From the IMG/VR virus record IMGVR_UViG_3300046462_000093, positions 1 to 58,313 of that record: 58,313 nt of DNA; one strand, written 5' to 3'. The notes below the pieces were generated by a model. That model made no database searches, was not told the DNA's origin, and saw only the letters and a program-made list of their open reading frames with translations. Below are positions 1 to 58,313 of this stretch, piece by piece. The stretch comes from a virus. How positions within the stretch are numbered: position 1 is the stretch's first letter; every line of letters starts with the position of its first letter. Made by a program: the position numbers and the translations under genes.

Positions 1-26
1 TTTACAATTACAGTGAGGTAAATAAA

Positions 27-686
27 ATGGCGAAGGCTGCTAAAAAGATTGTTGCGAGCGTTAATGTTGACTTGCTTAAGGGTATTGCCATCGGTACTGT
101 GAATTATGTTTCGCAGGATGAAGCGGTACAGGCTGGTTTGACCAATGATCCACCGTTGATCGAGGTTAACACTGATCCTTCTGCTATTGTCAATGGTAAG
201 GCACCTGTACGGCTTACTGAAGCTGGAAAGGCTTGGATTATGGAAGCTCCTGCTGTTGCTGCTCCTACTGCATCGGCTTTTTCATTGATTAGCAATGCTG
301 TGTTACCGCCAAGCAAGCGCAAGGGCGGCGGTGGCAACGGAGCGCCAAAGAAGTATCCGTTTGATCAGATGGAAGTTGGGCATTCGTTCTTTGTTGCTGC
401 TACGGCTGAAAACGCTGATCCGGTCAAGAAGCTTGGTTCAACTATTTCGGCGGCAAATATGCGTTTTGCTGAAAAGACTGGTGAAACGAAGCAAGTGGAG
501 CGTACCGTTCGCGGTCCTGGTAATAAGGCTGTGAAAAACCCGGATGGAACGAACAAGCGTGAGACAAAGACAGTTGACGTTTACAAGCAAACGCGTAAGT
601 TTAGTATTCGTCCTGTTGTTGGCGGTCAGAAGTATGGTGATTGGATCGCTCCGAGTAACGGTGCGTTGATTGCGAGAGTTGAGTAA
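27..686 (+). CDS. phage protein of unknown function, 219 aa
   Basis: No function recognised. The N-terminal 95 residues are Ala/Val-rich. After a Gly-rich linker (KRKGGGGNG) comes a basic C-terminal part opening with a YPFDQMEVG-x-SFFV motif, a small domain often seen in phage hypothetical proteins and of unknown role. The start is supported by GAGG at 15-18, eight bases before the ATG. The gene ends in front of a strong terminator-like hairpin. If the window ends join, it directly follows the truncated gene at 58216. Confidence 0.8.
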   Translation: MAKAAKKIVASVNVDLLKGIAIGTVNYVSQDEAVQAGLTNDPPLIEVNTDPSAIVNGKAPVRLTEAGKAWIMEAPAVAAPTASAFSLISNAVLPPSKRKGGGGNGAPKKYPFDQMEVGHSFFVAATAENADPVKKLGSTISAANMRFAEKTGETKQVERTVRGPGNKAVKNPDGTNKRETKTVDVYKQTRKFSIRPVVGGQKYGDWIAPSNGALIARVE

Positions 687-708
687 TTTCAGATGACGTA
701 AGCGATTG

Positions 709-743
709 GCCCTGCTAGGCGTTCCCCTCTGGCCTAGCAGGGC
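709..743 (+). terminator. rho-independent-type terminator hairpin
   Basis: Perfect 12-bp inverted repeat (709-720 with 732-743) with an 11-nt loop, followed by GGTCGTTTT. It lies 22 nt after the stop of the first gene and before the next start, so it most likely ends the transcript entering from the left end. Confidence 0.8.
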
Positions 744-766
744 GGTCGTTTTAATGGAATGAAAAT

Positions 767-988
767 ATGAATGAGAAAATAGCTCCTGGTCCTGAAGATA
801 TTCCACAACTTGGTTATGTCCGTTCATTTAAAATGTTGGTGACAATCTACGATAAAAATGATACAATAATCAGAGAACAAGAAATCGACTACGGAAATAT
901 AGAGCACCGTAAGTGGATTGGTCGTGTAACCTACTGGGCTGTATCAAACGGTATGACTGTTGAGACTAGCGCAGTTAAGTCCGTGTAG
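767..988 (+). CDS. small conserved phage protein, paralogue of the gene at 57141
   Basis: 73 residues, function unknown. The middle (LVTIYDKND, IREQEIDY, W-x5-YWA-x2-NG-x-TVE) lines up along its length with the 68-aa product of 57141-57347 (LVRVFEADSD, IRERRLDF, W-x5-LWA-x2-NG-x-VVE), so the two are probably paralogues. The last ten bases of the gene, including its TAG stop, form the start of the tRNA gene at 979. Confidence 0.7.
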   Translation: MNEKIAPGPEDIPQLGYVRSFKMLVTIYDKNDTIIREQEIDYGNIEHRKWIGRVTYWAVSNGMTVETSAVKSV

Positions 989-1056
989 CCCAATTGGTAG
1001 GAGGCATTTGACTTAAGATCAAAACAGTGTCGGTTCGAGTCCGACCACGGACACCA
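979..1056 (+). tRNA. tRNA-Leu (anticodon TAA)
   Basis: Full cloverleaf. Acceptor GTCCGTG (979-985) pairs perfectly with CACGGAC (1046-1052). There is a D arm at 988-1005, an anticodon stem TTTGA/TCAAA with loop CTTAAGA (anticodon 1014-1016), a T arm GTCGG-TTCGAGT-CCGAC (1029-1045), discriminator A and an encoded CCA (1054-1056). The anticodon reads UUA (Leu), a codon common in this phage. The variable loop is only 5 nt, which is unusual for a bacterial leucine tRNA. It overlaps the end of the upstream gene by 10 nt. Confidence 0.85.
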
Positions 1057-1066
1057 AATGGAGTAA

Positions 1067-1279
1067 ATGAAAATGTCTAATCTTCATCACTTCAAAAACA
1101 GTACGTCGCTTGCCCATTGCGACTTTATCGAGCCTGACACACTCAAGATCAAGTTTCATAGCTCGGAGAAAGAGCATAAGTGGGAAGCTCCGAAGTCAGT
1201 CTATGAAGCTTTAAAGGCTGCTGAAAGTCCTGGTAAGCATTTTCATCAGCATATTCGTGGAAAGTATGCTGAAAAATAA
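1067..1279 (+). CDS. KTSC-domain protein
   Basis: 70 residues. The C-terminal pattern (TLKIKF, then VYEALKAAESPGKHF and HIRGKY) matches the KTSC domain, a small module frequent in phages and sometimes fused to nucleic-acid enzymes. Its biochemical role is not established. GGAG precedes the start (a second ATG follows two codons later). It sits between the two tRNA genes with other small genes of unknown function. Confidence 0.7.
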   Translation: MKMSNLHHFKNSTSLAHCDFIEPDTLKIKFHSSEKEHKWEAPKSVYEALKAAESPGKHFHQHIRGKYAEK

Positions 1280-1302
1280 TCCTCTAACCCAACAGGAGGA
1301 AA

Positions 1303-1629
1303 ATGGCGCAGCAAGTTGACATACACGTAAGGACCGAACAAAAGATCGATGCTCTAACGAAACTGGTTCAAACTCTCATACGAAAGGTTAATGCAATCAT
1401 GGCTGATCTTGATAAGGTAAAGGCTGACGAAGATGCAGAAGCTACTGCAATTGCTAGCTTGGCAACTGCTGTGACGACGCTAATCGGTACGGTCAATTCG
1501 CTCAAGGCACAGCTTGCTACGCTGCCGTTGTCGGCTGACAATCAAGCCAAGGTCGATGCTATTGCGGCTGAAGCCGAAGCTAACGTAGCGGCTGCACAGG
1601 CGGCTTTGGCGGCTGCACAAGCGGGTTAA
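1303..1629 (+). CDS. alanine-rich coiled-coil protein
   Basis: 108 residues, predicted almost entirely helical. Residues 1-45 have heptad-like hydrophobic spacing. The C-terminal third is an Ala-rich helix ending in repeated AAAQAA. An AGGAGG ribosome-binding site lies 5 nt before the ATG. Similar short coiled-coil proteins occur in many phages, sometimes as small structural proteins. No specific function can be assigned. Confidence 0.7.
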   Translation: MAQQVDIHVRTEQKIDALTKLVQTLIRKVNAIMADLDKVKADEDAEATAIASLATAVTTLIGTVNSLKAQLATLPLSADNQAKVDAIAAEAEANVAAAQAALAAAQAG

Positions 1630-1639
1630 TGTTTTCAAG

Positions 1640-1715
1640 CCGTGGTAGCTCAGTCCGGTAGAGCAACTGATTTGTAATCAGTAGGTCATTGGTTCAAATC
1701 CAATACTCGGCACCA
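1640..1715 (+). tRNA. tRNA-Thr (anticodon TGT)
   Basis: 76-nt cloverleaf with D arm GCTC/GAGC, anticodon stem ACTGA/TCAGT with loop TTTGTAA (anticodon TGT), T arm ATTGG-TTCAAAT-CCAAT, discriminator A and encoded CCA. The acceptor strands GCCGTGG and ACTCGGC leave two mismatches (5-68 T-T and 7-66 G-A), which is unusual. It reads ACA threonine codons, favoured by the AT-rich phage. Confidence 0.8.
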
Positions 1716-1730
1716 CTACGGGGCAGGGTG

Positions 1731-1762
1731 AAACCCTTCCGGCTTGATTGTCGGAGGGGTTT
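1731..1762 (+). terminator. terminator-like hairpin after tRNA-Thr
   Basis: An 11-bp stem (1731-1741 with 1752-1762, one G-U pair) and a 10-nt loop, followed by a U-containing stretch CTGTTATT. It lies 16 nt after the tRNA CCA end and before the putative small terminase, so it may end or process the tRNA transcript. Confidence 0.6.
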
Positions 1763-1779
1763 CTGTTATTTGGGCTTGT

Positions 1780-2385
1780 ATGACATGGCAACCGCCAATG
1801 GGGAGCTTTTCGGTTGAGCCTGCTACCAAGTCACCTTGGCAGCAAATGGCTGTCAGCGACGTTCCTAGGGCCGAAGAAGCCTATCGCAGCGATCCGGGAC
1901 TGAAGCGGCTGTTCGGGATTGCACTGGCGAAGCACAAAAAGCCATTTGATGCGGCTCTTGAAGTGTTTCCCGACAACACAAATCACGCTTTGTGGGCATC
2001 TTGGAACTGGTTAACTGATCCATTAGTTGTGGCTAGTCGGGATGCATACGCACAAAATATTGAATTAAGCGAGAAATTGCTTGACAAAGACGGCTTGGCA
2101 GCTAGGTTGCTGACATTTGCTGAAGAAAAAGACCCTACGGGCCGATTTTATATTTGTGAGGCGAAAGATCGCTTAGCGGCCTTAAAATTATTTGCCGAAG
2201 TGCAAGGATATATTGGAAAAGTTAATATCGACGCTTCGACAAATACTTTTACAAGCAACGAATTGAAAATTACTTTGGTCAAGCCACAAAAAGCAGAAGA
2301 AAAAGTTGCTACGGTAATTGAAAATGAGCCTGAATTAGAAACGAAACTTCCAATTAACTTAAAACTGGTTGCTGCTTCGCGTTAA
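1780..2385 (+). CDS. putative terminase small subunit
   Basis: 201 residues from the ATG at 1780. An upstream in-frame TTG at 1744 lies inside the terminator hairpin and was not chosen; another ATG is at 1798. The central part (WASWNWLTDPLVV, LLTFAEEKD, YICEAKDRLAALKLFAEVQGYIGK) resembles the helical DNA-binding and oligomerisation part of phage small terminases, followed by a beta-rich tail NELKITLVKP. In DNA packaging it would select the phage DNA and hand it to the large subunit. The large subunit lies 8 kb downstream, beyond a cassette of exported proteins. A different nucleic-acid-binding protein cannot be excluded. Confidence 0.55.
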   Translation: MTWQPPMGSFSVEPATKSPWQQMAVSDVPRAEEAYRSDPGLKRLFGIALAKHKKPFDAALEVFPDNTNHALWASWNWLTDPLVVASRDAYAQNIELSEKLLDKDGLAARLLTFAEEKDPTGRFYICEAKDRLAALKLFAEVQGYIGKVNIDASTNTFTSNELKITLVKPQKAEEKVATVIENEPELETKLPINLKLVAASR

Positions 2386-2411
2386 TTTTAACCCCTACGG
2401 AGAATATTTAG

Positions 2412-3119
2412 ATGTTCAAGCGCATTGCTATTGCTCTTATTGCTTCGCTTGCTTGCGGAGCGGCGATTGCTGGATTTTGGAATACGACATTCCCGATTAT
2501 TGGTGGTGCTGCCTACAATTGCAGTACTACAAATGCTGTTTCTACTTGTAGCGTTCCTGCTGGTCCTGCTACTGTTACAGGTGCCGAGACTATTCCAGTC
2601 GATACTAATCTTTCTAATGGCCAGTCGCCTCAGACTGCTATTATGACAACTGCAACGCTGGCTAATTATGCTCGCGGTACTGCATTGCTTTACTCAACTG
2701 GTACACCTGTTGCTGGTGTTGCTGGTACAGGTGAACAGACTTTGGCAACATATACACTTCCGGCTAATACTCTTATTGCCGGTCGATTTATTAAGATTAG
2801 AGCATCGTTTACAGGTGCTGGAAACGGCAATAACAAAACATATAAATGCTACTTCGGCGCTTCCGTTATTAGTTCTGGTACTTTGACTGATAGCGGTAAG
2901 AACGGTTCTTGTGAATTGAATGTTTATTATACTTCTTCTGCTGCTACGCAGGAAGTGTATGGTAACATGATCCATGATACCACGGCAATCACAACTTATG
3001 TGAATGCCGGTACTGATGATGCTTCTGCTGCAATTACCATTAAGTTTACTGGTCAAGGTGGTACGTCTGGTATTGACGTTACGATGGATACATTTTCCGT
3101 CGAATTGGCTGGTCTGTAA
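2412..3119 (+). CDS. exported beta-rich protein with Sec signal peptide
   Basis: 235 residues. It starts with a textbook signal peptide (K-R, hydrophobic core, cleavage after AIA near residue 21). The mature part is Thr/Ala/Gly-rich and beta-predicted. A TYTLPANTL-x-AGRFIKI-x-ASFTGAGNGNNKTYKCYFG segment, then ITIKFTGQGG and VDVTMDTF-like strands, resemble small jelly-roll or fibre-tip domains of phage structural proteins. First gene of the signal-peptide cassette between the two terminase genes. Confidence 0.75.
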   Translation: MFKRIAIALIASLACGAAIAGFWNTTFPIIGGAAYNCSTTNAVSTCSVPAGPATVTGAETIPVDTNLSNGQSPQTAIMTTATLANYARGTALLYSTGTPVAGVAGTGEQTLATYTLPANTLIAGRFIKIRASFTGAGNGNNKTYKCYFGASVISSGTLTDSGKNGSCELNVYYTSSAATQEVYGNMIHDTTAITTYVNAGTDDASAAITIKFTGQGGTSGIDVTMDTFSVELAGL

Positions 3120-3148
3120 GCAGCAACGCAGCAGCAGGGGTTAAAATT

Positions 3149-4063
3149 ATGAAGAAATTTTTGATTGCGACTGCACTTGCTCTGATTAGTACAGGTGCAT
3201 TTGCTCAGAATAGCGTTTTTACTGCTACTTACCCTTTGGCTAAGTATTTGCCGGGATTTAGAACTATTAATGGTACGCAACTTAACAGTATGGTTGCTGA
3301 AGTTAATTCCTTGACGGGTACGGGCACTTTAAAGCCTATTACCGGAAGTCAGCTTACACTTACAGGTGCTTCCGCAACTGAATTGACGGTTGGCAGGCTT
3401 GGTGCAACCACGCCTGCTTTTACTGTTGATAGTTCGACAGGTTCTCAGACAGCAGGATTGAAGATTACAGGTGCGGCTCTTAACGGAACCGTTGCTGTTG
3501 TTGTTACTGATACAAGCGGTAACACTAATTTAACTGTTAACGCTCTTGGTACTGGAACAATTGGCGTCGGTACTGTTTCTACAGGACGAGTGACGATTAC
3601 TCCTGTAACGACAATTACAGGTGCCTTGACCTTGGGCGGTCTTGGTACTGATAGCGGGCAGACCGCTACAGCTACGGTTTGCGAGGATACAACTACCCAC
3701 GTTACTTACTTTGGTTCTGGTGCGGCTGGTATCTGTAAGGGTACATCTAGTCGTCGCTTCAAGCACGACATTGAAGATTTGACGGTTGGTTTAAATGAAA
3801 TTATGGGTTTGCGTGCGACAAGTTATTACCTCAATGCTGATATGGGCGATGCAACCAAGAAGATTTATGGTTTCATTGCTGAAGAAAGTGCGGCATCGTT
3901 ACCGGAATTGGTTGGCTACGACAAGAACGGCTTGATTAGTTCATTTGATCTTGTCGGTGTTGTTCCGGTACTTGTTAAGGCTGTGCAGCAATTGCAAGGC
4001 GAAATTGATGCTTTAAAGCTTACTCGTTCGGCAAGTTTGACGCCAGCGAACATTTCTAAATAA
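3149..4063 (+). CDS. tail-fibre-like protein with signal peptide and C-terminal S74 chaperone domain
   Basis: 304 residues: signal peptide 1-19 (cleavage after AFA), then a YLPGFRTINGTQLN-x-MV module (about 29-50), a Thr/Gly-rich beta region, and a C-terminal Peptidase_S74-type intramolecular chaperone from about residue 200 (SSRRFKHDIEDL, YGFIAEE, SSFDLVGVVPVLVKAVQQLQ, final coiled coil). S74 domains trimerise fibres or spikes and cleave themselves off, usually at a Ser near the domain start. The fibre identity is secure. A signal peptide on such a protein is unusual. The N-terminal module is shared with the gene at 4738. Confidence 0.85.
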   Translation: MKKFLIATALALISTGAFAQNSVFTATYPLAKYLPGFRTINGTQLNSMVAEVNSLTGTGTLKPITGSQLTLTGASATELTVGRLGATTPAFTVDSSTGSQTAGLKITGAALNGTVAVVVTDTSGNTNLTVNALGTGTIGVGTVSTGRVTITPVTTITGALTLGGLGTDSGQTATATVCEDTTTHVTYFGSGAAGICKGTSSRRFKHDIEDLTVGLNEIMGLRATSYYLNADMGDATKKIYGFIAEESAASLPELVGYDKNGLISSFDLVGVVPVLVKAVQQLQGEIDALKLTRSASLTPANISK

Positions 4064-4080
4064 CAATCCTCCCTGGACTA

Positions 4081-4108
4081 CTCTCGCGCAAATGCGAGAG
4101 GATTTTTT
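4081..4108 (+). terminator. rho-independent terminator
   Basis: 7-bp stem CTCTCGC (4081-4087) with GCGAGAG (4094-4100), 6-nt loop, followed by GATTTTTTAG. It directly follows the S74 fibre gene. Confidence 0.8.
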
Positions 4109-4122
4109 AGAACGGGATAATT

Positions 4123-4566
4123 ATGTTTAAAATTTTAACAATCTTATTCAGCTTGTTTGCTACATTAGCACAAGCACAATCGACGCAACGATTATGTTAT
4201 ACTACCAATGGATCTAATTGTGCTCCATCCATTCAAGCTTCTAAGACAATTCCAATTAATATTGCTTCTGCAACTACTACGGAACTTGTTGCATTAGTAG
4301 CTAATCAAACAGTTTATGTTACGTCTTGGGATGTAATGGCCGGTGGAACTGGCAATTTTACGCTCGAATATGGCACAGGAACGACTTGCGGAACGGGTAC
4401 AACGATCCTTACAGGTGCTTATCCGTTGATCGCACAAGCGGGTATTTCTAAAGGTAATGGTCTTGGTCCGGTTTTGATTGTACCTTCTGGTAATGCTTTG
4501 TGCGCTGTAACAAGCACAGGTGTACAATTCAGCGGTTCGATTTCTTATGCTCAATTTAAAAACTAA
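4123..4566 (+). CDS. exported small beta-rich protein
   Basis: 147 residues with a clear signal peptide (cleavage after AQA, residue 18). The mature part begins with RLCYTTNGSNC and continues as alternating strands with TVYVTSWDVMAGGTGNFTLEYGTG and CAVTSTGVQFSGSISYAQ. It contains several Cys that could form disulphides after export. Similar proteins occur as fibre-associated or decoration-like genes in phages. The precise function is unknown. Confidence 0.7.
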   Translation: MFKILTILFSLFATLAQAQSTQRLCYTTNGSNCAPSIQASKTIPINIASATTTELVALVANQTVYVTSWDVMAGGTGNFTLEYGTGTTCGTGTTILTGAYPLIAQAGISKGNGLGPVLIVPSGNALCAVTSTGVQFSGSISYAQFKN

Positions 4567-4735
4567 ACTATTTTTAGCACTAATTGTTGCATGTATTAGT
4601 TCTGGTGCAATTGCCGGAACAATTTTACTATTAGGTGTTGGTTTGGGAACTCCTGCTAGCGGCCCCCCTCCTATGTGCTCGAATAGCCTTGATTTTAGTG
4701 ATCAGTGTAATAGTCAATACGTTGGAACATTTTAA
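4547..4735 (+). CDS. small exported protein
   Basis: 62 residues from the ATG at 4547, overlapping the end of the preceding gene by 20 nt in another frame. Signal peptide or anchor 1-23 (cleavage after AIA), then a Gly/Pro linker and a C-terminal CSNSLDFSDQCNSQYVG stretch with two Cys. The role is unknown. The dense packing with neighbours suggests translation coupled to 4123-4566. Confidence 0.6.
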   Translation: MLNLKTKLFLALIVACISSGAIAGTILLLGVGLGTPASGPPPMCSNSLDFSDQCNSQYVGTF

Positions 4736-4737
4736 AA

Positions 4738-6189
4738 ATGTTTAAGCTACTTTCAGCAGCATTATTTGGATTATTTGTTAGTATTGGTGCTGCTGATGCA
4801 CAACAGCAATTGTTACATTATCTTCCATCTGCAAGAACAATTAGTGGTTCACAACTTAATTTGATGGTTGATCAGGTAAATGGACTTACAGGGAATGCTA
4901 ATCAACCAGCGGGAAATTTAGTAGGTACACGTTTAACTTTAACAAAAGGTGGAGTATTAAATAGAGCAATTAATATTTCTAGTTTACCGACTGTTGGTAA
5001 TTGGAACTCAGTTTTAACAGCTTGTAATGGTGATGATAGTAAAGTATTTATCATTACTTGTTTTCAAACAACAGGTGTTAATACATTAACGCAACCTACT
5101 TCAGGCTATGTTTATCTTCAGGAAGCTTATCCAAAATCGATGTTTTATTACAATAATTCTGGATTTAACAATAGTACTTCTGGTAATAATGGAAGAACAG
5201 CAGCAGTAGGAGACTATATTAAACTTGGTCAAGCTGGTCAAGGTGATATGGTTGGTCATACTGTGCAATGTCAATTAGATACGCAAACATTAGCTGGATA
5301 TACAAATGTTCTAGCAAATCCAGCTTGTGTTTTGTTTAACGGGGACGCAAAAGCCGGGGCAGATGGTCAATATCTTAATTTAACCGAATTTGATGCTAAT
5401 GATGGAGGTTTTGACGTTGCTGCTGCTGGTAGTGTAATAAATTTATCGCGTTCTGTAAATACAGGAGCAAATAAAGCATTTTGGTACGGAATAAGAGTAC
5501 AATCAAATGGATCAACGCAAGCTGATACGGCATTTTCAGCAACAGGATCGGGGGGCTATCGTTTCGGTTTAGATGTTTCAAATGCGACATTAGATGCCAA
5601 TGCTGCTGCAATTACTCTTTCTGGAAATCAACGTGTTTATTTAAATTCAACTGCTGGAAATTTGTTTCCGTCAGCAGTCGGAACTACATATTTTTCATAT
5701 AATTCTACTGATAGTTCTGTTGAATTAGTTGTTGGTGGAGTTCAGCAACTTGCTATTTCAAGTACATATGTAGGAGTTGTAAATAAAACTGCTATTAATA
5801 GTGGCGATAGATTTGGCGTAGCTGGATCATTAACTAATAATTTAGGAATGACAATTGATAACAGCAACGTAGCTGTTACTGCTACAAGTATATTACATTT
5901 TGCCAATAATAATTCAGCAACGCAAGCTGCAATTACATTAAATGGTGGAAATTTTAGCGGTGGTCAAGGTGCAAATGCACTTTCTATTAGTAATGCAAGC
6001 ACTGCACCAATTGTTTTAGGTACAGGTACAGAAGTTATTAAATTTGGTAGTTCTGGCGCTTTTACTGCTAATGGATCAACTGCAACAGCTATGTCCTCAG
6101 TTGGTCCTACTGGTTCCCACACAACTATCCAAAAATGGCTTACAATTACTGATAGTGGCGGCACAGTTGGTTATATTCCTGTATTTTAG
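4738..6189 (+). CDS. large exported fibre-like protein
   Basis: 483 residues with signal peptide (cleavage after ADA, residue 21). Residues 29-53 (YLPSARTISGSQLNLMV, VNGLTG) repeat the module at the N terminus of the S74 fibre at 3149, suggesting a common attachment domain. The remainder is Asn/Ser/Thr-rich, beta-predicted and strand-turn repetitive. It ends in a QKWLTITDSGGTVGYIPVF tail, a form common at the C terminus of phage fibre-type proteins. It is probably a surface fibre or adhesin. Confidence 0.7.
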   Translation: MFKLLSAALFGLFVSIGAADAQQQLLHYLPSARTISGSQLNLMVDQVNGLTGNANQPAGNLVGTRLTLTKGGVLNRAINISSLPTVGNWNSVLTACNGDDSKVFIITCFQTTGVNTLTQPTSGYVYLQEAYPKSMFYYNNSGFNNSTSGNNGRTAAVGDYIKLGQAGQGDMVGHTVQCQLDTQTLAGYTNVLANPACVLFNGDAKAGADGQYLNLTEFDANDGGFDVAAAGSVINLSRSVNTGANKAFWYGIRVQSNGSTQADTAFSATGSGGYRFGLDVSNATLDANAAAITLSGNQRVYLNSTAGNLFPSAVGTTYFSYNSTDSSVELVVGGVQQLAISSTYVGVVNKTAINSGDRFGVAGSLTNNLGMTIDNSNVAVTATSILHFANNNSATQAAITLNGGNFSGGQGANALSISNASTAPIVLGTGTEVIKFGSSGAFTANGSTATAMSSVGPTGSHTTIQKWLTITDSGGTVGYIPVF

Positions 6190-6201
6190 GAAAATATTTT
6201 T

Positions 6202-7890
6202 ATGAAACATATTTGCACAAAAATATTAGTTTTTATCTTCTCGCTAATTTTAGTCGATCCGTTGTGGGCAGCAGATAATGCTGTTGTAGTAACTGTCGGT
6301 AGCGGTCTTACATTGCGAAGTCGTGATGTTGGAGCGGGTGTGCAGTCGCTTCAACAGATTTTAGGTGATACTTCCGGTAATGCTATTTATGGTACGGCTG
6401 GCACAGCCAATTCAAATGTTTTGACTATTCAGGGTATTGCTTCTGGTACAACCGTTCCGATTACTGGAACACTTACTGCTGTTACTGCTATTACAAATGC
6501 ATTGCCTGCTGGAACGAATGTTATCGGGCATGTTATAGTTGATACAACATCGACTACAGCAGTTACACAAGCGACAGGTACAAATTTACATGCTGTAATT
6601 GATACAGGTTCTACAACTGCCGTTACACAAGCTACAGGAACTAATTTACATTCTGTTGTTGATAGCGGCACTATCACTACAGTATCGACTGTTACGAATT
6701 TGGCGCAGATGAATGGTGCTGCATTACTTATGGGTAATGGTGTTACTGGAACAGGTTCTCAGCGAGTTACGATTGCGAGTGATAATACAGCATTTTCAGT
6801 GAATGCCACGCTTTCTGCTGAAACTACTAAAGTTATCGGTACTGTTCGCAATCTTGGTAATGCTGGTGCAATTACTGATTTTGTTGGTCAGGCAGCTACC
6901 GCTCCTGCTAATGCATGGCTTGTTGGTGCAACTTTCTTTACAACACCTACAACATTGACTAATGGTCAAGCATCCCCATTGCAACTTGATAATGCTGGAA
7001 ATCTTTTAGTTAATATTAAAGCTGGTGCTGGTTCTGGTGGTACAGCATTAGCTGATGAGGCTACTTTTACTCAGGGAACAACTAGTCTTACTCCGGTAGG
7101 CTGTACGTTCAACAATTCGATTACTAACCTGACTTCTGGTCAAGCAGGTGTGTTTTCTTGTACAGCAGCCCGTTCACTTCATACGACAGTGGATAATGCG
7201 AATGCGAATGGTTCTGCTACATCGGCTAATAGCTCGCCTGTAGTTATTGCTAGCGATCAAGTTGCAGTCGCTGTCAAGGCTGCTTCTGGAACGATTGCGA
7301 GTGGTGCCATTGCTTCTGGTGCAGTAGCTTCTGGTGCAATATCTAGTGGTGCGTTTGCTTCTGGTTCTATTGGTTCTGGTGCTGTTGCTAGTGGCGCTGT
7401 TGCATCAGGTGCTTATGCTTCCGGTTCGCTTTCTTCTGGTGCTGTAGTCGATATTACGAATATGTCGGTTACGACAGGATCAGCACCACCTAGTAAAGCT
7501 TTATATGTTGGTGCTAATGCTTCTGGTGCAACAGGCGGTCAAGTTGCTGGTTTAATTACTTGTGATAAGCATGTATTTAAGCATATTACAAGTGCTACTG
7601 ATACTCTCGCAGTACAAGGTGTTGCATCGCAGACTATTCGGATTTGTGGTTGGCGTTCGCGTGCTGCTGGTGTTGCAACATGGTTTCTTGAAAATACAGC
7701 TTCTGCTAATGCTAATTGTTCATCTTCTAATACACAGATAACAGGTGTTGCAACTGAAGCTGCTAATACCGGTGAAACAATGCTCGCTGCATATTGGACT
7801 GGACTTGCTAATACATCCGGTAACGGTCTTTGCATTAATAGTACTGGGACCGGCGGTGTGGATATAGATGTTTGGTATAACCAATTTTAA
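6202..7890 (+). CDS. exported fibre/adhesin-like protein with silk-like repeats
   Basis: 562 residues: signal peptide 1-23 (cleavage after LWA), beta-rich N-terminal half with a near-duplicate pair (TAVTQATGTNLH twice, near 117 and 139), then an array of eleven five-residue units (about residues 361-415, pattern A/S-S-G-A-hydrophobic). The Cys-containing C-terminal domain (CDKHVFKHI, IRICGWRS, FLENTASANANC, LCINSTGTGGVDIDVWY) resembles binding tips seen on phage fibres. Low-complexity beta-stacking repeats fit an elongated shaft. Same orientation and tight spacing as the rest of the cassette. Confidence 0.7.
   Translation: MKHICTKILVFIFSLILVDPLWAADNAVVVTVGSGLTLRSRDVGAGVQSLQQILGDTSGNAIYGTAGTANSNVLTIQGIASGTTVPITGTLTAVTAITNALPAGTNVIGHVIVDTTSTTAVTQATGTNLHAVIDTGSTTAVTQATGTNLHSVVDSGTITTVSTVTNLAQMNGAALLMGNGVTGTGSQRVTIASDNTAFSVNATLSAETTKVIGTVRNLGNAGAITDFVGQAATAPANAWLVGATFFTTPTTLTNGQASPLQLDNAGNLLVNIKAGAGSGGTALADEATFTQGTTSLTPVGCTFNNSITNLTSGQAGVFSCTAARSLHTTVDNANANGSATSANSSPVVIASDQVAVAVKAASGTIASGAIASGAVASGAISSGAFASGSIGSGAVASGAVASGAYASGSLSSGAVVDITNMSVTTGSAPPSKALYVGANASGATGGQVAGLITCDKHVFKHITSATDTLAVQGVASQTIRICGWRSRAAGVATWFLENTASANANCSSSNTQITGVATEAANTGETMLAAYWTGLANTSGNGLCINSTGTGGVDIDVWYNQF
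7282..7446 (+). repeat. tandem 15-bp coding repeat, 11 units
   Basis: Eleven consecutive 15-bp units (165 bp, no interruptions) coding for five-residue A/S-S-G-A-(I/V/F/Y/L)-type units inside the gene at 6202-7890. Codon choice varies between units while the amino-acid pattern is kept, so protein structure rather than recent DNA slippage seems to be selected. Confidence 0.85.
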
Positions 7891-7892
7891 CT

Positions 7893-8639
7893 ATGCGTAA
7901 AACAATCGCTCTTTATTTTGTGCTTTGCGCGCTGCTTTATGCGGCTGCGCAATGTTTTGCGCAAGTTCCGAGTAGTCATGCTGGTCTTGGAACGCCTGCT
8001 GTTAGTGGCGGATCGTCAGTTACTGTTGATGCTTGTGCAACATCCGCACATAGTGCCGCCGGTCAGGTTACATATGCTTTTACCGGACAAACTGTAGGGG
8101 CAGGTCTTACAAACGGCGCTCTAGTATTTACCATAGCATTTACCACCGTCGTCACGGCTTCGACGGCTGTTTGGGACTTGGCTGGCGCTAATCAGTCAAT
8201 GACGAAGATTTCTAACGCCACAACTGGTTCTGGGCACGTAGAGTTATGGGGGTTGGTAAATCCAACTGCGGGCAACAAAACAGCAACTTTTGCTTGGACA
8301 AATGTATCACAGATTACGGTTGGAGGCTGTTCTTGGTCAAACGTAAACCCAGCTGGAGGCGGCACAAGTTTTCCAGCAGCAACGCCGGCAACCGGCACAA
8401 GCACGGCTCCTGCTATCACTATTACAAGCGCCACTAATCATGCTGTTATGGCGGTTCATACCGGGCCAGATGGTAGCTACAACATAACCGCTGTTGATCA
8501 CACTCAAGTCTATCTTGACAATGTAACCTCCATTGGGACGGGCGCAAACCGCGCCGCTGGGGCCGCGACAGTTACGTTAGGAGCAACCTTTGACGCATCT
8601 GTAGCGTGGACATCAATCGGTACGGACATATCGAATTGA
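7893..8639 (+). CDS. exported beta-sandwich-like protein
   Basis: 248 residues with signal peptide (cleavage after CFA, residue 23). The mature part is Thr/Ala/Gly-rich with strands such as VTYAFTGQTVG, ALVFTIAFTTVV and HVELWGLVNPTAGNKTATFAWTN, an immunoglobulin-like or carbohydrate-binding style of fold. Base composition is more GC-rich than in the preceding genes, suggesting a separate origin together with the next gene. Function unknown; probably a surface or fibre component. Confidence 0.65.
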   Translation: MRKTIALYFVLCALLYAAAQCFAQVPSSHAGLGTPAVSGGSSVTVDACATSAHSAAGQVTYAFTGQTVGAGLTNGALVFTIAFTTVVTASTAVWDLAGANQSMTKISNATTGSGHVELWGLVNPTAGNKTATFAWTNVSQITVGGCSWSNVNPAGGGTSFPAATPATGTSTAPAITITSATNHAVMAVHTGPDGSYNITAVDHTQVYLDNVTSIGTGANRAAGAATVTLGATFDASVAWTSIGTDISN

Positions 8640-8642
8640 GCC

Positions 8643-10484
8643 ATGCGGAAAAGTTTAGCCGTCATTTTGCTTTCGATATGCGGTTTCTCATTATCGACAT
8701 GCATTATAGGGGTGTTTGTTGATGCCGCTTTAGGTGCTTTTAGCATCTTCCAAGCCGCGTCCAACATAGGCGGTGGCTGGACGAACCTTCAACCAATCAC
8801 GGGATCAGGTACGTGCAACACGGCTGGAACCGGAACCTACACCGGCTCTTGCCTTTACTATGTCTCGCACAGCACCGGCAACGATAGTAACAACTGCGCT
8901 TCAACTCCACCAATCAACAACAGCTTTGCGACACCATGCCTAACGCTGGCGCACGTACAAGGAATGATGCGGGCTAATAAGCCGGATTGGACACTTGGGT
9001 TGACCGGCGATACATGGACGGGCGAAGGATTTAATAATCCTCAAACGGGTGTGTCTGCTGCTGCACCACAAGTTTATACATCATATGGTTCTAGCACCGC
9101 TCGACCGATTATCATTTCCAATAGTAGCGTTAAAGAAGCATGGCAAAGTAACGGTGGGACGACAGACTTTAATGCAATCGTGGGGTGGGAGTTATATTCA
9201 GCTACACGGGACCCAAATAACGGCGCGTTTAGCGGAACTGACGCCGCCGACGCTGGATTTATCGGTATTGATATGGAGAGTGGATTTACTTGGTTTCTGG
9301 TAGAAGATTGTTTCATACATTTTTACGCAATCGAAAATGTTCTGATCCAGCCTCTTGTGAATAAAGGTACTGGAGCTTTGCAGTTTCGTCGGAACGTGGT
9401 TGCAGACTCATATAGCGAGGGGAGTCATTCACAGGGCATATTCGTAAGTTTTACTGCCTCCGGTTTGATCGAAGAAAATGTTTTCGATCACAATGGCTGG
9501 AATGAAACAATCGGCGGCTCTGCTGGTGCTACAGTATTCAATCACAATATTTATAATGCTTGCAATAACGGTCCAATGACGATTGTCGGAAATACATCTG
9601 GTTACGCCTCCGCGAACGGGATGCAGGGACGCCCAGGAGGCAGCGGCAGCAACAACCTGACTTTTGACAACGCTGTTTCGGCACTGCCTGCGAATTGCTC
9701 GGGAAATACTTATAGCAGCCCGCCAACAACAACATGGCAGTACAACGTATTTCTGGAAGGAGCAAACCGGGCGTCTGTCGCGGATAGCTGGGGACCGTCT
9801 ATAAACGTCAACGGAACGATGGTTTACGACCATAACATATCGGCGCACTCGTTGAGCGGGACCGCCCTCACTGGGCTTCTAGTCAACAATTGGGGCACTG
9901 ACATTTCCGCAGCGTCGCCTGCTGTAGCGACATTACAGAACTTCACCAATACCGATCCTTCCGCATTTCAAGACAATGAGCCGATTAGTTTTAATACAAT
10001 TGGAACGGCAGTGCTGCCAACTGGTTTGACGGTCGGAACAACATATTATGTCAAGAATTGGAACTCAACCACTTGGACGTTCAATATTTCTGCCACTCCC
10101 GGAGGATCATCTATCAACACAACGGGAAGTTCCTGTTCATCCTCCGGGCCAAATGATTGCGGTGTGCAGGCCATTACGGACAGGCTAACCGTTTCCAACA
10201 GCATTGTTTGTGACTGGAATGGTGGCTATAGCGATCTTGCCATCGGAACGACTAGCACCGGCAATACGTTCCAAGCCGCCAACTGTACATCAATCGGGCC
10301 AAACCCAACACGGACGCTCGGGCAGTATTACGCCAGCATCGGCAACCCCGGTGGCAAGCCTTCGACCACACGCGGGTTCATGGATGCGTCAAAGCTGCAA
10401 AGCAAAGCGAACTGGGTGCCGGCATTGATGGCAAAGGCGACTAACTGCTACTTTCAAGCTGGGCTAGGTATGACGTGCCCTTGA
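8643..10484 (+). CDS. exported right-handed beta-helix protein, possible tailspike or polysaccharide-active enzyme
   Basis: 613 residues. N-terminal hydrophobic signal or anchor (about residues 1-28, cleavage site unclear). LYYVSHSTGNDSNNC (about 72-87) followed by TPCLTLAHVQ is the typical entry to pectate-lyase-like beta-helix proteins. Residues 150-430 have regular rung spacing (NVLIQPLVN, FRRNVVADS, IEENVFDHNGW, FNHNIYNACNNG). A small PTGLTVGTTYYVKNWN module, frequent in phage fibres, sits near 450. The family includes capsule- and LPS-degrading spikes, but no catalytic residues can be named. More GC-rich than its surroundings. Confidence 0.65.
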   Translation: MRKSLAVILLSICGFSLSTCIIGVFVDAALGAFSIFQAASNIGGGWTNLQPITGSGTCNTAGTGTYTGSCLYYVSHSTGNDSNNCASTPPINNSFATPCLTLAHVQGMMRANKPDWTLGLTGDTWTGEGFNNPQTGVSAAAPQVYTSYGSSTARPIIISNSSVKEAWQSNGGTTDFNAIVGWELYSATRDPNNGAFSGTDAADAGFIGIDMESGFTWFLVEDCFIHFYAIENVLIQPLVNKGTGALQFRRNVVADSYSEGSHSQGIFVSFTASGLIEENVFDHNGWNETIGGSAGATVFNHNIYNACNNGPMTIVGNTSGYASANGMQGRPGGSGSNNLTFDNAVSALPANCSGNTYSSPPTTTWQYNVFLEGANRASVADSWGPSINVNGTMVYDHNISAHSLSGTALTGLLVNNWGTDISAASPAVATLQNFTNTDPSAFQDNEPISFNTIGTAVLPTGLTVGTTYYVKNWNSTTWTFNISATPGGSSINTTGSSCSSSGPNDCGVQAITDRLTVSNSIVCDWNGGYSDLAIGTTSTGNTFQAANCTSIGPNPTRTLGQYYASIGNPGGKPSTTRGFMDASKLQSKANWVPALMAKATNCYFQAGLGMTCP

Positions 10485-10516
10485 ATTAGGTAAGCTAATT
10501 TTGTGGCTTCAATTAA

Positions 10517-12982
10517 ATGGCTGAAATTGAGTATCCAGAAGAATTATTATTTTTGATTGAACAACCTGCCCGTTACAAGATATTGTACGGCGGTCGGGGA
10601 GGGATGAAATGCCTTGCGTTAGGTACTAAAGTAATAATGTTTGATGGCTCTTTAAAGCAAGTCGAAGATGTAAAGCACGGCGATTTATTAATGGGACCGG
10701 ATAGTTTACCGCGTAAAGCGTCTAATACTACTTGCGGTAAAGATATAATGTATCGAATTACTCAAACTTCTGGTATTTCATATGTTTGTAACAGTGCTCA
10801 CATTCTCTCATTAAAAAAGTCTGAAAGTGCTATTAATGATGTTGGAGAAATTTCAAAAGCTGGTAATGCAAGGCGTCCTAATGGACGATACGGTGCTTAT
10901 CCGAAGATTACTAACATCAATGTTGTTGAAGCTAGTAAGCAAACTGTCAGATGGAAAAGCCATTTTAGAGGTTATAAAGCAGGGTTAATTAAATTTGAAG
11001 AAAAAGAGATTTTGATTAATCCTTGGTATTTAGGATATTGGCTTGGCGATGGAAAATCTAGCGATACGATTGTATATAGTGCGGAGGAAGAAGTTTTAAG
11101 TTTTTGTAAAGCATACGCTCTTTATAATTTAGGAATGAAGATTGTTATTTATCCGCAAAAATCTAATTGTATAGGGATAGCGATTAGGAAAAACGAAGGC
11201 TTTCACGGCAGAATTAACAATTTGTGGCAGTTTTTTAAAAAATACGATTTGTTTGATAATAAGCATATTCCGTTTGAGTATTTGACTAATTCAGAAGAAA
11301 TCAGATTAGACGTTCTAGCTGGTTTAATAGATAGTGATGGAACAATACACAGTAATGGATATGATATTTATCAAACAAGTGAAAGATTAGCTAGAGATAT
11401 TAAATATCTTGCTGATACATTAGGATTTAGAACTAATATTTCACACAATAAAACAGTTTGTGGGAATAATGGAGTTGAAGGGAAAGCCTATAGGGTGTCT
11501 ATTAATGGGGATACTTGGCGTATTCCGTGTAAGGTAAAGAGAAAGATAATTAAGCAGGATCAAGTTAGAAAGAATAAAGACTTTTTGCTTTCACAAATTG
11601 ATATTACTTGTATTGGCGAAGGTGAATATGCAGGCTTTTCATTAGATGGTGATGGATTATTTTTGTTAGAAGATGGGACAGTAACACACAACACTGAAAC
11701 AACTGCTATTGCATTAATTATTCTTGCTTCACAAAAAAAATTACGCATTGCTTGTTTTCGTGAAATTCAAAAGTCGATCAATGAAAGTGTTTACGAAACA
11801 ATCAAAAATCGCATTATCGAAATGGGTTGGGAAGCTGAATTTGATATCTTATCTACAACAATAATTTCAAAGCGAACGGGGGCAGAGTTTATATTTTTTG
11901 GATTGCGCTATAACATCAATTCGATCAAATCAATTGCACGTATAGATATAGCATGGGTAGAGGAAGCAACGAACGTAAGCAAAGTATCTTGGGACAAGTT
12001 GACGCCTACCATTCGCGGACGCGGTAAAAATATTTACTTAAGCAACATCGATGAAAATCAAGGTGGACCGTTCGGCAAAGGAACCGAAATTTGGATTACG
12101 TTCAATCCTGAATTGGATACGGATGAAACCTATAAACGCTTCATATTGAAGCGCGATCAATATGCACCTGATTATGTGACAAACGACAAAGGAGAAAAAG
12201 TCAGGTATGCTTTCGTCAAGATGCTCAGTTACAAGGATAATCCTTGGCTACCGGATGATTTGAAACTTGAAAGCGAGCTTCTTAAGGCGACTGACGAAGA
12301 TGAATGGATGCACGTTTGGGGCGGTCAAACCAAGCAAACCTTGACCGGAGCGATTTACGCCAAGGAAATCAAAAAGGTTTTGCTTGACGGACGGCGCGGA
12401 AAAGTTCCTTATGATAGCTCACGTCCTGTTCATACATTTTGGGATTTGGGGCATGATGATTATACTTCGATTTGGTTCGTTCAACAAGTAGGTGTTGAAT
12501 ACAATATTATTAATTTCTTTCAAGATAGATTGCAGAAACTACCTTACTACATAGAACAATTGCAAGATTTGAAATACAATTACGGTTTTCATTATCTGCC
12601 ACATGATGGTGACAACGAAACATTAGCAAGCCGTAGTCCAGCTAAGATTATTCGTGATGCTTATCCGGGCAAGGTTAAGATTGTTCCGCGCGTGACGAAG
12701 AAAGTTGTGGGCATTCGAGCGGCACGCGTTGTATTTGATCTTTGTAATTTTGATGAAGAAAATACTGCTGACGGTTGGCAATGTTTGTGCAGATATTGCT
12801 ATGATGTTGATGAAGATGGAAGGTTTAGCCAAAATCCGCGACATGATGATAATTCGCATGGAGCGGATGCATTTCAAACATTTGCATTGTCTTTAAAGCC
12901 AGAACAAAAACCATTACCACCAAAGACTGTTGGAAGTGGCAAAGTATTGCGAATACATAACGGCGCGGGTTGGATGCGCTAA
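10517..12982 (+). CDS. terL: terminase large subunit precursor with intein
   Basis: 821 codons. The spliced protein would be 460 residues. The N-extein YKILYGGRGGMK and C-extein TETTAIALIIL together rebuild a terminase P-loop (GGRGGMKT). Downstream lie the Walker B-like IDIAWVEEA and the RNase H-like nuclease part: TFWDLGHDD (first acidic residue), QVGVEYNIINFFQ, YHYLPHDGDN-like (HYLPHDGDN) and the final DDNSHGADAF. It powers DNA packaging and cuts the concatemer. The 361-residue insertion is described separately. The portal follows 17 nt downstream, as in most tailed phages. Confidence 0.93.
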   Translation: MAEIEYPEELLFLIEQPARYKILYGGRGGMKCLALGTKVIMFDGSLKQVEDVKHGDLLMGPDSLPRKASNTTCGKDIMYRITQTSGISYVCNSAHILSLKKSESAINDVGEISKAGNARRPNGRYGAYPKITNINVVEASKQTVRWKSHFRGYKAGLIKFEEKEILINPWYLGYWLGDGKSSDTIVYSAEEEVLSFCKAYALYNLGMKIVIYPQKSNCIGIAIRKNEGFHGRINNLWQFFKKYDLFDNKHIPFEYLTNSEEIRLDVLAGLIDSDGTIHSNGYDIYQTSERLARDIKYLADTLGFRTNISHNKTVCGNNGVEGKAYRVSINGDTWRIPCKVKRKIIKQDQVRKNKDFLLSQIDITCIGEGEYAGFSLDGDGLFLLEDGTVTHNTETTAIALIILASQKKLRIACFREIQKSINESVYETIKNRIIEMGWEAEFDILSTTIISKRTGAEFIFFGLRYNINSIKSIARIDIAWVEEATNVSKVSWDKLTPTIRGRGKNIYLSNIDENQGGPFGKGTEIWITFNPELDTDETYKRFILKRDQYAPDYVTNDKGEKVRYAFVKMLSYKDNPWLPDDLKLESELLKATDEDEWMHVWGGQTKQTLTGAIYAKEIKKVLLDGRRGKVPYDSSRPVHTFWDLGHDDYTSIWFVQQVGVEYNIINFFQDRLQKLPYYIEQLQDLKYNYGFHYLPHDGDNETLASRSPAKIIRDAYPGKVKIVPRVTKKVVGIRAARVVFDLCNFDEENTADGWQCLCRYCYDVDEDGRFSQNPRHDDNSHGADAFQTFALSLKPEQKPLPPKTVGSGKVLRIHNGAGWMR
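10610..11692 (+). mobile_element. intein with LAGLIDADG homing endonuclease in the terminase P-loop
   Basis: 361 codons in frame. It begins with Cys32 of the precursor (block A CLALGTKV-x-MFDG, then VEDVKHGD), with a block B-like SYVCNSAHILSL. The central endonuclease has two dodecapeptide-like motifs (YLGYWLGDGKSS and DVLAGLIDSDGT). It ends with block F (YAGFSLDGDG-x-FLLEDGTV) and block G THN, followed by Thr as the +1 nucleophile. All residues needed for splicing (Cys1, block B His, penultimate His, Asn, Thr+1) are present, so it should be active. Confidence 0.93.
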
Positions 12983-12999
12983 TTTTGGATAATTAAATT

Positions 13000-15351
13000 A
13001 TGGCTTGGGGTAGTTCTTGGGACGATGAATTGCAAGTACTTCCCGATCAAGGTGAGGAAGAAAAGCATATTATTGAAGTTCTAAAGAAACGTTATACAAA
13101 ATGCATTGATTGGGAAGCTGAAGCACGTAATAGGTTTGATTATGATTACAAGTTTGCGAATGGAGATACCCACAACAAGTATCAATGGGATAGCGATCTA
13201 GTTAATCAACGTGAGCTTGAAGATAGACCAGTTTTAACAGTTAACAAGACGCAGCAGCATAATCTTTTAGTTATCAATGATGCGAAGCAGAATAAGCCGG
13301 GTATTCGCATTCGTCCGGTTAGTGACGAAGCATCGTTTGAAGCGGCTGAAATCTATCAAGAATTAATCTATCATACCGAATACATTTCTAATGCTGAAAC
13401 CGTTTATGATAGTGCAACGACTTATCAAGTCGAAGCAGGTATCGGTTATTGGCGGGTAATTACTGATTGGCTCGATAATGGGTCATTCGATCAGGAAATT
13501 TATATTCGTCATATCAAAGACCCTCGTTGCGTCTATCTTGATCCTGATATCAATGAAATCGACGGTTCGGATGCTCGATTTGGCATTATTTTTGAAGATA
13601 TGCCGAAGGACTTATTCAAGGAACAGTATCCGAAGTTTGCTGCACTTTCCAATTCTAGCTCGATTGGTAATGATGGCTGGATAGGTAAGGATGAAATCAA
13701 GATAGCTGAATACTATTACAAAGAAGAAAATCAAGACAAGCTTATTACATGGCTTGATCAAAATGGACAGGTGCTAAGTCAGCTTAGTAAGTTGGACGCT
13801 AATCAAAAATTGATGTATCGTGAAATCAAGAAAGCCGGAAAGGACGTACAAGCTACTTATCAATTTCGCGAACGCAAAATCATTACCGAAGATATTACAT
13901 GGTGCAAGATTGCTGGTGATCGCATAATTGATCAAAAACCTTGGCCCGGCAAATATATTCCGATTGTTCGTTTAGTTGGAACCGAAACGGTTATTGATGG
14001 TGTGCTTGATCGAAAAGGTCATACGCGCGCACTTATCAACGCACAGCAGATTTACAACTACAATACCAGTGCAAATGTTGAATATGGAGCATTGCAGACT
14101 AAAGCACCATGGCTTGCACCATCACAAGCTATCTTAGGCTTTGAACAATACTACAAGACAGCAAATACAGACAATCATAGCTATTTGCCGTACAATCATA
14201 TTGATCAAGATGGCAATCCTATTCCGGCACCGCAGCGACCACAACCGCCGCAACCGGGTACTGCGTATGTTGAAGGCATCAAGATCGCTCAAAATGAAAT
14301 GATGATGGCGAGCGGTCAATGGCAAGCGCAGTTAGGAGAAAACGAAAATGCTAAATCAGGCGTGGCAATTAACGCTAGACAGCGTCAAGGGGACCGATCC
14401 ACTTATCACTTTATTGATAATTTGGCTATTGCTATTCGCTATACTGGCAAGGTCTTAATCGATCTTTATGCCAAGGTTTATGATACGAAGCGATTGAAGC
14501 AAATTCTGACGCGCGATGGACGTAAAGTTAATATTCAAATCGATCCGCAAGCGCCACAAGCGTATCAGAAAGGACCGACTTTAAATCTTGATCAAGATCG
14601 ATCCAAGCAAATCGAGCAAGTGGTATTCAATCCTAATGTGGGCATGTATGATTTGCGTGCCGATAGCGGTCCATCTTTTGCAACACGGCGCATGGAAGCA
14701 TTTAATGCATTAAGTCAATTGGCACAGTCGCAAAATTCAAATCTGATGCAGATTGCTGGCGACTTGTTCTTTAAGGTTGCGGACTTCCCTGAAGCTGATA
14801 TATTGGCTGATCGTTATCGTCGCACGATACCGCCTAATATTCTTGGTGATGAACCTAATCCGCAACAAGAACAGTTAATGCATCAGGCATCTGATAAGAT
14901 ACAACAGTTGACGGCAATGATCGGAGATTTGACTAAGAAGCTATCCGATAAGGATCGTGAATTGGATATTAAGGCTGGTGAATTGACATTGCGTGAAAAG
15001 GAAGCTTCTGTTGAACAGCAACGGCTCGATTATGATGCAGAGACAAAACGCTTAACTGCCTTGGGCAATTCCGGTCCTGGATTGTCGGTTGAACAGATAC
15101 AACCGCTTGTCAAGCAAATCGTTCGTGGTATGCTCAATGCTGGTGAGCCTGGGGCAGGCGAACTAGAGCACTTGCCGGGCCCGCACGAAGGCGGTACGCC
15201 TATCGAGCCACCTGAACCGGGGGAGGAAGGAAACGCTAATGGTGAGCCTTCGCAGCCTCGACAGCCGCCTATTCCTGGGGCGACCTTGGCCCCGGACGGA
15301 AAGCACTATCTGAAAATAGGTAATCAATATCATCGTGTAGAGCCGGCTTAA
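13000..15351 (+). CDS. portal protein, P22 gp1-like
   Basis: 783 residues, close to the size of P22-type portals. Recognisable features: YDYKFANGDTHNKYQW near the start, RPVLTVNKTQQHNLLVINDAKQNKP-like segment (about 76-100), GIRIRPVSDE, YQVEAGIGYWRV and IRHIKDPRCVYLDPD. A long helix (TKKLSDKDRELDIKAGEL) near 640-690 matches the barrel helix, and there is a Pro/Gly-rich C-terminal tail. Twelve copies form the portal ring through which DNA enters and leaves. It lies between terL and the polyvalent protein. Confidence 0.9.
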   Translation: MAWGSSWDDELQVLPDQGEEEKHIIEVLKKRYTKCIDWEAEARNRFDYDYKFANGDTHNKYQWDSDLVNQRELEDRPVLTVNKTQQHNLLVINDAKQNKPGIRIRPVSDEASFEAAEIYQELIYHTEYISNAETVYDSATTYQVEAGIGYWRVITDWLDNGSFDQEIYIRHIKDPRCVYLDPDINEIDGSDARFGIIFEDMPKDLFKEQYPKFAALSNSSSIGNDGWIGKDEIKIAEYYYKEENQDKLITWLDQNGQVLSQLSKLDANQKLMYREIKKAGKDVQATYQFRERKIITEDITWCKIAGDRIIDQKPWPGKYIPIVRLVGTETVIDGVLDRKGHTRALINAQQIYNYNTSANVEYGALQTKAPWLAPSQAILGFEQYYKTANTDNHSYLPYNHIDQDGNPIPAPQRPQPPQPGTAYVEGIKIAQNEMMMASGQWQAQLGENENAKSGVAINARQRQGDRSTYHFIDNLAIAIRYTGKVLIDLYAKVYDTKRLKQILTRDGRKVNIQIDPQAPQAYQKGPTLNLDQDRSKQIEQVVFNPNVGMYDLRADSGPSFATRRMEAFNALSQLAQSQNSNLMQIAGDLFFKVADFPEADILADRYRRTIPPNILGDEPNPQQEQLMHQASDKIQQLTAMIGDLTKKLSDKDRELDIKAGELTLREKEASVEQQRLDYDAETKRLTALGNSGPGLSVEQIQPLVKQIVRGMLNAGEPGAGELEHLPGPHEGGTPIEPPEPGEEGNANGEPSQPRQPPIPGATLAPDGKHYLKIGNQYHRVEPA

Positions 15352-18300
15352 ATGGCTAAGACGCTGCAATATACTGCTGATGGATTACCATATTATCAAG
15401 ATGATAATAATCCATTGCCTGTAGATCAAAGTTATGATCCTGCTACAGGTGTCAGTTATCCGACTTCAACTTCTCCATATACTTCTGGCTTGCCAGTCGA
15501 AAAGAATAGCCTTGTCGATATATTGACAGGTGCCGGTGGTGGCGAGCGTTATCAATTGTTTCCTGAAAAGATCGTGCGTTCGGCTTTGAGCTTGCCCACA
15601 GATGTAATGCAGGGTAAGGTGCAAACGCCTATTGTGCCGCCATCTGTACCGATCAGTAGTGATGTTGGCGGCGAGGATGAATTATTGCAGCGTGTTCAAG
15701 ATATGGCTGCAATGATGGGTGGTGGTGGAGTTGGTATGGCTGAAAAAGGTGCAGTTGGAAGTGCGGGAGGGAAGTTAGTACAGCCTGAAATTAAAGCACC
15801 GTTGCTTAATAAATTTGGTGAAGGATATGAATTTAATGTAGAGCCTAGTTCAATTAGTAAAAATGGATATGAAGCAACTGTAATACCAAAAGATAGAAGT
15901 GGATTTCAAAAATACAAACCTAGAAATAATAAAGATGACATTCATTATTATGATCCGAAAATTGCAGAACTGAAAACATTTGATAAGGGCGAACCTTATG
16001 AATTTCAAGTTCCACAATTAAAAACAAACAGCGGTCTTAGTAATTCAATCGAACCTTTATCTGATCCGAATACTATTTATCGAGGTATGTCGGCTGGCGA
16101 GTATAATAATTTTTTGCAAACTGGTAAAATTCAATCTAACGGTGAGTACAATTTAGAAGGTCAAAACGGTTTAACGTATTGGTCTAGTGATCCTAAATCG
16201 GCAGTTAGTTATAGTAATAGTTTTGCGCCAGCAAAATTTAAAGCTCGTCCCGATGCTCCTGCTTATGTAGTAGCTACTAGAAAGCCAAATGAAGTTGTTA
16301 ATGTAAATGGAGTTGATAGCCATGAAGTTGGAGTTAGCCGCCCTATTGATAAATCTGAAATCATTGGAATTTGGGAAGGGAAACCATATAGTATTGAACC
16401 GTTTAAAATATCTTTAAGACCGTCTAATAATGGTTACGCTGAAGGTAGTTCTGTTACAGGAAGTCCGCAGTTAGGATGGAGAAATATTCTTAAATCCGAC
16501 AACGAAGCCGCTGCACCAATAGCAGCATTAGAGAAAGCACCTACCTTTTATTCAGCCGTCGAAAATGCAGTTAACAATGCATCGATGAAGGCTGCACCAG
16601 CAAAGCAATGGCTATCAACTATATCGAACAGCAAAGGTGTCAAACCTGAAGAATTAGATTGGACTGGATTGAAGGATTATCTTGGCGAGAAGGATGGACC
16701 GATATCGAAGCAAGAGGTACAGGATTATTTGCAGGCTAATAAGGTGCAGTTGAAGGAAGTACAAAAAGCACCAGAACAATTAAACATTAAGCCTTCAGAT
16801 GAATACGAAGGGGAATTTGATGTAGTTGATAATAGAGGAAATGTTAGGTTTACTGGTGCTAATAGAGAAGATGCTGAAGGTTATGTAAATGAAGAAAAAG
16901 AATTAGGTGGTCGCAATCCTACCAAATATTCCAAATATCAACTTCCTGGTGCCGAACCGAATAGCTATAGGGAAATGTTGTTGACGTTGCCAAATAAAGT
17001 AGAATTAGCTAAAACTCAATTAAAAAATGCTATAGGCAATGGGATAGAATGGGGTAAAGGTAAACTATATTCTGATGAAATTATTAGAGGTTTAGCTAAT
17101 GAAGATTTGAGTGTTAGCGATCTACCGTCTAATTTACATAGTGTTGCTGCAAATTTTGTAGATACCTATAAGAATAGCAATAACTACAAATCCTCTCATT
17201 GGGACGAACCAAATATCCTTGCGCATGTTCGTGTCAATGAACGCAATGTTGTTGGTGAAAATGGACAGAACGATGCTAAACGTTCTTATCATGTAGAGGA
17301 AGCGCAATCTGACTGGCATCAGCAAGGTAGGGAAAAGGGATACAAACTATCGAAGGAACAGGAAGCAAAGCTAGAGCCTGAATTTAATCGTATTGATGAT
17401 AAGATTGTTAATTCAGGTGATGAAGAAGTAATGGGGCATCCTGATATTAATAAAGCCGTCAAGATGGCTGTTGATCGAAAGATAATCACACCTGAAGAAG
17501 CTAAGACATATTTGCGCTACTCGGATAGTCAGCGATTAGGTGCTGTTCCTGATGCACCATTCAAGCGTACTGATCAATGGACCGATCTAGTTGTTAAGCG
17601 CATTATTCGTGATGCTGCTGAAAAGGGATTAGATCGTATTAGCTGGACACCTGGGGAAGCACAGGCGGCTAGGTATGATTTGAGTAAGCAGATAGATGAA
17701 TTGCATTATAATCCTGATACTTGGAAATTGATTGCCCGTAATAATGGGCGTGATATGATAAATGAAAATAATGTTAGACCGGAACAATTAGCAGATTATA
17801 TTGGAAAGGAAGCTTCTGAAAAATTAATGTCGCGAGGTTCTAATTCAAATGGTTTGCGATCATTACGCGGACAGCAATTAAAAATCGGTGGCGAAGGTAT
17901 GCGCTACTATTACGATAAGATATTTGCTAAGGCTATGGAGAAATGGACGGGAGAGAAGGTAAAGGAAGGGAAAACTACAATACCTGATAAATTTGATAAA
18001 GAAGCTCCGTTTATTGTTCGCAATGCTTCTGGTGAAGTAGTTTATAATAATATATTTGATGAAAATTATGCTAGAAGATTAGCTAGTGAAATCGAAGGTG
18101 GCACTTATCATAATGCTAGTAAAAAACCAATTGGTACAAAACAATCTGTTTCCTACATCGATCTGCCTCAATCCGTTAAAGATACAGCCTTAAGAAAAGG
18201 CTTTCCGCTCTTTAGTTCTGGCTTCATGCTTAATCCGGTTGAAGGAAATCCGCTTATTAACAATAAGCAAGACGTTCCTTATGGTGCAGGAGCGAGCAAT

Positions 18301-18708
18301 ACAGAAAGCGGATATCCTGTAAACATAGACAAGCGTATTCCTCAATTTGATAATCGTTTAAAGCTTCCTAACGGTCAACCGGCAAATTTACACAAATATC
18401 TTATGGTCCATGAAATTGAAGAACATAAAGCAATGCAACAAGGAATGCCTTACGAAAAAGCACATTTGAATGTGGGCACGCCTGCTGAAAGAAAAGCTGT
18501 AGAAGCCGACGGTGTTAATTGGGGCGAATATGAAAAAATAATGGATGGATATTTAGCTCAGACTGAACATGAAAATCCTAAAGACCCTCCTAAAAATCTT
18601 TTTAAAGACCCTTATCCTCACAAGAAGCAAGTTTTGCTTGAAAAGAACGCGGCGGCGAAGTACAAACTTGTGCCAGTGCAAGGTAATCCGTTTTCGGTGA
18701 AGAAATGA
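15352..18708 (+). CDS. polyvalent virion-type protein with ADP-ribosyltransferase-like domain
   Basis: 1118 residues, starting one base after the portal stop. Residues 1-150 are Pro/Gly-rich and disordered. At about 240-345 a segment TIYRGMSAGEYNNFLQTG, LTYWSSDPKSAVSY and HEVGVSRPIDKSEIIG has the R / S-T-S-like / E layout of ADP-ribosyltransferases. Residues about 625-960 (YHVEEAQSDWHQQGREKGY, SWTPGEAQAARYDLSKQ, GGEGMRYYYDK, DTALRKGFPLFS) match a domain typical of large polyvalent proteins of phages and mobile elements. Near 1020 a VHEIEEHKAM motif with AHLNVGTPAERKAVEADGV may be metallopeptidase-like. Likely packaged and ejected into the host; enzyme activity is inferred. Confidence 0.7.
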   Translation: MAKTLQYTADGLPYYQDDNNPLPVDQSYDPATGVSYPTSTSPYTSGLPVEKNSLVDILTGAGGGERYQLFPEKIVRSALSLPTDVMQGKVQTPIVPPSVPISSDVGGEDELLQRVQDMAAMMGGGGVGMAEKGAVGSAGGKLVQPEIKAPLLNKFGEGYEFNVEPSSISKNGYEATVIPKDRSGFQKYKPRNNKDDIHYYDPKIAELKTFDKGEPYEFQVPQLKTNSGLSNSIEPLSDPNTIYRGMSAGEYNNFLQTGKIQSNGEYNLEGQNGLTYWSSDPKSAVSYSNSFAPAKFKARPDAPAYVVATRKPNEVVNVNGVDSHEVGVSRPIDKSEIIGIWEGKPYSIEPFKISLRPSNNGYAEGSSVTGSPQLGWRNILKSDNEAAAPIAALEKAPTFYSAVENAVNNASMKAAPAKQWLSTISNSKGVKPEELDWTGLKDYLGEKDGPISKQEVQDYLQANKVQLKEVQKAPEQLNIKPSDEYEGEFDVVDNRGNVRFTGANREDAEGYVNEEKELGGRNPTKYSKYQLPGAEPNSYREMLLTLPNKVELAKTQLKNAIGNGIEWGKGKLYSDEIIRGLANEDLSVSDLPSNLHSVAANFVDTYKNSNNYKSSHWDEPNILAHVRVNERNVVGENGQNDAKRSYHVEEAQSDWHQQGREKGYKLSKEQEAKLEPEFNRIDDKIVNSGDEEVMGHPDINKAVKMAVDRKIITPEEAKTYLRYSDSQRLGAVPDAPFKRTDQWTDLVVKRIIRDAAEKGLDRISWTPGEAQAARYDLSKQIDELHYNPDTWKLIARNNGRDMINENNVRPEQLADYIGKEASEKLMSRGSNSNGLRSLRGQQLKIGGEGMRYYYDKIFAKAMEKWTGEKVKEGKTTIPDKFDKEAPFIVRNASGEVVYNNIFDENYARRLASEIEGGTYHNASKKPIGTKQSVSYIDLPQSVKDTALRKGFPLFSSGFMLNPVEGNPLINNKQDVPYGAGASNTESGYPVNIDKRIPQFDNRLKLPNGQPANLHKYLMVHEIEEHKAMQQGMPYEKAHLNVGTPAERKAVEADGVNWGEYEKIMDGYLAQTEHENPKDPPKNLFKDPYPHKKQVLLEKNAAAKYKLVPVQGNPFSVKK

Positions 18709-19403
18709 AGTCTGGTATTTATCAAATTTTAAATACTATTACAGGGTTAATATATATTGGAAGTGCTGTTCATTTCCAATTACGTTGGAATTGTCATAAA
18801 AGTGAATTAAGAAATAACAAACATGCTAATAAAAGATTACAAAATTCTTGGAACAAATACGGCGAAGGTGGTTTCAAATTTGAAATCTTAGAGCAGGTGT
18901 TAGATAAAACAAGATTGCTTGAACGGGAGCAATTGTGGATTAATTGGACTTTATGTTATCAAAGAGAATTTGGATTTAATATTTGTAAAATTGCTGGTAA
19001 TAGTTTAGGAGTAAAAGCAACAGAAGAAACAAAAGCTAAAATACGTCTTGCTAACATAGGTAAAAAATTATCAGAAGAACATAAAGCTAAATTAGTTATC
19101 GGCAGTACAGGTAAATTCTTTTCGGAAGAAAGGCGCAGAAAAATTTCCAAATCTAAAATTGGAAAAAGACGTGAGGATATGAAAGGTAATCAATACACTA
19201 AGGGAACTAAACTTTCAGAAGATCATAAAAAGAAAATATCAAAAGGTTTGAAAGGTCGAGATGAAAGTTATAAAAGAAAATCGGATAAATGGCCGCATGG
19301 TAGTCGTTGCATTTGTAGAGAATGTAAAGAAAAAAGGACTAATCTATATAATATTTGGAAAAATAAAGTTATGCCATTTGTAATGGTGAATGCAAATGTC
19401 TAA
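18705..19403 (+). CDS. GIY-YIG homing endonuclease (copy 1)
   Basis: 232 residues. GIY-YIG core SGIYQILN-x6-IYIGSA (residues 3-20), conserved NSWNKYG (47-53), FKFEILE and LEREQLWINW. The C-terminal half contains repeated NUMOD-like DNA-binding units (EETKAKI, SEEHKAKL, SEERRRKISKS, SEDHKKKISKGLKG). A late HGSRCICRECKEKR could bind zinc. It begins on the ATGA overlapping the stop of the polyvalent gene and its stop overlaps the next start. AT-rich, and paralogous to the gene at 45374-46066. Confidence 0.9.
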   Translation: MKSGIYQILNTITGLIYIGSAVHFQLRWNCHKSELRNNKHANKRLQNSWNKYGEGGFKFEILEQVLDKTRLLEREQLWINWTLCYQREFGFNICKIAGNSLGVKATEETKAKIRLANIGKKLSEEHKAKLVIGSTGKFFSEERRRKISKSKIGKRREDMKGNQYTKGTKLSEDHKKKISKGLKGRDESYKRKSDKWPHGSRCICRECKEKRTNLYNIWKNKVMPFVMVNANV

Positions 19404-19605
19404 CAAAATAACAGCAGCTTCATTTTGTTTAGTATTATTTATCAATCAAGCCGATGCTAAATCAATTCCTGGTTGGGGACGGTTGGCTACTGGTAATGAT
19501 ATGCGTCGGTCGCATTTGCATGATATTTATTGTAAAGCAGCAATGGAACACGCTTTGTGGGCAGCGCAACATGGTCATTTAATTGAAAATAGTAGATGTT
19601 GGTAA
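19396..19605 (+). CDS. small exported protein
   Basis: 69 residues from the ATG at 19396 (an ATG two codons upstream is also possible). Its start overlaps the stop of the homing endonuclease gene. Signal peptide 1-21 (cleavage after ADA); the mature part KSIPGWGRLATGNDMRRSH continues with two Cys. Function unknown. It contains one copy of the TGTGGGCA octamer (19556), read as Leu-Trp-Ala. Confidence 0.6.
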   Translation: MSNKITAASFCLVLFINQADAKSIPGWGRLATGNDMRRSHLHDIYCKAAMEHALWAAQHGHLIENSRCW

Positions 19606-19606
19606 A

Positions 19607-20047
19607 ATGAATATCGCACGCAAGATTAAAGACCCTTCATCAATTTTAATAGAAACTGTGGCAGCACAGCTTGCAGCTACTTGGTATGAGATAGGACGCG
19701 GACAAGGCTTGAAGTCGAAGTGGAAAACACCACAAGCTTATGCACGCGCTAATGTAGAGAAGTTTGTACCAAAGGCAATTGAACATTTGATTGATCAATT
19801 GAATAATCCTTATACGCCTGAAGAAAATAAAATTATGATTTACGATGCATTATCCGAACGTGTTAATGATCCTGATAACATTACATCAACACAGATCAAA
19901 GGATTGCCAGCTATCGATATCAAGAAGCTGATCGATAACTTGCCGCCAGCACCACCTTCACAACAATTGAAGCCGGTACGCGATAAACCTATTTCGATTA
20001 AGACTGCTTTAAAGTCACAAACAGCGATTGGTCAAGTGAAAGGCTAA
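19607..20047 (+). CDS. phage protein of unknown function
   Basis: 146 residues from the ATG at 19607; a longer frame upstream overlaps the previous gene and was not used. Mostly helical and soluble: ETVAAQLAATWYEIGRGQGLKSKWKTPQAYARANVEKFVPKAIEHLI reads as long helices, with a Pro-rich linker near 115-125. Position between portal/polyvalent genes and scaffold suggests a virion-assembly role, but no family is recognised. Confidence 0.7.
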   Translation: MNIARKIKDPSSILIETVAAQLAATWYEIGRGQGLKSKWKTPQAYARANVEKFVPKAIEHLIDQLNNPYTPEENKIMIYDALSERVNDPDNITSTQIKGLPAIDIKKLIDNLPPAPPSQQLKPVRDKPISIKTALKSQTAIGQVKG

Positions 20048-20051
20048 AGAA

Positions 20052-20288
20052 ATGGCTAAACGTAGCAAACTTCCTGTAAACAAATTGCCGACAAGCACAG
20101 CTATTGCAGATAGACCAGCACCATATAAACCGACTAAGCAAGAGTTGGATCGCGAGCGTCGATGGAAAGCAGAAGATGCAATGCGCGATCTTGAACGGGC
20201 TGAAGGTCATAAGAAAGACAAAGACCTTATGGCTGATGTAAAGCAAATTGCTTCCGAGAAGATTGACTGTTTAAAGAGGATTAAATAA
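20052..20288 (+). CDS. small basic helical protein
   Basis: 78 residues, highly charged and Lys/Arg-rich (MAKRSKLP start; helix ELDRERRWKAEDAMRDLERAE). It lies 4 nt after the previous gene and 1 nt before the next, so it belongs to the morphogenesis operon. No domain recognised; possibly a nucleic-acid or scaffold-binding accessory. Confidence 0.65.
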   Translation: MAKRSKLPVNKLPTSTAIADRPAPYKPTKQELDRERRWKAEDAMRDLERAEGHKKDKDLMADVKQIASEKIDCLKRIK

Positions 20289-20289
20289 T

Positions 20290-20772
20290 ATGGATATATC
20301 CCGTCGCTTCTTTTTAGGTGGAGCAATATCGCTTGTTGCAGCAACGACATTCGCGCCATCTATATCAGCTATGATGAATTTGCCAACAATTTATGGTGAT
20401 GGTGTAAGGGACGATACCAGCGGTCTTTATGCTTTGTTGCATAACGAACCTTGCACATTTAACAAAGAGCAAATTGGCGTCGAAAATCACGAAGGAATTA
20501 TCTTTCACAAAGGTTATTTTATTATCAAGAATACAATAGAGATACAGAAAGAAACAAAGCTTATTGTTGAAGCACCGCACTTTATCGGATTAACGCTCGA
20601 TAGTAATCAACCTTTCTTTATGTGCGAAAAAGGTTTTAAAGCTAATCAATTTGATCGATGGGCTACGTTTCATGTCGAAGGACATAGAGGTAAGTTAATT
20701 GATTATAAGAAAGAAAAATACGAAATTGAAAGTGATCTTTACAATCGCAACTATAAAAATTTAAAGGTGTAA
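20290..20772 (+). CDS. Tat-exported pectate-lyase-like protein
   Basis: 160 residues. The N terminus SRRFFLGG followed by a hydrophobic stretch ending in SISA (about residue 27) is a twin-arginine signal peptide. The mature part has IYGDGVRDDTSGLYALL, the entry motif of pectate-lyase-3-type beta-helix proteins (usually GDG-x-x-DDT-x-A), then short strand repeats (KGYFIIKNTIEIQKETKLIVEAP-like). It is too short for a full helix, so it may be a fragment or mini-fold. A Tat substrate next to the scaffold gene is very unusual. Confidence 0.65.
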   Translation: MDISRRFFLGGAISLVAATTFAPSISAMMNLPTIYGDGVRDDTSGLYALLHNEPCTFNKEQIGVENHEGIIFHKGYFIIKNTIEIQKETKLIVEAPHFIGLTLDSNQPFFMCEKGFKANQFDRWATFHVEGHRGKLIDYKKEKYEIESDLYNRNYKNLKV

Positions 20773-20773
20773 C

Positions 20774-21652
20774 ATGGCTGAAGAAAAGACCGCTGAAGAA
20801 ATTGCTACTGAAAAGGCTACTGCTGAAAAGGCAGAAGTAAAAGCTGCACGCGAAAGTATTAAAGTTACGACTAGCAAAGCGACTGAAGCAGACGAAGAAA
20901 AAAACGAAGATGAGCAAAATGAGGAAGCTGAAGGAACGGAAGCGGCAGTTGAAGAAAATGAAACTAAGATTGAAGAAAGCGAAACAAAAGTAGAGGATTT
21001 GGAAGCGCAAAAGGCTGAAGCCAAGACAGCTAAAGAGCGCGATAAGTTTCAGAAGCGCATTGATCGTGAAGTAGGCAAGCGCAAAGCTTTAGAAGATGAA
21101 ATCAAGGAACTGAAGGCGAAGCTTGCTGCCGAACCTGACAAGGCGAATGCCTTAACTGAAGAAGAAGTCAATAAACGTGCAAAGCAGATTGCACAGCAAG
21201 AGCTAACGATTAAGGAATTTAACGACGCTTCTGATCGTTTGTTCAATTCGGCTGTGAAAGTAGATAAGGACTTTCAAAAGAAAATCAATTTGCTAGCTGA
21301 TGATATTGGAGCAATTCCCGGTCATCTTGTGGGCATTCTGGATGATTTGGATAATGGTGGTGACGTGCTGGTGCATTTCACGCTTAATCCTGATGATGCT
21401 GAAGAAATATATCAGCTATCGCCAGCTAGGGCGGCTGTTCGATTGGCCAAGCTTGCGGCCAAGATCGAAGCTGATAAGAAGCCTGCACCAAAGGCAATCA
21501 GCAAGGTTCCTGATCCTACCGAACCTATCAAAGGTGGATCGAAGTCGCCCGATCAATTGCCGAAGGAACCAACGAAAAACATGGCTGAATTTATTCGCAT
21601 TAGAAACAAGCAAGCCGAAGATCGAAGACGGGCGAAGCTCGGAATGCATTGA
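20774..21652 (+). CDS. scaffolding protein (putative)
   Basis: 292 residues, extremely charged. The N-terminal 95 residues are Glu/Lys/Ala-rich and disordered, followed by a coiled coil (about 80-135, with ERDKFQKRIDREVGKRKALEDEI-like periodicity). Then comes a compact middle (FNDASDRLFNSAVKVDKDFQKK, IPGHLVGILDD) and a basic C terminus (RNKQAEDRRRAKLG) suited to binding the coat protein. Composition and position immediately before the coat gene match P22-type scaffolding proteins. Confidence 0.75.
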   Translation: MAEEKTAEEIATEKATAEKAEVKAARESIKVTTSKATEADEEKNEDEQNEEAEGTEAAVEENETKIEESETKVEDLEAQKAEAKTAKERDKFQKRIDREVGKRKALEDEIKELKAKLAAEPDKANALTEEEVNKRAKQIAQQELTIKEFNDASDRLFNSAVKVDKDFQKKINLLADDIGAIPGHLVGILDDLDNGGDVLVHFTLNPDDAEEIYQLSPARAAVRLAKLAAKIEADKKPAPKAISKVPDPTEPIKGGSKSPDQLPKEPTKNMAEFIRIRNKQAEDRRRAKLGMH

Positions 21653-21670
21653 ATTTCTACTAATAGCCTC

Positions 21671-21698
21671 TTGACAAAGCTATGCCCACATATATTGT
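21671..21698 (+). promoter_or_regulatory. sigma70-type promoter for the coat gene, overlapped by an inverted repeat
   Basis: -35 TTGACA (21671-21676), 16-nt spacer, -10 TATTGT (21693-21698). Two inverted copies of the octamer TGTGGGCA (21683-21690 and 21696-21703) bracket the -10, an arrangement typical of an operator. Confidence 0.65.
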
Positions 21699-21703
21699 GG
21701 GCA
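21683..21703. repeat. perfect inverted pair of the TGTGGGCA octamer
   Basis: TGCCCACA, five A/T bases, then TGTGGGCA; adding flanking bases gives a 9-bp perfect stem (21682-21704). It is the only place in the window where two copies of the genome-wide octamer face each other. It could be an operator, a hairpin in the transcript, or both. Confidence 0.8.
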
Positions 21704-21855
21704 TATTCGCGTCTGTGGTCCGCATTGTAGACCCTGCAAGTTGAAGGGCTTTCTTGGTCGCCCAATAGACCTTGGTAATTTTCCAAAACTTAAAGCTTTG
21801 AGTTTGAAACCCATTTTGCGCCATTAGTGCGCGCTATACATTTAGGATTGATACA

Positions 21856-23124
21856 ATGGCTGGTAATACACTTCTCACCATCGATATGATTACTGCTGAA
21901 GCGGTTAGATTGTTCAAAAACTCTAACCTTTTTATCATGAATATGGATACGCAGTATGATCCTGCTTTCGCTGTAGACGGCGCTAAGATTGGTTCTACTT
22001 TGCGCATTCGCTTGCCGAACGATTACGTTGTGACCGATGGTCCTGCGATGCAGTTGCAGAATACATCGGAACAGTATGTAACGCTTTCTGTGACTTCGCA
22101 GAAGAACGTGGCTGTTCCGTTCCTTTCTGCCGAACGTACAATGGCTATTGACGACTATTCTGAAATCGTCATTGCACCAATGATCAACAACTTGGCTGGT
22201 AAGGTTGCCAGTACGGTTATGTTAGCTTCGGAAGGTGGTGTTTGCAATTTCGTTTCTAACGTCGATGCAACCGCTGCTGCCAATGCCGTGAGTGCAACAG
22301 GCAAAATCATTTCTCCGACTTCGGAGCAATTCTTAACTGGTAATGCGGTGCTTGACGACAATTCGGCTGATCCGATGACACGCCGCGTTGTTAACGATCC
22401 GACTACCGATGCACGCACGACTGTTAGCCTTCAGGGTCTTTTCAATCCGACACCTGAAATCAGTCAGCAATTCCGAACTGGCATGATGAAGTCCGGTTTG
22501 GGTTACGAGCGTTGGTTCCGTGATCAGACTGTAATTAAGCATACTGCTGGTACGTTCTCTGCTGGTGGTACTGTCAGCGGTGGTAATCAGACTACAGCCG
22601 TTGGTGGTGGTTCGTTGACGGTTAATGCCATTACCGGCACGCTTAAGAAAGGTGACTTTGTTACCATCGATAGCGTCAACGCTGTTAACATGGTGACAAA
22701 GCAAAGCTTGGGTACGCTTCGCCAATTCTGCGTTACGGCTGACGTGATTACAGGCGCAACGACCATTCCGTTGTTCCCTGGTATCATTGGTCCGACAACG
22801 GCCGGTGGCCCCGATCAGCAGTATCAGACTGTTGACGTGCTTCCGCAGAATGGTGCCCAGGTTCGCCTGCTGTGCCAGTCTGGCGAGGTTTTCCGCAAGA
22901 GCATGGCCTATGTGCAGAAGGCGGTTACGCTCGCTACGGCTGATCTTGTCATGCCTAAGAAGGCAGTCGAGGAAGCCGCGAGGGCCGAATACGATGGTAT
23001 TAGCATTCGTATTCTGACTGACTATTTGCCTGGAAGCGATCAGTTGGCTACAAGAACTGATGTGCTTTTTGGGCAGCTATATATTCGTCCCCAATGGCTT
23101 TGCGTGGTGGCGGATAAGATTTAA
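21856..23124 (+). CDS. major capsid protein, P22 gp5-like
   Basis: 422 residues, close to P22 gp5 in size. Recognisable elements: NTLLTIDMITAEAVRLF at the N terminus, GSTLRIRLPNDYVV (about 47-60), SERTMAIDDY-like (AERTMAIDDYSE), an inserted Gly/Thr-rich domain (about 235-300, GTLKKGDFVTID) in the place of the P22 telokin-like insertion domain, and a C-terminal ISIRILTDYLPGSDQ followed by GQLYIRPQW. It assembles the icosahedral shell on the scaffold encoded upstream. The 203-nt leader contains a promoter and operator-like repeat. Confidence 0.9.
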   Translation: MAGNTLLTIDMITAEAVRLFKNSNLFIMNMDTQYDPAFAVDGAKIGSTLRIRLPNDYVVTDGPAMQLQNTSEQYVTLSVTSQKNVAVPFLSAERTMAIDDYSEIVIAPMINNLAGKVASTVMLASEGGVCNFVSNVDATAAANAVSATGKIISPTSEQFLTGNAVLDDNSADPMTRRVVNDPTTDARTTVSLQGLFNPTPEISQQFRTGMMKSGLGYERWFRDQTVIKHTAGTFSAGGTVSGGNQTTAVGGGSLTVNAITGTLKKGDFVTIDSVNAVNMVTKQSLGTLRQFCVTADVITGATTIPLFPGIIGPTTAGGPDQQYQTVDVLPQNGAQVRLLCQSGEVFRKSMAYVQKAVTLATADLVMPKKAVEEAARAEYDGISIRILTDYLPGSDQLATRTDVLFGQLYIRPQWLCVVADKI

Positions 23125-23154
23125 CTTTCATACAATAACTTAGGAGCATTGATT

Positions 23155-23418
23155 ATGGCTTGGGACGAACATGCGAGACACGGTGAAGCGGTTGAATATG
23201 GTGCGAGCAATCCGCATCCCCTATTCGGCAAAGACCCTAACATTTTGAACGAAATGGGTCATACTAAGTATCCAATGCACATTAACCACCCGACTGAAAA
23301 GGATGCTTCTGGCAAATGGCCTAAGCGCGTCGTTGTGCAGGATGAAGATGAGCATGAAGAACTTGTTGGTGCAGTGCGCAAGAGTAAGGCTGCTGCTGAT
23401 TGGACGGCTGGGAAGTAA
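23155..23418 (+). CDS. small protein following the coat gene
   Basis: 87 residues from the ATG at 23155, with TAGGAG at 23141-23146. Acidic, with WDEHARHGEAVEYGASNPHPLFG and a central PKRVVVQDEDEHEELVG. Position directly after the coat gene and before a structured intergenic region would fit a head-decoration or completion factor, but no family is recognised. Confidence 0.7.
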   Translation: MAWDEHARHGEAVEYGASNPHPLFGKDPNILNEMGHTKYPMHINHPTEKDASGKWPKRVVVQDEDEHEELVGAVRKSKAAADWTAGK

Positions 23419-23421
23419 GAT

Positions 23422-23463
23422 GCAAGGGGAGTGTACGCGGGACCAAGGCGGCACTCCCCTTGC
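23422..23463 (+). terminator. strong hairpin after the coat operon
   Basis: Perfect 12-bp stem (23422-23433 with 23452-23463) and 18-nt loop, 3 nt after the stop codon of 23155-23418. No clear U-tract follows, so it may act as a transcript-stabilising or attenuating hairpin rather than a classic terminator. Confidence 0.55.
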
Positions 23464-23624
23464 TTGCTACAAAGGTGTCGGGCTGGGAGCCGGGGGGTGA
23501 CGACCTTTGTGCGAATGTATTATCGCTTAGTATGAGCGTATAATCTGTTCGCTAGTTAACACAACACGCTAGTTATTACCATAATCACCGTAATCCACAA
23601 TTGTTCGATAGGTGACATTAGAAC
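23464..23624 (+). promoter_or_regulatory. structured leader upstream of the gp4-like gene
   Basis: A second hairpin (23469-23476 with 23503-23510), a -10-like TATAAT at 23539-23544 without a convincing -35, and a direct repeat CGCTAGTTA (23550-23558 and 23567-23575, 17 bp apart). Together with the hairpin at 23422 this fills about 200 non-coding bases and probably resets transcription or translation for the tail-completion genes. Confidence 0.4.
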
Positions 23625-24374
23625 ATGACGATTACGGCACGCGATCTAATCTCACTAGCTTTAAAGCAAGCTGGTATCCTTGGTGTGGGTCAAACTGCGC
23701 TTGCAGAGGATATCAACGATTGTTTTCAACTATTATCGCAAATGATAAGTCAGTGGCAGGTACGCCGATGGATGGTGCCAGCCTTGATCGATATAAGCGC
23801 AATCGGTAACGATCAAAAATCTAATCCTCTTGGTCCTGGTCAATACTGGAATGTAGGCGTTCGTCCGAACGATGTTAAGGGCGGTTACATCGTTCAATTG
23901 AATACTGGCAATACGCCGATTAGCTTGCAATTACGAAAAATATTCAGTTACGAAGAATATATTCGTATTGCTGTAAAGGGATTAAACTCGCTTCCCGATC
24001 ATTTCTTTTACGATAATCAGTGGCCGTATGGGAATGTCTTTATCTGGCCGATACCTAATAGCACTTACGAAGTACATTTGCTTGTTGAAGCACCATTGAA
24101 CTTTCCGCTTGCTATCACCAATCCTCCGTCTGCTGGAACAGGATTGGATACACCATTTACATTACCGGCTGAATATCAGGAAGCTGTATTCTATAATTTA
24201 TCATTACGCATTTCAGCTATGTATCAGTTTCCAGCTACGGACGATACAAAACAATTAGCTAAAACATCGCTCAATACTATAGTTGTAGCAAACACACAAG
24301 TTCCAAAAATGCAGATGCCTATCGCAATTCGACGGGCAAAGGCGTTTAATCTGTTTAATGCTGATGGCTATTGA
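23625..24374 (+). CDS. head-tail adaptor, P22 gp4-like tail accessory factor
   Basis: 249 residues. The N-terminal helices TITARDLISLALKQAGI, then EDINDCFQLLSQMISQWQ, are the typical start of P22 gp4 family adaptors. The rest includes ISLQLRKIFSYEEYIRI and PYGNVFIWPIPN. The protein attaches under the portal to extend the DNA channel and stabilise packaged DNA. Its stop overlaps the region just before the gp10-like gene, as in P22-like late operons. Confidence 0.8.
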   Translation: MTITARDLISLALKQAGILGVGQTALAEDINDCFQLLSQMISQWQVRRWMVPALIDISAIGNDQKSNPLGPGQYWNVGVRPNDVKGGYIVQLNTGNTPISLQLRKIFSYEEYIRIAVKGLNSLPDHFFYDNQWPYGNVFIWPIPNSTYEVHLLVEAPLNFPLAITNPPSAGTGLDTPFTLPAEYQEAVFYNLSLRISAMYQFPATDDTKQLAKTSLNTIVVANTQVPKMQMPIAIRRAKAFNLFNADGY

Positions 24375-24376
24375 CA

Positions 24377-26071
24377 ATGCCGCGTGTACCATTAGCAGGA
24401 TCAGCCTATGTTGAACGTGCTGGGATCGCGGGAGCACAAGAAACAATTAATCTATACGCGGAAGATAATTCACCCGATAGTTCTGCACCTACACCATTTA
24501 CTTATTATCCTACACCTGGATCAACAGCAATTGCAGCAGGCATAGCGGAGAAAGTACGCTGCACCTTTAGAACGTCGATTGGGTCTGCTTATGTTGTTAT
24601 AGGCCCCAATGTCTATAATTTGACTATTGGTAATGCGTTGGTTTTGATTGGTAACATTCCAGATAATCAGTCGCAATGTTATATGGCTGATAGTGGAGCG
24701 GTTGCTATACTAGTGGATGGAACGCAAGGATGGGTTATAGATTTAAGCACCAATGAGTTTCATATTATTGTTGATCCGAGCTTTTATGGCGCGGATTTTG
24801 TGGTCTATCAGGATACGTTTTTCATATTCAATAGGCCAGCGACTAATCAATTCTATATTAGCCTATCTAATCCTAGCTATGGTATGTTGTCGGGTACAGC
24901 AATTGCGAGCGGTACAATTGCTGGCGGGGCAGGATACGCGAATGCAGTGTATCAAAATGTTGCTCTTACAGGCGGTTCGGGAACAGGCGCGACAGCGACT
25001 ATTACGGTAACAGGCAATGCAGTTAATACAGTCGATATCAATAATGGTGGCAAGAATTATATCATAGGCGATGTTCTTTCGGCAAATGCTGCCGATATCG
25101 GCGGTGGTGCTGGATTTACCTACACGGTTACAGGAGTAGCTTTAGCTTTTGATCCGCTCGATATTGCTGCCAAGTCTGGTTCGGCTGATCCTATTGTGGG
25201 CATCTTAAGCATACATGATGAATTATGGCTTATTGGTGCTTTAACTACCGAAGTTTGGGTTGGTACAGGTGCAGCAGATTTCTTCTATCAACGTGTTCAA
25301 GGTGCCTACATTGAACACGGTTGCATTGCTCGATATTCTTGTGCAAATACCGATGTTATTGGTATTTGGTTGATGCAAGATAAAGCTGGTAAGAATATTG
25401 TTGTGCAAGGAAGTGCCTACACAGTTGATGAAATTTCTACACCTTATTTGGTTGATCGATTTAACAATTATGCAACGACTGATGATGCTATAGGTTTCTT
25501 TTTTCAAATCGGTTCCCATGCTTTCTATGTATTAGCTTTTCCGACTGCTAATGAAACGTGGCTTTATTCATTGAAAGTAAAAAAGTGGTTTCGTTGGGCA
25601 TTCTATAATGGTGACGATGGTTCGCTTAATCGTCATCGGGCTAATTGTGCGATGTTCTTTAATAAGCAAAATATTGTTGGTGACTTTGAAAACGGATTAC
25701 TTTACACATTGAATTTGGAAGTCTACACGGACAATAATGGACCAATATTGCGGCGCAAGACATTCTTGCATATGCTTAACAATATGGATCGAATTGGCTA
25801 CACGACTTTTGAAGCGGATATGGAAGTAGGCGAGCAAGACCCAACAATCTTGACAGAACCGATGGTTAGTCTAAGCTGGTCTGATAATCGTGGCGTTTCG
25901 TTTGGCTTCCCGGTCGAGCAACAGCTAGGTCGAGGGGGCGAATTTTTAACGGTGCTTCAGTGGAACCGCTGCGGCATGGCACGCGACAGAATTTTTAAGC
26001 TGGAATGGTCCGCGCCAATCAAGACGGCTTTGAATGGTGGCTTTTCCACTGTGATACCGGGCAGGAGTTAA
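24377..26071 (+). CDS. packaged-DNA stabilisation protein, P22 gp10-like
   Basis: 564 residues from the ATG at 24377 (a TTG two codons earlier overlaps the previous stop). Typical features of the gp10 tail-hub family: PRVPLAGSAYVERAG, ETINLYAED, TYYPTPGSTAI, then beta-propeller strands. VGILSIHDELWLIGALTTEVW, YIEHGCIARYS and WLYSLKVKKWFRW are recognisable. An inserted Gly-rich module (about 175-260, GGAGYANAVYQNVALTGGSGTG, NGGKNYIIGDVLSA) interrupts the propeller. It closes the portal channel after packaging together with the gp4-like protein. Confidence 0.8.
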   Translation: MPRVPLAGSAYVERAGIAGAQETINLYAEDNSPDSSAPTPFTYYPTPGSTAIAAGIAEKVRCTFRTSIGSAYVVIGPNVYNLTIGNALVLIGNIPDNQSQCYMADSGAVAILVDGTQGWVIDLSTNEFHIIVDPSFYGADFVVYQDTFFIFNRPATNQFYISLSNPSYGMLSGTAIASGTIAGGAGYANAVYQNVALTGGSGTGATATITVTGNAVNTVDINNGGKNYIIGDVLSANAADIGGGAGFTYTVTGVALAFDPLDIAAKSGSADPIVGILSIHDELWLIGALTTEVWVGTGAADFFYQRVQGAYIEHGCIARYSCANTDVIGIWLMQDKAGKNIVVQGSAYTVDEISTPYLVDRFNNYATTDDAIGFFFQIGSHAFYVLAFPTANETWLYSLKVKKWFRWAFYNGDDGSLNRHRANCAMFFNKQNIVGDFENGLLYTLNLEVYTDNNGPILRRKTFLHMLNNMDRIGYTTFEADMEVGEQDPTILTEPMVSLSWSDNRGVSFGFPVEQQLGRGGEFLTVLQWNRCGMARDRIFKLEWSAPIKTALNGGFSTVIPGRS

Positions 26072-26386
26072 ATGCAGCCGCTTCCTAATCTTGTTTCGCC
26101 TTTGGTAAGTGCTGCAAGAACATTAGTTAAACCTTGGGTACAATTTCTACAACAGTTTGTTCAAGCACCGCCAGCGATTAAAAATGTAACAAGTCCGTAC
26201 ACGGCTGTAGAACCTGGATATATTGTAATTACTGGTGGTGCTGTTATTACGCTTACTAGAGGCAAGGTTAGTATTACGCTTACTGGTCAAGTAATTATTC
26301 CTGTTTCAATTAGTGATACTATAACTTCTCCAAGCGGAATATTGCAATTTATTCCGATATATGGAGCTAATACGACAAATGGATAG
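26072..26386 (+). CDS. small structural-type protein
   Basis: 104 residues. The N-terminal 45 residues are helical and hydrophobic (LVSPLVSAARTLVKPWVQFLQQF). The C-terminal part is beta-rich with AVEPGYIVITGGAVITLTRGKVSITLTGQVIIPVS, a pattern seen in short virion proteins. It starts one base after the stop of the gp10-like gene and overlaps the next start, so it is part of the tail operon. Function unknown. Confidence 0.65.
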   Translation: MQPLPNLVSPLVSAARTLVKPWVQFLQQFVQAPPAIKNVTSPYTAVEPGYIVITGGAVITLTRGKVSITLTGQVIIPVSISDTITSPSGILQFIPIYGANTTNG

Positions 26387-26861
26387 CTACATTCGATTGC
26401 GCGATGGCGGCACGATTACTTATGAAAGTGAGCTATCTACACGCGATAAAGTTACAGCTTTTGAAAGCTTAATGAAAGAACAACCTCAAGTCGAAATACA
26501 AACTAAACATTATTTTTCAAAAGGTGTTTACGCTCGCGAAATTTTCATTCCGAAAGGCACGATCTTAACTGGTCATATTCATAAATATCATAATTTGAAT
26601 ATTATCAGCAAAGGAAAGATTGAAGTTCTTGTAGGTGATGAATTAAAAATTGTCGAAGCTCCGTTTACAATTGTTTCTCCGCCTGGAACGAAGCGTATTG
26701 CTAGAGCACTTGAAGATACAATTTGGACAACTATTCACGGCACTGAAGAAAAAGATTTAGATTTAATCGAAGAAATGTTTATTTGTCATACTGAAGATGA
26801 ATATTTGAAGTTTGAAAAGCAATTGCAGTTACCGTTAGAGGCTGATAAATGCTTGACCTAG
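26379..26861 (+). CDS. cupin-fold protein
   Basis: 160 residues from the ATG at 26379, which overlaps the previous stop (an ATG at 26361 is an alternative). Residues about 60-130 form a cupin barrel: PKGTILTGHIHKYHNLNIISKGKIEV holds the metal-binding HIHKYHN cluster, followed by GDELKIVEAPFTIVSPPGTKRIA and a TTIHGTE strand. Small cupins recur among tail genes of phages; whether they are enzymes or structural is unknown. Confidence 0.8.
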   Translation: MDSYIRLRDGGTITYESELSTRDKVTAFESLMKEQPQVEIQTKHYFSKGVYAREIFIPKGTILTGHIHKYHNLNIISKGKIEVLVGDELKIVEAPFTIVSPPGTKRIARALEDTIWTTIHGTEEKDLDLIEEMFICHTEDEYLKFEKQLQLPLEADKCLT

Positions 26862-27670
26862 ATGGAGAAAGCAATGTTAATTTTCATTTTCATCATAGTG
26901 ATGGGGCTATGCATGATCGATTTTGTAACGCGTGGGTTGCTGCTGCAATCGTCGGAAGTGGCATAATCAGTGCCGCTACAACTGCATATTCTGCAAATAA
27001 AGCAGCAAGCGCACAAACACAAGCTAATGATACTGCTGCGCAGTTACAAGCAAACATCTTCAACAAGACGCAAGAAAATCTTGCACCTTTCATTAATGAA
27101 GGCGGCACAGCTACCAATTTGTTGAATGCTAAATTGCCTGAATTGACTTCTCCGATTACAATGGATCAGAATACATTGGAGAAGACGCCTGGATATCAAT
27201 TCAATTTAACGCAAGGATTGAAAGCCACGCAAAATTCGGCTGCGGCTCGCGGTCTTGGTATATCGGGAGCGGCTTTAAAGGGTGCTTCTACATTTGCAAC
27301 TGGACTTGCCGATAGCACCTATCAAAATCAATTTAACAATGCTAACATCAATCAAACAAATGCTTACAATCGATTGAAAGGCTTAATTGATACCGGAGCA
27401 CAAGCCGCAACTGGTCAAGGTCAGATAGGTGCAGCTACCGGAGCAAATGTCAGTAGTAATCTTGTTGGTGCTGGCAATGCACAAGCCGCAGCATATAATG
27501 CGACCGGAGCGGCTGTAAATAATTTAGCTAATAATGTTGGTGGGTATGCTGCCTACAAAGGCTTGTATGGTGGTGGTTTTGGCGGAAATAATAATGGAAG
27601 CGGATTGCCAATTCAATACAATTTACCTAATCCTAATGGTGGCGGCAATGCTGTAGGATATGGACCATAA
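26849..27670 (+). CDS. ejection or DNA-transfer protein (first of three)
   Basis: 273 residues, start overlapping the cupin gene. After an N-terminal segment of 30 residues comes a hydrophobic, glycine-containing helix AAAIVGSGIISAATTAYSANKAA, then Gln/Asn/Ala-rich helices (ENLAPFINEGGTATNLL, PGYQFNLTQGLKATQNSAAARGLG, SGAALKGASTFATGLADSTYQNQFNNA in pieces) and a Gly/Asn-rich tail. This composition matches the small P22-type proteins injected with the DNA to form a channel across the envelope. Confidence 0.75.
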   Translation: MLDLDGESNVNFHFHHSDGAMHDRFCNAWVAAAIVGSGIISAATTAYSANKAASAQTQANDTAAQLQANIFNKTQENLAPFINEGGTATNLLNAKLPELTSPITMDQNTLEKTPGYQFNLTQGLKATQNSAAARGLGISGAALKGASTFATGLADSTYQNQFNNANINQTNAYNRLKGLIDTGAQAATGQGQIGAATGANVSSNLVGAGNAQAAAYNATGAAVNNLANNVGGYAAYKGLYGGGFGGNNNGSGLPIQYNLPNPNGGGNAVGYGP

Positions 27671-27673
27671 CAA

Positions 27674-29053
27674 ATGCCCGATACTGATACAAGTTCATAT
27701 CCAAAGCTTCCGGCTAATCCGCCAAGCTTTCTCGATACTGCTGGAAAGTTTCAGGCATTGCAAAGCAATGCATTGACGCTTCAACAGCAACAATTGGGAT
27801 TAATTCAAAATCGGTTCAAAGCTGTAGCTGGTCAAATTCCAGGATTGCTATCAAAGCCTGATTTGAATGAAAAGGATATTGTTCAATTTTATACAAACAA
27901 TCAAAAAGAAGGTTTGATGGATGCTGATACTACTGCCACGGAAATAGGTCAAATTCCGCCTACACAAGGCATGCCGCCTGATCGTGCTGTTGCGACATTG
28001 AAGAATTGGCTTGGTAACAAGCTTCAGATGGCACAAAGCACAATGGAAGCTTTGAACTATCATTTAGGGCAGCAAGGAACTGTAAACAATAATGCTGCAA
28101 TTCAACCGACATTAGCTAGTCCTAAGCCGGGTTTTGGAGGATTGTCGCAAGGTGGCGTTATAGCGACACAGCCGGGCATTTCGCTTCAACCTGGGCCTAC
28201 GCAGCCTACCGTATCACAAGGCGCACCTGGACAGCCGCCAAGGGGAACACCAGGCATTCTAGGGCCTACCAATGTTAATCCTTTGCCTGTTGGACCGCGT
28301 AACGTCCAAGGTAATATTCAAGGTATGGGTAATGTAACAGGTGTAACAGTCGGTCCCGATCAACCTAATATGGGCGGTGTACCATCTGCCGGCTTGCCTA
28401 CTCGCGTACCGACACAAGCATTTACACCAACTGGTAATCCGCCATTATTTGAAGCTGGTAAAACGCAATTAGCACAAGATCAGCAAATTGCAGCACAGAA
28501 ATCACAATCTCTAATTCCAATCTTGCAAGCCATTCCTCTAATGAAGGATATTATGGCTGGTCCTGGAACTAATCAATTCACACACGCTGTTGCAGCATTG
28601 AAAGCGTTCGGTTTTATTCCGACTGATGTAAACGATCCTATAGCAATTAGACAAGAGGTTGTTAAGAAACTTAATGCCTATGTTTCGAGCAATCCAGTTG
28701 GGCAACGATCCGATGCTTCACAGACATTGTTAGAAGCTTCTAGTCCAAGTCCAAACATTCAAATTCTTCCTGCTTTGACACGTTTGGCTAAGGACGCTGT
28801 TGCGCAAGATCGCACTATAATTTCTAAACCGGGTGCTTTTACGAGCGATGATTTATCACAATATGGTAAACACACGTCTACTTATTCTGGCTCGATTGAT
28901 CAACAAGCTATGCAACTTGATCAAATGGAACCAAAAGAGCGTCAGTCATTACTTGATAAAATGAAAAAAGAAGCTACTACAACGCAAGGTAAAAAGTTTT
29001 GGAATACGCTGCGTATTATCAAACAACAAGGGTTGTTTAACGTAGGTCAATAA
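27674..29053 (+). CDS. ejection-type internal virion protein (second of three)
   Basis: 459 residues. N-terminal coiled-coil region (FQALQSNALTLQQQQLGLIQNRFKA in pieces), a Pro/Gly/Gln-rich low-complexity middle (about 150-260), and a helical C-terminal part (SLIPILQAIPLMKDIMAG, QTLLEASSPSPN, LDKMKKEATTTQGKKFW). It lies between two other ejection-like genes and shares an overlapping stop/start (29053) with the next, as in P22 gp7-gp20-gp16 clusters. Confidence 0.65.
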   Translation: MPDTDTSSYPKLPANPPSFLDTAGKFQALQSNALTLQQQQLGLIQNRFKAVAGQIPGLLSKPDLNEKDIVQFYTNNQKEGLMDADTTATEIGQIPPTQGMPPDRAVATLKNWLGNKLQMAQSTMEALNYHLGQQGTVNNNAAIQPTLASPKPGFGGLSQGGVIATQPGISLQPGPTQPTVSQGAPGQPPRGTPGILGPTNVNPLPVGPRNVQGNIQGMGNVTGVTVGPDQPNMGGVPSAGLPTRVPTQAFTPTGNPPLFEAGKTQLAQDQQIAAQKSQSLIPILQAIPLMKDIMAGPGTNQFTHAVAALKAFGFIPTDVNDPIAIRQEVVKKLNAYVSSNPVGQRSDASQTLLEASSPSPNIQILPALTRLAKDAVAQDRTIISKPGAFTSDDLSQYGKHTSTYSGSIDQQAMQLDQMEPKERQSLLDKMKKEATTTQGKKFWNTLRIIKQQGLFNVGQ

Positions 29054-30999
29054 TGCCGCTTCCTACACAAAATCTTTCTGATATCTATGCAGCACAGGGT
29101 ATGAAAAACCCTGAGTTGACCTATGACAATAACGGTAATCCCATTTACGTTTCTGCTGATAATTTCAATGATATCGAGGATTTATATAATACATTTAGCG
29201 GTAAAGGAACTTCCAACGAAAAGCCTGCTGAAGATATCGAGGATTTGTACAAATCATTTAGCTCGCCTGTAGAAGCAACAAAGCCACTAGAACAAAAAGA
29301 ATTTTGGCAAGGCTTTAAGGATGATCCTACTTGGTCTGGATTGTTGGCTAAAGCGGCTGTATCGTCATTGCGAGGATTAAAAGATATTGTCGATACCGGA
29401 GCGGAAGGTTTGGCGAGTGGTGTTTCTGCTGTTGCAAACAAGGTATTACCTGAAAGCTTAGCTGGTCCTATTCGACAAAGTGCAGAAAGCACGACTGCTG
29501 AAGATACAGCGGCTCGCAATAAATACAATCAGGAGTATCCACCATCCGAAGGAATACTACCTAACGTAACAGATATTGGTAGGGCAGCAGGCCAGATTGC
29601 AGGGACCGCTCCGCTTATGCCTTTGAAGGCATTTCAGGCCATTAGGGCTGCTGCTGGTGCGTTGCCCACAATATCGGCTTCTGGCGTCAAGGTAGCGGCA
29701 CCATTGCTCAATAGGGCTGCGGCTGCGACTGGCATAGGTGCGTTAGGTGGTGGCATTCTAGGGGCTGCGACCAATTCGACTAACGAGCAAGGTTTACCAG
29801 CAAATGTCGGAACGGGTGTACTGACAGGCGCTATCGGTGGCCCTGCTGTTACAGGTGCAGGGGATTTGGCAAAAGGTATCGGCGGTAAGATTGTGGGCAA
29901 GATTACGCCAACTGTTGCCGATTTAGCGAAGCGAGCCGAACAATTAGGTATTAATCTTAAGGCTACACAAGTTTCTGGCAGTCCGTTGCTAAAGAAGTTT
30001 GATCAAATGAGCGGTATGTTGCCGTTCTCAGGAGCGCAAGGGATTACAGATAAGCAAATTGGTCAATTCACAAGGGCTGTTTCGCGTACATTTGGCCAAA
30101 ATACTGATGAAATTACGCCACAAGTTGTTGCAAATGCGCGCAAGACTATTGGCGGAAGAATGGAGAATGTCTATAAAGGTGCAACTGTTAATGCTGATGC
30201 TAAGTTAGGTCAGGATTTACATTCTATTATTAATGATGCTGCTGGTACTCATGCAGAAGGTGAGTTGCGGCCAGTAATGACACAGATAAGAAACGTTATT
30301 ACAAAAATAGATCAAAATGGAGAAATAAGCGGCGAAGCTTATCACGCTTTAACTAAGTATGATGCTATGCTTTCACAAGCGCAGAAGTCGCGTAATCCTA
30401 ATATTGCCAATTCAGCAAATCGTATTAGAAATGCACTTGAAGGTGCATTAGATCGAAGTTTGCCACCAAATCAAAAGGCGATTTTAAATCAGGCTCGCCA
30501 ACAATACAAAGCAGCAATGACGGTTAAAGATTTGGTTGATCAATCTGCCGAAGGTTATGTAAGTCCGTTAAAGCTTATGCAAAAAGTCAATAAAGCTCCT
30601 GGTGGCAAATTAGGATCAGGAGAATTAGGTGAGCTTGCGGATATCGGTCGAAAGTTCTTTCCGACGCCTGCTGATAGTGGTACACCACTAGGCGAAAAGA
30701 TTTTAAGTGCGACAGGTGCATTTTTACACAATCCGTTGTCCGCTGCTACAGCCGGGGGAAGCGCACTTTTAAGCGGCGCTACTTTATTCGATGTTGGAAG
30801 TGGTGGAATTGGATTGACAGTTAATCGATTATTGCGAGCGGCTGTGAATAGCAATGTGACAAGACGCGCGATTATTCGTTCGGGTACAGGCGAAACACAT
30901 GGAATTATTAACAAGGCTGGTGAAGCAATACAGCCTTATTCGAGCCAATTAGTTAAGCGGAAAAATAAAACCGGATTACCCGTCGCTTTGCAGAAATAA
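29053..30999 (+). CDS. large ejection-type internal virion protein (third of three)
   Basis: 648 residues. Residues 40-80 carry a twice-repeated DIEDLY-(N/K)-(T/S)-F motif. There is a Gly/Ala-rich membrane-active segment (about 225-285, ATGIGALGGGILGAATN and GTGVLTGAIGGPAVTGAG) and a long helical C-terminal half with a basic end. Such proteins are expelled through the tail and insert in the host envelope. Arrangement and composition support the call; no single diagnostic motif was seen. Confidence 0.65.
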   Translation: MPLPTQNLSDIYAAQGMKNPELTYDNNGNPIYVSADNFNDIEDLYNTFSGKGTSNEKPAEDIEDLYKSFSSPVEATKPLEQKEFWQGFKDDPTWSGLLAKAAVSSLRGLKDIVDTGAEGLASGVSAVANKVLPESLAGPIRQSAESTTAEDTAARNKYNQEYPPSEGILPNVTDIGRAAGQIAGTAPLMPLKAFQAIRAAAGALPTISASGVKVAAPLLNRAAAATGIGALGGGILGAATNSTNEQGLPANVGTGVLTGAIGGPAVTGAGDLAKGIGGKIVGKITPTVADLAKRAEQLGINLKATQVSGSPLLKKFDQMSGMLPFSGAQGITDKQIGQFTRAVSRTFGQNTDEITPQVVANARKTIGGRMENVYKGATVNADAKLGQDLHSIINDAAGTHAEGELRPVMTQIRNVITKIDQNGEISGEAYHALTKYDAMLSQAQKSRNPNIANSANRIRNALEGALDRSLPPNQKAILNQARQQYKAAMTVKDLVDQSAEGYVSPLKLMQKVNKAPGGKLGSGELGELADIGRKFFPTPADSGTPLGEKILSATGAFLHNPLSAATAGGSALLSGATLFDVGSGGIGLTVNRLLRAAVNSNVTRRAIIRSGTGETHGIINKAGEAIQPYSSQLVKRKNKTGLPVALQK

Positions 31000-31096
31000 A
31001 GTCTTGAAAAAATTCCAGACAAACGAAATGATGCAAGCTGTTATTATCCAAGTCCAGTCGATATATTCTCGAAAATAGATTGCAACGGTAAGCCAG

Positions 31097-34000
31097 ATGA
31101 TGAAGAAAATTAACAGTTTCATTTTTACTGCTTTCGTTTATTGTTTGTCTTGCAGTTTAGTATTTGCACAATCTGCTGCATTACTTCCTAATGCTTTGCA
31201 GCAATATTTCGATAACAACGGTAATCCGCTTACCAGCGGTACAGTTGGTTTTTATTATCCCTCTACATTCAATCTCAAACCTGTTTGGCAGGATGCGAAC
31301 GAAGCTACACCTTGGACCAATCCTTTGACTTTGGATGCTGGTGGCAAGCCTCCTGGGGGATCAGGCGGCATTTACGGGCAAGGAACCTATCGTCAGATTG
31401 TCAAGGATGCAAGCGGCAATACGATTTGGGATGCTGTAACAGCCGCTCCGGGTACTAGCACAATAGTAGGAACAGGCGACGGTGATCTTGTGGGCACTGT
31501 CAAGCCCTGGGCTGGTATTCAAGCGCCTAATCAATATTTATTTGCTTTCGGTCAACAGATTTCACGTACAACTTATTCAGTATTATTTACTGCAATTACG
31601 CAAACATTAAATGTTGTTTGTAGTAATGGTGGAAGCGCGAATACCTTAACTGGAATTTCAGATACAACGCAAATTAGAATTGGCTCGCCTATAGAAACGA
31701 CTTGTGTTATTCCTGGAACAACAGTTGTTTCTAAGACTTCATCAACTGTTGTAATGTCTAATCCATCTACTGTTAATTTGAATACAAGTGCTGTATTTTT
31801 TCCATTTGGTAATGGTGACGGATCAACAACATTTACGCTTCCTGATTTCAGAGGAAATGTAATTGCCGGTCGTCCTAATATGGGCGGCACAGCTTCGACA
31901 AACTTAACGAATGCTTTTTGTGCCAATGCAACAGCCCAAGGTGTAGTTTGTGGAAGTCAAAGTGAAACTTTAGTTCAAAATAATTTACCGAATGTTTTAT
32001 TTTCACCTTCATTTAGTGGAACACCTACGGGTCAAACATTTGCTACTAGTTCTAATAGTCAAGCTTATAATATTAGTGCTGGCGCTACTCCTGTTGTGAC
32101 TTCTTTAAATCTTGCATCCGTTACAGCTACAGGTACTATTAGCGGAATTAGACTTAACGGTAACGTTACAGAACAAGCCTTTTCACTTGTTCAACCAACA
32201 ATTACATTGAACTATATTATAAAAGTTACTCCCGATGCTAATTCAGCCATTGCATTAGGGGTTACATCACTTGGCGGAATGATTGGAGATATTGCTTGCG
32301 GAAATGGTTTAAGTTGCACAGGAAATATAGTAAGTGTAACAGGTGGTGGCGGTGGCGGTACTCCGGGAGGCTCTAATACAGCAATTCAATTTAACAGCGC
32401 AGGTATTTTTGGCGGTGCTAGTAATTTAACTTGGTCTAGTCCAACTTTATCTATTGGTTTAAATGCTAGTTCAACTGGTCAAATAGCTCTTTTGGGTTCG
32501 ACTTCTGGTGCTGTAACTCAAACAGTGCAAAATAACGCTGGATCGGTAACTATTACTTGGGGTAATGTTAGTGGTACTCCTGCTGTAACCGGGACTTTAC
32601 CACTTCAAATCACAACATCAACGGGTGATATTTCTTGTTCAACATGTGGAATTACAACTAATCCTTTATCGCAATTTGCAGCAACGACTTCGGCGCAATT
32701 AGCTGGTGTAATATCTGATGAAACTGGAACAGGAGCGTTAGTTTTTGCTAATACGCCAACTTTAATTACTCCTGTTCTTGGCGTAGCATCTGCAACCACA
32801 ATTAATAAAGTTACCTTAACTACTCCTGCTACAGGATCAACTCTAACTATTTTAGATGGCAAGACTTTAACAGCTAATAACTCACTCACATTAGCCGGCA
32901 CCGATGCTACAACTATTACGTTTCAAGGCACAGATACTTATGTAGGTCGCGCAACTACCGATACGTTGACCAATAAAACTTTTGACACAGCAGGAACCGG
33001 AAACAGCTTTAAGATTGCCGGAACTGGTATTACTGCTATCGGCGGCAATACTGCTACAGTTGGTACAGTTGCTGGCGTGCTCATTAGTGGGCATTGTGTT
33101 AGCATCGATGCGAATTTAAATTTTATCGATGCTGGCGGCGCTTGCACGACTGGCGGCGGTGGTGGAACGGTCAATTCCGGTACTGCTGGTCAGATGACTT
33201 ATTATGGCGGTACTGGAACCGTTGTTAGCGGCAATCCGAATTTTACGATTTCAACCGGAGCGGTAACAATCGGTATCGGTGGTTCAGTGCAAGGTAGCTT
33301 GAAATTAGCTGGTGCGACAAGCGGAACAACTACACTTGCTGTAGCTGCTGCGGCTTCAGGTACTTTAACGTTGCCTTCGGCTACAGATACTCTTGTGGGC
33401 AGAGCAACAACTGATACATTGACGAATAAAACTTTGACTGCACCTGTTATTGCAACAATTTCAAATACTGGTACATTAACATTGCCCACAAGCACGGATA
33501 CGCTTGTTGGTCGTGCAACAACAGATACTCTTACTAATAAGACGTATGATACTGCTGGAACCGGAAATGTTTTCAAAATTAACGGAACAACTATAACTTC
33601 TATTTCCGGCAATACTGCTAAGCTTGGTAGCATTTCAGGTGCATTGGTTAATAATGATTGTGCCTCTTTTGATGCAAGTGGTAATATTGTTGACAGTGGT
33701 ACTACATGCGCTTCATCTTCAGTTACAAATGTTATTATTGCTGCTGGAACAGGAATTGCTGTTTCAGGTACTTGCAATATAACAACAAGTGGAACGTGTA
33801 CAGTTGCAACGGCTTTATCAAAGATTACTAATTCGCTCGGAGCCGATGTTAATCTAAACAATACAGGACTTTATTTCGACGGTCCTAGCGTAGCGCAAGG
33901 TGCATCTGGTGTATGGTTTGCATCTGGTAATGTTATAGTATTGGATACAGCAGGAGCGGCAAATATTTATTGTAAATTATGGGATGGAACAACAGTTATT

Positions 34001-34192
34001 GATAGCGGGGTTACACGTATCGCTGCGGCTGGAACTCTTATTAATTCTCTTTCTTTGTCAGGATATATTACCACTCCCGGTGCAAATATTCGCATATCTT
34101 GTAACGACGCAACTTCCACTTCTGGCTTTATTAAATTTAATTCTACCGGAAATTTGAAAGATAGCACTATTTCAGCAATTAGAATACAATAA
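31097..34192 (+). CDS. tail fibre with signal peptide and tail-collar domain
   Basis: 1031 residues. Signal peptide 1-24 (cleavage after VFA). Residues 25-110 (LPNALQQYFDNNGNPLTSGTVGFY, RQIVKDASGNTIWDA in pieces) form a classic phage fibre N-terminal module. Residues about 135-290 are a tail-collar domain (VKPWAGIQAPNQYLFAFGQ, TFTLPDFRGNVIAGRPNMGG). Then three VGRATTDTLTNKT repeats (about 616, 770, 810), a hallmark of fibre shafts, and a beta-rich tip. It recognises the host surface. A secretion signal on such a fibre is unexpected. Confidence 0.88.
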   Translation: MMKKINSFIFTAFVYCLSCSLVFAQSAALLPNALQQYFDNNGNPLTSGTVGFYYPSTFNLKPVWQDANEATPWTNPLTLDAGGKPPGGSGGIYGQGTYRQIVKDASGNTIWDAVTAAPGTSTIVGTGDGDLVGTVKPWAGIQAPNQYLFAFGQQISRTTYSVLFTAITQTLNVVCSNGGSANTLTGISDTTQIRIGSPIETTCVIPGTTVVSKTSSTVVMSNPSTVNLNTSAVFFPFGNGDGSTTFTLPDFRGNVIAGRPNMGGTASTNLTNAFCANATAQGVVCGSQSETLVQNNLPNVLFSPSFSGTPTGQTFATSSNSQAYNISAGATPVVTSLNLASVTATGTISGIRLNGNVTEQAFSLVQPTITLNYIIKVTPDANSAIALGVTSLGGMIGDIACGNGLSCTGNIVSVTGGGGGGTPGGSNTAIQFNSAGIFGGASNLTWSSPTLSIGLNASSTGQIALLGSTSGAVTQTVQNNAGSVTITWGNVSGTPAVTGTLPLQITTSTGDISCSTCGITTNPLSQFAATTSAQLAGVISDETGTGALVFANTPTLITPVLGVASATTINKVTLTTPATGSTLTILDGKTLTANNSLTLAGTDATTITFQGTDTYVGRATTDTLTNKTFDTAGTGNSFKIAGTGITAIGGNTATVGTVAGVLISGHCVSIDANLNFIDAGGACTTGGGGGTVNSGTAGQMTYYGGTGTVVSGNPNFTISTGAVTIGIGGSVQGSLKLAGATSGTTTLAVAAAASGTLTLPSATDTLVGRATTDTLTNKTLTAPVIATISNTGTLTLPTSTDTLVGRATTDTLTNKTYDTAGTGNVFKINGTTITSISGNTAKLGSISGALVNNDCASFDASGNIVDSGTTCASSSVTNVIIAAGTGIAVSGTCNITTSGTCTVATALSKITNSLGADVNLNNTGLYFDGPSVAQGASGVWFASGNVIVLDTAGAANIYCKLWDGTTVIDSGVTRIAAAGTLINSLSLSGYITTPGANIRISCNDATSTSGFIKFNSTGNLKDSTISAIRIQ

Positions 34193-34193
34193 C

Positions 34194-34916
34194 ATGATAA
34201 ACACGATTAAATATATTCTTGCTGCTGCTATATCGTTGATATCTTTTGCAGCGAATGCTTCATGCGGCGATACCTATTACAACAACGATAGGCGACAACC
34301 GATAGCCAATATTATATCATCTGCGCCAGCACATTCTACGTTTTGGATAGGTGATAGTTTCATTGAACGAGCCAGCACGACCTACGGCCAAGGCTTAAAT
34401 ACATTAAATGGATATCCTGTTTATATGCTTGGATCAGCAGGAGCAACTGTTGAAACCTTGATTAATTGTATTCCTTGGTCATCGCTCAATGAGCCTCATA
34501 CTGTCATTATTCAAATTGGACTTAATGATGCTGTTAATAATTCTTGTTGCTCGACAGATTACAACGGAACTCCCTTTTGGAATAATTTGCAAATTTTAAT
34601 TCCATTAATTACTGCAAGTAAAGCATCTGTTGTTTTAGTTTCTGATCCACCACCAGAAGCAGCAGCAGGAATAAATATACAAAGACCTTGGACTGTTGCA
34701 AGAATTATGAAATATGTTTCTGATAACACACTTGGAAATTTAGGACCGCTTCAATTCATCGATCTTTATAGTTTAATGTCAACAGGTTCGTGTAGTTCTG
34801 CATATCAACCATTTACTACGCCTTGTTATTCAGCTTCTCATTCAAGACTGGATTATATTCATCCTGAATACAATGGAATTGTTAATATGTTTACTAATTT
34901 AACTAACATACCGTGA
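34194..34916 (+). CDS. exported SGNH-family hydrolase
   Basis: 240 residues, starting 1 nt after the fibre gene. Signal peptide 1-22 (cleavage after ANA). GDSF (residues about 54-57) is the block I nucleophile motif, GLND (about 107) is block III and DYIHPEYNG (about 222-230) supplies the block V Asp and His. SGNH enzymes remove acyl or ester groups from polysaccharides or lipids. Next to a fibre gene, it could deacetylate capsule or LPS, either on the virion or in the periplasm. Confidence 0.82.
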   Translation: MINTIKYILAAAISLISFAANASCGDTYYNNDRRQPIANIISSAPAHSTFWIGDSFIERASTTYGQGLNTLNGYPVYMLGSAGATVETLINCIPWSSLNEPHTVIIQIGLNDAVNNSCCSTDYNGTPFWNNLQILIPLITASKASVVLVSDPPPEAAAGINIQRPWTVARIMKYVSDNTLGNLGPLQFIDLYSLMSTGSCSSAYQPFTTPCYSASHSRLDYIHPEYNGIVNMFTNLTNIP

Positions 34917-34923
34917 GGAAATT

Positions 34924-35268
34924 ATGAACTGGGATTGGGATCAATACAAAGCGGCTGGTAAGCACGTTGCTTCTTATGCGGCTGGTGGTTTAACTGTTGC
35001 GGTAGCAATGGGATTGCTTACTAGCTCACAATCGGCTGATGCAAACGCTGATATCAATTCAATTGTTGATGGTTTGCAAAGTGTCTTGAAAGGTGTGGCA
35101 GGATTGATTGCTGTTGCTACGCCAATCTATACGGCTTGGATGGCAGCGCATAACGCCTCTCCACAAGTCAAGCTTAATTCTGTTGCGGCAATGCCAGAAG
35201 TTAAGAAGATTATAACGACACCTGAAGTTGCTGATGCAACTCCATCTGCAAAAGTAACTTCCTCATGA
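34924..35268 (+). CDS. putative holin
   Basis: 114 residues. WDQYKAAGKHVASYAAGGLTVAVAMGLL is a first amphipathic/membrane segment, and GVAGLIAVATPIYTAWMAAH is a second one. The C terminus is Ala/Val/Thr-rich and polar. Size, membrane pattern and location directly upstream of the endolysin, with an ATGA overlap, indicate a holin. Comparable proteins occur in Bradyrhizobium-type phages and prophages, to my knowledge. Confidence 0.65.
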   Translation: MNWDWDQYKAAGKHVASYAAGGLTVAVAMGLLTSSQSADANADINSIVDGLQSVLKGVAGLIAVATPIYTAWMAAHNASPQVKLNSVAAMPEVKKIITTPEVADATPSAKVTSS

Positions 35269-35762
35269 ACGATGATTTAAAAACAAGCGATGATGGCCGC
35301 AAACTGATTGAAGAATTTGAAGGCTGTATTCTTCAAGCTTATGATGACGCCAGCGATCATATTGTGAAAGCTGGTCAATATGTACACGGCACGTTAACTA
35401 TTGGCTATGGTCATACTGATGCTGCTGGGCCACCGAAAGTATATATCGGTCAAGTCATTACAAAAGAGCAAGCAGATCAGTTTCTTTCGGTTGATTTGCA
35501 ATCAGTCGAATTGGAAGTAAAACATTTGGTTAAGGTCGCTCTTAATCAAAATCAATTTGATGCTTTGGTATCTTTTCAATTCAATACAGGATGGTTAGGG
35601 CATCCAAATTGCTCTTTACTTAAGGCACTAAATAGCGGGAATTATCAATTGGCTGATGAAGATTTCATGCTTTATGATCGAGCACAAGGCAAGGTCTTGG
35701 CTGGATTAAGCCGAAGACGGCAAGCTGAAAAAGATTTGTTTCATAAGGCGGTGACAACATGA
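35265..35762 (+). CDS. endolysin, GH24 lysozyme
   Basis: 165 residues. Catalytic region IEEFEGCILQAYDD (Glu near residue 19, Asp in YDD) and TLTIGYGHT (about 44-52, catalytic Thr), then NQNQFDALVSFQFNTG and GLSRRRQAEKDLF, all typical of the T4/P22-like muramidase family. No signal peptide, so it depends on the upstream holin to reach peptidoglycan. Its start overlaps the holin stop and its stop overlaps the next gene. Confidence 0.92.
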   Translation: MNDDLKTSDDGRKLIEEFEGCILQAYDDASDHIVKAGQYVHGTLTIGYGHTDAAGPPKVYIGQVITKEQADQFLSVDLQSVELEVKHLVKVALNQNQFDALVSFQFNTGWLGHPNCSLLKALNSGNYQLADEDFMLYDRAQGKVLAGLSRRRQAEKDLFHKAVTT

Positions 35763-35983
35763 ATATATGGGTCTGGTGGTTTGCATTTGCAATCGGATCA
35801 TTTGCGGTATTAGAACGATATGGTTTCAATCATCAATCTGAACGCTTTGGAACGCTTTCGAGGTTCATGCATCGTTTAGGCGCATGGCCGATGACGCTTA
35901 TATTGTGGGGAATATTCATAGGAGGTTTGAGCGTTCATTTTTGGTGGAATTGGTGTCCTGATCTAGGCTCAACAAATGGATAA
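35759..35983 (+). CDS. small two-helix membrane protein in the lysis cluster
   Basis: 74 residues with two hydrophobic segments (IWVWWFAFAIGSFAVL and MTLILWGIFIGGLSVHFWW) joined by a basic loop; overlaps the endolysin stop by 4 nt. Position suggests a lysis accessory (second holin or spanin-like) but no lipobox or coiled coil is present. It is followed by an 89-nt gap with a weak 7-bp hairpin (36007-36026). Confidence 0.65.
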   Translation: MNIWVWWFAFAIGSFAVLERYGFNHQSERFGTLSRFMHRLGAWPMTLILWGIFIGGLSVHFWWNWCPDLGSTNG

Positions 35984-36072
35984 ATTAATCTTATCTGTTG
36001 CACGCAAAGCACACTCTTTTGTGCTTGACTGATTAGGCTCAAATCAGAGCAAATCAGCATATGAGGTTACAA

Positions 36073-36789
36073 ATGCGCAAATTGGTAATCCTTTTGGCCG
36101 CTTGTCTGTCTAGCTCGGCATTCGCTGCCGACATGCCCACAAAGGCACCTAAGCTTAGTTTCGCTTATCCGGCTGCCAACGGTATCTACTTCGGCATTGG
36201 GACAATGGGCGGGGGCGGCAACGTCAATGTGTCGGTTCCCGGTGTCAATACGAATAGCCTTGTGACCAATCAGATTGGTGTTGCTGGAATTGCCGGCTAC
36301 GCCTGGAATGTTCCCAATAGCCAGATGTTCGCGGCTGTTGAAGGTTGGTTCGGCTGGAATAACTTCAATGGTTCGGCACAAGGCTTCAGTTTGACGGGGC
36401 CAGCTTCCTTTACGCAGCGTGTCATGTTCGGTGCGCCATTATCGGATGTAGCGGCGTTGTTCCCGACACTTAATCTCGCCATTCCACCCTTCCCGCCTCT
36501 GCCGAACGGGCAAGTTGCTAGTAACATCAAGCCCTATCTTTTCGCTTCAATGAGCGAAGATGATATTACGATTGATGTATTCGGAGCGGGATCAAACAAG
36601 GATTGGCGCTTCGCTCCTGGTGTGGGCATTGGTGCGCTTGGACAGCTTACAAGCGGATCAGTGGTTGATGTTTTCGTAATGGCCAAGTTTCCACAGCGCG
36701 GCGTATGCGTTGGGACTGGCTTGCCCGGTGGTCAAGCTTGTGGCAGCGAAAGCACCAATATCTTAGGGGGCCTAGCTCTTAAGTGGTAA
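36073..36789 (+). CDS. outer-membrane beta-barrel protein
   Basis: 238 residues from the ATG at 36073, which has GAGG 6 nt upstream (an ATG at 36061 precedes that site). Signal peptide 1-18 (cleavage after AFA), mature start ADMPTKAPKL, a form common in porin-like proteins of Bradyrhizobium relatives. Then alternating amphipathic strands (YFGIGTMGGGGNVNV, GIAGYAWNV, FAAVEGWFGWNNF) and a C-terminal LGGLALKW with terminal Trp. More GC-rich than the rest of the genome, so probably host-derived. It may alter receptors on infected cells. It ends at a strong terminator. Confidence 0.78.
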   Translation: MRKLVILLAACLSSSAFAADMPTKAPKLSFAYPAANGIYFGIGTMGGGGNVNVSVPGVNTNSLVTNQIGVAGIAGYAWNVPNSQMFAAVEGWFGWNNFNGSAQGFSLTGPASFTQRVMFGAPLSDVAALFPTLNLAIPPFPPLPNGQVASNIKPYLFASMSEDDITIDVFGAGSNKDWRFAPGVGIGALGQLTSGSVVDVFVMAKFPQRGVCVGTGLPGGQACGSESTNILGGLALKW

Positions 36790-36797
36790 GTGTTGAA

Positions 36798-36827
36798 GGG
36801 GAGGGATTTTCCCTCCCCGATTTCTTT
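36798..36827 (+). terminator. rho-independent terminator after the outer-membrane protein gene
   Basis: 9-bp perfect stem (36798-36806 with 36810-36818), 3-nt loop, followed by GATTTCTTTTT. It separates the outer-membrane protein gene from the next small gene, whose start was therefore placed at 36844. Confidence 0.88.
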
Positions 36828-36843
36828 TTGGGAAAAGTTTATT

Positions 36844-37131
36844 ATGTCGTGGGAAGCAATAATTCTAGCAACTAGCGGCATAGTAGGTTTAATGGGGTCA
36901 ACAGGTGTATTAGTATGGTTTGTTTCATCCCAATTTTCAATTAATCGCAGTTTAATGTATGATGGTTTACGCGAAGTAACAAAGACAATAATGGAAAAAT
37001 TAGAGTATCACGAAAAGCATGATGATGATAGATTTCACGAAATAAGTGATCGAATTTGGGGGCTTGAAGTTAGAAACGCTGCAAAGGATGGTGTATTACC
37101 AGTCGATCATAGACGAAAGCAATCTCAATGA
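36844..37131 (+). CDS. small membrane-anchored protein
   Basis: 95 residues from the ATG at 36844; a longer frame starting at 36790 would run through the terminator. N-terminal transmembrane helix (AIILATSGIVGLMGSTGVLVWFV) followed by a charged helical tail (MEKLEYHEKHDDDRFHEISDRIWGLE). Proteins of this build are frequent near phage lysis genes, but the function is unknown. Overlaps the next gene by 4 nt. Confidence 0.7.
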   Translation: MSWEAIILATSGIVGLMGSTGVLVWFVSSQFSINRSLMYDGLREVTKTIMEKLEYHEKHDDDRFHEISDRIWGLEVRNAAKDGVLPVDHRRKQSQ

Positions 37132-37553
37132 AAATCAGATGGCATGAAGGCGATTTTATTATTGCTATTTTTGCAATCTGTATAGTGTTGTTGTTTGCTT
37201 TTCATGCTTTCGCTCGCGATAATGGTTGGGAAAGCACGCCTCCTAAAGTGCGCCAATGGTTTCAGTCGTTAATGCAGCCTGATAATCCGTCCGTGTCCTG
37301 TTGCGGTGAAGCTGATGCTTATGAAGCCGATGATTATGAAGTAAATGGCGATCATTACATAGCAATCATTACCGATATGCGCAGCGATGAATTTTACAAT
37401 GGTAGCTTTCGCCCACATATCAATCCGGGAACAAAAATTGAAATCCCAAATGCAAAAATGAAATGGGATAGCGGTAATCCAAGTGGTCACGGTTACGTGT
37501 TCATTGGTACAAATGGAGTATTATACTGTTACATCACTCCTGGGGCTACCTAA
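37128..37553 (+). CDS. exported or anchored protein of unknown function
   Basis: 141 residues. Hydrophobic segment about 9-29 ending in AFA (cleavable or anchor), then RDNGWESTPPKVRQWF and a CC pair (SVSCCGEAD), a YEVNGDHYIAII strand and a C-terminal GYVFIGTNGVLYCYITPG. To my knowledge, similar proteins occur in Bradyrhizobium genomes and phages, with no known activity. Overlapping start with the previous gene. Confidence 0.65.
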   Translation: MKIRWHEGDFIIAIFAICIVLLFAFHAFARDNGWESTPPKVRQWFQSLMQPDNPSVSCCGEADAYEADDYEVNGDHYIAIITDMRSDEFYNGSFRPHINPGTKIEIPNAKMKWDSGNPSGHGYVFIGTNGVLYCYITPGAT

Positions 37554-37759
37554 TGTTTGAAATCGTTCTTACAGTTATCCTAGTCATGCCTCCGAACGTG
37601 AAAGATATTCAGCAAGAACATCACATGGAGACGAAAGAAGCTTGTTGGCAGGCCGCGAAAGATTGGTTGGATCAGGATATTGGCAAGTCTGGCGGGGTTG
37701 GTTTTATGGCCGGATGCTCAATTGTCAAGAAAGATACTGAAAGTGGAATTGATAATTAG
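37553..37759 (+). CDS. small protein with two Cys
   Basis: 68 residues, start overlapping the previous stop by one base. Short hydrophobic N terminus (FEIVLTVILVMPP), then KEACWQAAKDWL and FMAGCSIVKK, a pattern of short periplasmic proteins of alphaproteobacterial phages. Last rightward gene before the convergent replication operon, whose first stop overlaps by 4 nt. Confidence 0.6.
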   Translation: MFEIVLTVILVMPPNVKDIQQEHHMETKEACWQAAKDWLDQDIGKSGGVGFMAGCSIVKKDTESGIDN

Positions 37760-39684
37760 AAGAATTTTATCTGCTCTTGTCGTCTATAGTACCCAATATC
37801 AAAAAGCATTTCTATCGATTTATTAACATAATAATCAAAATCAATATCGTCAGGAAAAGATTTAGGTAAATCCATACAAGGTCTTGCACCTTCAGTGTCT
37901 GGTACTTTATTTCCCGAATTAATATAATTAATAGTACCGACGATATTACGAGCATAATACCATCGAATAGTTCGGCCAAGATATTCTCCATCTTTGTGGG
38001 CACCGCCCGTCACATTCTTTACCGATACGAATTTGGTAAAGTCTCGGCATTCTTTGATCGTTTTTTCTAAGCTGATGCCGTCGATTATTAGCCGCTCGAT
38101 TGCTTCGATGCATATTTGTGTAGTTGGATTTTTTTGGAATTTCCAGTAATTATCCCTAGCTGTTTTACCTCGCCACGGATCATAATAAAGGTTCTTACCC
38201 TTGACGCTTTTATCCTTTTTGATCGCGATGTACGCATTAACATCGCGCGAATAAATCGCTTCATATTCTGTTTCCTCAGTTACGAAGCCGGTTAGCTGTT
38301 CCCACAATGCGATGATAGCACGATATTCATCCTCGGCAGCATTCGGGCAGCGTACAAGAATGCCGTCTGTATTGGCACTGACAACAGGAATGCCATGTAG
38401 CTCTAGACTTTCAATTAGCATTAAGAGCGCAAGTTGCCCAGTAACAGTAATTTGGATCATCATTTCTGGCGCATACAAGACTGAATAAGGGCTTCCAGTT
38501 TTTCCAAATGTTCCATTGATACAGATTTTGAGACATTCGGAAATTGCGATATTTTTTGCTTTCTTTGCGGTAATGCGTCGTTCGACAATTGTTTGATATA
38601 CTTGTAAAAATGCATCACCCAAATGGCTAGGATACAATTTACAGTTAAGGACAATAGCAGGATAATAACTAGCAACGTCACGGTCGAATAATTTGTGCTC
38701 ATTATCAGCCTTTATTGCTGTATTCTTTTCAGATGAATGCAAACCACCGCTGCCTATGCGATAGACTTGCTCGCCAATTTGAATTTTTAAATCATCAATA
38801 CTGCTTCGATCTAATCGGCCGTTTTCCATTATTCCGTACTTTTGTAAGCATATCTTATCTAATACTCTTTGTAAAGCTGGTGTAAAGAATTGAATGAATG
38901 ATGGCGGCTGATAATTGAAAGTTAGAGCATCTATCTTTGGCTTGCTTGGCCATTTGCCAGTCAATCGCTTTAATTCGCTCGATATGACGGCTTCAGCAAT
39001 TTGAGCATCTGACTTGCTCATTAAGTCTTGTTTGTATTCACGGCTAAGATCGGAGCGAAGTTGAAGCTGTTCTGTTAGATTATTGAAAAGTATTTCAGTG
39101 GCAAGCAGATCACTAATATTATAATCAGCCACAATAGGAAATTGCCAGCTATCCAATGATCGATTAACGTCAAAAGGCAAATCTTGAATACGCTGCGCAT
39201 GTAACCGCCCTCCATATAGTTTCAACGAACCTATCAACGGACAGACTTCGATAAGATCGATATGATTGGTAGGCCAGATTTTAAAGTTGTGATCTTTCTC
39301 TAGCTGCTTAGGCCAAGTATTTTGAAAGATTATTTCATCGGATAGACGCTTGATTTGTTCGTTGTTTTGATGCAAGTATGCATACCAAATAAGTGGCATG
39401 TCGTATTTGATACTATTAAACCCAATAGTGCAATAGCTATGAAGTATCCAGCTAAGTTTTTGAGCATTTAGACTTTCTCCAAGCTCAAACTTGATAATCT
39501 TATGCGTCTTGATATCTAGCAATTGAAGCAAAAAGAAGTTGCTGTAAGTTTCAGTATCAAGGATTAGCGTACCGCCTGCGCCGTTCCATATTTCCTGATC
39601 AGTTGCATACTCGACTGAAATAGGTTCACGCGGCCGATAAGGCTTTAAAGCAACTTGATTGGATAGGGTAAGTGGTGAGTTCAT
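37756..39684 (-). CDS. DNA polymerase, family B-like, with 3'-5' exonuclease
   Basis: 642 residues. Exonuclease motifs: LILDTET (Asp43/Glu45), GFNSIKYDMPLI and YNISDLLATEIL. Polymerase motifs: A DRDVASYYPAI (about 338-348), B KICINGTFGKTGSPYS, C SANTDGILV, where the usual DTD is NTD. Shorter than cellular B-family enzymes but complete. It replicates phage DNA with the clamp-like protein encoded two genes upstream and the primase-helicase on the other strand. Convergent with the late genes; no terminator is visible at the junction. Confidence 0.85.
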   Translation of the reverse strand: MNSPLTLSNQVALKPYRPREPISVEYATDQEIWNGAGGTLILDTETYSNFFLLQLLDIKTHKIIKFELGESLNAQKLSWILHSYCTIGFNSIKYDMPLIWYAYLHQNNEQIKRLSDEIIFQNTWPKQLEKDHNFKIWPTNHIDLIEVCPLIGSLKLYGGRLHAQRIQDLPFDVNRSLDSWQFPIVADYNISDLLATEILFNNLTEQLQLRSDLSREYKQDLMSKSDAQIAEAVISSELKRLTGKWPSKPKIDALTFNYQPPSFIQFFTPALQRVLDKICLQKYGIMENGRLDRSSIDDLKIQIGEQVYRIGSGGLHSSEKNTAIKADNEHKLFDRDVASYYPAIVLNCKLYPSHLGDAFLQVYQTIVERRITAKKAKNIAISECLKICINGTFGKTGSPYSVLYAPEMMIQITVTGQLALLMLIESLELHGIPVVSANTDGILVRCPNAAEDEYRAIIALWEQLTGFVTEETEYEAIYSRDVNAYIAIKKDKSVKGKNLYYDPWRGKTARDNYWKFQKNPTTQICIEAIERLIIDGISLEKTIKECRDFTKFVSVKNVTGGAHKDGEYLGRTIRWYYARNIVGTINYINSGNKVPDTEGARPCMDLPKSFPDDIDFDYYVNKSIEMLFDIGYYRRQEQIKFF

Positions 39685-39914
39685 ACTACACGTAAAAATA
39701 ATCCATCGCAGTCCCGATCTACAATATACATTACTATTATATCCGTCATTTCTTCAGCTATTCGCTCATAACTTAATTTTGGAATGAAGTCATCTATTTT
39801 TGGTAAATATTGTCTAGCTATTCTCATTTGAACACATTCACCTACACGTGGCTTATCATCCCTTGTATTCCCATATTCGCCATCATTTGGACCACCGATA
39901 CATTTAAGCTTCAT
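39681..39914 (-). CDS. small protein of the replication operon
   Basis: 77 residues with GGAG 9 nt before its ATG; stop overlaps the polymerase start (ATGA). KCIGGPNDGEYG at the N terminus and IIVMYIVDRDCDGLFLRVV at the C terminus. This N-terminal form is common in tiny phage proteins. No known function. Confidence 0.65.
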   Translation of the reverse strand: MKLKCIGGPNDGEYGNTRDDKPRVGECVQMRIARQYLPKIDDFIPKLSYERIAEEMTDIIVMYIVDRDCDGLFLRVV

Positions 39915-40911
39915 TTCTTCTTACTCCTGCTATCGCCCCTCTGATCCGCTCACCGTAAAACATAAGACAATCTTTTGCTAGGAAATCGATACGTTGGGCG
40001 AAAGGCTCGATCATGGCAAGCTGCTTGGCCGGAAAGGCAAGCCCTTTAGGCAGGCTCGCAACCTCAAAACTAGCCCCTTGGGCTGCGTTATCGTGGCTGC
40101 GGATGTACCCTGCATCGAAGTAAACGAAACCACTATCAGTGAACGGCGCTACGGCTTTTAGACCCTTCCAGAAATCGCTCGAAATCGGCCAAGCGTTCGT
40201 CTGGCGGTCCAAGATCGGTGCGATATTCGGCCATCGCTCAACATATAGCTGACTTTTGATCCAACTTCCATCTTCAAAGTAGAATGTAACGCTATGCTCA
40301 CTAAATCCAAAACGAGATAGCTTTTTTGTAGCAGATGTTAACGGTTCGACAATTGCTTTTGGTAATGATATGCCAGAAGGAAGATTAATGCCGTGCCAAT
40401 ACTCGATTATGACTTTACCAGTAGTCGATATTAAGCTTTGGCCATTCATCAATATTGATGCCAGATGAATTTGCTGTGCGTTTTCATTAGGCAATATGCC
40501 TACAATGCTTAGGCCATCTTTGAAGCTATCGTTTATGTCAGCTACAGGCTGATCGGGGACAGCTAAATTCAATAGAGTTGGATCGATGCACGGCACGATA
40601 GCTTTAAACTTACCTGATTTGATCGACAACTTGCTTTTGTCGATTTGCGTAAAGCTGATTTGCTCGCCACATTTGCTTAAGGCTTCAATGATAAGCTTAG
40701 ATTGTGGGCAAGCGTAGATATCCTCGATAATAGGATGGCCGCAAGCAATGGTGCCATTCGATGCACAAGCCCAATGTGCGCCAAGGCAGATATGGGTTTC
40801 GTTAATTGGTCCTACGTCGCGTGTAACTAAGCCACAAAAGCGCAGTGCAGCTAGCAAATCGGATGCTGGCTGCGAGGCTTCGGCGGTGCGCTTTTTAGGT
40901 CGAGTAGCCAT
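39904..40911 (-). CDS. putative DNA sliding clamp (beta-clamp-like)
   Basis: 335 residues. The layout resembles three clamp repeats: an N-terminal LLAALRFCGLV with ASNGTIACGHPI; a middle domain with ASILMNGQSLISTTGKVIIEY followed by SLPKAIVEPL, equivalent to the ATDGHRL and P-x-K-x3-EL parts of DnaN; and SWIKSQLYVERWPNIAPIL, equivalent to the I-SR-x5-FPNY segment. It would ring DNA and tether the polymerase two genes downstream. Divergent, so the call rests on order and spacing of these segments; a structure prediction would decide. Confidence 0.55.
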   Translation of the reverse strand: MATRPKKRTAEASQPASDLLAALRFCGLVTRDVGPINETHICLGAHWACASNGTIACGHPIIEDIYACPQSKLIIEALSKCGEQISFTQIDKSKLSIKSGKFKAIVPCIDPTLLNLAVPDQPVADINDSFKDGLSIVGILPNENAQQIHLASILMNGQSLISTTGKVIIEYWHGINLPSGISLPKAIVEPLTSATKKLSRFGFSEHSVTFYFEDGSWIKSQLYVERWPNIAPILDRQTNAWPISSDFWKGLKAVAPFTDSGFVYFDAGYIRSHDNAAQGASFEVASLPKGLAFPAKQLAMIEPFAQRIDFLAKDCLMFYGERIRGAIAGVRRNEA

Positions 40912-41102
40912 TAGTAAGGTATTTCTTCATATTCTTTACAACCCTTCACAATGACGCTTACAGGTGGTCTTACATCATATTTCTTGCACCATTCTTTAGT
41001 GGTATCCCAATTACAACAGCCGGTACAATTACGAAAATAGCCTGCTGCTTCGCAAGCATCGATGAAGGCGTAGAATAGTTGTTGTTTGTCTTTGGTGATC
41101 AT
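40911..41102 (-). CDS. small Cys-rich protein
   Basis: 63 residues with a cluster CTGCCNWDTTKEWC and a later Cys, suggesting a metal site. Helical N terminus (KQQLFYAFIDACEAAGYF). Tightly packed in the replication operon (one-base overlap with the clamp-like gene, 4-nt overlap with the previous one). Function unknown. Confidence 0.6.
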   Translation of the reverse strand: MITKDKQQLFYAFIDACEAAGYFRNCTGCCNWDTTKEWCKKYDVRPPVSVIVKGCKEYEEIPY

Positions 41103-41341
41103 TTTATTATTTTTAATCTAGGTTGCATATCTGAGGGATTCATTTGATAACGCATAATAGGTCTTGTTTGAAATTGACAAAATACTACACCATCTGGAAT
41201 TTTACTTGATAATGGTACATAAAATCTAAAAGTTATTTCTTCATCTATATCTTTTTCAAGCATTCCTCTTTCTATTTCATATCGTAATTCGTGTAATAAA
41301 CGTTCTATTCTTTCTTTTCGTATATTTGATGTTTCTGACAT
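41099..41341 (-). CDS. small charged protein
   Basis: 80 residues. N-terminal charged helix (RKERIERLLHELRYEIERGMLEKD) followed by a beta segment with PDGVVFCQFQTRPI. Two bases separate it from the helicase stop upstream. No family recognised. Confidence 0.6.
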   Translation of the reverse strand: MSETSNIRKERIERLLHELRYEIERGMLEKDIDEEITFRFYVPLSSKIPDGVVFCQFQTRPIMRYQMNPSDMQPRLKIIK

Positions 41342-41343
41342 TT

Positions 41344-42924
41344 TTAATACTCTGCTCCAAGTACTTCTGGATATCTTTTATTTACCCATACGCGAATGCG
41401 CTTAGGACAACGCAATTCACTAACATGCTTTAAAGCTTCATCTACTGTTATTGGTGGCTCGATTGGACTGCGTTGCATCCACCATTGATGATAGCGATGT
41501 TTACCATAAGCTTTGCCTTCTGGAAATACAAATTCCCGAAATGCTTGCAAGCCGCAGAAATAGGTAGTTTGAATATAAGCGGCTTTGCCATCTTTTTGCT
41601 TCTTAGCGTATATTGCGCGATCAACATCGTAATATTCGACTATCGGTAAATCAGAGCGCAATATTTCCTGTGTTCCAGCTTTGGCAACAATTTTCACCTT
41701 AAATTCAAATTCATTGCCGCAGCCGGTACAGAAACGTACTTTAGCGTGATTGTAGGTGCCACAAGCTTCACAAATCTTAACAGGAACTTCACCGCCTTTG
41801 TCGCCTTTCTTGCGCGGGATAACAGGATCGTTGATCGGTCCCAAGCGTGGTATATTGCGCGAGAAGTCAAGTACAAGGCAATTCTCTTTTCCATTTGCAG
41901 GGCGTGTTCCACGTCCTAATTTTTGAATATGCAAAGGAATAGACATAGTTGGTCGAAAGTCACAAATCAAATCAATAGCAGGATGATTGAAGCCTGTAGT
42001 AAGTTTAGAAAAATTAACAATAGCACGTAATTCATTAGACTTGAATGCTTTAATTGCGGCGTTGTTGTATTCGCTATTTTGTTTGCTATGAACAGCAGCG
42101 CAATCGATACCAAAATTACCCAACATACTCGCAATGTGTTCAGCATGTTCAATTCCTGATGAAAAGATCAGCCATGATTTTCGATCATGGCCTAACTGAA
42201 TAGCTTCACGCAAGCCAGCATAGGTAATTTCAGCTTTATCGACGGCGCTTTGCAACTGACTACCAATGAAGTCACCTTTCGCCATGCCCACATTACTAAC
42301 ATCTAACTCGACCTTGGTTCGCTTTGGCACTAATGGACATAGGTAGCCTTCGGCAATCAGCTTGTTAAATTCGTCTACTCCCGTCAAGTCGTGAATTATA
42401 TCGGTAAACAATCCACCTTCGATTAGCATTCCCATACCCATGCGGAATGGAGTAGCTGTCATACCGATGATTTTTACTCGCGGATTGATTAGTTTCATTG
42501 TCGCGATGAAAGTTAAATATTGTGAACCTTCATCATCGGATAGCAAATGAGCTTCATCGATGAATATGATATCCCTATGGCCGAACCTCGCAGGGTCTTT
42601 GATAGCTGACTGAATACCAGCATATACAATAGGAAAGAATGGCTGCTTTTGCTTTAGACCAGCACTATATATTCCAAGCGGAGCGTTAGGCCAGACATAG
42701 CGCAGTACTTCAGCGTTTTGTTTGATCAACTCTGAAACATGGGTTAACAACAAGAACTTTTGATTAGGCCAATGCTGCATTACTCTTTGAATGAATATTG
42801 CCGGTATCAAACTCTTGCCGGTGCCAGTCGGATAGCAGATAAGCGGATTACCAGTCTTACCGGAATTGAAATAATCCCAAATAAGATGAATACTCGCTTC
42901 CTGGTATGGACGGGGTTGGATCAT
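41344..42924 (-). CDS. superfamily 2 DNA helicase
   Basis: 526 residues. Q-like RPYQEASI, motif I YPTGTGKS (about 30-37), motif II DEAH (near 125), motif III GMTATPFR, motif IV-like SWLIFSSGIEHAEHI, motif V FSKLTTGFNHPAIDL and motif VI QKLGRGTRP. A four-Cys zinc ribbon (KICEACGTYNHAKVRFCTGCG) follows near 400. Likely unwinds DNA or branched intermediates in phage replication or recombination. Overlaps the nuclease gene stop by 4 nt. Confidence 0.9.
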   Translation of the reverse strand: MIQPRPYQEASIHLIWDYFNSGKTGNPLICYPTGTGKSLIPAIFIQRVMQHWPNQKFLLLTHVSELIKQNAEVLRYVWPNAPLGIYSAGLKQKQPFFPIVYAGIQSAIKDPARFGHRDIIFIDEAHLLSDDEGSQYLTFIATMKLINPRVKIIGMTATPFRMGMGMLIEGGLFTDIIHDLTGVDEFNKLIAEGYLCPLVPKRTKVELDVSNVGMAKGDFIGSQLQSAVDKAEITYAGLREAIQLGHDRKSWLIFSSGIEHAEHIASMLGNFGIDCAAVHSKQNSEYNNAAIKAFKSNELRAIVNFSKLTTGFNHPAIDLICDFRPTMSIPLHIQKLGRGTRPANGKENCLVLDFSRNIPRLGPINDPVIPRKKGDKGGEVPVKICEACGTYNHAKVRFCTGCGNEFEFKVKIVAKAGTQEILRSDLPIVEYYDVDRAIYAKKQKDGKAAYIQTTYFCGLQAFREFVFPEGKAYGKHRYHQWWMQRSPIEPPITVDEALKHVSELRCPKRIRVWVNKRYPEVLGAEY

Positions 42925-43796
42925 GTGTTAATCGATACGTGATATTTGCAGCCGCGTTTGATAAAATCAGATGGTATTACATTATCAAACCTTGTACATT
43001 TCCATTGCTTATCTTCAATTGGCACAGCGCATTTGCAGCTACGACAATTGATTTCTACTGGCGCGTTAGAGTGACATATAGCAGATTTGCTACAGAACTT
43101 ACAAGTAAAGTAGCTGGGATTATCTGATATGCGCTGCGGTGGAAACCTACTCTCGATTATGTCTTGCGCTTTGTTTGTTAGATCATTTGCGCGTTGCCAA
43201 TCCAATTCAACTAACTCAGGATACAAATCATCATCATTCTTGTTGACTGCGACGTATAATCCATAGCGAAAACCGTAATGCTTACCATAGCTACACATTT
43301 GACTATAATGCTGCGGCTTGGCAAGGATCAATCCTTTGTTTACTAGGTTGATGTATGATTTGCTGTTATGAGTCTTGAACTCCATCAATATCGGATAGTC
43401 TGGCAAATATGGAAGAATGCCTACACTATCGGCTGATCCACCATAATGCCCGTTAACTCCCCAAATGCGAAATTGCTTGCCGGTTTGCGGATCAACTTCC
43501 CATACTTGACAGCCAATGCCGCGTAGCCATTTAACAAATAAATCTTCCTCCATCTTACCACGATTGAACAGACGCAACATTCGCGGCTCGAATACTTCAA
43601 ACTTCACCCAACGAAAATCATACCATATTTCTCTAGCGCATTCCTTGCCGATGATCGAAGCACCTAAATGTTCGCGATGTTCATCGGTAAATTCTTTGGT
43701 ACACAACGCATCGATATCGGCCAATAGCTGCGCAGCAATAGCTTTGCGCATGATTGGCGAAAGCGTGCCGTCAGCTTCAGGTTTGAATGTGGGCAT
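42921..43796 (-). CDS. PD-(D/E)xK exonuclease (RecB/Cas4-like) with Cys cluster
   Basis: 291 residues from the ATG at 43796, whose A overlaps the TAA of the preceding gene. RLFNRGKMEEDLFVKWL, then GSADSVGIL (catalytic Asp), LMEFKTHNSKS (Glu-x-Lys) and KPQHYSQM make the nuclease core. The C-terminal third has CKFCSKSAIC and CRSCKCAVP cysteines, compatible with an Fe-S or zinc site as in Cas4/AddB-type nucleases. Probably processes DNA ends for recombination with the Sak4-like protein and helicase. Confidence 0.8.
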   Translation of the reverse strand: MPTFKPEADGTLSPIMRKAIAAQLLADIDALCTKEFTDEHREHLGASIIGKECAREIWYDFRWVKFEVFEPRMLRLFNRGKMEEDLFVKWLRGIGCQVWEVDPQTGKQFRIWGVNGHYGGSADSVGILPYLPDYPILMEFKTHNSKSYINLVNKGLILAKPQHYSQMCSYGKHYGFRYGLYVAVNKNDDDLYPELVELDWQRANDLTNKAQDIIESRFPPQRISDNPSYFTCKFCSKSAICHSNAPVEINCRSCKCAVPIEDKQWKCTRFDNVIPSDFIKRGCKYHVSINT

Positions 43797-43798
43797 TA

Positions 43799-43981
43799 TT
43801 ACCAGATATGATTTTGCAAGAAATAAAGTTCTGTTGCAAATCCAGCACAAAGCCAAATAATTCCTAGTGGAATTGTCCAATATCGTTTATATATTGGTCC
43901 TAGCAAACATAGAATTGTTGCAACGATCATCCATATTCCTATTCCAAAAATCCAAGCAAAATTTATTAGCCATTGGGTCAT
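43799..43981 (-). CDS. small two-helix membrane protein
   Basis: 60 residues, mostly hydrophobic: IWMIVATILCLLGPIY and WTIPLGIIWLCAGFA form two membrane segments. GGAG lies 7 nt before its ATG and its stop overlaps the nuclease start, so it is clearly translated within the operon. Function unknown. Confidence 0.65.
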   Translation of the reverse strand: MTQWLINFAWIFGIGIWMIVATILCLLGPIYKRYWTIPLGIIWLCAGFATELYFLQNHIW

Positions 43982-43995
43982 TTAAATTCTCCAAT

Positions 43996-44046
43996 TAAAA
44001 AGGCGCACTCGCAATTATCCATTTGCCACCGGCAATTACAAGTGCG
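43996..44046 (-). terminator. possible leftward terminator
   Basis: CGCACT (44004-44009) pairs with AGTGCG (44041-44046). On the minus strand the stem is followed by CCTTTTTAATT. The loop is long (31 nt) but contains further short pairing. It could attenuate transcription between the ssDNA-binding gene and the nuclease/helicase genes. Confidence 0.45.
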
Positions 44047-44054
44047 TCAGTTAA

Positions 44055-44095
44055 TTGTATCTACGTCGGTCCACAATAGATACAATAGGCCAGTA
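44055..44095. repeat. 9-bp inverted repeat in the intergenic region
   Basis: TTGTATCTA (44055-44063) and TAGATACAA (44087-44095), perfect, with a 23-nt loop. With the hairpin at 43996-44046 it fills the only sizeable gap in the leftward operon. It may be an operator or a processing site. Confidence 0.5.
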
Positions 44096-44115
44096 TTGGC
44101 TCTAGCTTATGTAGA

Positions 44116-44736
44116 TTACTTCGCCCATGGTGGCTTTTCGCCGGCCGGCGCGCTAGGGCCTTGCTGCCAGCCTTGGGGAGCGGCAGGAGTGGGCTGTTGC
44201 GGCTGCTGGGCCTGAGTAGCGCCCCATGCCGGTTGTGTTGCTTGGGGCTGTGCTGCGGGCTGTTGTGCCCCTCCCCATGCGGCACCGTTGCCTTGAGGCT
44301 GTGGAGCGGCAGCAGGAGCTTTACCCGGTTCATTGCCGTTCTTGTCATAGACCTTTTTAACTTCCGTATAGCCATCGGGCTTGTCCGGGTCTTGCAAGGC
44401 AACGTCGATCATGCCTTGTGCATTGCGCAATTCGGCACCATTCGTTTGCCAATTGACTTTAAAGACACCTGTAGCGTGACAGAGTGCCGACAATTGACCA
44501 TGTGCAATTTCAACAGTCTTTGGATTTTGGTTCCAAAGATTGTAACGCATGAGAATAGTGCCATGCGGCGTATTAAAGGTTACAACAAACATTCCACCAT
44601 CACCAGCTTTAGTGGGAACAATTTCAGTATTGCTGATGACGAACGGCCACTTACCTGGCGGAACAATTGCACCTAACTGCTTAGGTGCATGTTGATTGGC
44701 ATCAAACGAGCCGAGAGAATTAAGGTCCATTTTCAC
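44116..44736 (-). CDS. phage single-stranded-DNA-binding-like protein (DUF669 type)
   Basis: 206 residues from a GTG at 44736 overlapping the previous stop; an ATG two codons later is the alternative. A beta-rich N-terminal domain (LGAIVPPGKWPFVISNTEIVPTKAG, FVVTFNTPHG, LWNQNPKTVEIA in pieces, LSALCHATGV) matches the DUF669 family, found beside recombination genes. A Pro/Gln/Ala-rich tail ends in EKPPWAK, a flexible tail like those of SSBs. Likely coats ssDNA for the Sak4-like ATPase nearby. Confidence 0.7.
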   Translation of the reverse strand: MKMDLNSLGSFDANQHAPKQLGAIVPPGKWPFVISNTEIVPTKAGDGGMFVVTFNTPHGTILMRYNLWNQNPKTVEIAHGQLSALCHATGVFKVNWQTNGAELRNAQGMIDVALQDPDKPDGYTEVKKVYDKNGNEPGKAPAAAPQPQGNGAAWGGAQQPAAQPQATQPAWGATQAQQPQQPTPAAPQGWQQGPSAPAGEKPPWAK

Positions 44737-45035
44737 AAAGTCTCCAGACGCTTGATTTGCTGTTCAATCTTATCAATCGCTTGCGTCATTCGATCAATAA
44801 GACCGCTTGCTTTATCGCAAGTGTGAACTGTAACAGGTTGGTCGGTTACGGTATAATCGGCAGGAAACTTAATGCGAAGCTGTGTACCGATTGGTAGATC
44901 ATCAGGAACGCTTTTTAAAAATTCATTCGTTTCTTTGAAAAGCGGCAATCCTTGTTTGCCAAATTCTTTTCTTCGCTTTCTTATCTTCCAAGCCGCTCGC
45001 ATTTTAGCTCTTGTTTTAGCTGATCGTTTAGCCAT
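44733..45035 (-). CDS. basic DNA-associated-type protein
   Basis: 100 residues. Very basic N terminus (AKRSAKTRAKMRAAWKIRKRRKEFG), a small beta middle (GTQLRIKFPADYTVTDQPVTV), and a C-terminal coiled coil (LIDRMTQAIDKIEQQIKRLE). Probably binds DNA or partners in the recombination cluster; no family recognised. Confidence 0.65.
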   Translation of the reverse strand: MAKRSAKTRAKMRAAWKIRKRRKEFGKQGLPLFKETNEFLKSVPDDLPIGTQLRIKFPADYTVTDQPVTVHTCDKASGLIDRMTQAIDKIEQQIKRLETL

Positions 45036-45038
45036 TTG

Positions 45039-45377
45039 TTATTTCCATTCATTTGTTGGCATATTACCTTGTGGATATTTGGCATAAATACTAGCTTCAT
45101 CTTTTTTACCAGTCAAGATGTATTGAAATATTTGATCGACAAATTGCACAAAATCTATCCCCATATCAGATGGATTAAAAGCACGACTAGCAACTAATGC
45201 AGCATCTTTACGAATAGAAGCCAGACGAAAATCTACATTAGGTCTTACGATAGTTCCTTTTTCTAAAGTTAAAGCGTTTACATTTTCTCCTAATTTATAA
45301 CCCTTTTTTGCTAATTCATCAACTATCTCATGATATGTTTCTGGCGAAACTGTTATTTTAAGTTGAGGCTCTTTCAT
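45039..45377 (-). CDS. protein of unknown function downstream of a homing gene
   Basis: 112 residues from the ATG at 45377, which has GGAGAAG just upstream; a longer frame to 45413 lies inside the homing endonuclease gene. Starts KEPQLKITVSPETYHEIVDELAKKGYK, then RPNVDFRLASIRKDAALVASRAFNPSD. Its start overlaps the stop of the homing endonuclease (ATGA). Function unknown. Confidence 0.7.
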   Translation of the reverse strand: MKEPQLKITVSPETYHEIVDELAKKGYKLGENVNALTLEKGTIVRPNVDFRLASIRKDAALVASRAFNPSDMGIDFVQFVDQIFQYILTGKKDEASIYAKYPQGNMPTNEWK

Positions 45378-46066
45378 ATTTCTTCTCCTATAATAATAGG
45401 AGTTTGAGTGCAAATTATAGCATATCTTTTTTTGGCAGCAATCGATAATTTTAGTTTCGTTTCCGCCGAAGCAATTCTACCTTTGCCAGCTAAAGATATT
45501 TTCTTTTTTGTTTCTTCGGAAGCTTTTGTTCCAATTCGTTTTTGTTGATTAGCCAAGCCTATTTTTAAGTTATGTTCCTTGGAATTTGTCATCCCTAATC
45601 TATTTTTATTACCTTTATTACTTAATGATATCTTAATTTTTGTTTCATTAGAAACAAAACGGCCGGTTAACGCTTTTATAACTTTGTCTTTATGTTCTTG
45701 TGTGTGTTTTCGCCCAATATTTTTTTGACCCATCTTTCTTTTAGTTTCTTCAGACCATTGCAAGCCTAAATTGGTTTCAGCTTTTCTCCGCGAATTATAT
45801 CCTATTTCTCTTTGATAGCATAATGTCCAGTCGATCCAATGTTGTTCACGCTTTATTAGATTGTCTTTTTCGCAAAATTCTAATATCTTAAATTCAAAAG
45901 CATTCTCTCCATATTTATTCCAAGCGTTTTGAAGATGCTTGTTAAAGTGAGTATTTGCATTTAAATGATAAATGTGTAAATAAAATCGTTGCTGAAAATC
46001 AACAGCACTTCCTACATAAATCATTCTGTTATGAGTATTTAAGATTTTATATATTCCGCTTTTCAT
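45374..46066 (-). CDS. GIY-YIG homing endonuclease (copy 2)
   Basis: 230 residues, paralogue of 18705-19403: SGIYKILN-x6-IYVGSA, QNAWNKYGENAFEFKILE and REQHWIDWTLCYQREIG are shared. The C-terminal NUMOD-like repeats (EETKRKM, QEHKDKVIKAL, NETKIKISLSNKG, EETKKKISLAGKG, AETKLKLS) differ in number and order. It starts on an ATGA with the Sak4-like gene and ends on an ATGA with the next gene, a precise insertion between two coupled genes. Likely a selfish homing element. Confidence 0.9.
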   Translation of the reverse strand: MKSGIYKILNTHNRMIYVGSAVDFQQRFYLHIYHLNANTHFNKHLQNAWNKYGENAFEFKILEFCEKDNLIKREQHWIDWTLCYQREIGYNSRRKAETNLGLQWSEETKRKMGQKNIGRKHTQEHKDKVIKALTGRFVSNETKIKISLSNKGNKNRLGMTNSKEHNLKIGLANQQKRIGTKASEETKKKISLAGKGRIASAETKLKLSIAAKKRYAIICTQTPIIIGEEI

Positions 46067-46737
46067 CGCATGGCCTTAGAAACTAAAAGTGAAAAGTCTG
46101 GCGGTTCAAACTCTGCTAATTGTCCTGTTCGATCACGCGCTAATACATCGATTGACCCTTGACAACGGAATGCTTTTGTTTGTCCTACACCTGGAACATT
46201 TTGAATGTCAAGCTGTAAGATTTGATCAAATTTGTGTGGTAGCTCGACTGGTAATTGCTTGCCGGGATAATATGGACGTTTGATTGTTAATCCGTTTTCA
46301 TTGATTATTTCTTGCTTGGCTATTAAGTAGGTGTGTTTATATCGAGTATAATAGAGTGTATTAAGATGTTTGAGCGTATTCGTCGCCATTTCTCCATAGG
46401 CAGCCAAGCCGTGTTTGTTAGTCTTAAGAGCGGCTTGCAAATAAACCTCTGCCATGTGGCTAGTGCTATCAATTGCAATAGTATCAAAATTCTTTGTTTC
46501 CTCTGATCCGAAAACCCATTTAAAAAATTCTTCGATTGCTTCTGGTGTGAACGCTTGCCAAGTTGGTACATTTGATCCACGCATTGACAATAATCCGGGT
46601 TCGCAAGCAAGCAATACAGGACGCGGAGCGGTATTGATAACTGGTGTTTTACCGCTACCGGCAGGACCATACACCACGGACTTAACGCCAAAATTCACGG
46701 CAAAGTCACGGGCAGGACGAAGGGATGAAAGGTTCAT
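46063..46737 (-). CDS. RecA-fold ATPase, Sak4-like recombination protein
   Basis: 224 residues. Walker A YGPAGSGKT (23-31), Walker B-like FDTIAIDSTSHM (about 84-95), HTYLIAKQEI strand and a C-terminal beta part. Size and motif order fit the AAA_24/Sak4 group of phage single-strand annealing or strand-exchange ATPases, which act with a phage ssDNA-binding protein; the candidate lies three genes downstream. The start overlaps a tiny membrane-protein gene. Confidence 0.8.
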   Translation of the reverse strand: MNLSSLRPARDFAVNFGVKSVVYGPAGSGKTPVINTAPRPVLLACEPGLLSMRGSNVPTWQAFTPEAIEEFFKWVFGSEETKNFDTIAIDSTSHMAEVYLQAALKTNKHGLAAYGEMATNTLKHLNTLYYTRYKHTYLIAKQEIINENGLTIKRPYYPGKQLPVELPHKFDQILQLDIQNVPGVGQTKAFRCQGSIDVLARDRTGQLAEFEPPDFSLLVSKAMR

Positions 46738-46856
46738 CGGTTATTTCTGTCTTTGATTGCAGCAATCAAAAATATCATTAGAATGATATGAATAATCCCT
46801 AACGTGAGAAATATAGCTGTTGGATTAGCGGTGACTACAAATTGAAGTTCTGTCAT
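46734..46856 (-). CDS. very small membrane protein, 40 aa
   Basis: 40 codons with ATGA overlaps on both sides, to the preceding gene (46853) and to the Sak4-like gene (46737). MTELQFVVTANP leads to one transmembrane helix (TAIFLTLGIIHIILMIFLIAAI) and a KDRNNR end. The exact double coupling makes translation likely although no strong ribosome-binding site is present. Function unknown. Confidence 0.55.
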   Translation of the reverse strand: MTELQFVVTANPTAIFLTLGIIHIILMIFLIAAIKDRNNR

Positions 46857-47359
46857 TTCTTTTTCGCTTTCGGCTCTTTAATTTCTAAAGTTGGTGCAGC
46901 ATCAGTTATAGTAAGCATGTTGCCCACAAGTGCAAGTATCTCTTGTGCTTCGGCACTATGCGGTGCAGCATCAGTTAGATTGCGATATTCAGTTAGCAAG
47001 AATGACGGTTTCCAGCTTACCAATCGATCAGCGATGAATGGTCCTGTATTGCCAACCTTAGCAATAGCGTCAAGCGTTCGCTCAACAATATCGTTGTCGG
47101 CAAGCTGGTAGTTGAATTTAATTCCTGCTTTTAATTCATATCCATTGCCTAGTTCGAGCGTATTGGTGCCTTCATGCTTTTCAGGAAATGCGCGATTGAC
47201 AATGTATTTACGCAATTCCATTTCATCAGCTTTAGCTTTTTCAACTTGTTGCTTTAGCTTCAAATGCATTGTAAGCAATTCATCCTGGGATAGCTTATCC
47301 CAATGATTAGAGGTATCGATGGTAGGCCAGACAGTCGACGACCAATTGCCGATAGTCAT
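46853..47359 (-). CDS. helical protein of the recombination cluster
   Basis: 168 residues. DELLTMHLKLKQQVEKAKADEMELRKYIV is a long helix, and FPEKHEGTNTLELGNGYELKAGIKFNYQLADND reads as a beta part. The C terminus is Lys-rich (EPKAKKK). Phage proteins of this shape are often found next to Sak4/SSB genes and are annotated as unknown. Contains one TGTGGGCA site (46921). Confidence 0.65.
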   Translation of the reverse strand: MTIGNWSSTVWPTIDTSNHWDKLSQDELLTMHLKLKQQVEKAKADEMELRKYIVNRAFPEKHEGTNTLELGNGYELKAGIKFNYQLADNDIVERTLDAIAKVGNTGPFIADRLVSWKPSFLLTEYRNLTDAAPHSAEAQEILALVGNMLTITDAAPTLEIKEPKAKKK

Positions 47360-47366
47360 TTCGCAC

Positions 47367-47639
47367 CTATTTGTATATCTTTTGTATCTCTAGATTATGG
47401 ATGAATGCTTGTCCTAGCTCATTCATTCCAGCATTGATAACGATACGAAAACCATTGCTGTTAGCTTCCTGCATAATTTCAAGCAAAGGCTTCCACGCTT
47501 CGATTGATCTAGCTTTCAATTCCTTAGCGTAGTCAGCATCTGTTTTTGTAGGAATTAAGCTGACAACATTTGGTTTTTTTTCATACTTTAAATGTCCATC
47601 AACATTTTGCCATTCGTGTAATTCTTCATTCTCATCCAT
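47367..47639 (-). CDS. small acidic protein
   Basis: 90 residues from the ATG at 47639 with GGAG upstream; the longer frame to 47687 overlaps the previous gene. DENEELHEWQNVDGHLKYEKKPN then helix EAWKPLLEIMQEANSNGFRIVINAGMNELGQAF. No family recognised. Second gene of the leftward operon. Confidence 0.65.
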   Translation of the reverse strand: MDENEELHEWQNVDGHLKYEKKPNVVSLIPTKTDADYAKELKARSIEAWKPLLEIMQEANSNGFRIVINAGMNELGQAFIHNLEIQKIYK

Positions 47640-48060
47640 CTTTATTTGCTCCAATGGTAACAGTTTGCGGAATAGGATGCAAACCATTTGTGAAATCTTC
47701 TTTGATCTTTTTTAAATTCTCTTTGATGATTTCTTTGCATGTGATAGCATTACGAGCATATGCAACATGTTCCGTGAAAGCTTTGTTGATTAGACTATCT
47801 CGATCACGAATGACTTGCATCAGACTATCAATTTCGTCGCGTAGCTCGCGTAGTTGATCGAGCGTAGTAGTCGTTACATCAGCAAGCAATGCAGCAAGTC
47901 GCTCTTGCGCAACTTGTTCGGCTGATGGTGCAGGATCATAAGAACGTGGTGGAATGAATGGATTAGCTGCTTTGGCTGCTTCAGTTGATACATCCTTTAA
48001 AGGAATTTCTTTTTCGATCTTATTGAGCATTGACGTTGACCAGCCACCATTTTCATTCAT
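47632..48060 (-). CDS. first gene of the leftward operon, helical protein
   Basis: 142 residues from the ATG at 48060, with GAGG six bases upstream. A longer frame (to 48084) would start at the -10 box of the promoter and upstream of any likely transcript start. Helical: EQVAQERLAALLADVTTTTLDQLRELRDEIDSLMQVIRDRDSLI reads as a coiled coil. An early accessory protein of unknown role. Confidence 0.7.
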   Translation of the reverse strand: MNENGGWSTSMLNKIEKEIPLKDVSTEAAKAANPFIPPRSYDPAPSAEQVAQERLAALLADVTTTTLDQLRELRDEIDSLMQVIRDRDSLINKAFTEHVAYARNAITCKEIIKENLKKIKEDFTNGLHPIPQTVTIGANKDG

Positions 48061-48084
48061 TGTGTGCCTCATTCGATTGGTCAT

Positions 48085-48112
48085 AGGATACGCACAATAA
48101 GGTGGAAGTCAA
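48085..48112 (-). promoter_or_regulatory. sigma70-type promoter of the leftward replication operon
   Basis: On the minus strand: TTGACT (48107-48112), 16-nt spacer, TATCCT (48085-48090). It would start transcription near 48078 and drive all genes from 48060 to 37756. Confidence 0.75.
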
Positions 48113-48264
48113 CCGCTAAATTCTACTTGCTCAAAAATATTTTTTGTGCCAGACGTGGCAAGCGGTAAATGCCTTGGACCGTTCCCGCTCGCGGTCTTGC
48201 TAAGGCCCTTGGCGTTTCGCAAGTGGTCGGGACCAGCCGCTTTATTAACAAGAAAGAATAACAA
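48113..48264. promoter_or_regulatory. divergent control region between the HTH gene and the leftward operon
   Basis: About 150 non-coding bases, more GC-rich than the flanks. Two related words start with CCTTGG near 48171 and 48210. There is also a dyad GACCG/CGGTC in the centre. No rightward promoter with good boxes is visible. Likely the target region of the HTH protein encoded at 48265. Confidence 0.4.
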
Positions 48265-48453
48265 ATGACATTGTGCGAAAAGACCCTTTCCCTTCTTAAA
48301 GCTTGCCCACAAACCTATCCTGACATAGCTAATCAAACCGGATTAAGCTTCTATTGGTTATCTGAGTTTGGCAAGGGTAGGATTAAAGACCCTTCGGTTA
48401 ATCGTGTTCAAAAGCTGTATGAGTATTTATCGGGTAACAAGCTGAATTATTAA
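48265..48453 (+). CDS. small helix-turn-helix regulator (Cro-like)
   Basis: 62 residues. LLKACPQTYPDIANQTGLSFYWLSEFGKGRIKDPSVNRVQKLYEYLS follows the XRE/Cro pattern (recognition helix around GLSFYWLSEF, then a PSVNRVQKL helix). It lies at the divergent control region opposite the replication operon and upstream of the primase, so it probably controls one or both directions. It contains one TGTGGGCA and two AAAGACCCT words. Confidence 0.75.
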   Translation: MTLCEKTLSLLKACPQTYPDIANQTGLSFYWLSEFGKGRIKDPSVNRVQKLYEYLSGNKLNY

Positions 48454-48476
48454 TCATTACAGCTTTGGATACGTCT

Positions 48477-50780
48477 ATGGCTTATGAAGCTATTCCAGAC
48501 GAATTAAAACGTCTGCGCCAATGGATTGTGTGGCAGTATGAGGATATCGGCGCAGCCAAGCCGACGAAGGTGCCTTACTCTGCAACAGGCAAAATGGCAA
48601 GCGTAAATGAGCCGAAAGATTGGTGCTCATTCGAGGAAGCCGTCAAGGCGACAAAAAGCGGTAACGGTGCAGCGGGTATCGGTTTTGTTTTTACCGATAA
48701 TGATCCATATACATTCATAGATTTGGACGATACAAATGGTGATACAATTGCACTCAATCGGCAGATAAAGATTTATCAGGAGTTTGATAGCTGGTCTGAG
48801 ATATCGCCTAGCGGTCGTGGTTTGCATATCATCATTAAAGGCTTCATTCCAGCAGGCAGAAGGCGTAATTTCATCGAAGTCTATTCATCGCAACGATACG
48901 CAACATTTACAGGGAACGTCTATAATAATAAACCTATAATGGATAGGCAGGACCAGCTTATTCAATTGTGGGAACAAATGGGTAGCGGCGGTGTAGCAAC
49001 TAATATCTTCAAAGGTGATGAAAAGGAAAAGTTCAATGACAAAGAAATTATTGAGCAAGCATCTATTGCTACAAATGGAGAAAAGTTCCTTCAATTGTAT
49101 GCAGGAAAATGGCAAGGTTTGTATCAGTCTCAATCTGAAGCCGACTTTGCTATTGTGGATATTATCTCTTTTTACACGCAAAATAGAAATCAAATTATTC
49201 GTATATTCCAATCCTCAGTTTTGGGTAAGAGAGATAAGGCTAAACGATCAGATTATCTAAATTGGATGATCAATAAATCATTTGATCGAATGCTTCCACC
49301 TATTGACTTCGATGGTTTCAAGATTGAATTAGATAAGAAGATTGCTGAACGTGATCAATTGAAGTTGCCATTAAATGGTAATGAAGCAGTTTCGCCGGTT
49401 TTGAAGGTTCCTTCCCAGGAGGCTACTGCTACCCTTCCACCAGGACTTCTTGGAGAAATCGCGCAATTTATCTATGCGGCTGCGCCTAGACCAGTGCCAG
49501 AAATCGCACTGGCGGCGGCTATTGGGCTGATGGCAGGCATTTGCGGACGCGCCTATAATATCAGTGGCACCGGGCTTAATCAGTACGTCTTGCTCCTGGG
49601 AATGACCGGAGTGGGCAAGGAAGCGGCAGCATCCGGTATTGATCGATTGATGAATAGCATTCGGTTTCAGGTGCCGACTTCAGTAGCATTTATTGGTCCA
49701 TCAGAAATAGCATCTGGTCAAGCTCTTGTGAAGCATATGAATAGGACTTCACAATGCTTTGTATCAATCCTTGGCGAGTTTGGTTTGCGGCTCGAAACAA
49801 TGTCCAGTCCTACAGCCAATGCGGCTGAAAAAACGCTTAAGCGTGTACTACTCGATTTGTATAATAAATCTGGTTATGGGCAAGTGTTTCGTCCTTCTAT
49901 CTTTGCCGATGCTGATAAGAACATCAATGTAACCGAAAGTCCAGCATTTAGCATATTGGGTGAAAGTACACCCGAACGGTTCTATGCTGCATTGAATGAG
50001 GATATGATATCTGAAGGGTTGCTACCGCGGTTCTTGCTAATCGAATACAATGGAGCTAGGCCAGCACTTAGCGAAAACCATTTAACTGTGCAACCTTCTA
50101 TGATGTTGATCGAACGCTTTGCATCATTGGTTGCGCAAGTTGAACAGGTAATGCACGCTAAACGTACTATCAATGTACAGCAGTCGGATGAAGCTTTGAA
50201 GATGACGGCGGCATTTGATAAGTATGCTGATGCTCAAATTAATAGTACCCATAAAGAAGTTATTCGACAGCTTTGGAACCGTGCCCACATTAAGATATTG
50301 AAGTTGTCGGCTTTGATTGCTGTAGGTGTCAATATCTCCGATCCAATTATCTTACCTGATTATGTGAAGTGGGCACAAGATATTATACAAAACGATATTC
50401 GATCATTATCGCTTAAGTTTGAGCAAGGATTGATCGGTGTAAACACATATGAAATAAAACAGCAGATTGAGGCTATTAGAGTAATCAAAGAATATATCCT
50501 TAAAGATTTTGATCAAATCAAGAATTATTTAAAGCAATTGAAGAACGGTGTATTATTGCATGAAAATAAAGTTATACCTTATGCATATCTGCATAATCGT
50601 TTTAGCTCTATCAGTTGCTTCAAGAATGATCCTGTGAAGGCTACTAATGCTATCAAAAGAATTCTACAAGTATTGATTGATAGTGATAAACTCAGGGAAA
50701 TTAACAAGGCTGAAATGTCAGTGAAGTATGGAACTTCACAGCGAGCATTTGTTGTCAGTGACGTGAATTTACTGGATTAA
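48477..50780 (+). CDS. primase-helicase (prim-pol-like N terminus, DUF3987-like ATPase)
   Basis: 767 residues from the ATG at 48477 (an in-frame TTG at 48465 is the upstream alternative). N-terminal part LRQWIVWQYEDIG, KVPYSATGKMAS, GIGFVFTDNDPYTFIDLDD and SWSEISPSGRGLHIIIKG is typical of the primase-polymerase-type domain in phage and plasmid replicases (IDLDD holds the acidic pair). The C-terminal half has Walker A-like LGMTGVGKEAA (about 378-388), SILGEFGLRLETM and a long helical tail. It probably opens and primes the phage origin. Confidence 0.82.
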   Translation: MAYEAIPDELKRLRQWIVWQYEDIGAAKPTKVPYSATGKMASVNEPKDWCSFEEAVKATKSGNGAAGIGFVFTDNDPYTFIDLDDTNGDTIALNRQIKIYQEFDSWSEISPSGRGLHIIIKGFIPAGRRRNFIEVYSSQRYATFTGNVYNNKPIMDRQDQLIQLWEQMGSGGVATNIFKGDEKEKFNDKEIIEQASIATNGEKFLQLYAGKWQGLYQSQSEADFAIVDIISFYTQNRNQIIRIFQSSVLGKRDKAKRSDYLNWMINKSFDRMLPPIDFDGFKIELDKKIAERDQLKLPLNGNEAVSPVLKVPSQEATATLPPGLLGEIAQFIYAAAPRPVPEIALAAAIGLMAGICGRAYNISGTGLNQYVLLLGMTGVGKEAAASGIDRLMNSIRFQVPTSVAFIGPSEIASGQALVKHMNRTSQCFVSILGEFGLRLETMSSPTANAAEKTLKRVLLDLYNKSGYGQVFRPSIFADADKNINVTESPAFSILGESTPERFYAALNEDMISEGLLPRFLLIEYNGARPALSENHLTVQPSMMLIERFASLVAQVEQVMHAKRTINVQQSDEALKMTAAFDKYADAQINSTHKEVIRQLWNRAHIKILKLSALIAVGVNISDPIILPDYVKWAQDIIQNDIRSLSLKFEQGLIGVNTYEIKQQIEAIRVIKEYILKDFDQIKNYLKQLKNGVLLHENKVIPYAYLHNRFSSISCFKNDPVKATNAIKRILQVLIDSDKLREINKAEMSVKYGTSQRAFVVSDVNLLD

Positions 50781-51118
50781 GATGAACGGACGTTCACATT
50801 TCATATATTTATATACGGTATATAATATATAAATTTTTGGTAATATATATCGCTTATATCGCGAAAAAAGGTCGAAAAATATGAAATTTATGTAGCGAAA
50901 TCATAGACTTACTTGGAAATACCTTGGAATATTTATATATCGGTCTGCCTACACACACAAACACACACTTTGGTACTTAGTTCAATTAAGATTGGTACAA
51001 TAAGTACAGTTAAGTTAATAGCTCTTACATGATTATTCTATTATAATATATAATAATATATAATATATAGTAAGAAGAAACAAGGACTTAGCGAGTTCAA
51101 TCTGAAAATAGGAGAAAT
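50781..51118. other. AT-rich intergenic region, candidate replication origin
   Basis: 338 bases without a gene, directly after the primase-helicase. It contains a perfect dyad TGAACG-GA-CGTTCA (50783-50796), long A/T tracts (about 50803-50850 and 51040-51070), short repeats (CTTGGAA twice near 50911 and 50922, TTGGTAC twice near 50981 and 50994) and an ACACAC run. This is typical of a replication origin or a regulatory region; no conserved boxes were recognised. Confidence 0.45.
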
Positions 51119-51121
51119 ATG

Positions 51122-51328
51122 ATGAAAATTAGCGATGAAGTGACCAGAAGTTTGCTAATCGTAGATGACTTGACAGAGGATAATGGATTTGTCAATGCAT
51201 CCATTCAAATCCTAAGCGACGATGGCGGACAAGTGATAATACTGAGCGAAAGCCAGATTAACACACTAGTGAAATATCTTTCAAATTGTGGGCATGTATC
51301 GCTTGACAGCGGCTTTAAAGGGGAGTAA
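51122..51328 (+). CDS. small acidic protein
   Basis: 68 residues (69 if the adjacent ATG at 51119 is used). GGAG at 51111 precedes. VTRSLLIVDDLTEDN and ASIQILSDDGGQVIILSESQINTLVKYL suggest a small alpha-beta fold. First of the array of very small genes after the candidate origin. It contains a promoter for the next gene and one TGTGGGCA site. Confidence 0.65.
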   Translation: MKISDEVTRSLLIVDDLTEDNGFVNASIQILSDDGGQVIILSESQINTLVKYLSNCGHVSLDSGFKGE

Positions 51329-51331
51329 GGT
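51303..51331 (+). promoter_or_regulatory. sigma70-type promoter
   Basis: TTGACA (51303-51308), 17-nt spacer, TAAGGT (51326-51331), overlapping the end of 51122-51328 and 29 nt before the next start. Confidence 0.6.
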
Positions 51332-51359
51332 AATTGAACTGAAGCGATGGAGCGAGCAG

Positions 51360-51650
51360 ATGGCAAATATCAAATACTTTGCTGATGTTGATGGCGAGAC
51401 GTTTGAATTTGCTAATGTTGATCATCGTGGTGGAAAATCTTCCGATCCACGGTCGGGAACTTGGGGATGGTCGAAAGAGCGTAATCAATGGATGAAGGTT
51501 ACGCGCAAAGTTGGTTATAAAGCTTTTCCGTCTAAGCATGAGTGCGATGATCGCTGTATGTTTGCCAATGGTCGCACGATGAATTGTGAGTGTCGTTGTG
51601 GCGGTAAAAATCACGGTAAAGGTGTTGCCACTGCTTTCAAATGCAGCTAA
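51360..51650 (+). CDS. Cys/His-rich small protein
   Basis: 96 residues from the ATG at 51360 with GGAG 7 nt upstream. Beta-type N terminus (IKYFADVDGETFEFANVDHRG), then HECDDRCMFANGRTMNCECRCGG-like cluster ending CGGKNHGKG, a metal-binding pattern widespread in phage and bacterial small proteins. Role unknown. Confidence 0.7.
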   Translation: MANIKYFADVDGETFEFANVDHRGGKSSDPRSGTWGWSKERNQWMKVTRKVGYKAFPSKHECDDRCMFANGRTMNCECRCGGKNHGKGVATAFKCS

Positions 51651-51662
51651 TGGAGGGTTGTT

Positions 51663-51836
51663 ATGCGAGCAAACGTTGTGTGGTCGCAATCGCCAGCAGC
51701 AATGATCGGTGAGCGTATTGATTCTGATGCTTATGATCCTAAGCGGGCTGCTATGTGGCGTTCGGCTGCTGGTAGAGCTATCGAGTGGAAAGACGGAAAG
51801 CCTTATTACAAAGATAATGGAGAAAGTGCAGATTAA
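51663..51836 (+). CDS. small protein, 57 aa
   Basis: 57 residues; GGAGGG at 51652-51657 lies 5 nt before the ATG. Contains SPAAMIGERIDSDAYDPKRAAMWRSAAGRAIEW in pieces, ending acidic. Clear ribosome-binding site and coding-type codon pattern; no known family. Confidence 0.6.
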   Translation: MRANVVWSQSPAAMIGERIDSDAYDPKRAAMWRSAAGRAIEWKDGKPYYKDNGESAD

Positions 51837-51839
51837 CAG

Positions 51840-51868
51840 TTGATTTCGCTTTAAAGCTAGTGTACTGT
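51840..51868 (+). promoter_or_regulatory. sigma70-type promoter
   Basis: TTGATT (51840-51845), 17-nt spacer, TACTGT (51863-51868), directly after the previous stop and 27 nt before the next start. Confidence 0.5.
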
Positions 51869-51894
51869 AGCTTTATCAAATGGAGGGAATGACA

Positions 51895-52092
51895 ATGACT
51901 AGTCGAGATATGAATATCCAAACTGAAGTTACAATCCATGATGGATGGTTTCAAGTGCTTGCTGATTGCAATGGTCACGCTGCTGCAATTCATATGGAAA
52001 TTGATCCTATTACAGATAAGCGGTCAATTAATATCTTTTCAGATGATGGACGAGGTAATGGTTTGCCTATCATATCGTTTATGATTGATTAA
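51895..52092 (+). CDS. small protein, 65 aa
   Basis: Start placed at 51895, which has GGAGGGA at a good distance; ATGs at 51880 and 51889 lie in or too close to that site. NIQTEVTIHDGWFQVLADCNGHAAAIHMEIDP and INIFSDDGRGNGLPIISF suggest a small beta protein. Function unknown. Confidence 0.6.
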   Translation: MTSRDMNIQTEVTIHDGWFQVLADCNGHAAAIHMEIDPITDKRSINIFSDDGRGNGLPIISFMID

Positions 52093-52155
52093 GGTGCGAA
52101 ATGGATCGATAGTAGCGGTGAACCGATTTGCCCAGACTGATCAGGAGCCAATGAT

Positions 52156-52353
52156 ATGTCAATGAAATATGTACAGATGATGCAAGATCAGCTTAAATGG
52201 ATTGCTGATCATGGTAATACACTCAGTGGTTATGTGGAGCGTTATGGATCGAAGAATGATCCTGATCATTACGGTGATGGTGGTGAAGCAATTTATAAGG
52301 CTGATATTGGAGAATTAATGAGGATTGAACGGTTAAGGCGATATAGCAGTTGA
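52156..52353 (+). CDS. small protein, 65 aa
   Basis: AGGAG at 52143-52147 before the ATG. KYVQMMQDQLKWIADHGNTLSGYVERYGS followed by an acidic, Gly-rich stretch and a helix GELMRIERLRRY. Its last codons overlap the -35 box of the next promoter. No family recognised. Confidence 0.6.
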   Translation: MSMKYVQMMQDQLKWIADHGNTLSGYVERYGSKNDPDHYGDGGEAIYKADIGELMRIERLRRYSS

Positions 52354-52378
52354 CAAGCTAACTCAACTGTAGTAATCT
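52350..52378 (+). promoter_or_regulatory. strong sigma70-type promoter
   Basis: TTGACA (52350-52355), 17-nt spacer, TAATCT (52373-52378), 29 nt before the ATG of the next gene. Confidence 0.75.
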
Positions 52379-52406
52379 CTAATCATCGAAATGGAGGGAT
52401 AATCAA

Positions 52407-52586
52407 ATGTACACCGCCTTCACCGTACCAGCTACGCGATATACCCATAAATTCATCGTCGTTATTGGTCAGCAATGGAAGGACGATAAGGCTTTTGGTC
52501 TTTCCATTCTTTCGTTTAATCCAAGTACTTTATTGTCAGTTAGTTCAAGCTTCAAGCATTGGTGCTTAGCTAGGATTGGAGGCTGA
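52407..52586 (+). CDS. small protein, 59 aa
   Basis: GGAGGG at 52393-52398, 8 nt before the ATG. AFTVPATRYTHKFIVVIGQQWKDDKAFGLSI, then a Ser-rich part and CLARIGG. Good ribosome-binding site and the strong promoter just upstream support expression. Function unknown. Confidence 0.55.
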   Translation: MYTAFTVPATRYTHKFIVVIGQQWKDDKAFGLSILSFNPSTLLSVSSSFKHWCLARIGG

Positions 52587-52587
52587 T

Positions 52588-52755
52588 ATGTTCCTAGCCA
52601 ACGATCAAGAGCGCCAGCAAGTCAATCAAGGTAAGCTGTGTCCCGAATGCTGGCACAAGGGCGACGATATCGAAGTTGATAAGACGCCTAATCGAACATA
52701 CTTTAGCTGCCCGTTGTGCAGTGAGCTATGGACAAATGAGTATTTCTGTGATTGA
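52588..52755 (+). CDS. zinc-ribbon small protein, 55 aa
   Basis: GGAGG at 52578-52582 inside the previous gene, 5 nt before the ATG. Two Cys pairs, CPECW (18-22) and CPLC (41-44), with the spacing of a zinc ribbon and a final Cys. May bind nucleic acid or a host enzyme such as RNA polymerase; this is inference. Confidence 0.6.
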   Translation: MFLANDQERQQVNQGKLCPECWHKGDDIEVDKTPNRTYFSCPLCSELWTNEYFCD

Positions 52756-52783
52756 ATTGCTTGGTACAATTGAGGTTGCAGGG

Positions 52784-52811
52784 TTGACATTGTTTGCAAT
52801 CCTGCTAATCT
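52784..52811 (+). promoter_or_regulatory. strong sigma70-type promoter
   Basis: TTGACA (52784-52789), 16-nt spacer, TAATCT (52806-52811). The nearest sizeable gene starts at 53094, leaving a transcript leader of about 275 nt that contains a mini-ORF and a long hairpin. Confidence 0.75.
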
Positions 52812-52973
52812 ATTCATAATCTACATAGGAGAAGCGGCAACAGCATCAGTGCATAGCAAGTTTTGATAGGACTGCGTTATATTCTGTTTTGCAAAGCTAG
52901 ATATGAAAGCGCCAATTGTCCAGACTTAGCGGCGTGCTGATATAAATAGCTAAGTTAATATGGAGCAAACATC

Positions 52974-53000
52974 ATGTGCCGGAACTTCAAAGCCGGCTAG
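52974..53000 (+). other. possible 8-codon leader peptide
   Basis: ATG-TGC-CGG-AAC-TTC-AAA-GCC-GGC-TAG, preceded by GGAG at 52962-52965. It ends 9 nt before the 5' arm of the hairpin at 53010. Its own sequence has a GCCGG repeat. A leader-peptide role is inferred only from position. Confidence 0.3.
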
Positions 53001-53009
53001 ATTGTCAGC

Positions 53010-53068
53010 AATAGCCACCTAGCCGTCATTCCGACGAATGATTTAATCCCAGGTTATAGGTGGCTATT
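53010..53068 (+). ncRNA. long hairpin in the untranslated leader
   Basis: Perfect 12-bp stem (53010-53021 with 53057-53068) enclosing a 35-nt loop that can form a second hairpin (CATTC/GAATG). It sits between the promoter at 52784 and the small gene at 53094. It may be a terminator/attenuator, a regulatory leader or part of a stable small RNA. Confidence 0.45.
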
Positions 53069-53093
53069 TCGGATAATCACAATGGAGAATGAA

Positions 53094-53234
53094 ATGTTAA
53101 AATATCAAAGAATTTATGCAATGTTAAAGCGTTGTGGACATTCGCCAATGGTAGCATTGCAGATTATTGTAGATGCTGCTAGAAACGATAAATCTGCTTT
53201 GAATTGGATACGCGCTTTGCGTCATTGGAAATAA
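53094..53234 (+). CDS. small basic protein, 46 aa
   Basis: GGAG lies 6 nt before the ATG. LKYQRIYAMLKRCGHSPMVALQIIVDAARN-type helices and a basic end (WIRALRHWK). Short helical proteins of this kind occur in early regions of many phages. Function unknown. Confidence 0.55.
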   Translation: MLKYQRIYAMLKRCGHSPMVALQIIVDAARNDKSALNWIRALRHWK

Positions 53235-53350
53235 GCCTGTTATTTGTGGGGATCACTATGCAGGCTTTCCCCTAGCGAGCAATTGTCAGACTATCTTATA
53301 GCCCTCCAAGCAAGTTGATGGTCAAGGCAAGGATCGCTAGGGGTTTTAAT
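53234..53350 (+). ncRNA. structured intergenic RNA or complex terminator
   Basis: Two nested features: AGCCTG (53234-53239) with CAGGCT (53261-53266), and a 10-bp stem CCCCTAGCGA (53269-53278) with TCGCTAGGGG (53334-53343) followed by TTTTAAT. The 55-nt interior of the second stem could hold further structure. It could be a large terminator or a small regulatory RNA. Confidence 0.45.
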
Positions 53351-53364
53351 CAACAGGAGGTATC

Positions 53365-53580
53365 ATGAAGTTAACTTGCCCCGTTGTTGAAAATGTTGGC
53401 TTTCGAGGTTGTAAAGATAATCATCTTCATGTCATATTGTTTTCAGAAGATGGTAAGGATATAGCCGAATTAGTGTTTCATACCATTGCCGAGTACAATG
53501 ATTTTGCAATTGCGTTAGGTTTGAATGCGCAGACAGCGTTTCAGCTTCAAGCGATGGCAAAGGATAATATATTACAATGA
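53365..53580 (+). CDS. small protein, 71 aa
   Basis: AGGAGG ribosome-binding site 6 nt before the ATG. LHVILFSEDGKDIAELVFHTIAEYNDFAIALG suggests a compact alpha-beta domain. Stop overlaps the next start (ATGA). Unknown function. Confidence 0.65.
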   Translation: MKLTCPVVENVGFRGCKDNHLHVILFSEDGKDIAELVFHTIAEYNDFAIALGLNAQTAFQLQAMAKDNILQ

Positions 53581-53720
53581 ATGAAAGTCAGCTTAAATAC
53601 TTTTTTCGTAAGCTCGATAGCATCGACGATAGCTTGAAACAAATTATTGAATTGCTGAAGCCTCAGTACAATAAAGATAAGCCGCCTGGACCGCGATACT
53701 TGGAACGTGACGATGGCTAA
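53577..53720 (+). CDS. small helical protein, 47 aa
   Basis: Begins on an ATGA overlap. QLKYFFRKLDSIDDSLKQIIELLK forms one long coiled-coil-like helix, then a basic Pro-containing end. Stop overlaps the next ATG (ATGGCTAA). Unknown function. Confidence 0.6.
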   Translation: MNESQLKYFFRKLDSIDDSLKQIIELLKPQYNKDKPPGPRYLERDDG

Positions 53721-54003
53721 ACCTGTTCAATGGCACGGTGCTAATCGCACGTTGACGCCACCAAAAGCAGAGGAAGATACTTCACGCATCGAAAGCATGG
53801 CTGTATTTAATAATGGTAATATGTCTGTATCGTGCTGGCAATTGACACCTGAAGAATTAGCAGATGTTGTGCAAAATGGTGGTAAAATTTATTTAGCTGT
53901 GTTGTTTGGTCCTAGCCAACCGCCTGCATTCATTGGTTCTGAAGATAGCGTTCGGCGCATAGCAGTCGATTATGGTGGTGTATGGAAAAGAGAAAAGGTG
54001 TGA
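53713..54003 (+). CDS. phage protein of unknown function, 96 aa
   Basis: Start at the ATG 53713, overlapping the preceding stop. KPVQWHGANRTLTPPKAEED, then MSVSCWQLTPEELADVVQNGGKIYLAVLFGPSQPPAFIG in pieces, a combination seen in many phage small proteins of unknown role. Tightly coupled to neighbours. Confidence 0.7.
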   Translation: MAKPVQWHGANRTLTPPKAEEDTSRIESMAVFNNGNMSVSCWQLTPEELADVVQNGGKIYLAVLFGPSQPPAFIGSEDSVRRIAVDYGGVWKREKV

Positions 54004-54092
54004 CAATCAAACAAGCTTGGCAAGAAGTCATCAAAGCTTATCGGCTTCCATTCGGATTGAAGTACAGGGATTTGTTTAGATGGCGCAGATAA
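54000..54092 (+). CDS. possible tiny basic protein, 30 aa
   Basis: GTG start overlapping the previous stop (GTGTGA), stop 12 nt into the next gene. KQAWQEVIKAYRLPFG then YRDLFRWRR. The couplings on both sides support it, but length and GTG start make it uncertain. Confidence 0.35.
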   Translation: MTIKQAWQEVIKAYRLPFGLKYRDLFRWRR

Positions 54093-54475
54093 CTCCCGAA
54101 CAGCTTGCGAAGTCCGGTTCGGAGGATGGACATCAAGCGGCGCTTTTTTGCTGGGCCGCTAGTAGTGGTATTTCTGAATTGAAATGGTTGTTTCATATCC
54201 CGAATGGAGGCAGTCGGCATATTGCCGAAGCTAGCAAGCTGAAGGCGATGGGTGTTAAGGCTGGTGTGCCGGATATCATGCTCGCTATTACACGCGCAAA
54301 CTTTGCAGGGCTGTTCATCGAATTGAAAAAGCCTAAAGGTATCATATCTGATCAGCAACACGATTGGCTTGAACATTTAACTTGCCAACGCTATGCTACG
54401 CGCGTATGCTTCGGATGGATCGAAGCGAGAGATTGTTTGTTAGAATATTTGGGGATTGAAAATGACGCGGGATGA
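54080..54475 (+). CDS. VRR-NUC nuclease
   Basis: 131 residues. SEDGHQAALFCWA (first acidic residue), IPNGGSRHIAEASKLKAMGVKAGVPDI (GVPDI carries the catalytic Asp), then GLFIELKKPKG (Glu-x-Lys) and SDQQHDWLEHL: the full standalone VRR-NUC pattern, a PD-(D/E)xK fold that cuts branched DNA. In phages it probably resolves or trims replication intermediates. Confidence 0.88.
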   Translation: MAQITPEQLAKSGSEDGHQAALFCWAASSGISELKWLFHIPNGGSRHIAEASKLKAMGVKAGVPDIMLAITRANFAGLFIELKKPKGIISDQQHDWLEHLTCQRYATRVCFGWIEARDCLLEYLGIENDAG

Positions 54476-54689
54476 AGCTTTGAAGATTGTTAGTAAAGCT
54501 GGTTGGATGGATAATGATAGATTTGTTAATACGCTTGAAGCATTAGGGTTGCTGAAGCTAGATGAACCTGAAAAATACGTGTTGATTAAAGTTATTAAGC
54601 CTAAGAACGGTAAAATAGCTCAAGTTGTAGCTCGTTATCCAACACACGACGCTATAGTTGAAATTAAGGATGTTTATGATGCGTCGTAG
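54462..54689 (+). CDS. small protein, 75 aa
   Basis: From the ATG at 54462 overlapping the nuclease end. TRDEALKIVSKAGWMDNDRFVNTLEALGLLKL resembles a small winged or helical binding unit, followed by EKYVLIKVIKPKNGKIAQVVA. Function unknown. Confidence 0.6.
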   Translation: MTRDEALKIVSKAGWMDNDRFVNTLEALGLLKLDEPEKYVLIKVIKPKNGKIAQVVARYPTHDAIVEIKDVYDAS

Positions 54690-54864
54690 TATTGTTCATC
54701 CTGGTCAACGTGTTGTGACCAGCGAAGGTAGGACTGAAATTGTAGCTATGGTGCTGCAAGGTAAAGTCTATGTTTATTCGATTGACGGATGGTTGAAAGC
54801 TGTACAAGTGTGTGGGGATGCGTTCGGGGGAGAGTTTGATCAAGAGCTAGGCTTAGCCGCATGA
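54679..54864 (+). CDS. small beta-type protein targeted by a homing insertion
   Basis: 61 residues from the ATG at 54679 (54676 and 54670 are alternatives); AAGGA at 54666-54670. HPGQRVVTSEGRTEIVAMVLQGKVYVYSIDGW then FGGEFDQELGLAA. Its last codons reappear after the HNH gene (55354-55398). The HNH gene begins on its stop (ATGA). Confidence 0.65.
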   Translation: MRRSIVHPGQRVVTSEGRTEIVAMVLQGKVYVYSIDGWLKAVQVCGDAFGGEFDQELGLAA

Positions 54865-55352
54865 TAATAAATCAAGAATATCTTAAATCTCGTTTCAATT
54901 ATAATCCTGAAACAGGTGAGTTTGTTTGTATTAAATCATTTCATAAAAGATTTATTGGGAAAAAGGTTGGGAGTTTTGATAGTAAAGGATATTTACGTTT
55001 AAATTTACATGGAAAATTTTATTTTATTCATAGACTTGCATGGCTTTATATGACTGGAAGTTGGCCAGAAGAAATGATAGATCACATTGATCATAATCAA
55101 TCAAATAATAAATGGAATAATTTAAGACAAGCTAACAGAAGTCAAAATATGATGAATGGTATTAAGCATAAAGATAATAAATCTGGAATTAAAGGTGTTA
55201 ATTGGCATAGTTCTGTAGGTATGTGGAGAGCTAAAATTCAATATAACGGAAAAGAAATAGATTTGGGCCATTATGATAGTAAAGAAGCAGCGGCGAGAGC
55301 TTATGCAAATGCTGTTGTATGGTATCACAACGAGTATGGTAGAATTGATTAA
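54861..55352 (+). CDS. HNH homing endonuclease with AP2 domain
   Basis: 163 residues. N-terminal FNYNPETGEFV and KGYLRLNLHGK strands. HNH core HRLAWLYMTGSWPEEMIDHIDHNQSNNKWNNLR (ME-type His in DHIDHN, then NNKWNNLR; about 54-90). A C-terminal AP2-like DNA-binding domain (SGIKGVNWHSSVGMW, DLGHYDSKEAAARAYANAV) completes it. Typical free-standing phage homing endonuclease. It starts on ATGA with the upstream gene. Confidence 0.92.
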   Translation: MIINQEYLKSRFNYNPETGEFVCIKSFHKRFIGKKVGSFDSKGYLRLNLHGKFYFIHRLAWLYMTGSWPEEMIDHIDHNQSNNKWNNLRQANRSQNMMNGIKHKDNKSGIKGVNWHSSVGMWRAKIQYNGKEIDLGHYDSKEAAARAYANAVVWYHNEYGRID

Positions 55353-55353
55353 A

Positions 55354-55398
55354 TCTTGGGGCGGTGAAATGGATCAGGAAATGGGGTTAGCAGCATGA
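55354..55398 (+). pseudogene. duplicated 3' end of the gene at 54679
   Basis: Right after the HNH stop, 14 codons plus TGA encode SWGGEMDQEMGLAA, closely matching FGGEFDQELGLAA at the end of 54679-54864. The DNA has diverged by several synonymous and conservative changes. It has no start of its own. The next gene begins on this TGA (ATGA), exactly as the HNH gene begins on the first copy. Confidence 0.75.
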
Positions 55399-55559
55399 CA
55401 CCTATCTTCATCAATGAAAATGAATTGATCGCTAGATTGAAAGCTTTAAAGCTATTAAAATCGAATGAGCAAGCATGTGATAATCCGTCACAAAAGTATA
55501 TTGATGATTTAACTTCAACTATTGAAAACATCGAATGGAGTTTGAAATATGCCTCTTAA
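55395..55559 (+). CDS. small helical protein, 54 aa
   Basis: Start on the ATGA of the duplicated tail. NENELIARLKALKLLKSNEQ and KYIDDLTSTIENIEWSLKYA form a coiled-coil hairpin. Stop overlaps the next gene by 11 nt. Function unknown. Confidence 0.6.
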   Translation: MTPIFINENELIARLKALKLLKSNEQACDNPSQKYIDDLTSTIENIEWSLKYAS

Positions 55560-55698
55560 ACGCAGTACATCGAAGCCGGCTTTCAAATCTAATATTAGAG
55601 CCGAAGTGCGGGCTGGTAAGCCAGTCAAGCAAGCCGTTGCAATTGCATATTCGGAACAACGTGCCGCGCGTAAGAAGCGGCGTAAAAAGCATGGCTAA
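55549..55698 (+). CDS. small very basic phage protein, 49 aa
   Basis: PLKRSTSKPAFKSNIRAEVRAGKPVKQAVAIAYS is a pattern shared by a family of tiny basic proteins widespread in phages, ending in a KKRRKKHG tail. It is likely to bind nucleic acid; actual role not established. Overlaps both neighbours. Confidence 0.75.
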   Translation: MPLKRSTSKPAFKSNIRAEVRAGKPVKQAVAIAYSEQRAARKKRRKKHG

Positions 55699-55879
55699 AA
55701 TATCAAAGCTAGAAGCCAATTATATTATTAATAGTAAACGTAATCGTTGCGAGGATTGCAAGATGTACAGGCATCCTAACGCTTGTACGCTTGTCATAGG
55801 GCATATTAATCCTGTTGGTCATTGTCGTTATTGGGAAGCAAAAGGTAAATTACCTGTTGCAAAAATATCACACAATTAA
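55691..55879 (+). CDS. small Cys protein, HiPIP-like pattern
   Basis: 62 residues from the ATG at 55691. CEDCKMYRHPNACTLVIGHINPVGHCRYW has four Cys and the ACTLV-x-G-x-I-x-P-x-G-x-C layout of high-potential iron-sulphur-like proteins found in phages. It could bind a 4Fe-4S cluster or zinc. Unknown function. Confidence 0.65.
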   Translation: MAKISKLEANYIINSKRNRCEDCKMYRHPNACTLVIGHINPVGHCRYWEAKGKLPVAKISHN

Positions 55880-55903
55880 ATGCATTTAATTTTGAAAATG
55901 CAG

Positions 55904-55932
55904 TTGACTTAATGTATGAAGGCGAGTAGGAT
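55904..55932 (+). promoter_or_regulatory. sigma70-type promoter for the ParB-like gene
   Basis: TTGACT (55904-55909), 17-nt spacer, TAGGAT (55927-55932), 33 nt before the ATG at 55965. Confidence 0.7.
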
Positions 55933-55964
55933 TGCTTTTGTCGAAGCGAGAAAGGACTAATCAA

Positions 55965-56774
55965 ATGTCAAAGACTACTGGACTTGCCTCTATATCTGAG
56001 GGGCGAAGTGATATCCATAGAATTAATCCAAAGCTGATCAATGTCAAGCATGGATGGAACAGCAGGGACTTTAAAGACCCTGCTAATATCGAGCATATCG
56101 AAATGCTCGCCAAGTCCATTGCCGAAGTTGGCGTCAAAGAGCCGCTAACGGTCAATTGGGAAGATGGTAAGGCTTGGCTTGAAGATGGCGAATGCAGGCT
56201 GCGCGCTACGCTGTACGCTATTGAGTTTCTGAAGGCTGAAATCAAGACGGTTCCATGCAAGGTTGGCGAACGCTACGCTAACGAAGCGGATCGATTGTTT
56301 TCACAGCAATTACGCAATGCTGGCAAACCATTCACAGTGTTAGAACAAGCTAAGCTGTTCAAGCGGCTGTTGGATATGGGTTGGCAGCAGAACGATATCG
56401 CAAAGAAAGCTGGTATCTCAGGTGCTCGCGTATCGCAAATCCTGGATTTCAATCGGATGCCGGAAGGCGTCAAGGTTATGGTTCATAACGGTCAAGTATC
56501 GCCTTCAACTGCTATGGCAGTCGTGAAGGAACAGGGGCCGAAGGCAGAGGCTTCCTTGCAAGCTGGCGTGGTTCAGGCTGCGTCAGAAGGCAAGACCAAG
56601 GCGACAGGTGCCCACGTTCAAGCCGCTACTGGTGGCGCTCCTAAGGTCAATATCAAGGCTGCGGTTAAGGATGCATTCGAGTACGCAGATATTGATGATG
56701 AAGATAATGAAATCGTCATTATCAAAATGCCATCGGAGCAGTTTGAAATTATTCGCAAGATTTTGGGGTTGTGA
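55965..56774 (+). CDS. ParB/Spo0J-like protein
   Basis: 269 residues from the ATG at 55965 with AAGGAC upstream. N-terminal ParB-type domain: VKEPLTVNWEDGKAWLEDGECRLRATLYA contains a GECRLRA box like the GERRxRA of ParB. Then a helix-turn-helix (GWQQNDIAKKAGISGARVSQILDF, about 147-170) and VSPSTAMAVV. Phage ParB-like proteins act in transcription control, partition or as nucleases. It has its own promoter. Confidence 0.85.
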   Translation: MSKTTGLASISEGRSDIHRINPKLINVKHGWNSRDFKDPANIEHIEMLAKSIAEVGVKEPLTVNWEDGKAWLEDGECRLRATLYAIEFLKAEIKTVPCKVGERYANEADRLFSQQLRNAGKPFTVLEQAKLFKRLLDMGWQQNDIAKKAGISGARVSQILDFNRMPEGVKVMVHNGQVSPSTAMAVVKEQGPKAEASLQAGVVQAASEGKTKATGAHVQAATGGAPKVNIKAAVKDAFEYADIDDEDNEIVIIKMPSEQFEIIRKILGL

Positions 56775-56775
56775 T

Positions 56776-57003
56776 ATGTCAAAAACAATGCAAGAACGTT
56801 TTACCGCTTATCTACTAGCGCACGGCTGTAAGCAAGTTAAGCGATTGTCAAGGTACGTTGTATTTAGTCGAATGGAAGATGATCAATTTTATTATGTTGG
56901 TCGAAACGGTGCATTGCGTTTAGGTAAAACTGTTACGTGTAGCTATCCAGTTAACGATAGAGTTAAGCAAATTATGCTGCAATGGGAACCTCCAAATGTA
57001 TGA
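56776..57003 (+). CDS. small protein, 75 aa
   Basis: One base after the ParB-like stop. MQERFTAYLLAHGCKQVKRLSRYVVFSRMEDDQFYYVGRNGALRLG in pieces reads as a helix followed by a small sheet. No family recognised; coupled to the ParB-like gene. Confidence 0.6.
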   Translation: MSKTMQERFTAYLLAHGCKQVKRLSRYVVFSRMEDDQFYYVGRNGALRLGKTVTCSYPVNDRVKQIMLQWEPPNV

Positions 57004-57157
57004 TGATTTAATTCCTGAACCGGAGCGGTTTGAATACCGTTCCGAAGAACAGGAAGTTAAAGAAGAAAATATCTTTGTTATCGCTTGCATCTGTGTTGGC
57101 ATGTCGATTGCTATTGTCATCCTTTGGTTAGGACTGTATTATGGATCAGGTAACTAA
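56996..57157 (+). CDS. small single-pass membrane protein, 53 aa
   Basis: Overlaps both neighbours. Acidic cytoplasmic N terminus (DDLIPEPERFEYRSEEQEVKEE), then one transmembrane helix (IFVIACICVGMSIAIVILWLGLYY). Unknown function. Confidence 0.6.
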   Translation: MYDDLIPEPERFEYRSEEQEVKEENIFVIACICVGMSIAIVILWLGLYYGSGN

Positions 57158-57347
57158 TCGACGGCATAAGCCTTTAATGCTTCTGGTTAGGGTATTTGAA
57201 GCTGATAGCGATGAACAAATTCGAGAAAGAAGGCTTGATTTTGCCAATAGCAATCAGAAAGATTGGGTTTACGATCTGATCTTGTGGGCAACTTTGAACG
57301 GCAAGGTTGTCGAGGTTGTAAATGAGAAAGATGATGCAAATGAGTGA
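57141..57347 (+). CDS. small conserved phage protein, paralogue of the gene at 767
   Basis: 68 residues; aligns with the product of 767-988 over about 48 positions (LVRVFEADSDEQIRERRLDF, W-x5-LWATLNGKVVEV). No known function. Overlaps both neighbouring genes. Confidence 0.65.
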   Translation: MDQVTNRRHKPLMLLVRVFEADSDEQIRERRLDFANSNQKDWVYDLILWATLNGKVVEVVNEKDDANE

Positions 57348-57672
57348 TGACGAACGAATGAATAAAATTCTTAAGCGTGTAGATTTAAATTATATGCTGC
57401 TTTCAGATTTAATGTTTGCTTATACTGCTATTATTATATTGGAAATGATCATGTTTGGCAAAAATGATATAGAAATGATTGTGAATAATGGAGCTTGGCA
57501 ATCGATTGAAAGTGCGCCGACTGATAAATTGCTTCAAGGAATGAAATTAACTGAAAGTGGAATGTCGTTGTTTAGATGTATATTTAAAGATGGAGTTTGG
57601 CGCGGTCTTGAATTTGGTAATCGAATGCAGCCGACACATTGGCGTCATAATAAGCCAGAAGATCGTGTATAA
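57340..57672 (+). CDS. membrane-anchored protein with DUF551-like C terminus
   Basis: 110 residues from the ATG at 57340 (upstream ATGs at 57322-57334 are possible). A hydrophobic helix (MLLSDLMFAYTAIIILEMIMFG) near residues 20-42, then WQSIESAPTDK and a final PTHWRHNKPE, the two ends of the small DUF551-type domain common in phages. Function unknown. Confidence 0.65.
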   Translation: MSDDERMNKILKRVDLNYMLLSDLMFAYTAIIILEMIMFGKNDIEMIVNNGAWQSIESAPTDKLLQGMKLTESGMSLFRCIFKDGVWRGLEFGNRMQPTHWRHNKPEDRV

Positions 57673-57674
57673 AA

Positions 57675-57986
57675 ATGTATTTAACTGATCTTGATCGAAG
57701 GGAAAGGTCTGGCGTTATGAACTCAAAAGAATATCGAGCCATAATCGCCATAATGTCGTTTAAATTGCTTAGGAAACGCTTTCCAGGACTTGACAAGAAG
57801 CATTTGAAGGAAGTAGCACAATCTATCGCTATCAATGTTCACGCTAGAATGTATGGTGCGAATGTTGATGGTGTAGACAGTCCAATTTGGACTTCGGCTT
57901 GCGGTAATAACCGCATGAATGATCCTAGAGTTAAACCCAATGTAGATGCAAAGGAATTGCTAAATGAAGAAAATTCTGTTGATTAG
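57675..57986 (+). CDS. phage protein of unknown function
   Basis: 103 residues. Basic helical middle (NSKEYRAIIAIMSFKLLRKRFPGLDKKHLKEVAQSIAINVHARMYG in pieces). Overlaps the next gene by 23 nt. No family recognised. Confidence 0.6.
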   Translation: MYLTDLDRRERSGVMNSKEYRAIIAIMSFKLLRKRFPGLDKKHLKEVAQSIAINVHARMYGANVDGVDSPIWTSACGNNRMNDPRVKPNVDAKELLNEENSVD

Positions 57987-58212
57987 TGCTTTGTTCGTTA
58001 CTCCTGCTTTTGCACAGCAACCGGCAGCACAGCCAAGCGAATATCAGCTTAAGGTTACGCCTGCTGAAGTCGATTTGCTATCTGAAGGTTTGCAGACGCA
58101 ACCTTTTGGTAAGGTGTTTCCATTGATCAATAAATTGCGTGAACAGATCATTGCACAACAGCCGAAACCGGAAACAAAGCCGGTGGATAAGCCGGCTGAA
58201 AAGAAGGAATGA
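57964..58212 (+). CDS. small periplasmic protein with signal peptide
   Basis: 82 residues. Signal peptide 1-17 (KKILLISALFVTPAFA, cleavage before QQP), then a helical segment (TPAEVDLLSEGLQTQPFGKVFPLINKLREQI) and a Pro/Lys-rich tail. It could be a spanin-like or other periplasmic accessory; it lies far from the lysis genes. Function unknown. Confidence 0.65.
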   Translation: MKKILLISALFVTPAFAQQPAAQPSEYQLKVTPAEVDLLSEGLQTQPFGKVFPLINKLREQIIAQQPKPETKPVDKPAEKKE

Positions 58213-58215
58213 TTT

Positions 58216-58313
58216 ATGCCTGCCCACAAGCTATCTAAATATGAAGCAGAATATAAAGTTTTTGTGGAGTATTGTAGCGTTTGTGGTGCAGAAGACAACG
58301 AATTGAGTAAACC
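58216..58313 (+). CDS. small Cys protein, cut by the window end
   Basis: Starts MPAHKLSKYEAEYKVF, then YCSVCGAED with a C-x2-C pair; open at the last base. If the two window ends are contiguous the frame continues for five codons (Pro-Leu-Gln-Leu-Gln) and stops at TGA 14-16, giving 37 residues. Confidence 0.5.
   Translation, partial: MPAHKLSKYEAEYKVFVEYCSVCGAEDNELSK

Follow-up and report, generated by a model that had tools for sequence, protein, structure and literature searches.

Predicted Sec leaders on the tailspike and fibre-like proteins of a P22-like podovirus, and a possible assembly of its virions in two compartments

The terminase interval and other leadered genes

The DNA analysed here, a single IMG/VR record (IMGVR_UViG_3300046462_000093) of 58,313 bases taken whole and referred to as the window, encodes a P22-type portal (Pfam PF16510, 2.1e-143), a P22 coat protein (PF11651, 5.6e-25), a DNA ejection protein (phrog_26400) and both terminase subunits. 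On the basis of these genes the window is assigned to a P22-like podovirus of approximately 58 kb, and relatives identified through the portal include records of 56-60 kb. For host assignment, genome contigs were profiled with the portal and with the 2412 family, and plasmid sequences were searched with 36061 and 37128; neither gave a match. The principal features are listed below, with genes named by their first position; leaders, cleavage points and mature cysteine counts are predictions.

1744-2385, + strand: terminase small subunit (terS; phrog_5334, 5.4e-13); leaderless, left border of the cassette
2412-3119, + strand: fibre-type protein; Sec leader MFKRIAIALIASLACGAAIA; 4 mature Cys; first and best conserved gene of the cassette
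3149-4063, + strand: S74 fibre protein; Sec leader MKKFLIATALALISTGAFA followed by a short anchor-like motif (R.I.G..LN.MV), with an S74 chaperone at the C-terminus; 2 mature Cys
4123-4566, + strand: small protein; Sec leader MFKILTILFSLFATLAQA; 4 mature Cys
4547-4735, + strand: protein of 39 aa when mature; Sec leader MLNLKTKLFLALIVACISSGAIA; 2 mature Cys
4738-6189, + strand: fibre-like body; Sec leader MFKLLSAALFGLFVSIGAADA, then an N-terminal motif common to 3149; 4 mature Cys
6202-7890, + strand: repetitive fibre-like protein; Sec leader MKHICTKILVFIFSLILVDPLWA; 6 mature Cys
7893-8639, + strand: fibre-like protein; Sec leader MRKTIALYFVLCALLYAAAQCFA; 2 mature Cys if cleavage falls between CFA and Q
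8643-10484, + strand: weak leader MRKSLAVILLSICGFSLSTCIIGVFVDAALG followed by 582 aa; 13 Cys, an odd number and an exception
10517-12982, + strand: terminase large subunit (terL) with an intein-like insert; leaderless, right border of the cassette
13000-30999, + strand: head and tail-core module (P22-type portal, coat, tail accessory and ejection proteins); no Sec leader, one Tat-like leader (20290)
31097-31168, + strand: tailspike Sec leader, ending in ..SLVFA at the cleavage point
31169-31450, + strand: P22-type tailspike head-binding domain immediately after the leader; PDB profile and structure matches
31451-34192, + strand: remaining tailspike body; Phage Tail Collar (PF07484, 6.7e-9); the full mature tailspike has 16 Cys
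34194-34916, + strand: GDSL/SGNH esterase-like protein; Sec leader; PF13472 at 9e-5, below the cut-off; 6 mature Cys

Leaders were called with a rule-based scan rather than SignalP, scoring n-region charge, the h-region and an A-x-A-like site and making no use of cysteines; in relatives the best start within 70 codons was chosen. Applied to a 35 kb stretch of E. coli K-12 the scan detected 8/8 known exported proteins with 1/23 false positives, and among 59 coding sequences of P22 only Rz and Rz1 reached a score of 6 or more, no leader being called on gp9. The initial annotation had described eight consecutive genes with Sec-type leaders. All eight open reading frames are present with the starts it gave and all display the charged n-region, h-region and cleavage site of a Sec signal peptide; the probability of 8/8 passing when the first 45 residues of each are shuffled is about 5e-7 (the product of per-gene shuffle rates). 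A failure of prediction for most of the genes, which would have counted against that annotation, did not occur, and the controls worked. Its description of most cleavage sites as clear A-x-A holds for 2412 (AIA), 3149 (AFA), 4123 (AQA), 4547 (AIA) and 4738 (ADA); the sites are LWA at 6202 and CFA at 7893, and 8643 is a weak case with ALG and a leader of 31 aa.

The S74 fibre-chaperone domain that had been assigned to one cassette gene is present at residues 200-255 of 3149 (PF13884, 4.5e-11). The short motif shared by 3149 and 4738 aligns with a leaderless cassette gene at an hhalign probability of 70%. An AlphaFold model of the 2412 family, with a pLDDT of 40, was useless.

Outside the cassette Sec leaders are called at 31097, 34194, 36061 and 57964, and 20290 has a Tat-like leader (RRFF). 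These were among the further leaders already proposed, one of them from position 36073, for which 36061 is the correct start; the scan passes over two others, at 19390/19396 and 37128, which are doubtful. Among the remaining genes of the window that were scanned it calls none; these include the terL, portal, coat, tail-core, ejection and replication genes. Leaderless products from alternative translation starts were rejected as an explanation, since a search near the leaders revealed no internal start codon convincingly preceded by a Shine-Dalgarno sequence.

Several other features were observed. The leadered 36061-36789, which resembles an outer-membrane beta-barrel and has no database match, and the leadered esterase-like 34194-34916 both sit near the lysis genes. 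A small leadered protein without cysteine, 57964-58212, is kept in at least one relative (L022:4225-4494; relatives carry L numbers). The Tat-like leader of the virion-module protein 20290-20772 reads SRRFFLGG, and another, TRRGFLAG, occurs on a cassette protein with an odd cysteine count of 9 (L044:5796-7751). The intein-like insert of TerL (10517-12982) is located at Walker A and spans roughly residues 31-393 (CLALGTKVIMFDG ... VTHN); TerL is 450-490 aa long in most relatives and, likewise, over 800 aa in L015 and L019. A related pair at 18705-19403 (+) and 45374-46066 (-), beginning MKSGIYKILN/MKSGIYQILN, resembles GIY-YIG homing endonucleases, and L019:9035-9544, between terL and the portal gene, has a similar start. 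Upstream of terS are tRNA-Leu(taa) and tRNA-Thr(tgt), at 979-1056 and 1639-1715.

Leaders and cysteines in related phages

The initial annotation had proposed searching related phages for the same leaders, and the cassette leaders prove to be conserved across the clade. In most relatives the interval between terS and terL holds a cassette of leadered proteins with highly varied bodies. The 2412 family has 20 members, and the 18/18 with intact ends carry a leader of varying sequence and an even number of cysteines. One of the remaining two is cut by a contig end. The other comes from L046, a distant relative; it has neither a leader nor the N-terminal pair of cysteines, and its best-fitting family is tail fiber phrog_4492 (1.9e-32). 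The L046 match identifies the 2412 family, as judged from sequence, as a fibre module that is leadered in this clade. By the same procedure leaders were called on 0/39 terL, 0/37 portal, 0/19 coat and 0/14 tail accessory proteins of relatives; the 2/16 calls on terS are probably false.

Members of the leadered set match the tail fibre families PF13884, PF07484 and phrog_11393, and the leadered L033:6074 matches pectin lyase phrog_32881. Leadered S74 proteins occur in L003, L004, L006 and L007. Among named phages, phiAX1 has two leadered fibre-like proteins, 26418 and 27387, the latter annotated as a glucanotransferase. Two cultured phages are represented, PBR31 by the leadered orf035 (L055:24674-25483), a 'putative structural protein', and BcepC6B by the leadered gp19 (L078:4004-5077), annotated as a tail fiber protein. 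Searches of named phages gave no close match to the cassette with the 4738 N-terminus or with L046, and one partial match with 2412. Polytopic membrane proteins, which may remodel the host surface, are encoded in or beside the leadered cassette at L013:1651, L017:6582, L019:636, L021:347, L032:5332, L033:1581, L038:5940 and L051:3204; the one tested, from L032, is O-antigen ligase-like with a match below the cut-off (PF04932, 9.6e-6).

Among mature leadered cassette proteins 79/86 contain an even number of cysteines (p=8e-17), the figure for leaderless open reading frames of at least 100 aa at the same loci being 129/278. With one vote per family, which controls sequence kinship only partly, 28/32 leadered cassette families are even (p=1e-5). 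Proteins that break the rule include membrane proteins of O-antigen ligase type (PF04932), one with a Tat-type leader, and also 8643. Within the cassette, a gene of about 130 aa that has no leader shows an odd count in 11/14 cases, and the seven members of the 4547 family have 2 cysteines each. When S74 fibres were sampled more widely in IMG/VR, 7/59 were leadered and 52/59 leaderless. Those with leaders have 1.18 Cys/100 aa and an even count in 6/6 of the proteins that contain cysteine; those without have 0.41 Cys/100 aa and an even count in 18/37.

Disulfide formation after export would lead one to expect even counts, as are seen, so that cysteine parity, if indirectly, indicates oxidative folding of a kind proper to disulfide-bonded periplasmic proteins. 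Since parity is independent of leader calling, it and the shuffles together reject a chance or hydrophobic-composition artefact.

The key case is the tailspike gene 31097, which lies outside 2412-10484; its importance was missed in the initial annotation, as was the clade-wide conservation. No virion-binding domain is recognised in most of the cassette proteins, and among the leadered proteins only 31097 has one. Its head-binding domain matches PDB profiles 9vyg (4.5e-11) and 7eeq (1.1e-10). In VIA-align the top 14 rows are all head-binding domains (Pan3, P22, Pam1 and Sf6; Z 7.5-8.8) and the next, unrelated, row scores 5.4, although we caution that the pLDDT of the structure model is low, 58 overall and 70-82 in much of the core. 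The gene follows the ejection genes, as do the spike genes of PBR31 and P26218. Because a Sec leader is present in the window and in seven relatives of about 58 kb, where a P22 tailspike would be leaderless, we regard 31097 as a tailspike with a P22-type anchor and not as a canonical P22 tailspike. Six orthologues read whole have 18, 16, 8, 16, 10 and 10 mature cysteines, all even. In each relative the orthologue is the sole protein found with this head-binding domain. In L061 the start codon of the leader is the only start upstream of the domain, and in L063 the sole alternative start codon falls inside the leader. A leaderless form of the domain is found at the extreme N-terminus of the PBR31, PAE2 and P26218 spikes and of proteins from L065-L077.

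A possible route of assembly and its alternatives

Two questions arise. Are the leadered spikes and fibres really exported? If so, do they become parts of the virion? To the first, the answer is fairly confident: export is very likely on the sequence evidence, and the leaders taken with the even cysteine counts make it very probable that the fibres and spikes are both exported and disulfide-bonded.

The second is less secure. Leader status divides the virion genes by position in the particle, with none on core parts and leaders on peripheral adhesins. We propose that the adhesins, namely the 31097 tailspike and the fibre-like proteins encoded between terS and terL, would be synthesised with cleavable Sec leaders, exported and trimmed by leader peptidase, and would fold in the periplasm with disulfide bonds. 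Heads and tail core would meanwhile be assembled in the cytoplasm with the adhesins absent. Lysis would bring the two pools together, and spikes would attach to finished particles by the N-terminal head-binding domain. In P22 the tailspikes are added last of all and can be joined in vitro to heads that lack them, which makes late attachment feasible; dilution of the pools after lysis means that it would demand tight binding. Standing against the route are the many cassette proteins with no recognised virion-binding domain, and 8643 with its poor leader and 13 cysteines. We judge the chances of the whole route, periplasmic maturation of peripheral adhesins followed by their joining cytoplasm-built particles at lysis, to be evenly balanced. 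The wider proposition, a clade of tailed dsDNA phages with a cytoplasmic capsid and tail core and periplasmic, disulfide-bonded spikes and fibres joined at lysis, is put forward more tentatively, at slightly less than an even chance.

The initial annotation had offered three readings: assembly after export, a surface or periplasmic layer, and a leader serving as virion anchor. The first is the best supported, because the tailspike leader is followed by a domain for binding virions and because the cysteine parity speaks for oxidative folding. The second is the main rival, although an unlikely one. The exported proteins would remain with the infected cell as a layer at its surface or in its periplasm, either masking receptors and so excluding superinfection or remodelling the envelope, and would not be virion parts. 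An O-antigen ligase-like gene lies inside the cassette of some relatives (the L032 match being below the cut-off), the window has the leadered 34194 and 36061, and many cassette proteins have no known virion-binding domain. However, a tailspike that is the only protein found with this head-binding domain in each relative would be needed on virions, and members of the leadered set match tail fibre families.

Cytoplasmic assembly, the norm for virion fibres, lends something to another reading, in which export is partial: some precursors escape Sec, fold in the cytoplasm and enter virions there, while those that are exported have another use or are waste. This is improbable, since strong leaders and cysteine parity suggest selection for the exported form and convincing alternative starts were not found. 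Still less probable is that exported, disulfide-bonded spikes and fibres are freed at lysis as soluble agents that bind or degrade polysaccharide and clear the surroundings; the pectin lyase match of L033:6074 and the glucanotransferase annotation in phiAX1 fit such a role, but a head-binding domain is useless in a free agent. The third reading of the initial annotation, the leader as virion anchor, would make the hydrophobic N terminus not a Sec leader but an uncleaved segment, inserted into the virion or else serving trimer assembly. It draws on cleavage being a prediction and is very improbable: the A-x-A sites are clear, the n-regions carry positive charge, the cysteine counts are even, and in phages whose spikes have no leader this head-binding domain itself forms the extreme N terminus.

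Comparison with known systems

In tailed phages the particles are taken to be finished in the cytoplasm, ahead of lysis. A search of open-access papers yielded no account of tail fibres or spikes with leaders, and the PBR31 paper mentions a signal peptide for the esterase gp40 only. Exported, separately matured spikes and fibres would be a mode of building tailed phages for which no description was found in those papers. Should export of the spikes come first, current views of assembly order, of how fibres fold and of host-range proteins would have to be revised; annotation pipelines would be overlooking an exported class of receptor-binding proteins, and spikes stabilised by disulfides could be put to practical use. 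BcepC6B gp19 and PBR31 orf035, from cultured phages, make the idea directly testable.

With the P22, Pam1 and Pan3 tailspikes, 31097 shares the fold and profile of the head-binding domain, in a genome with P22-type portal and coat and the spike placed after the ejection genes as in PBR31. It differs in a predicted cleavable Sec leader and in its many, even-numbered cysteines, P22 gp9 having scored no leader. The S74 (endosialidase chaperone) domain at the C-terminus of 3149 is that of S74 tail fibres, although most of those sampled are leaderless and poor in cysteine. The coat proteins of filamentous phages are also virion proteins that carry Sec leaders, and they assemble once inserted in the membrane; there the particle is extruded through the envelope, whereas the phage described here is tailed, has dsDNA and encodes terminase and portal. 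The fOg44 endolysin Lys44 and the T4 antiholin RI are also exported by the host Sec system with cleavage of their leaders (PMC6116005, PMC8385771), but those are lysis proteins, and the leadered proteins described here are adhesins of virion type.
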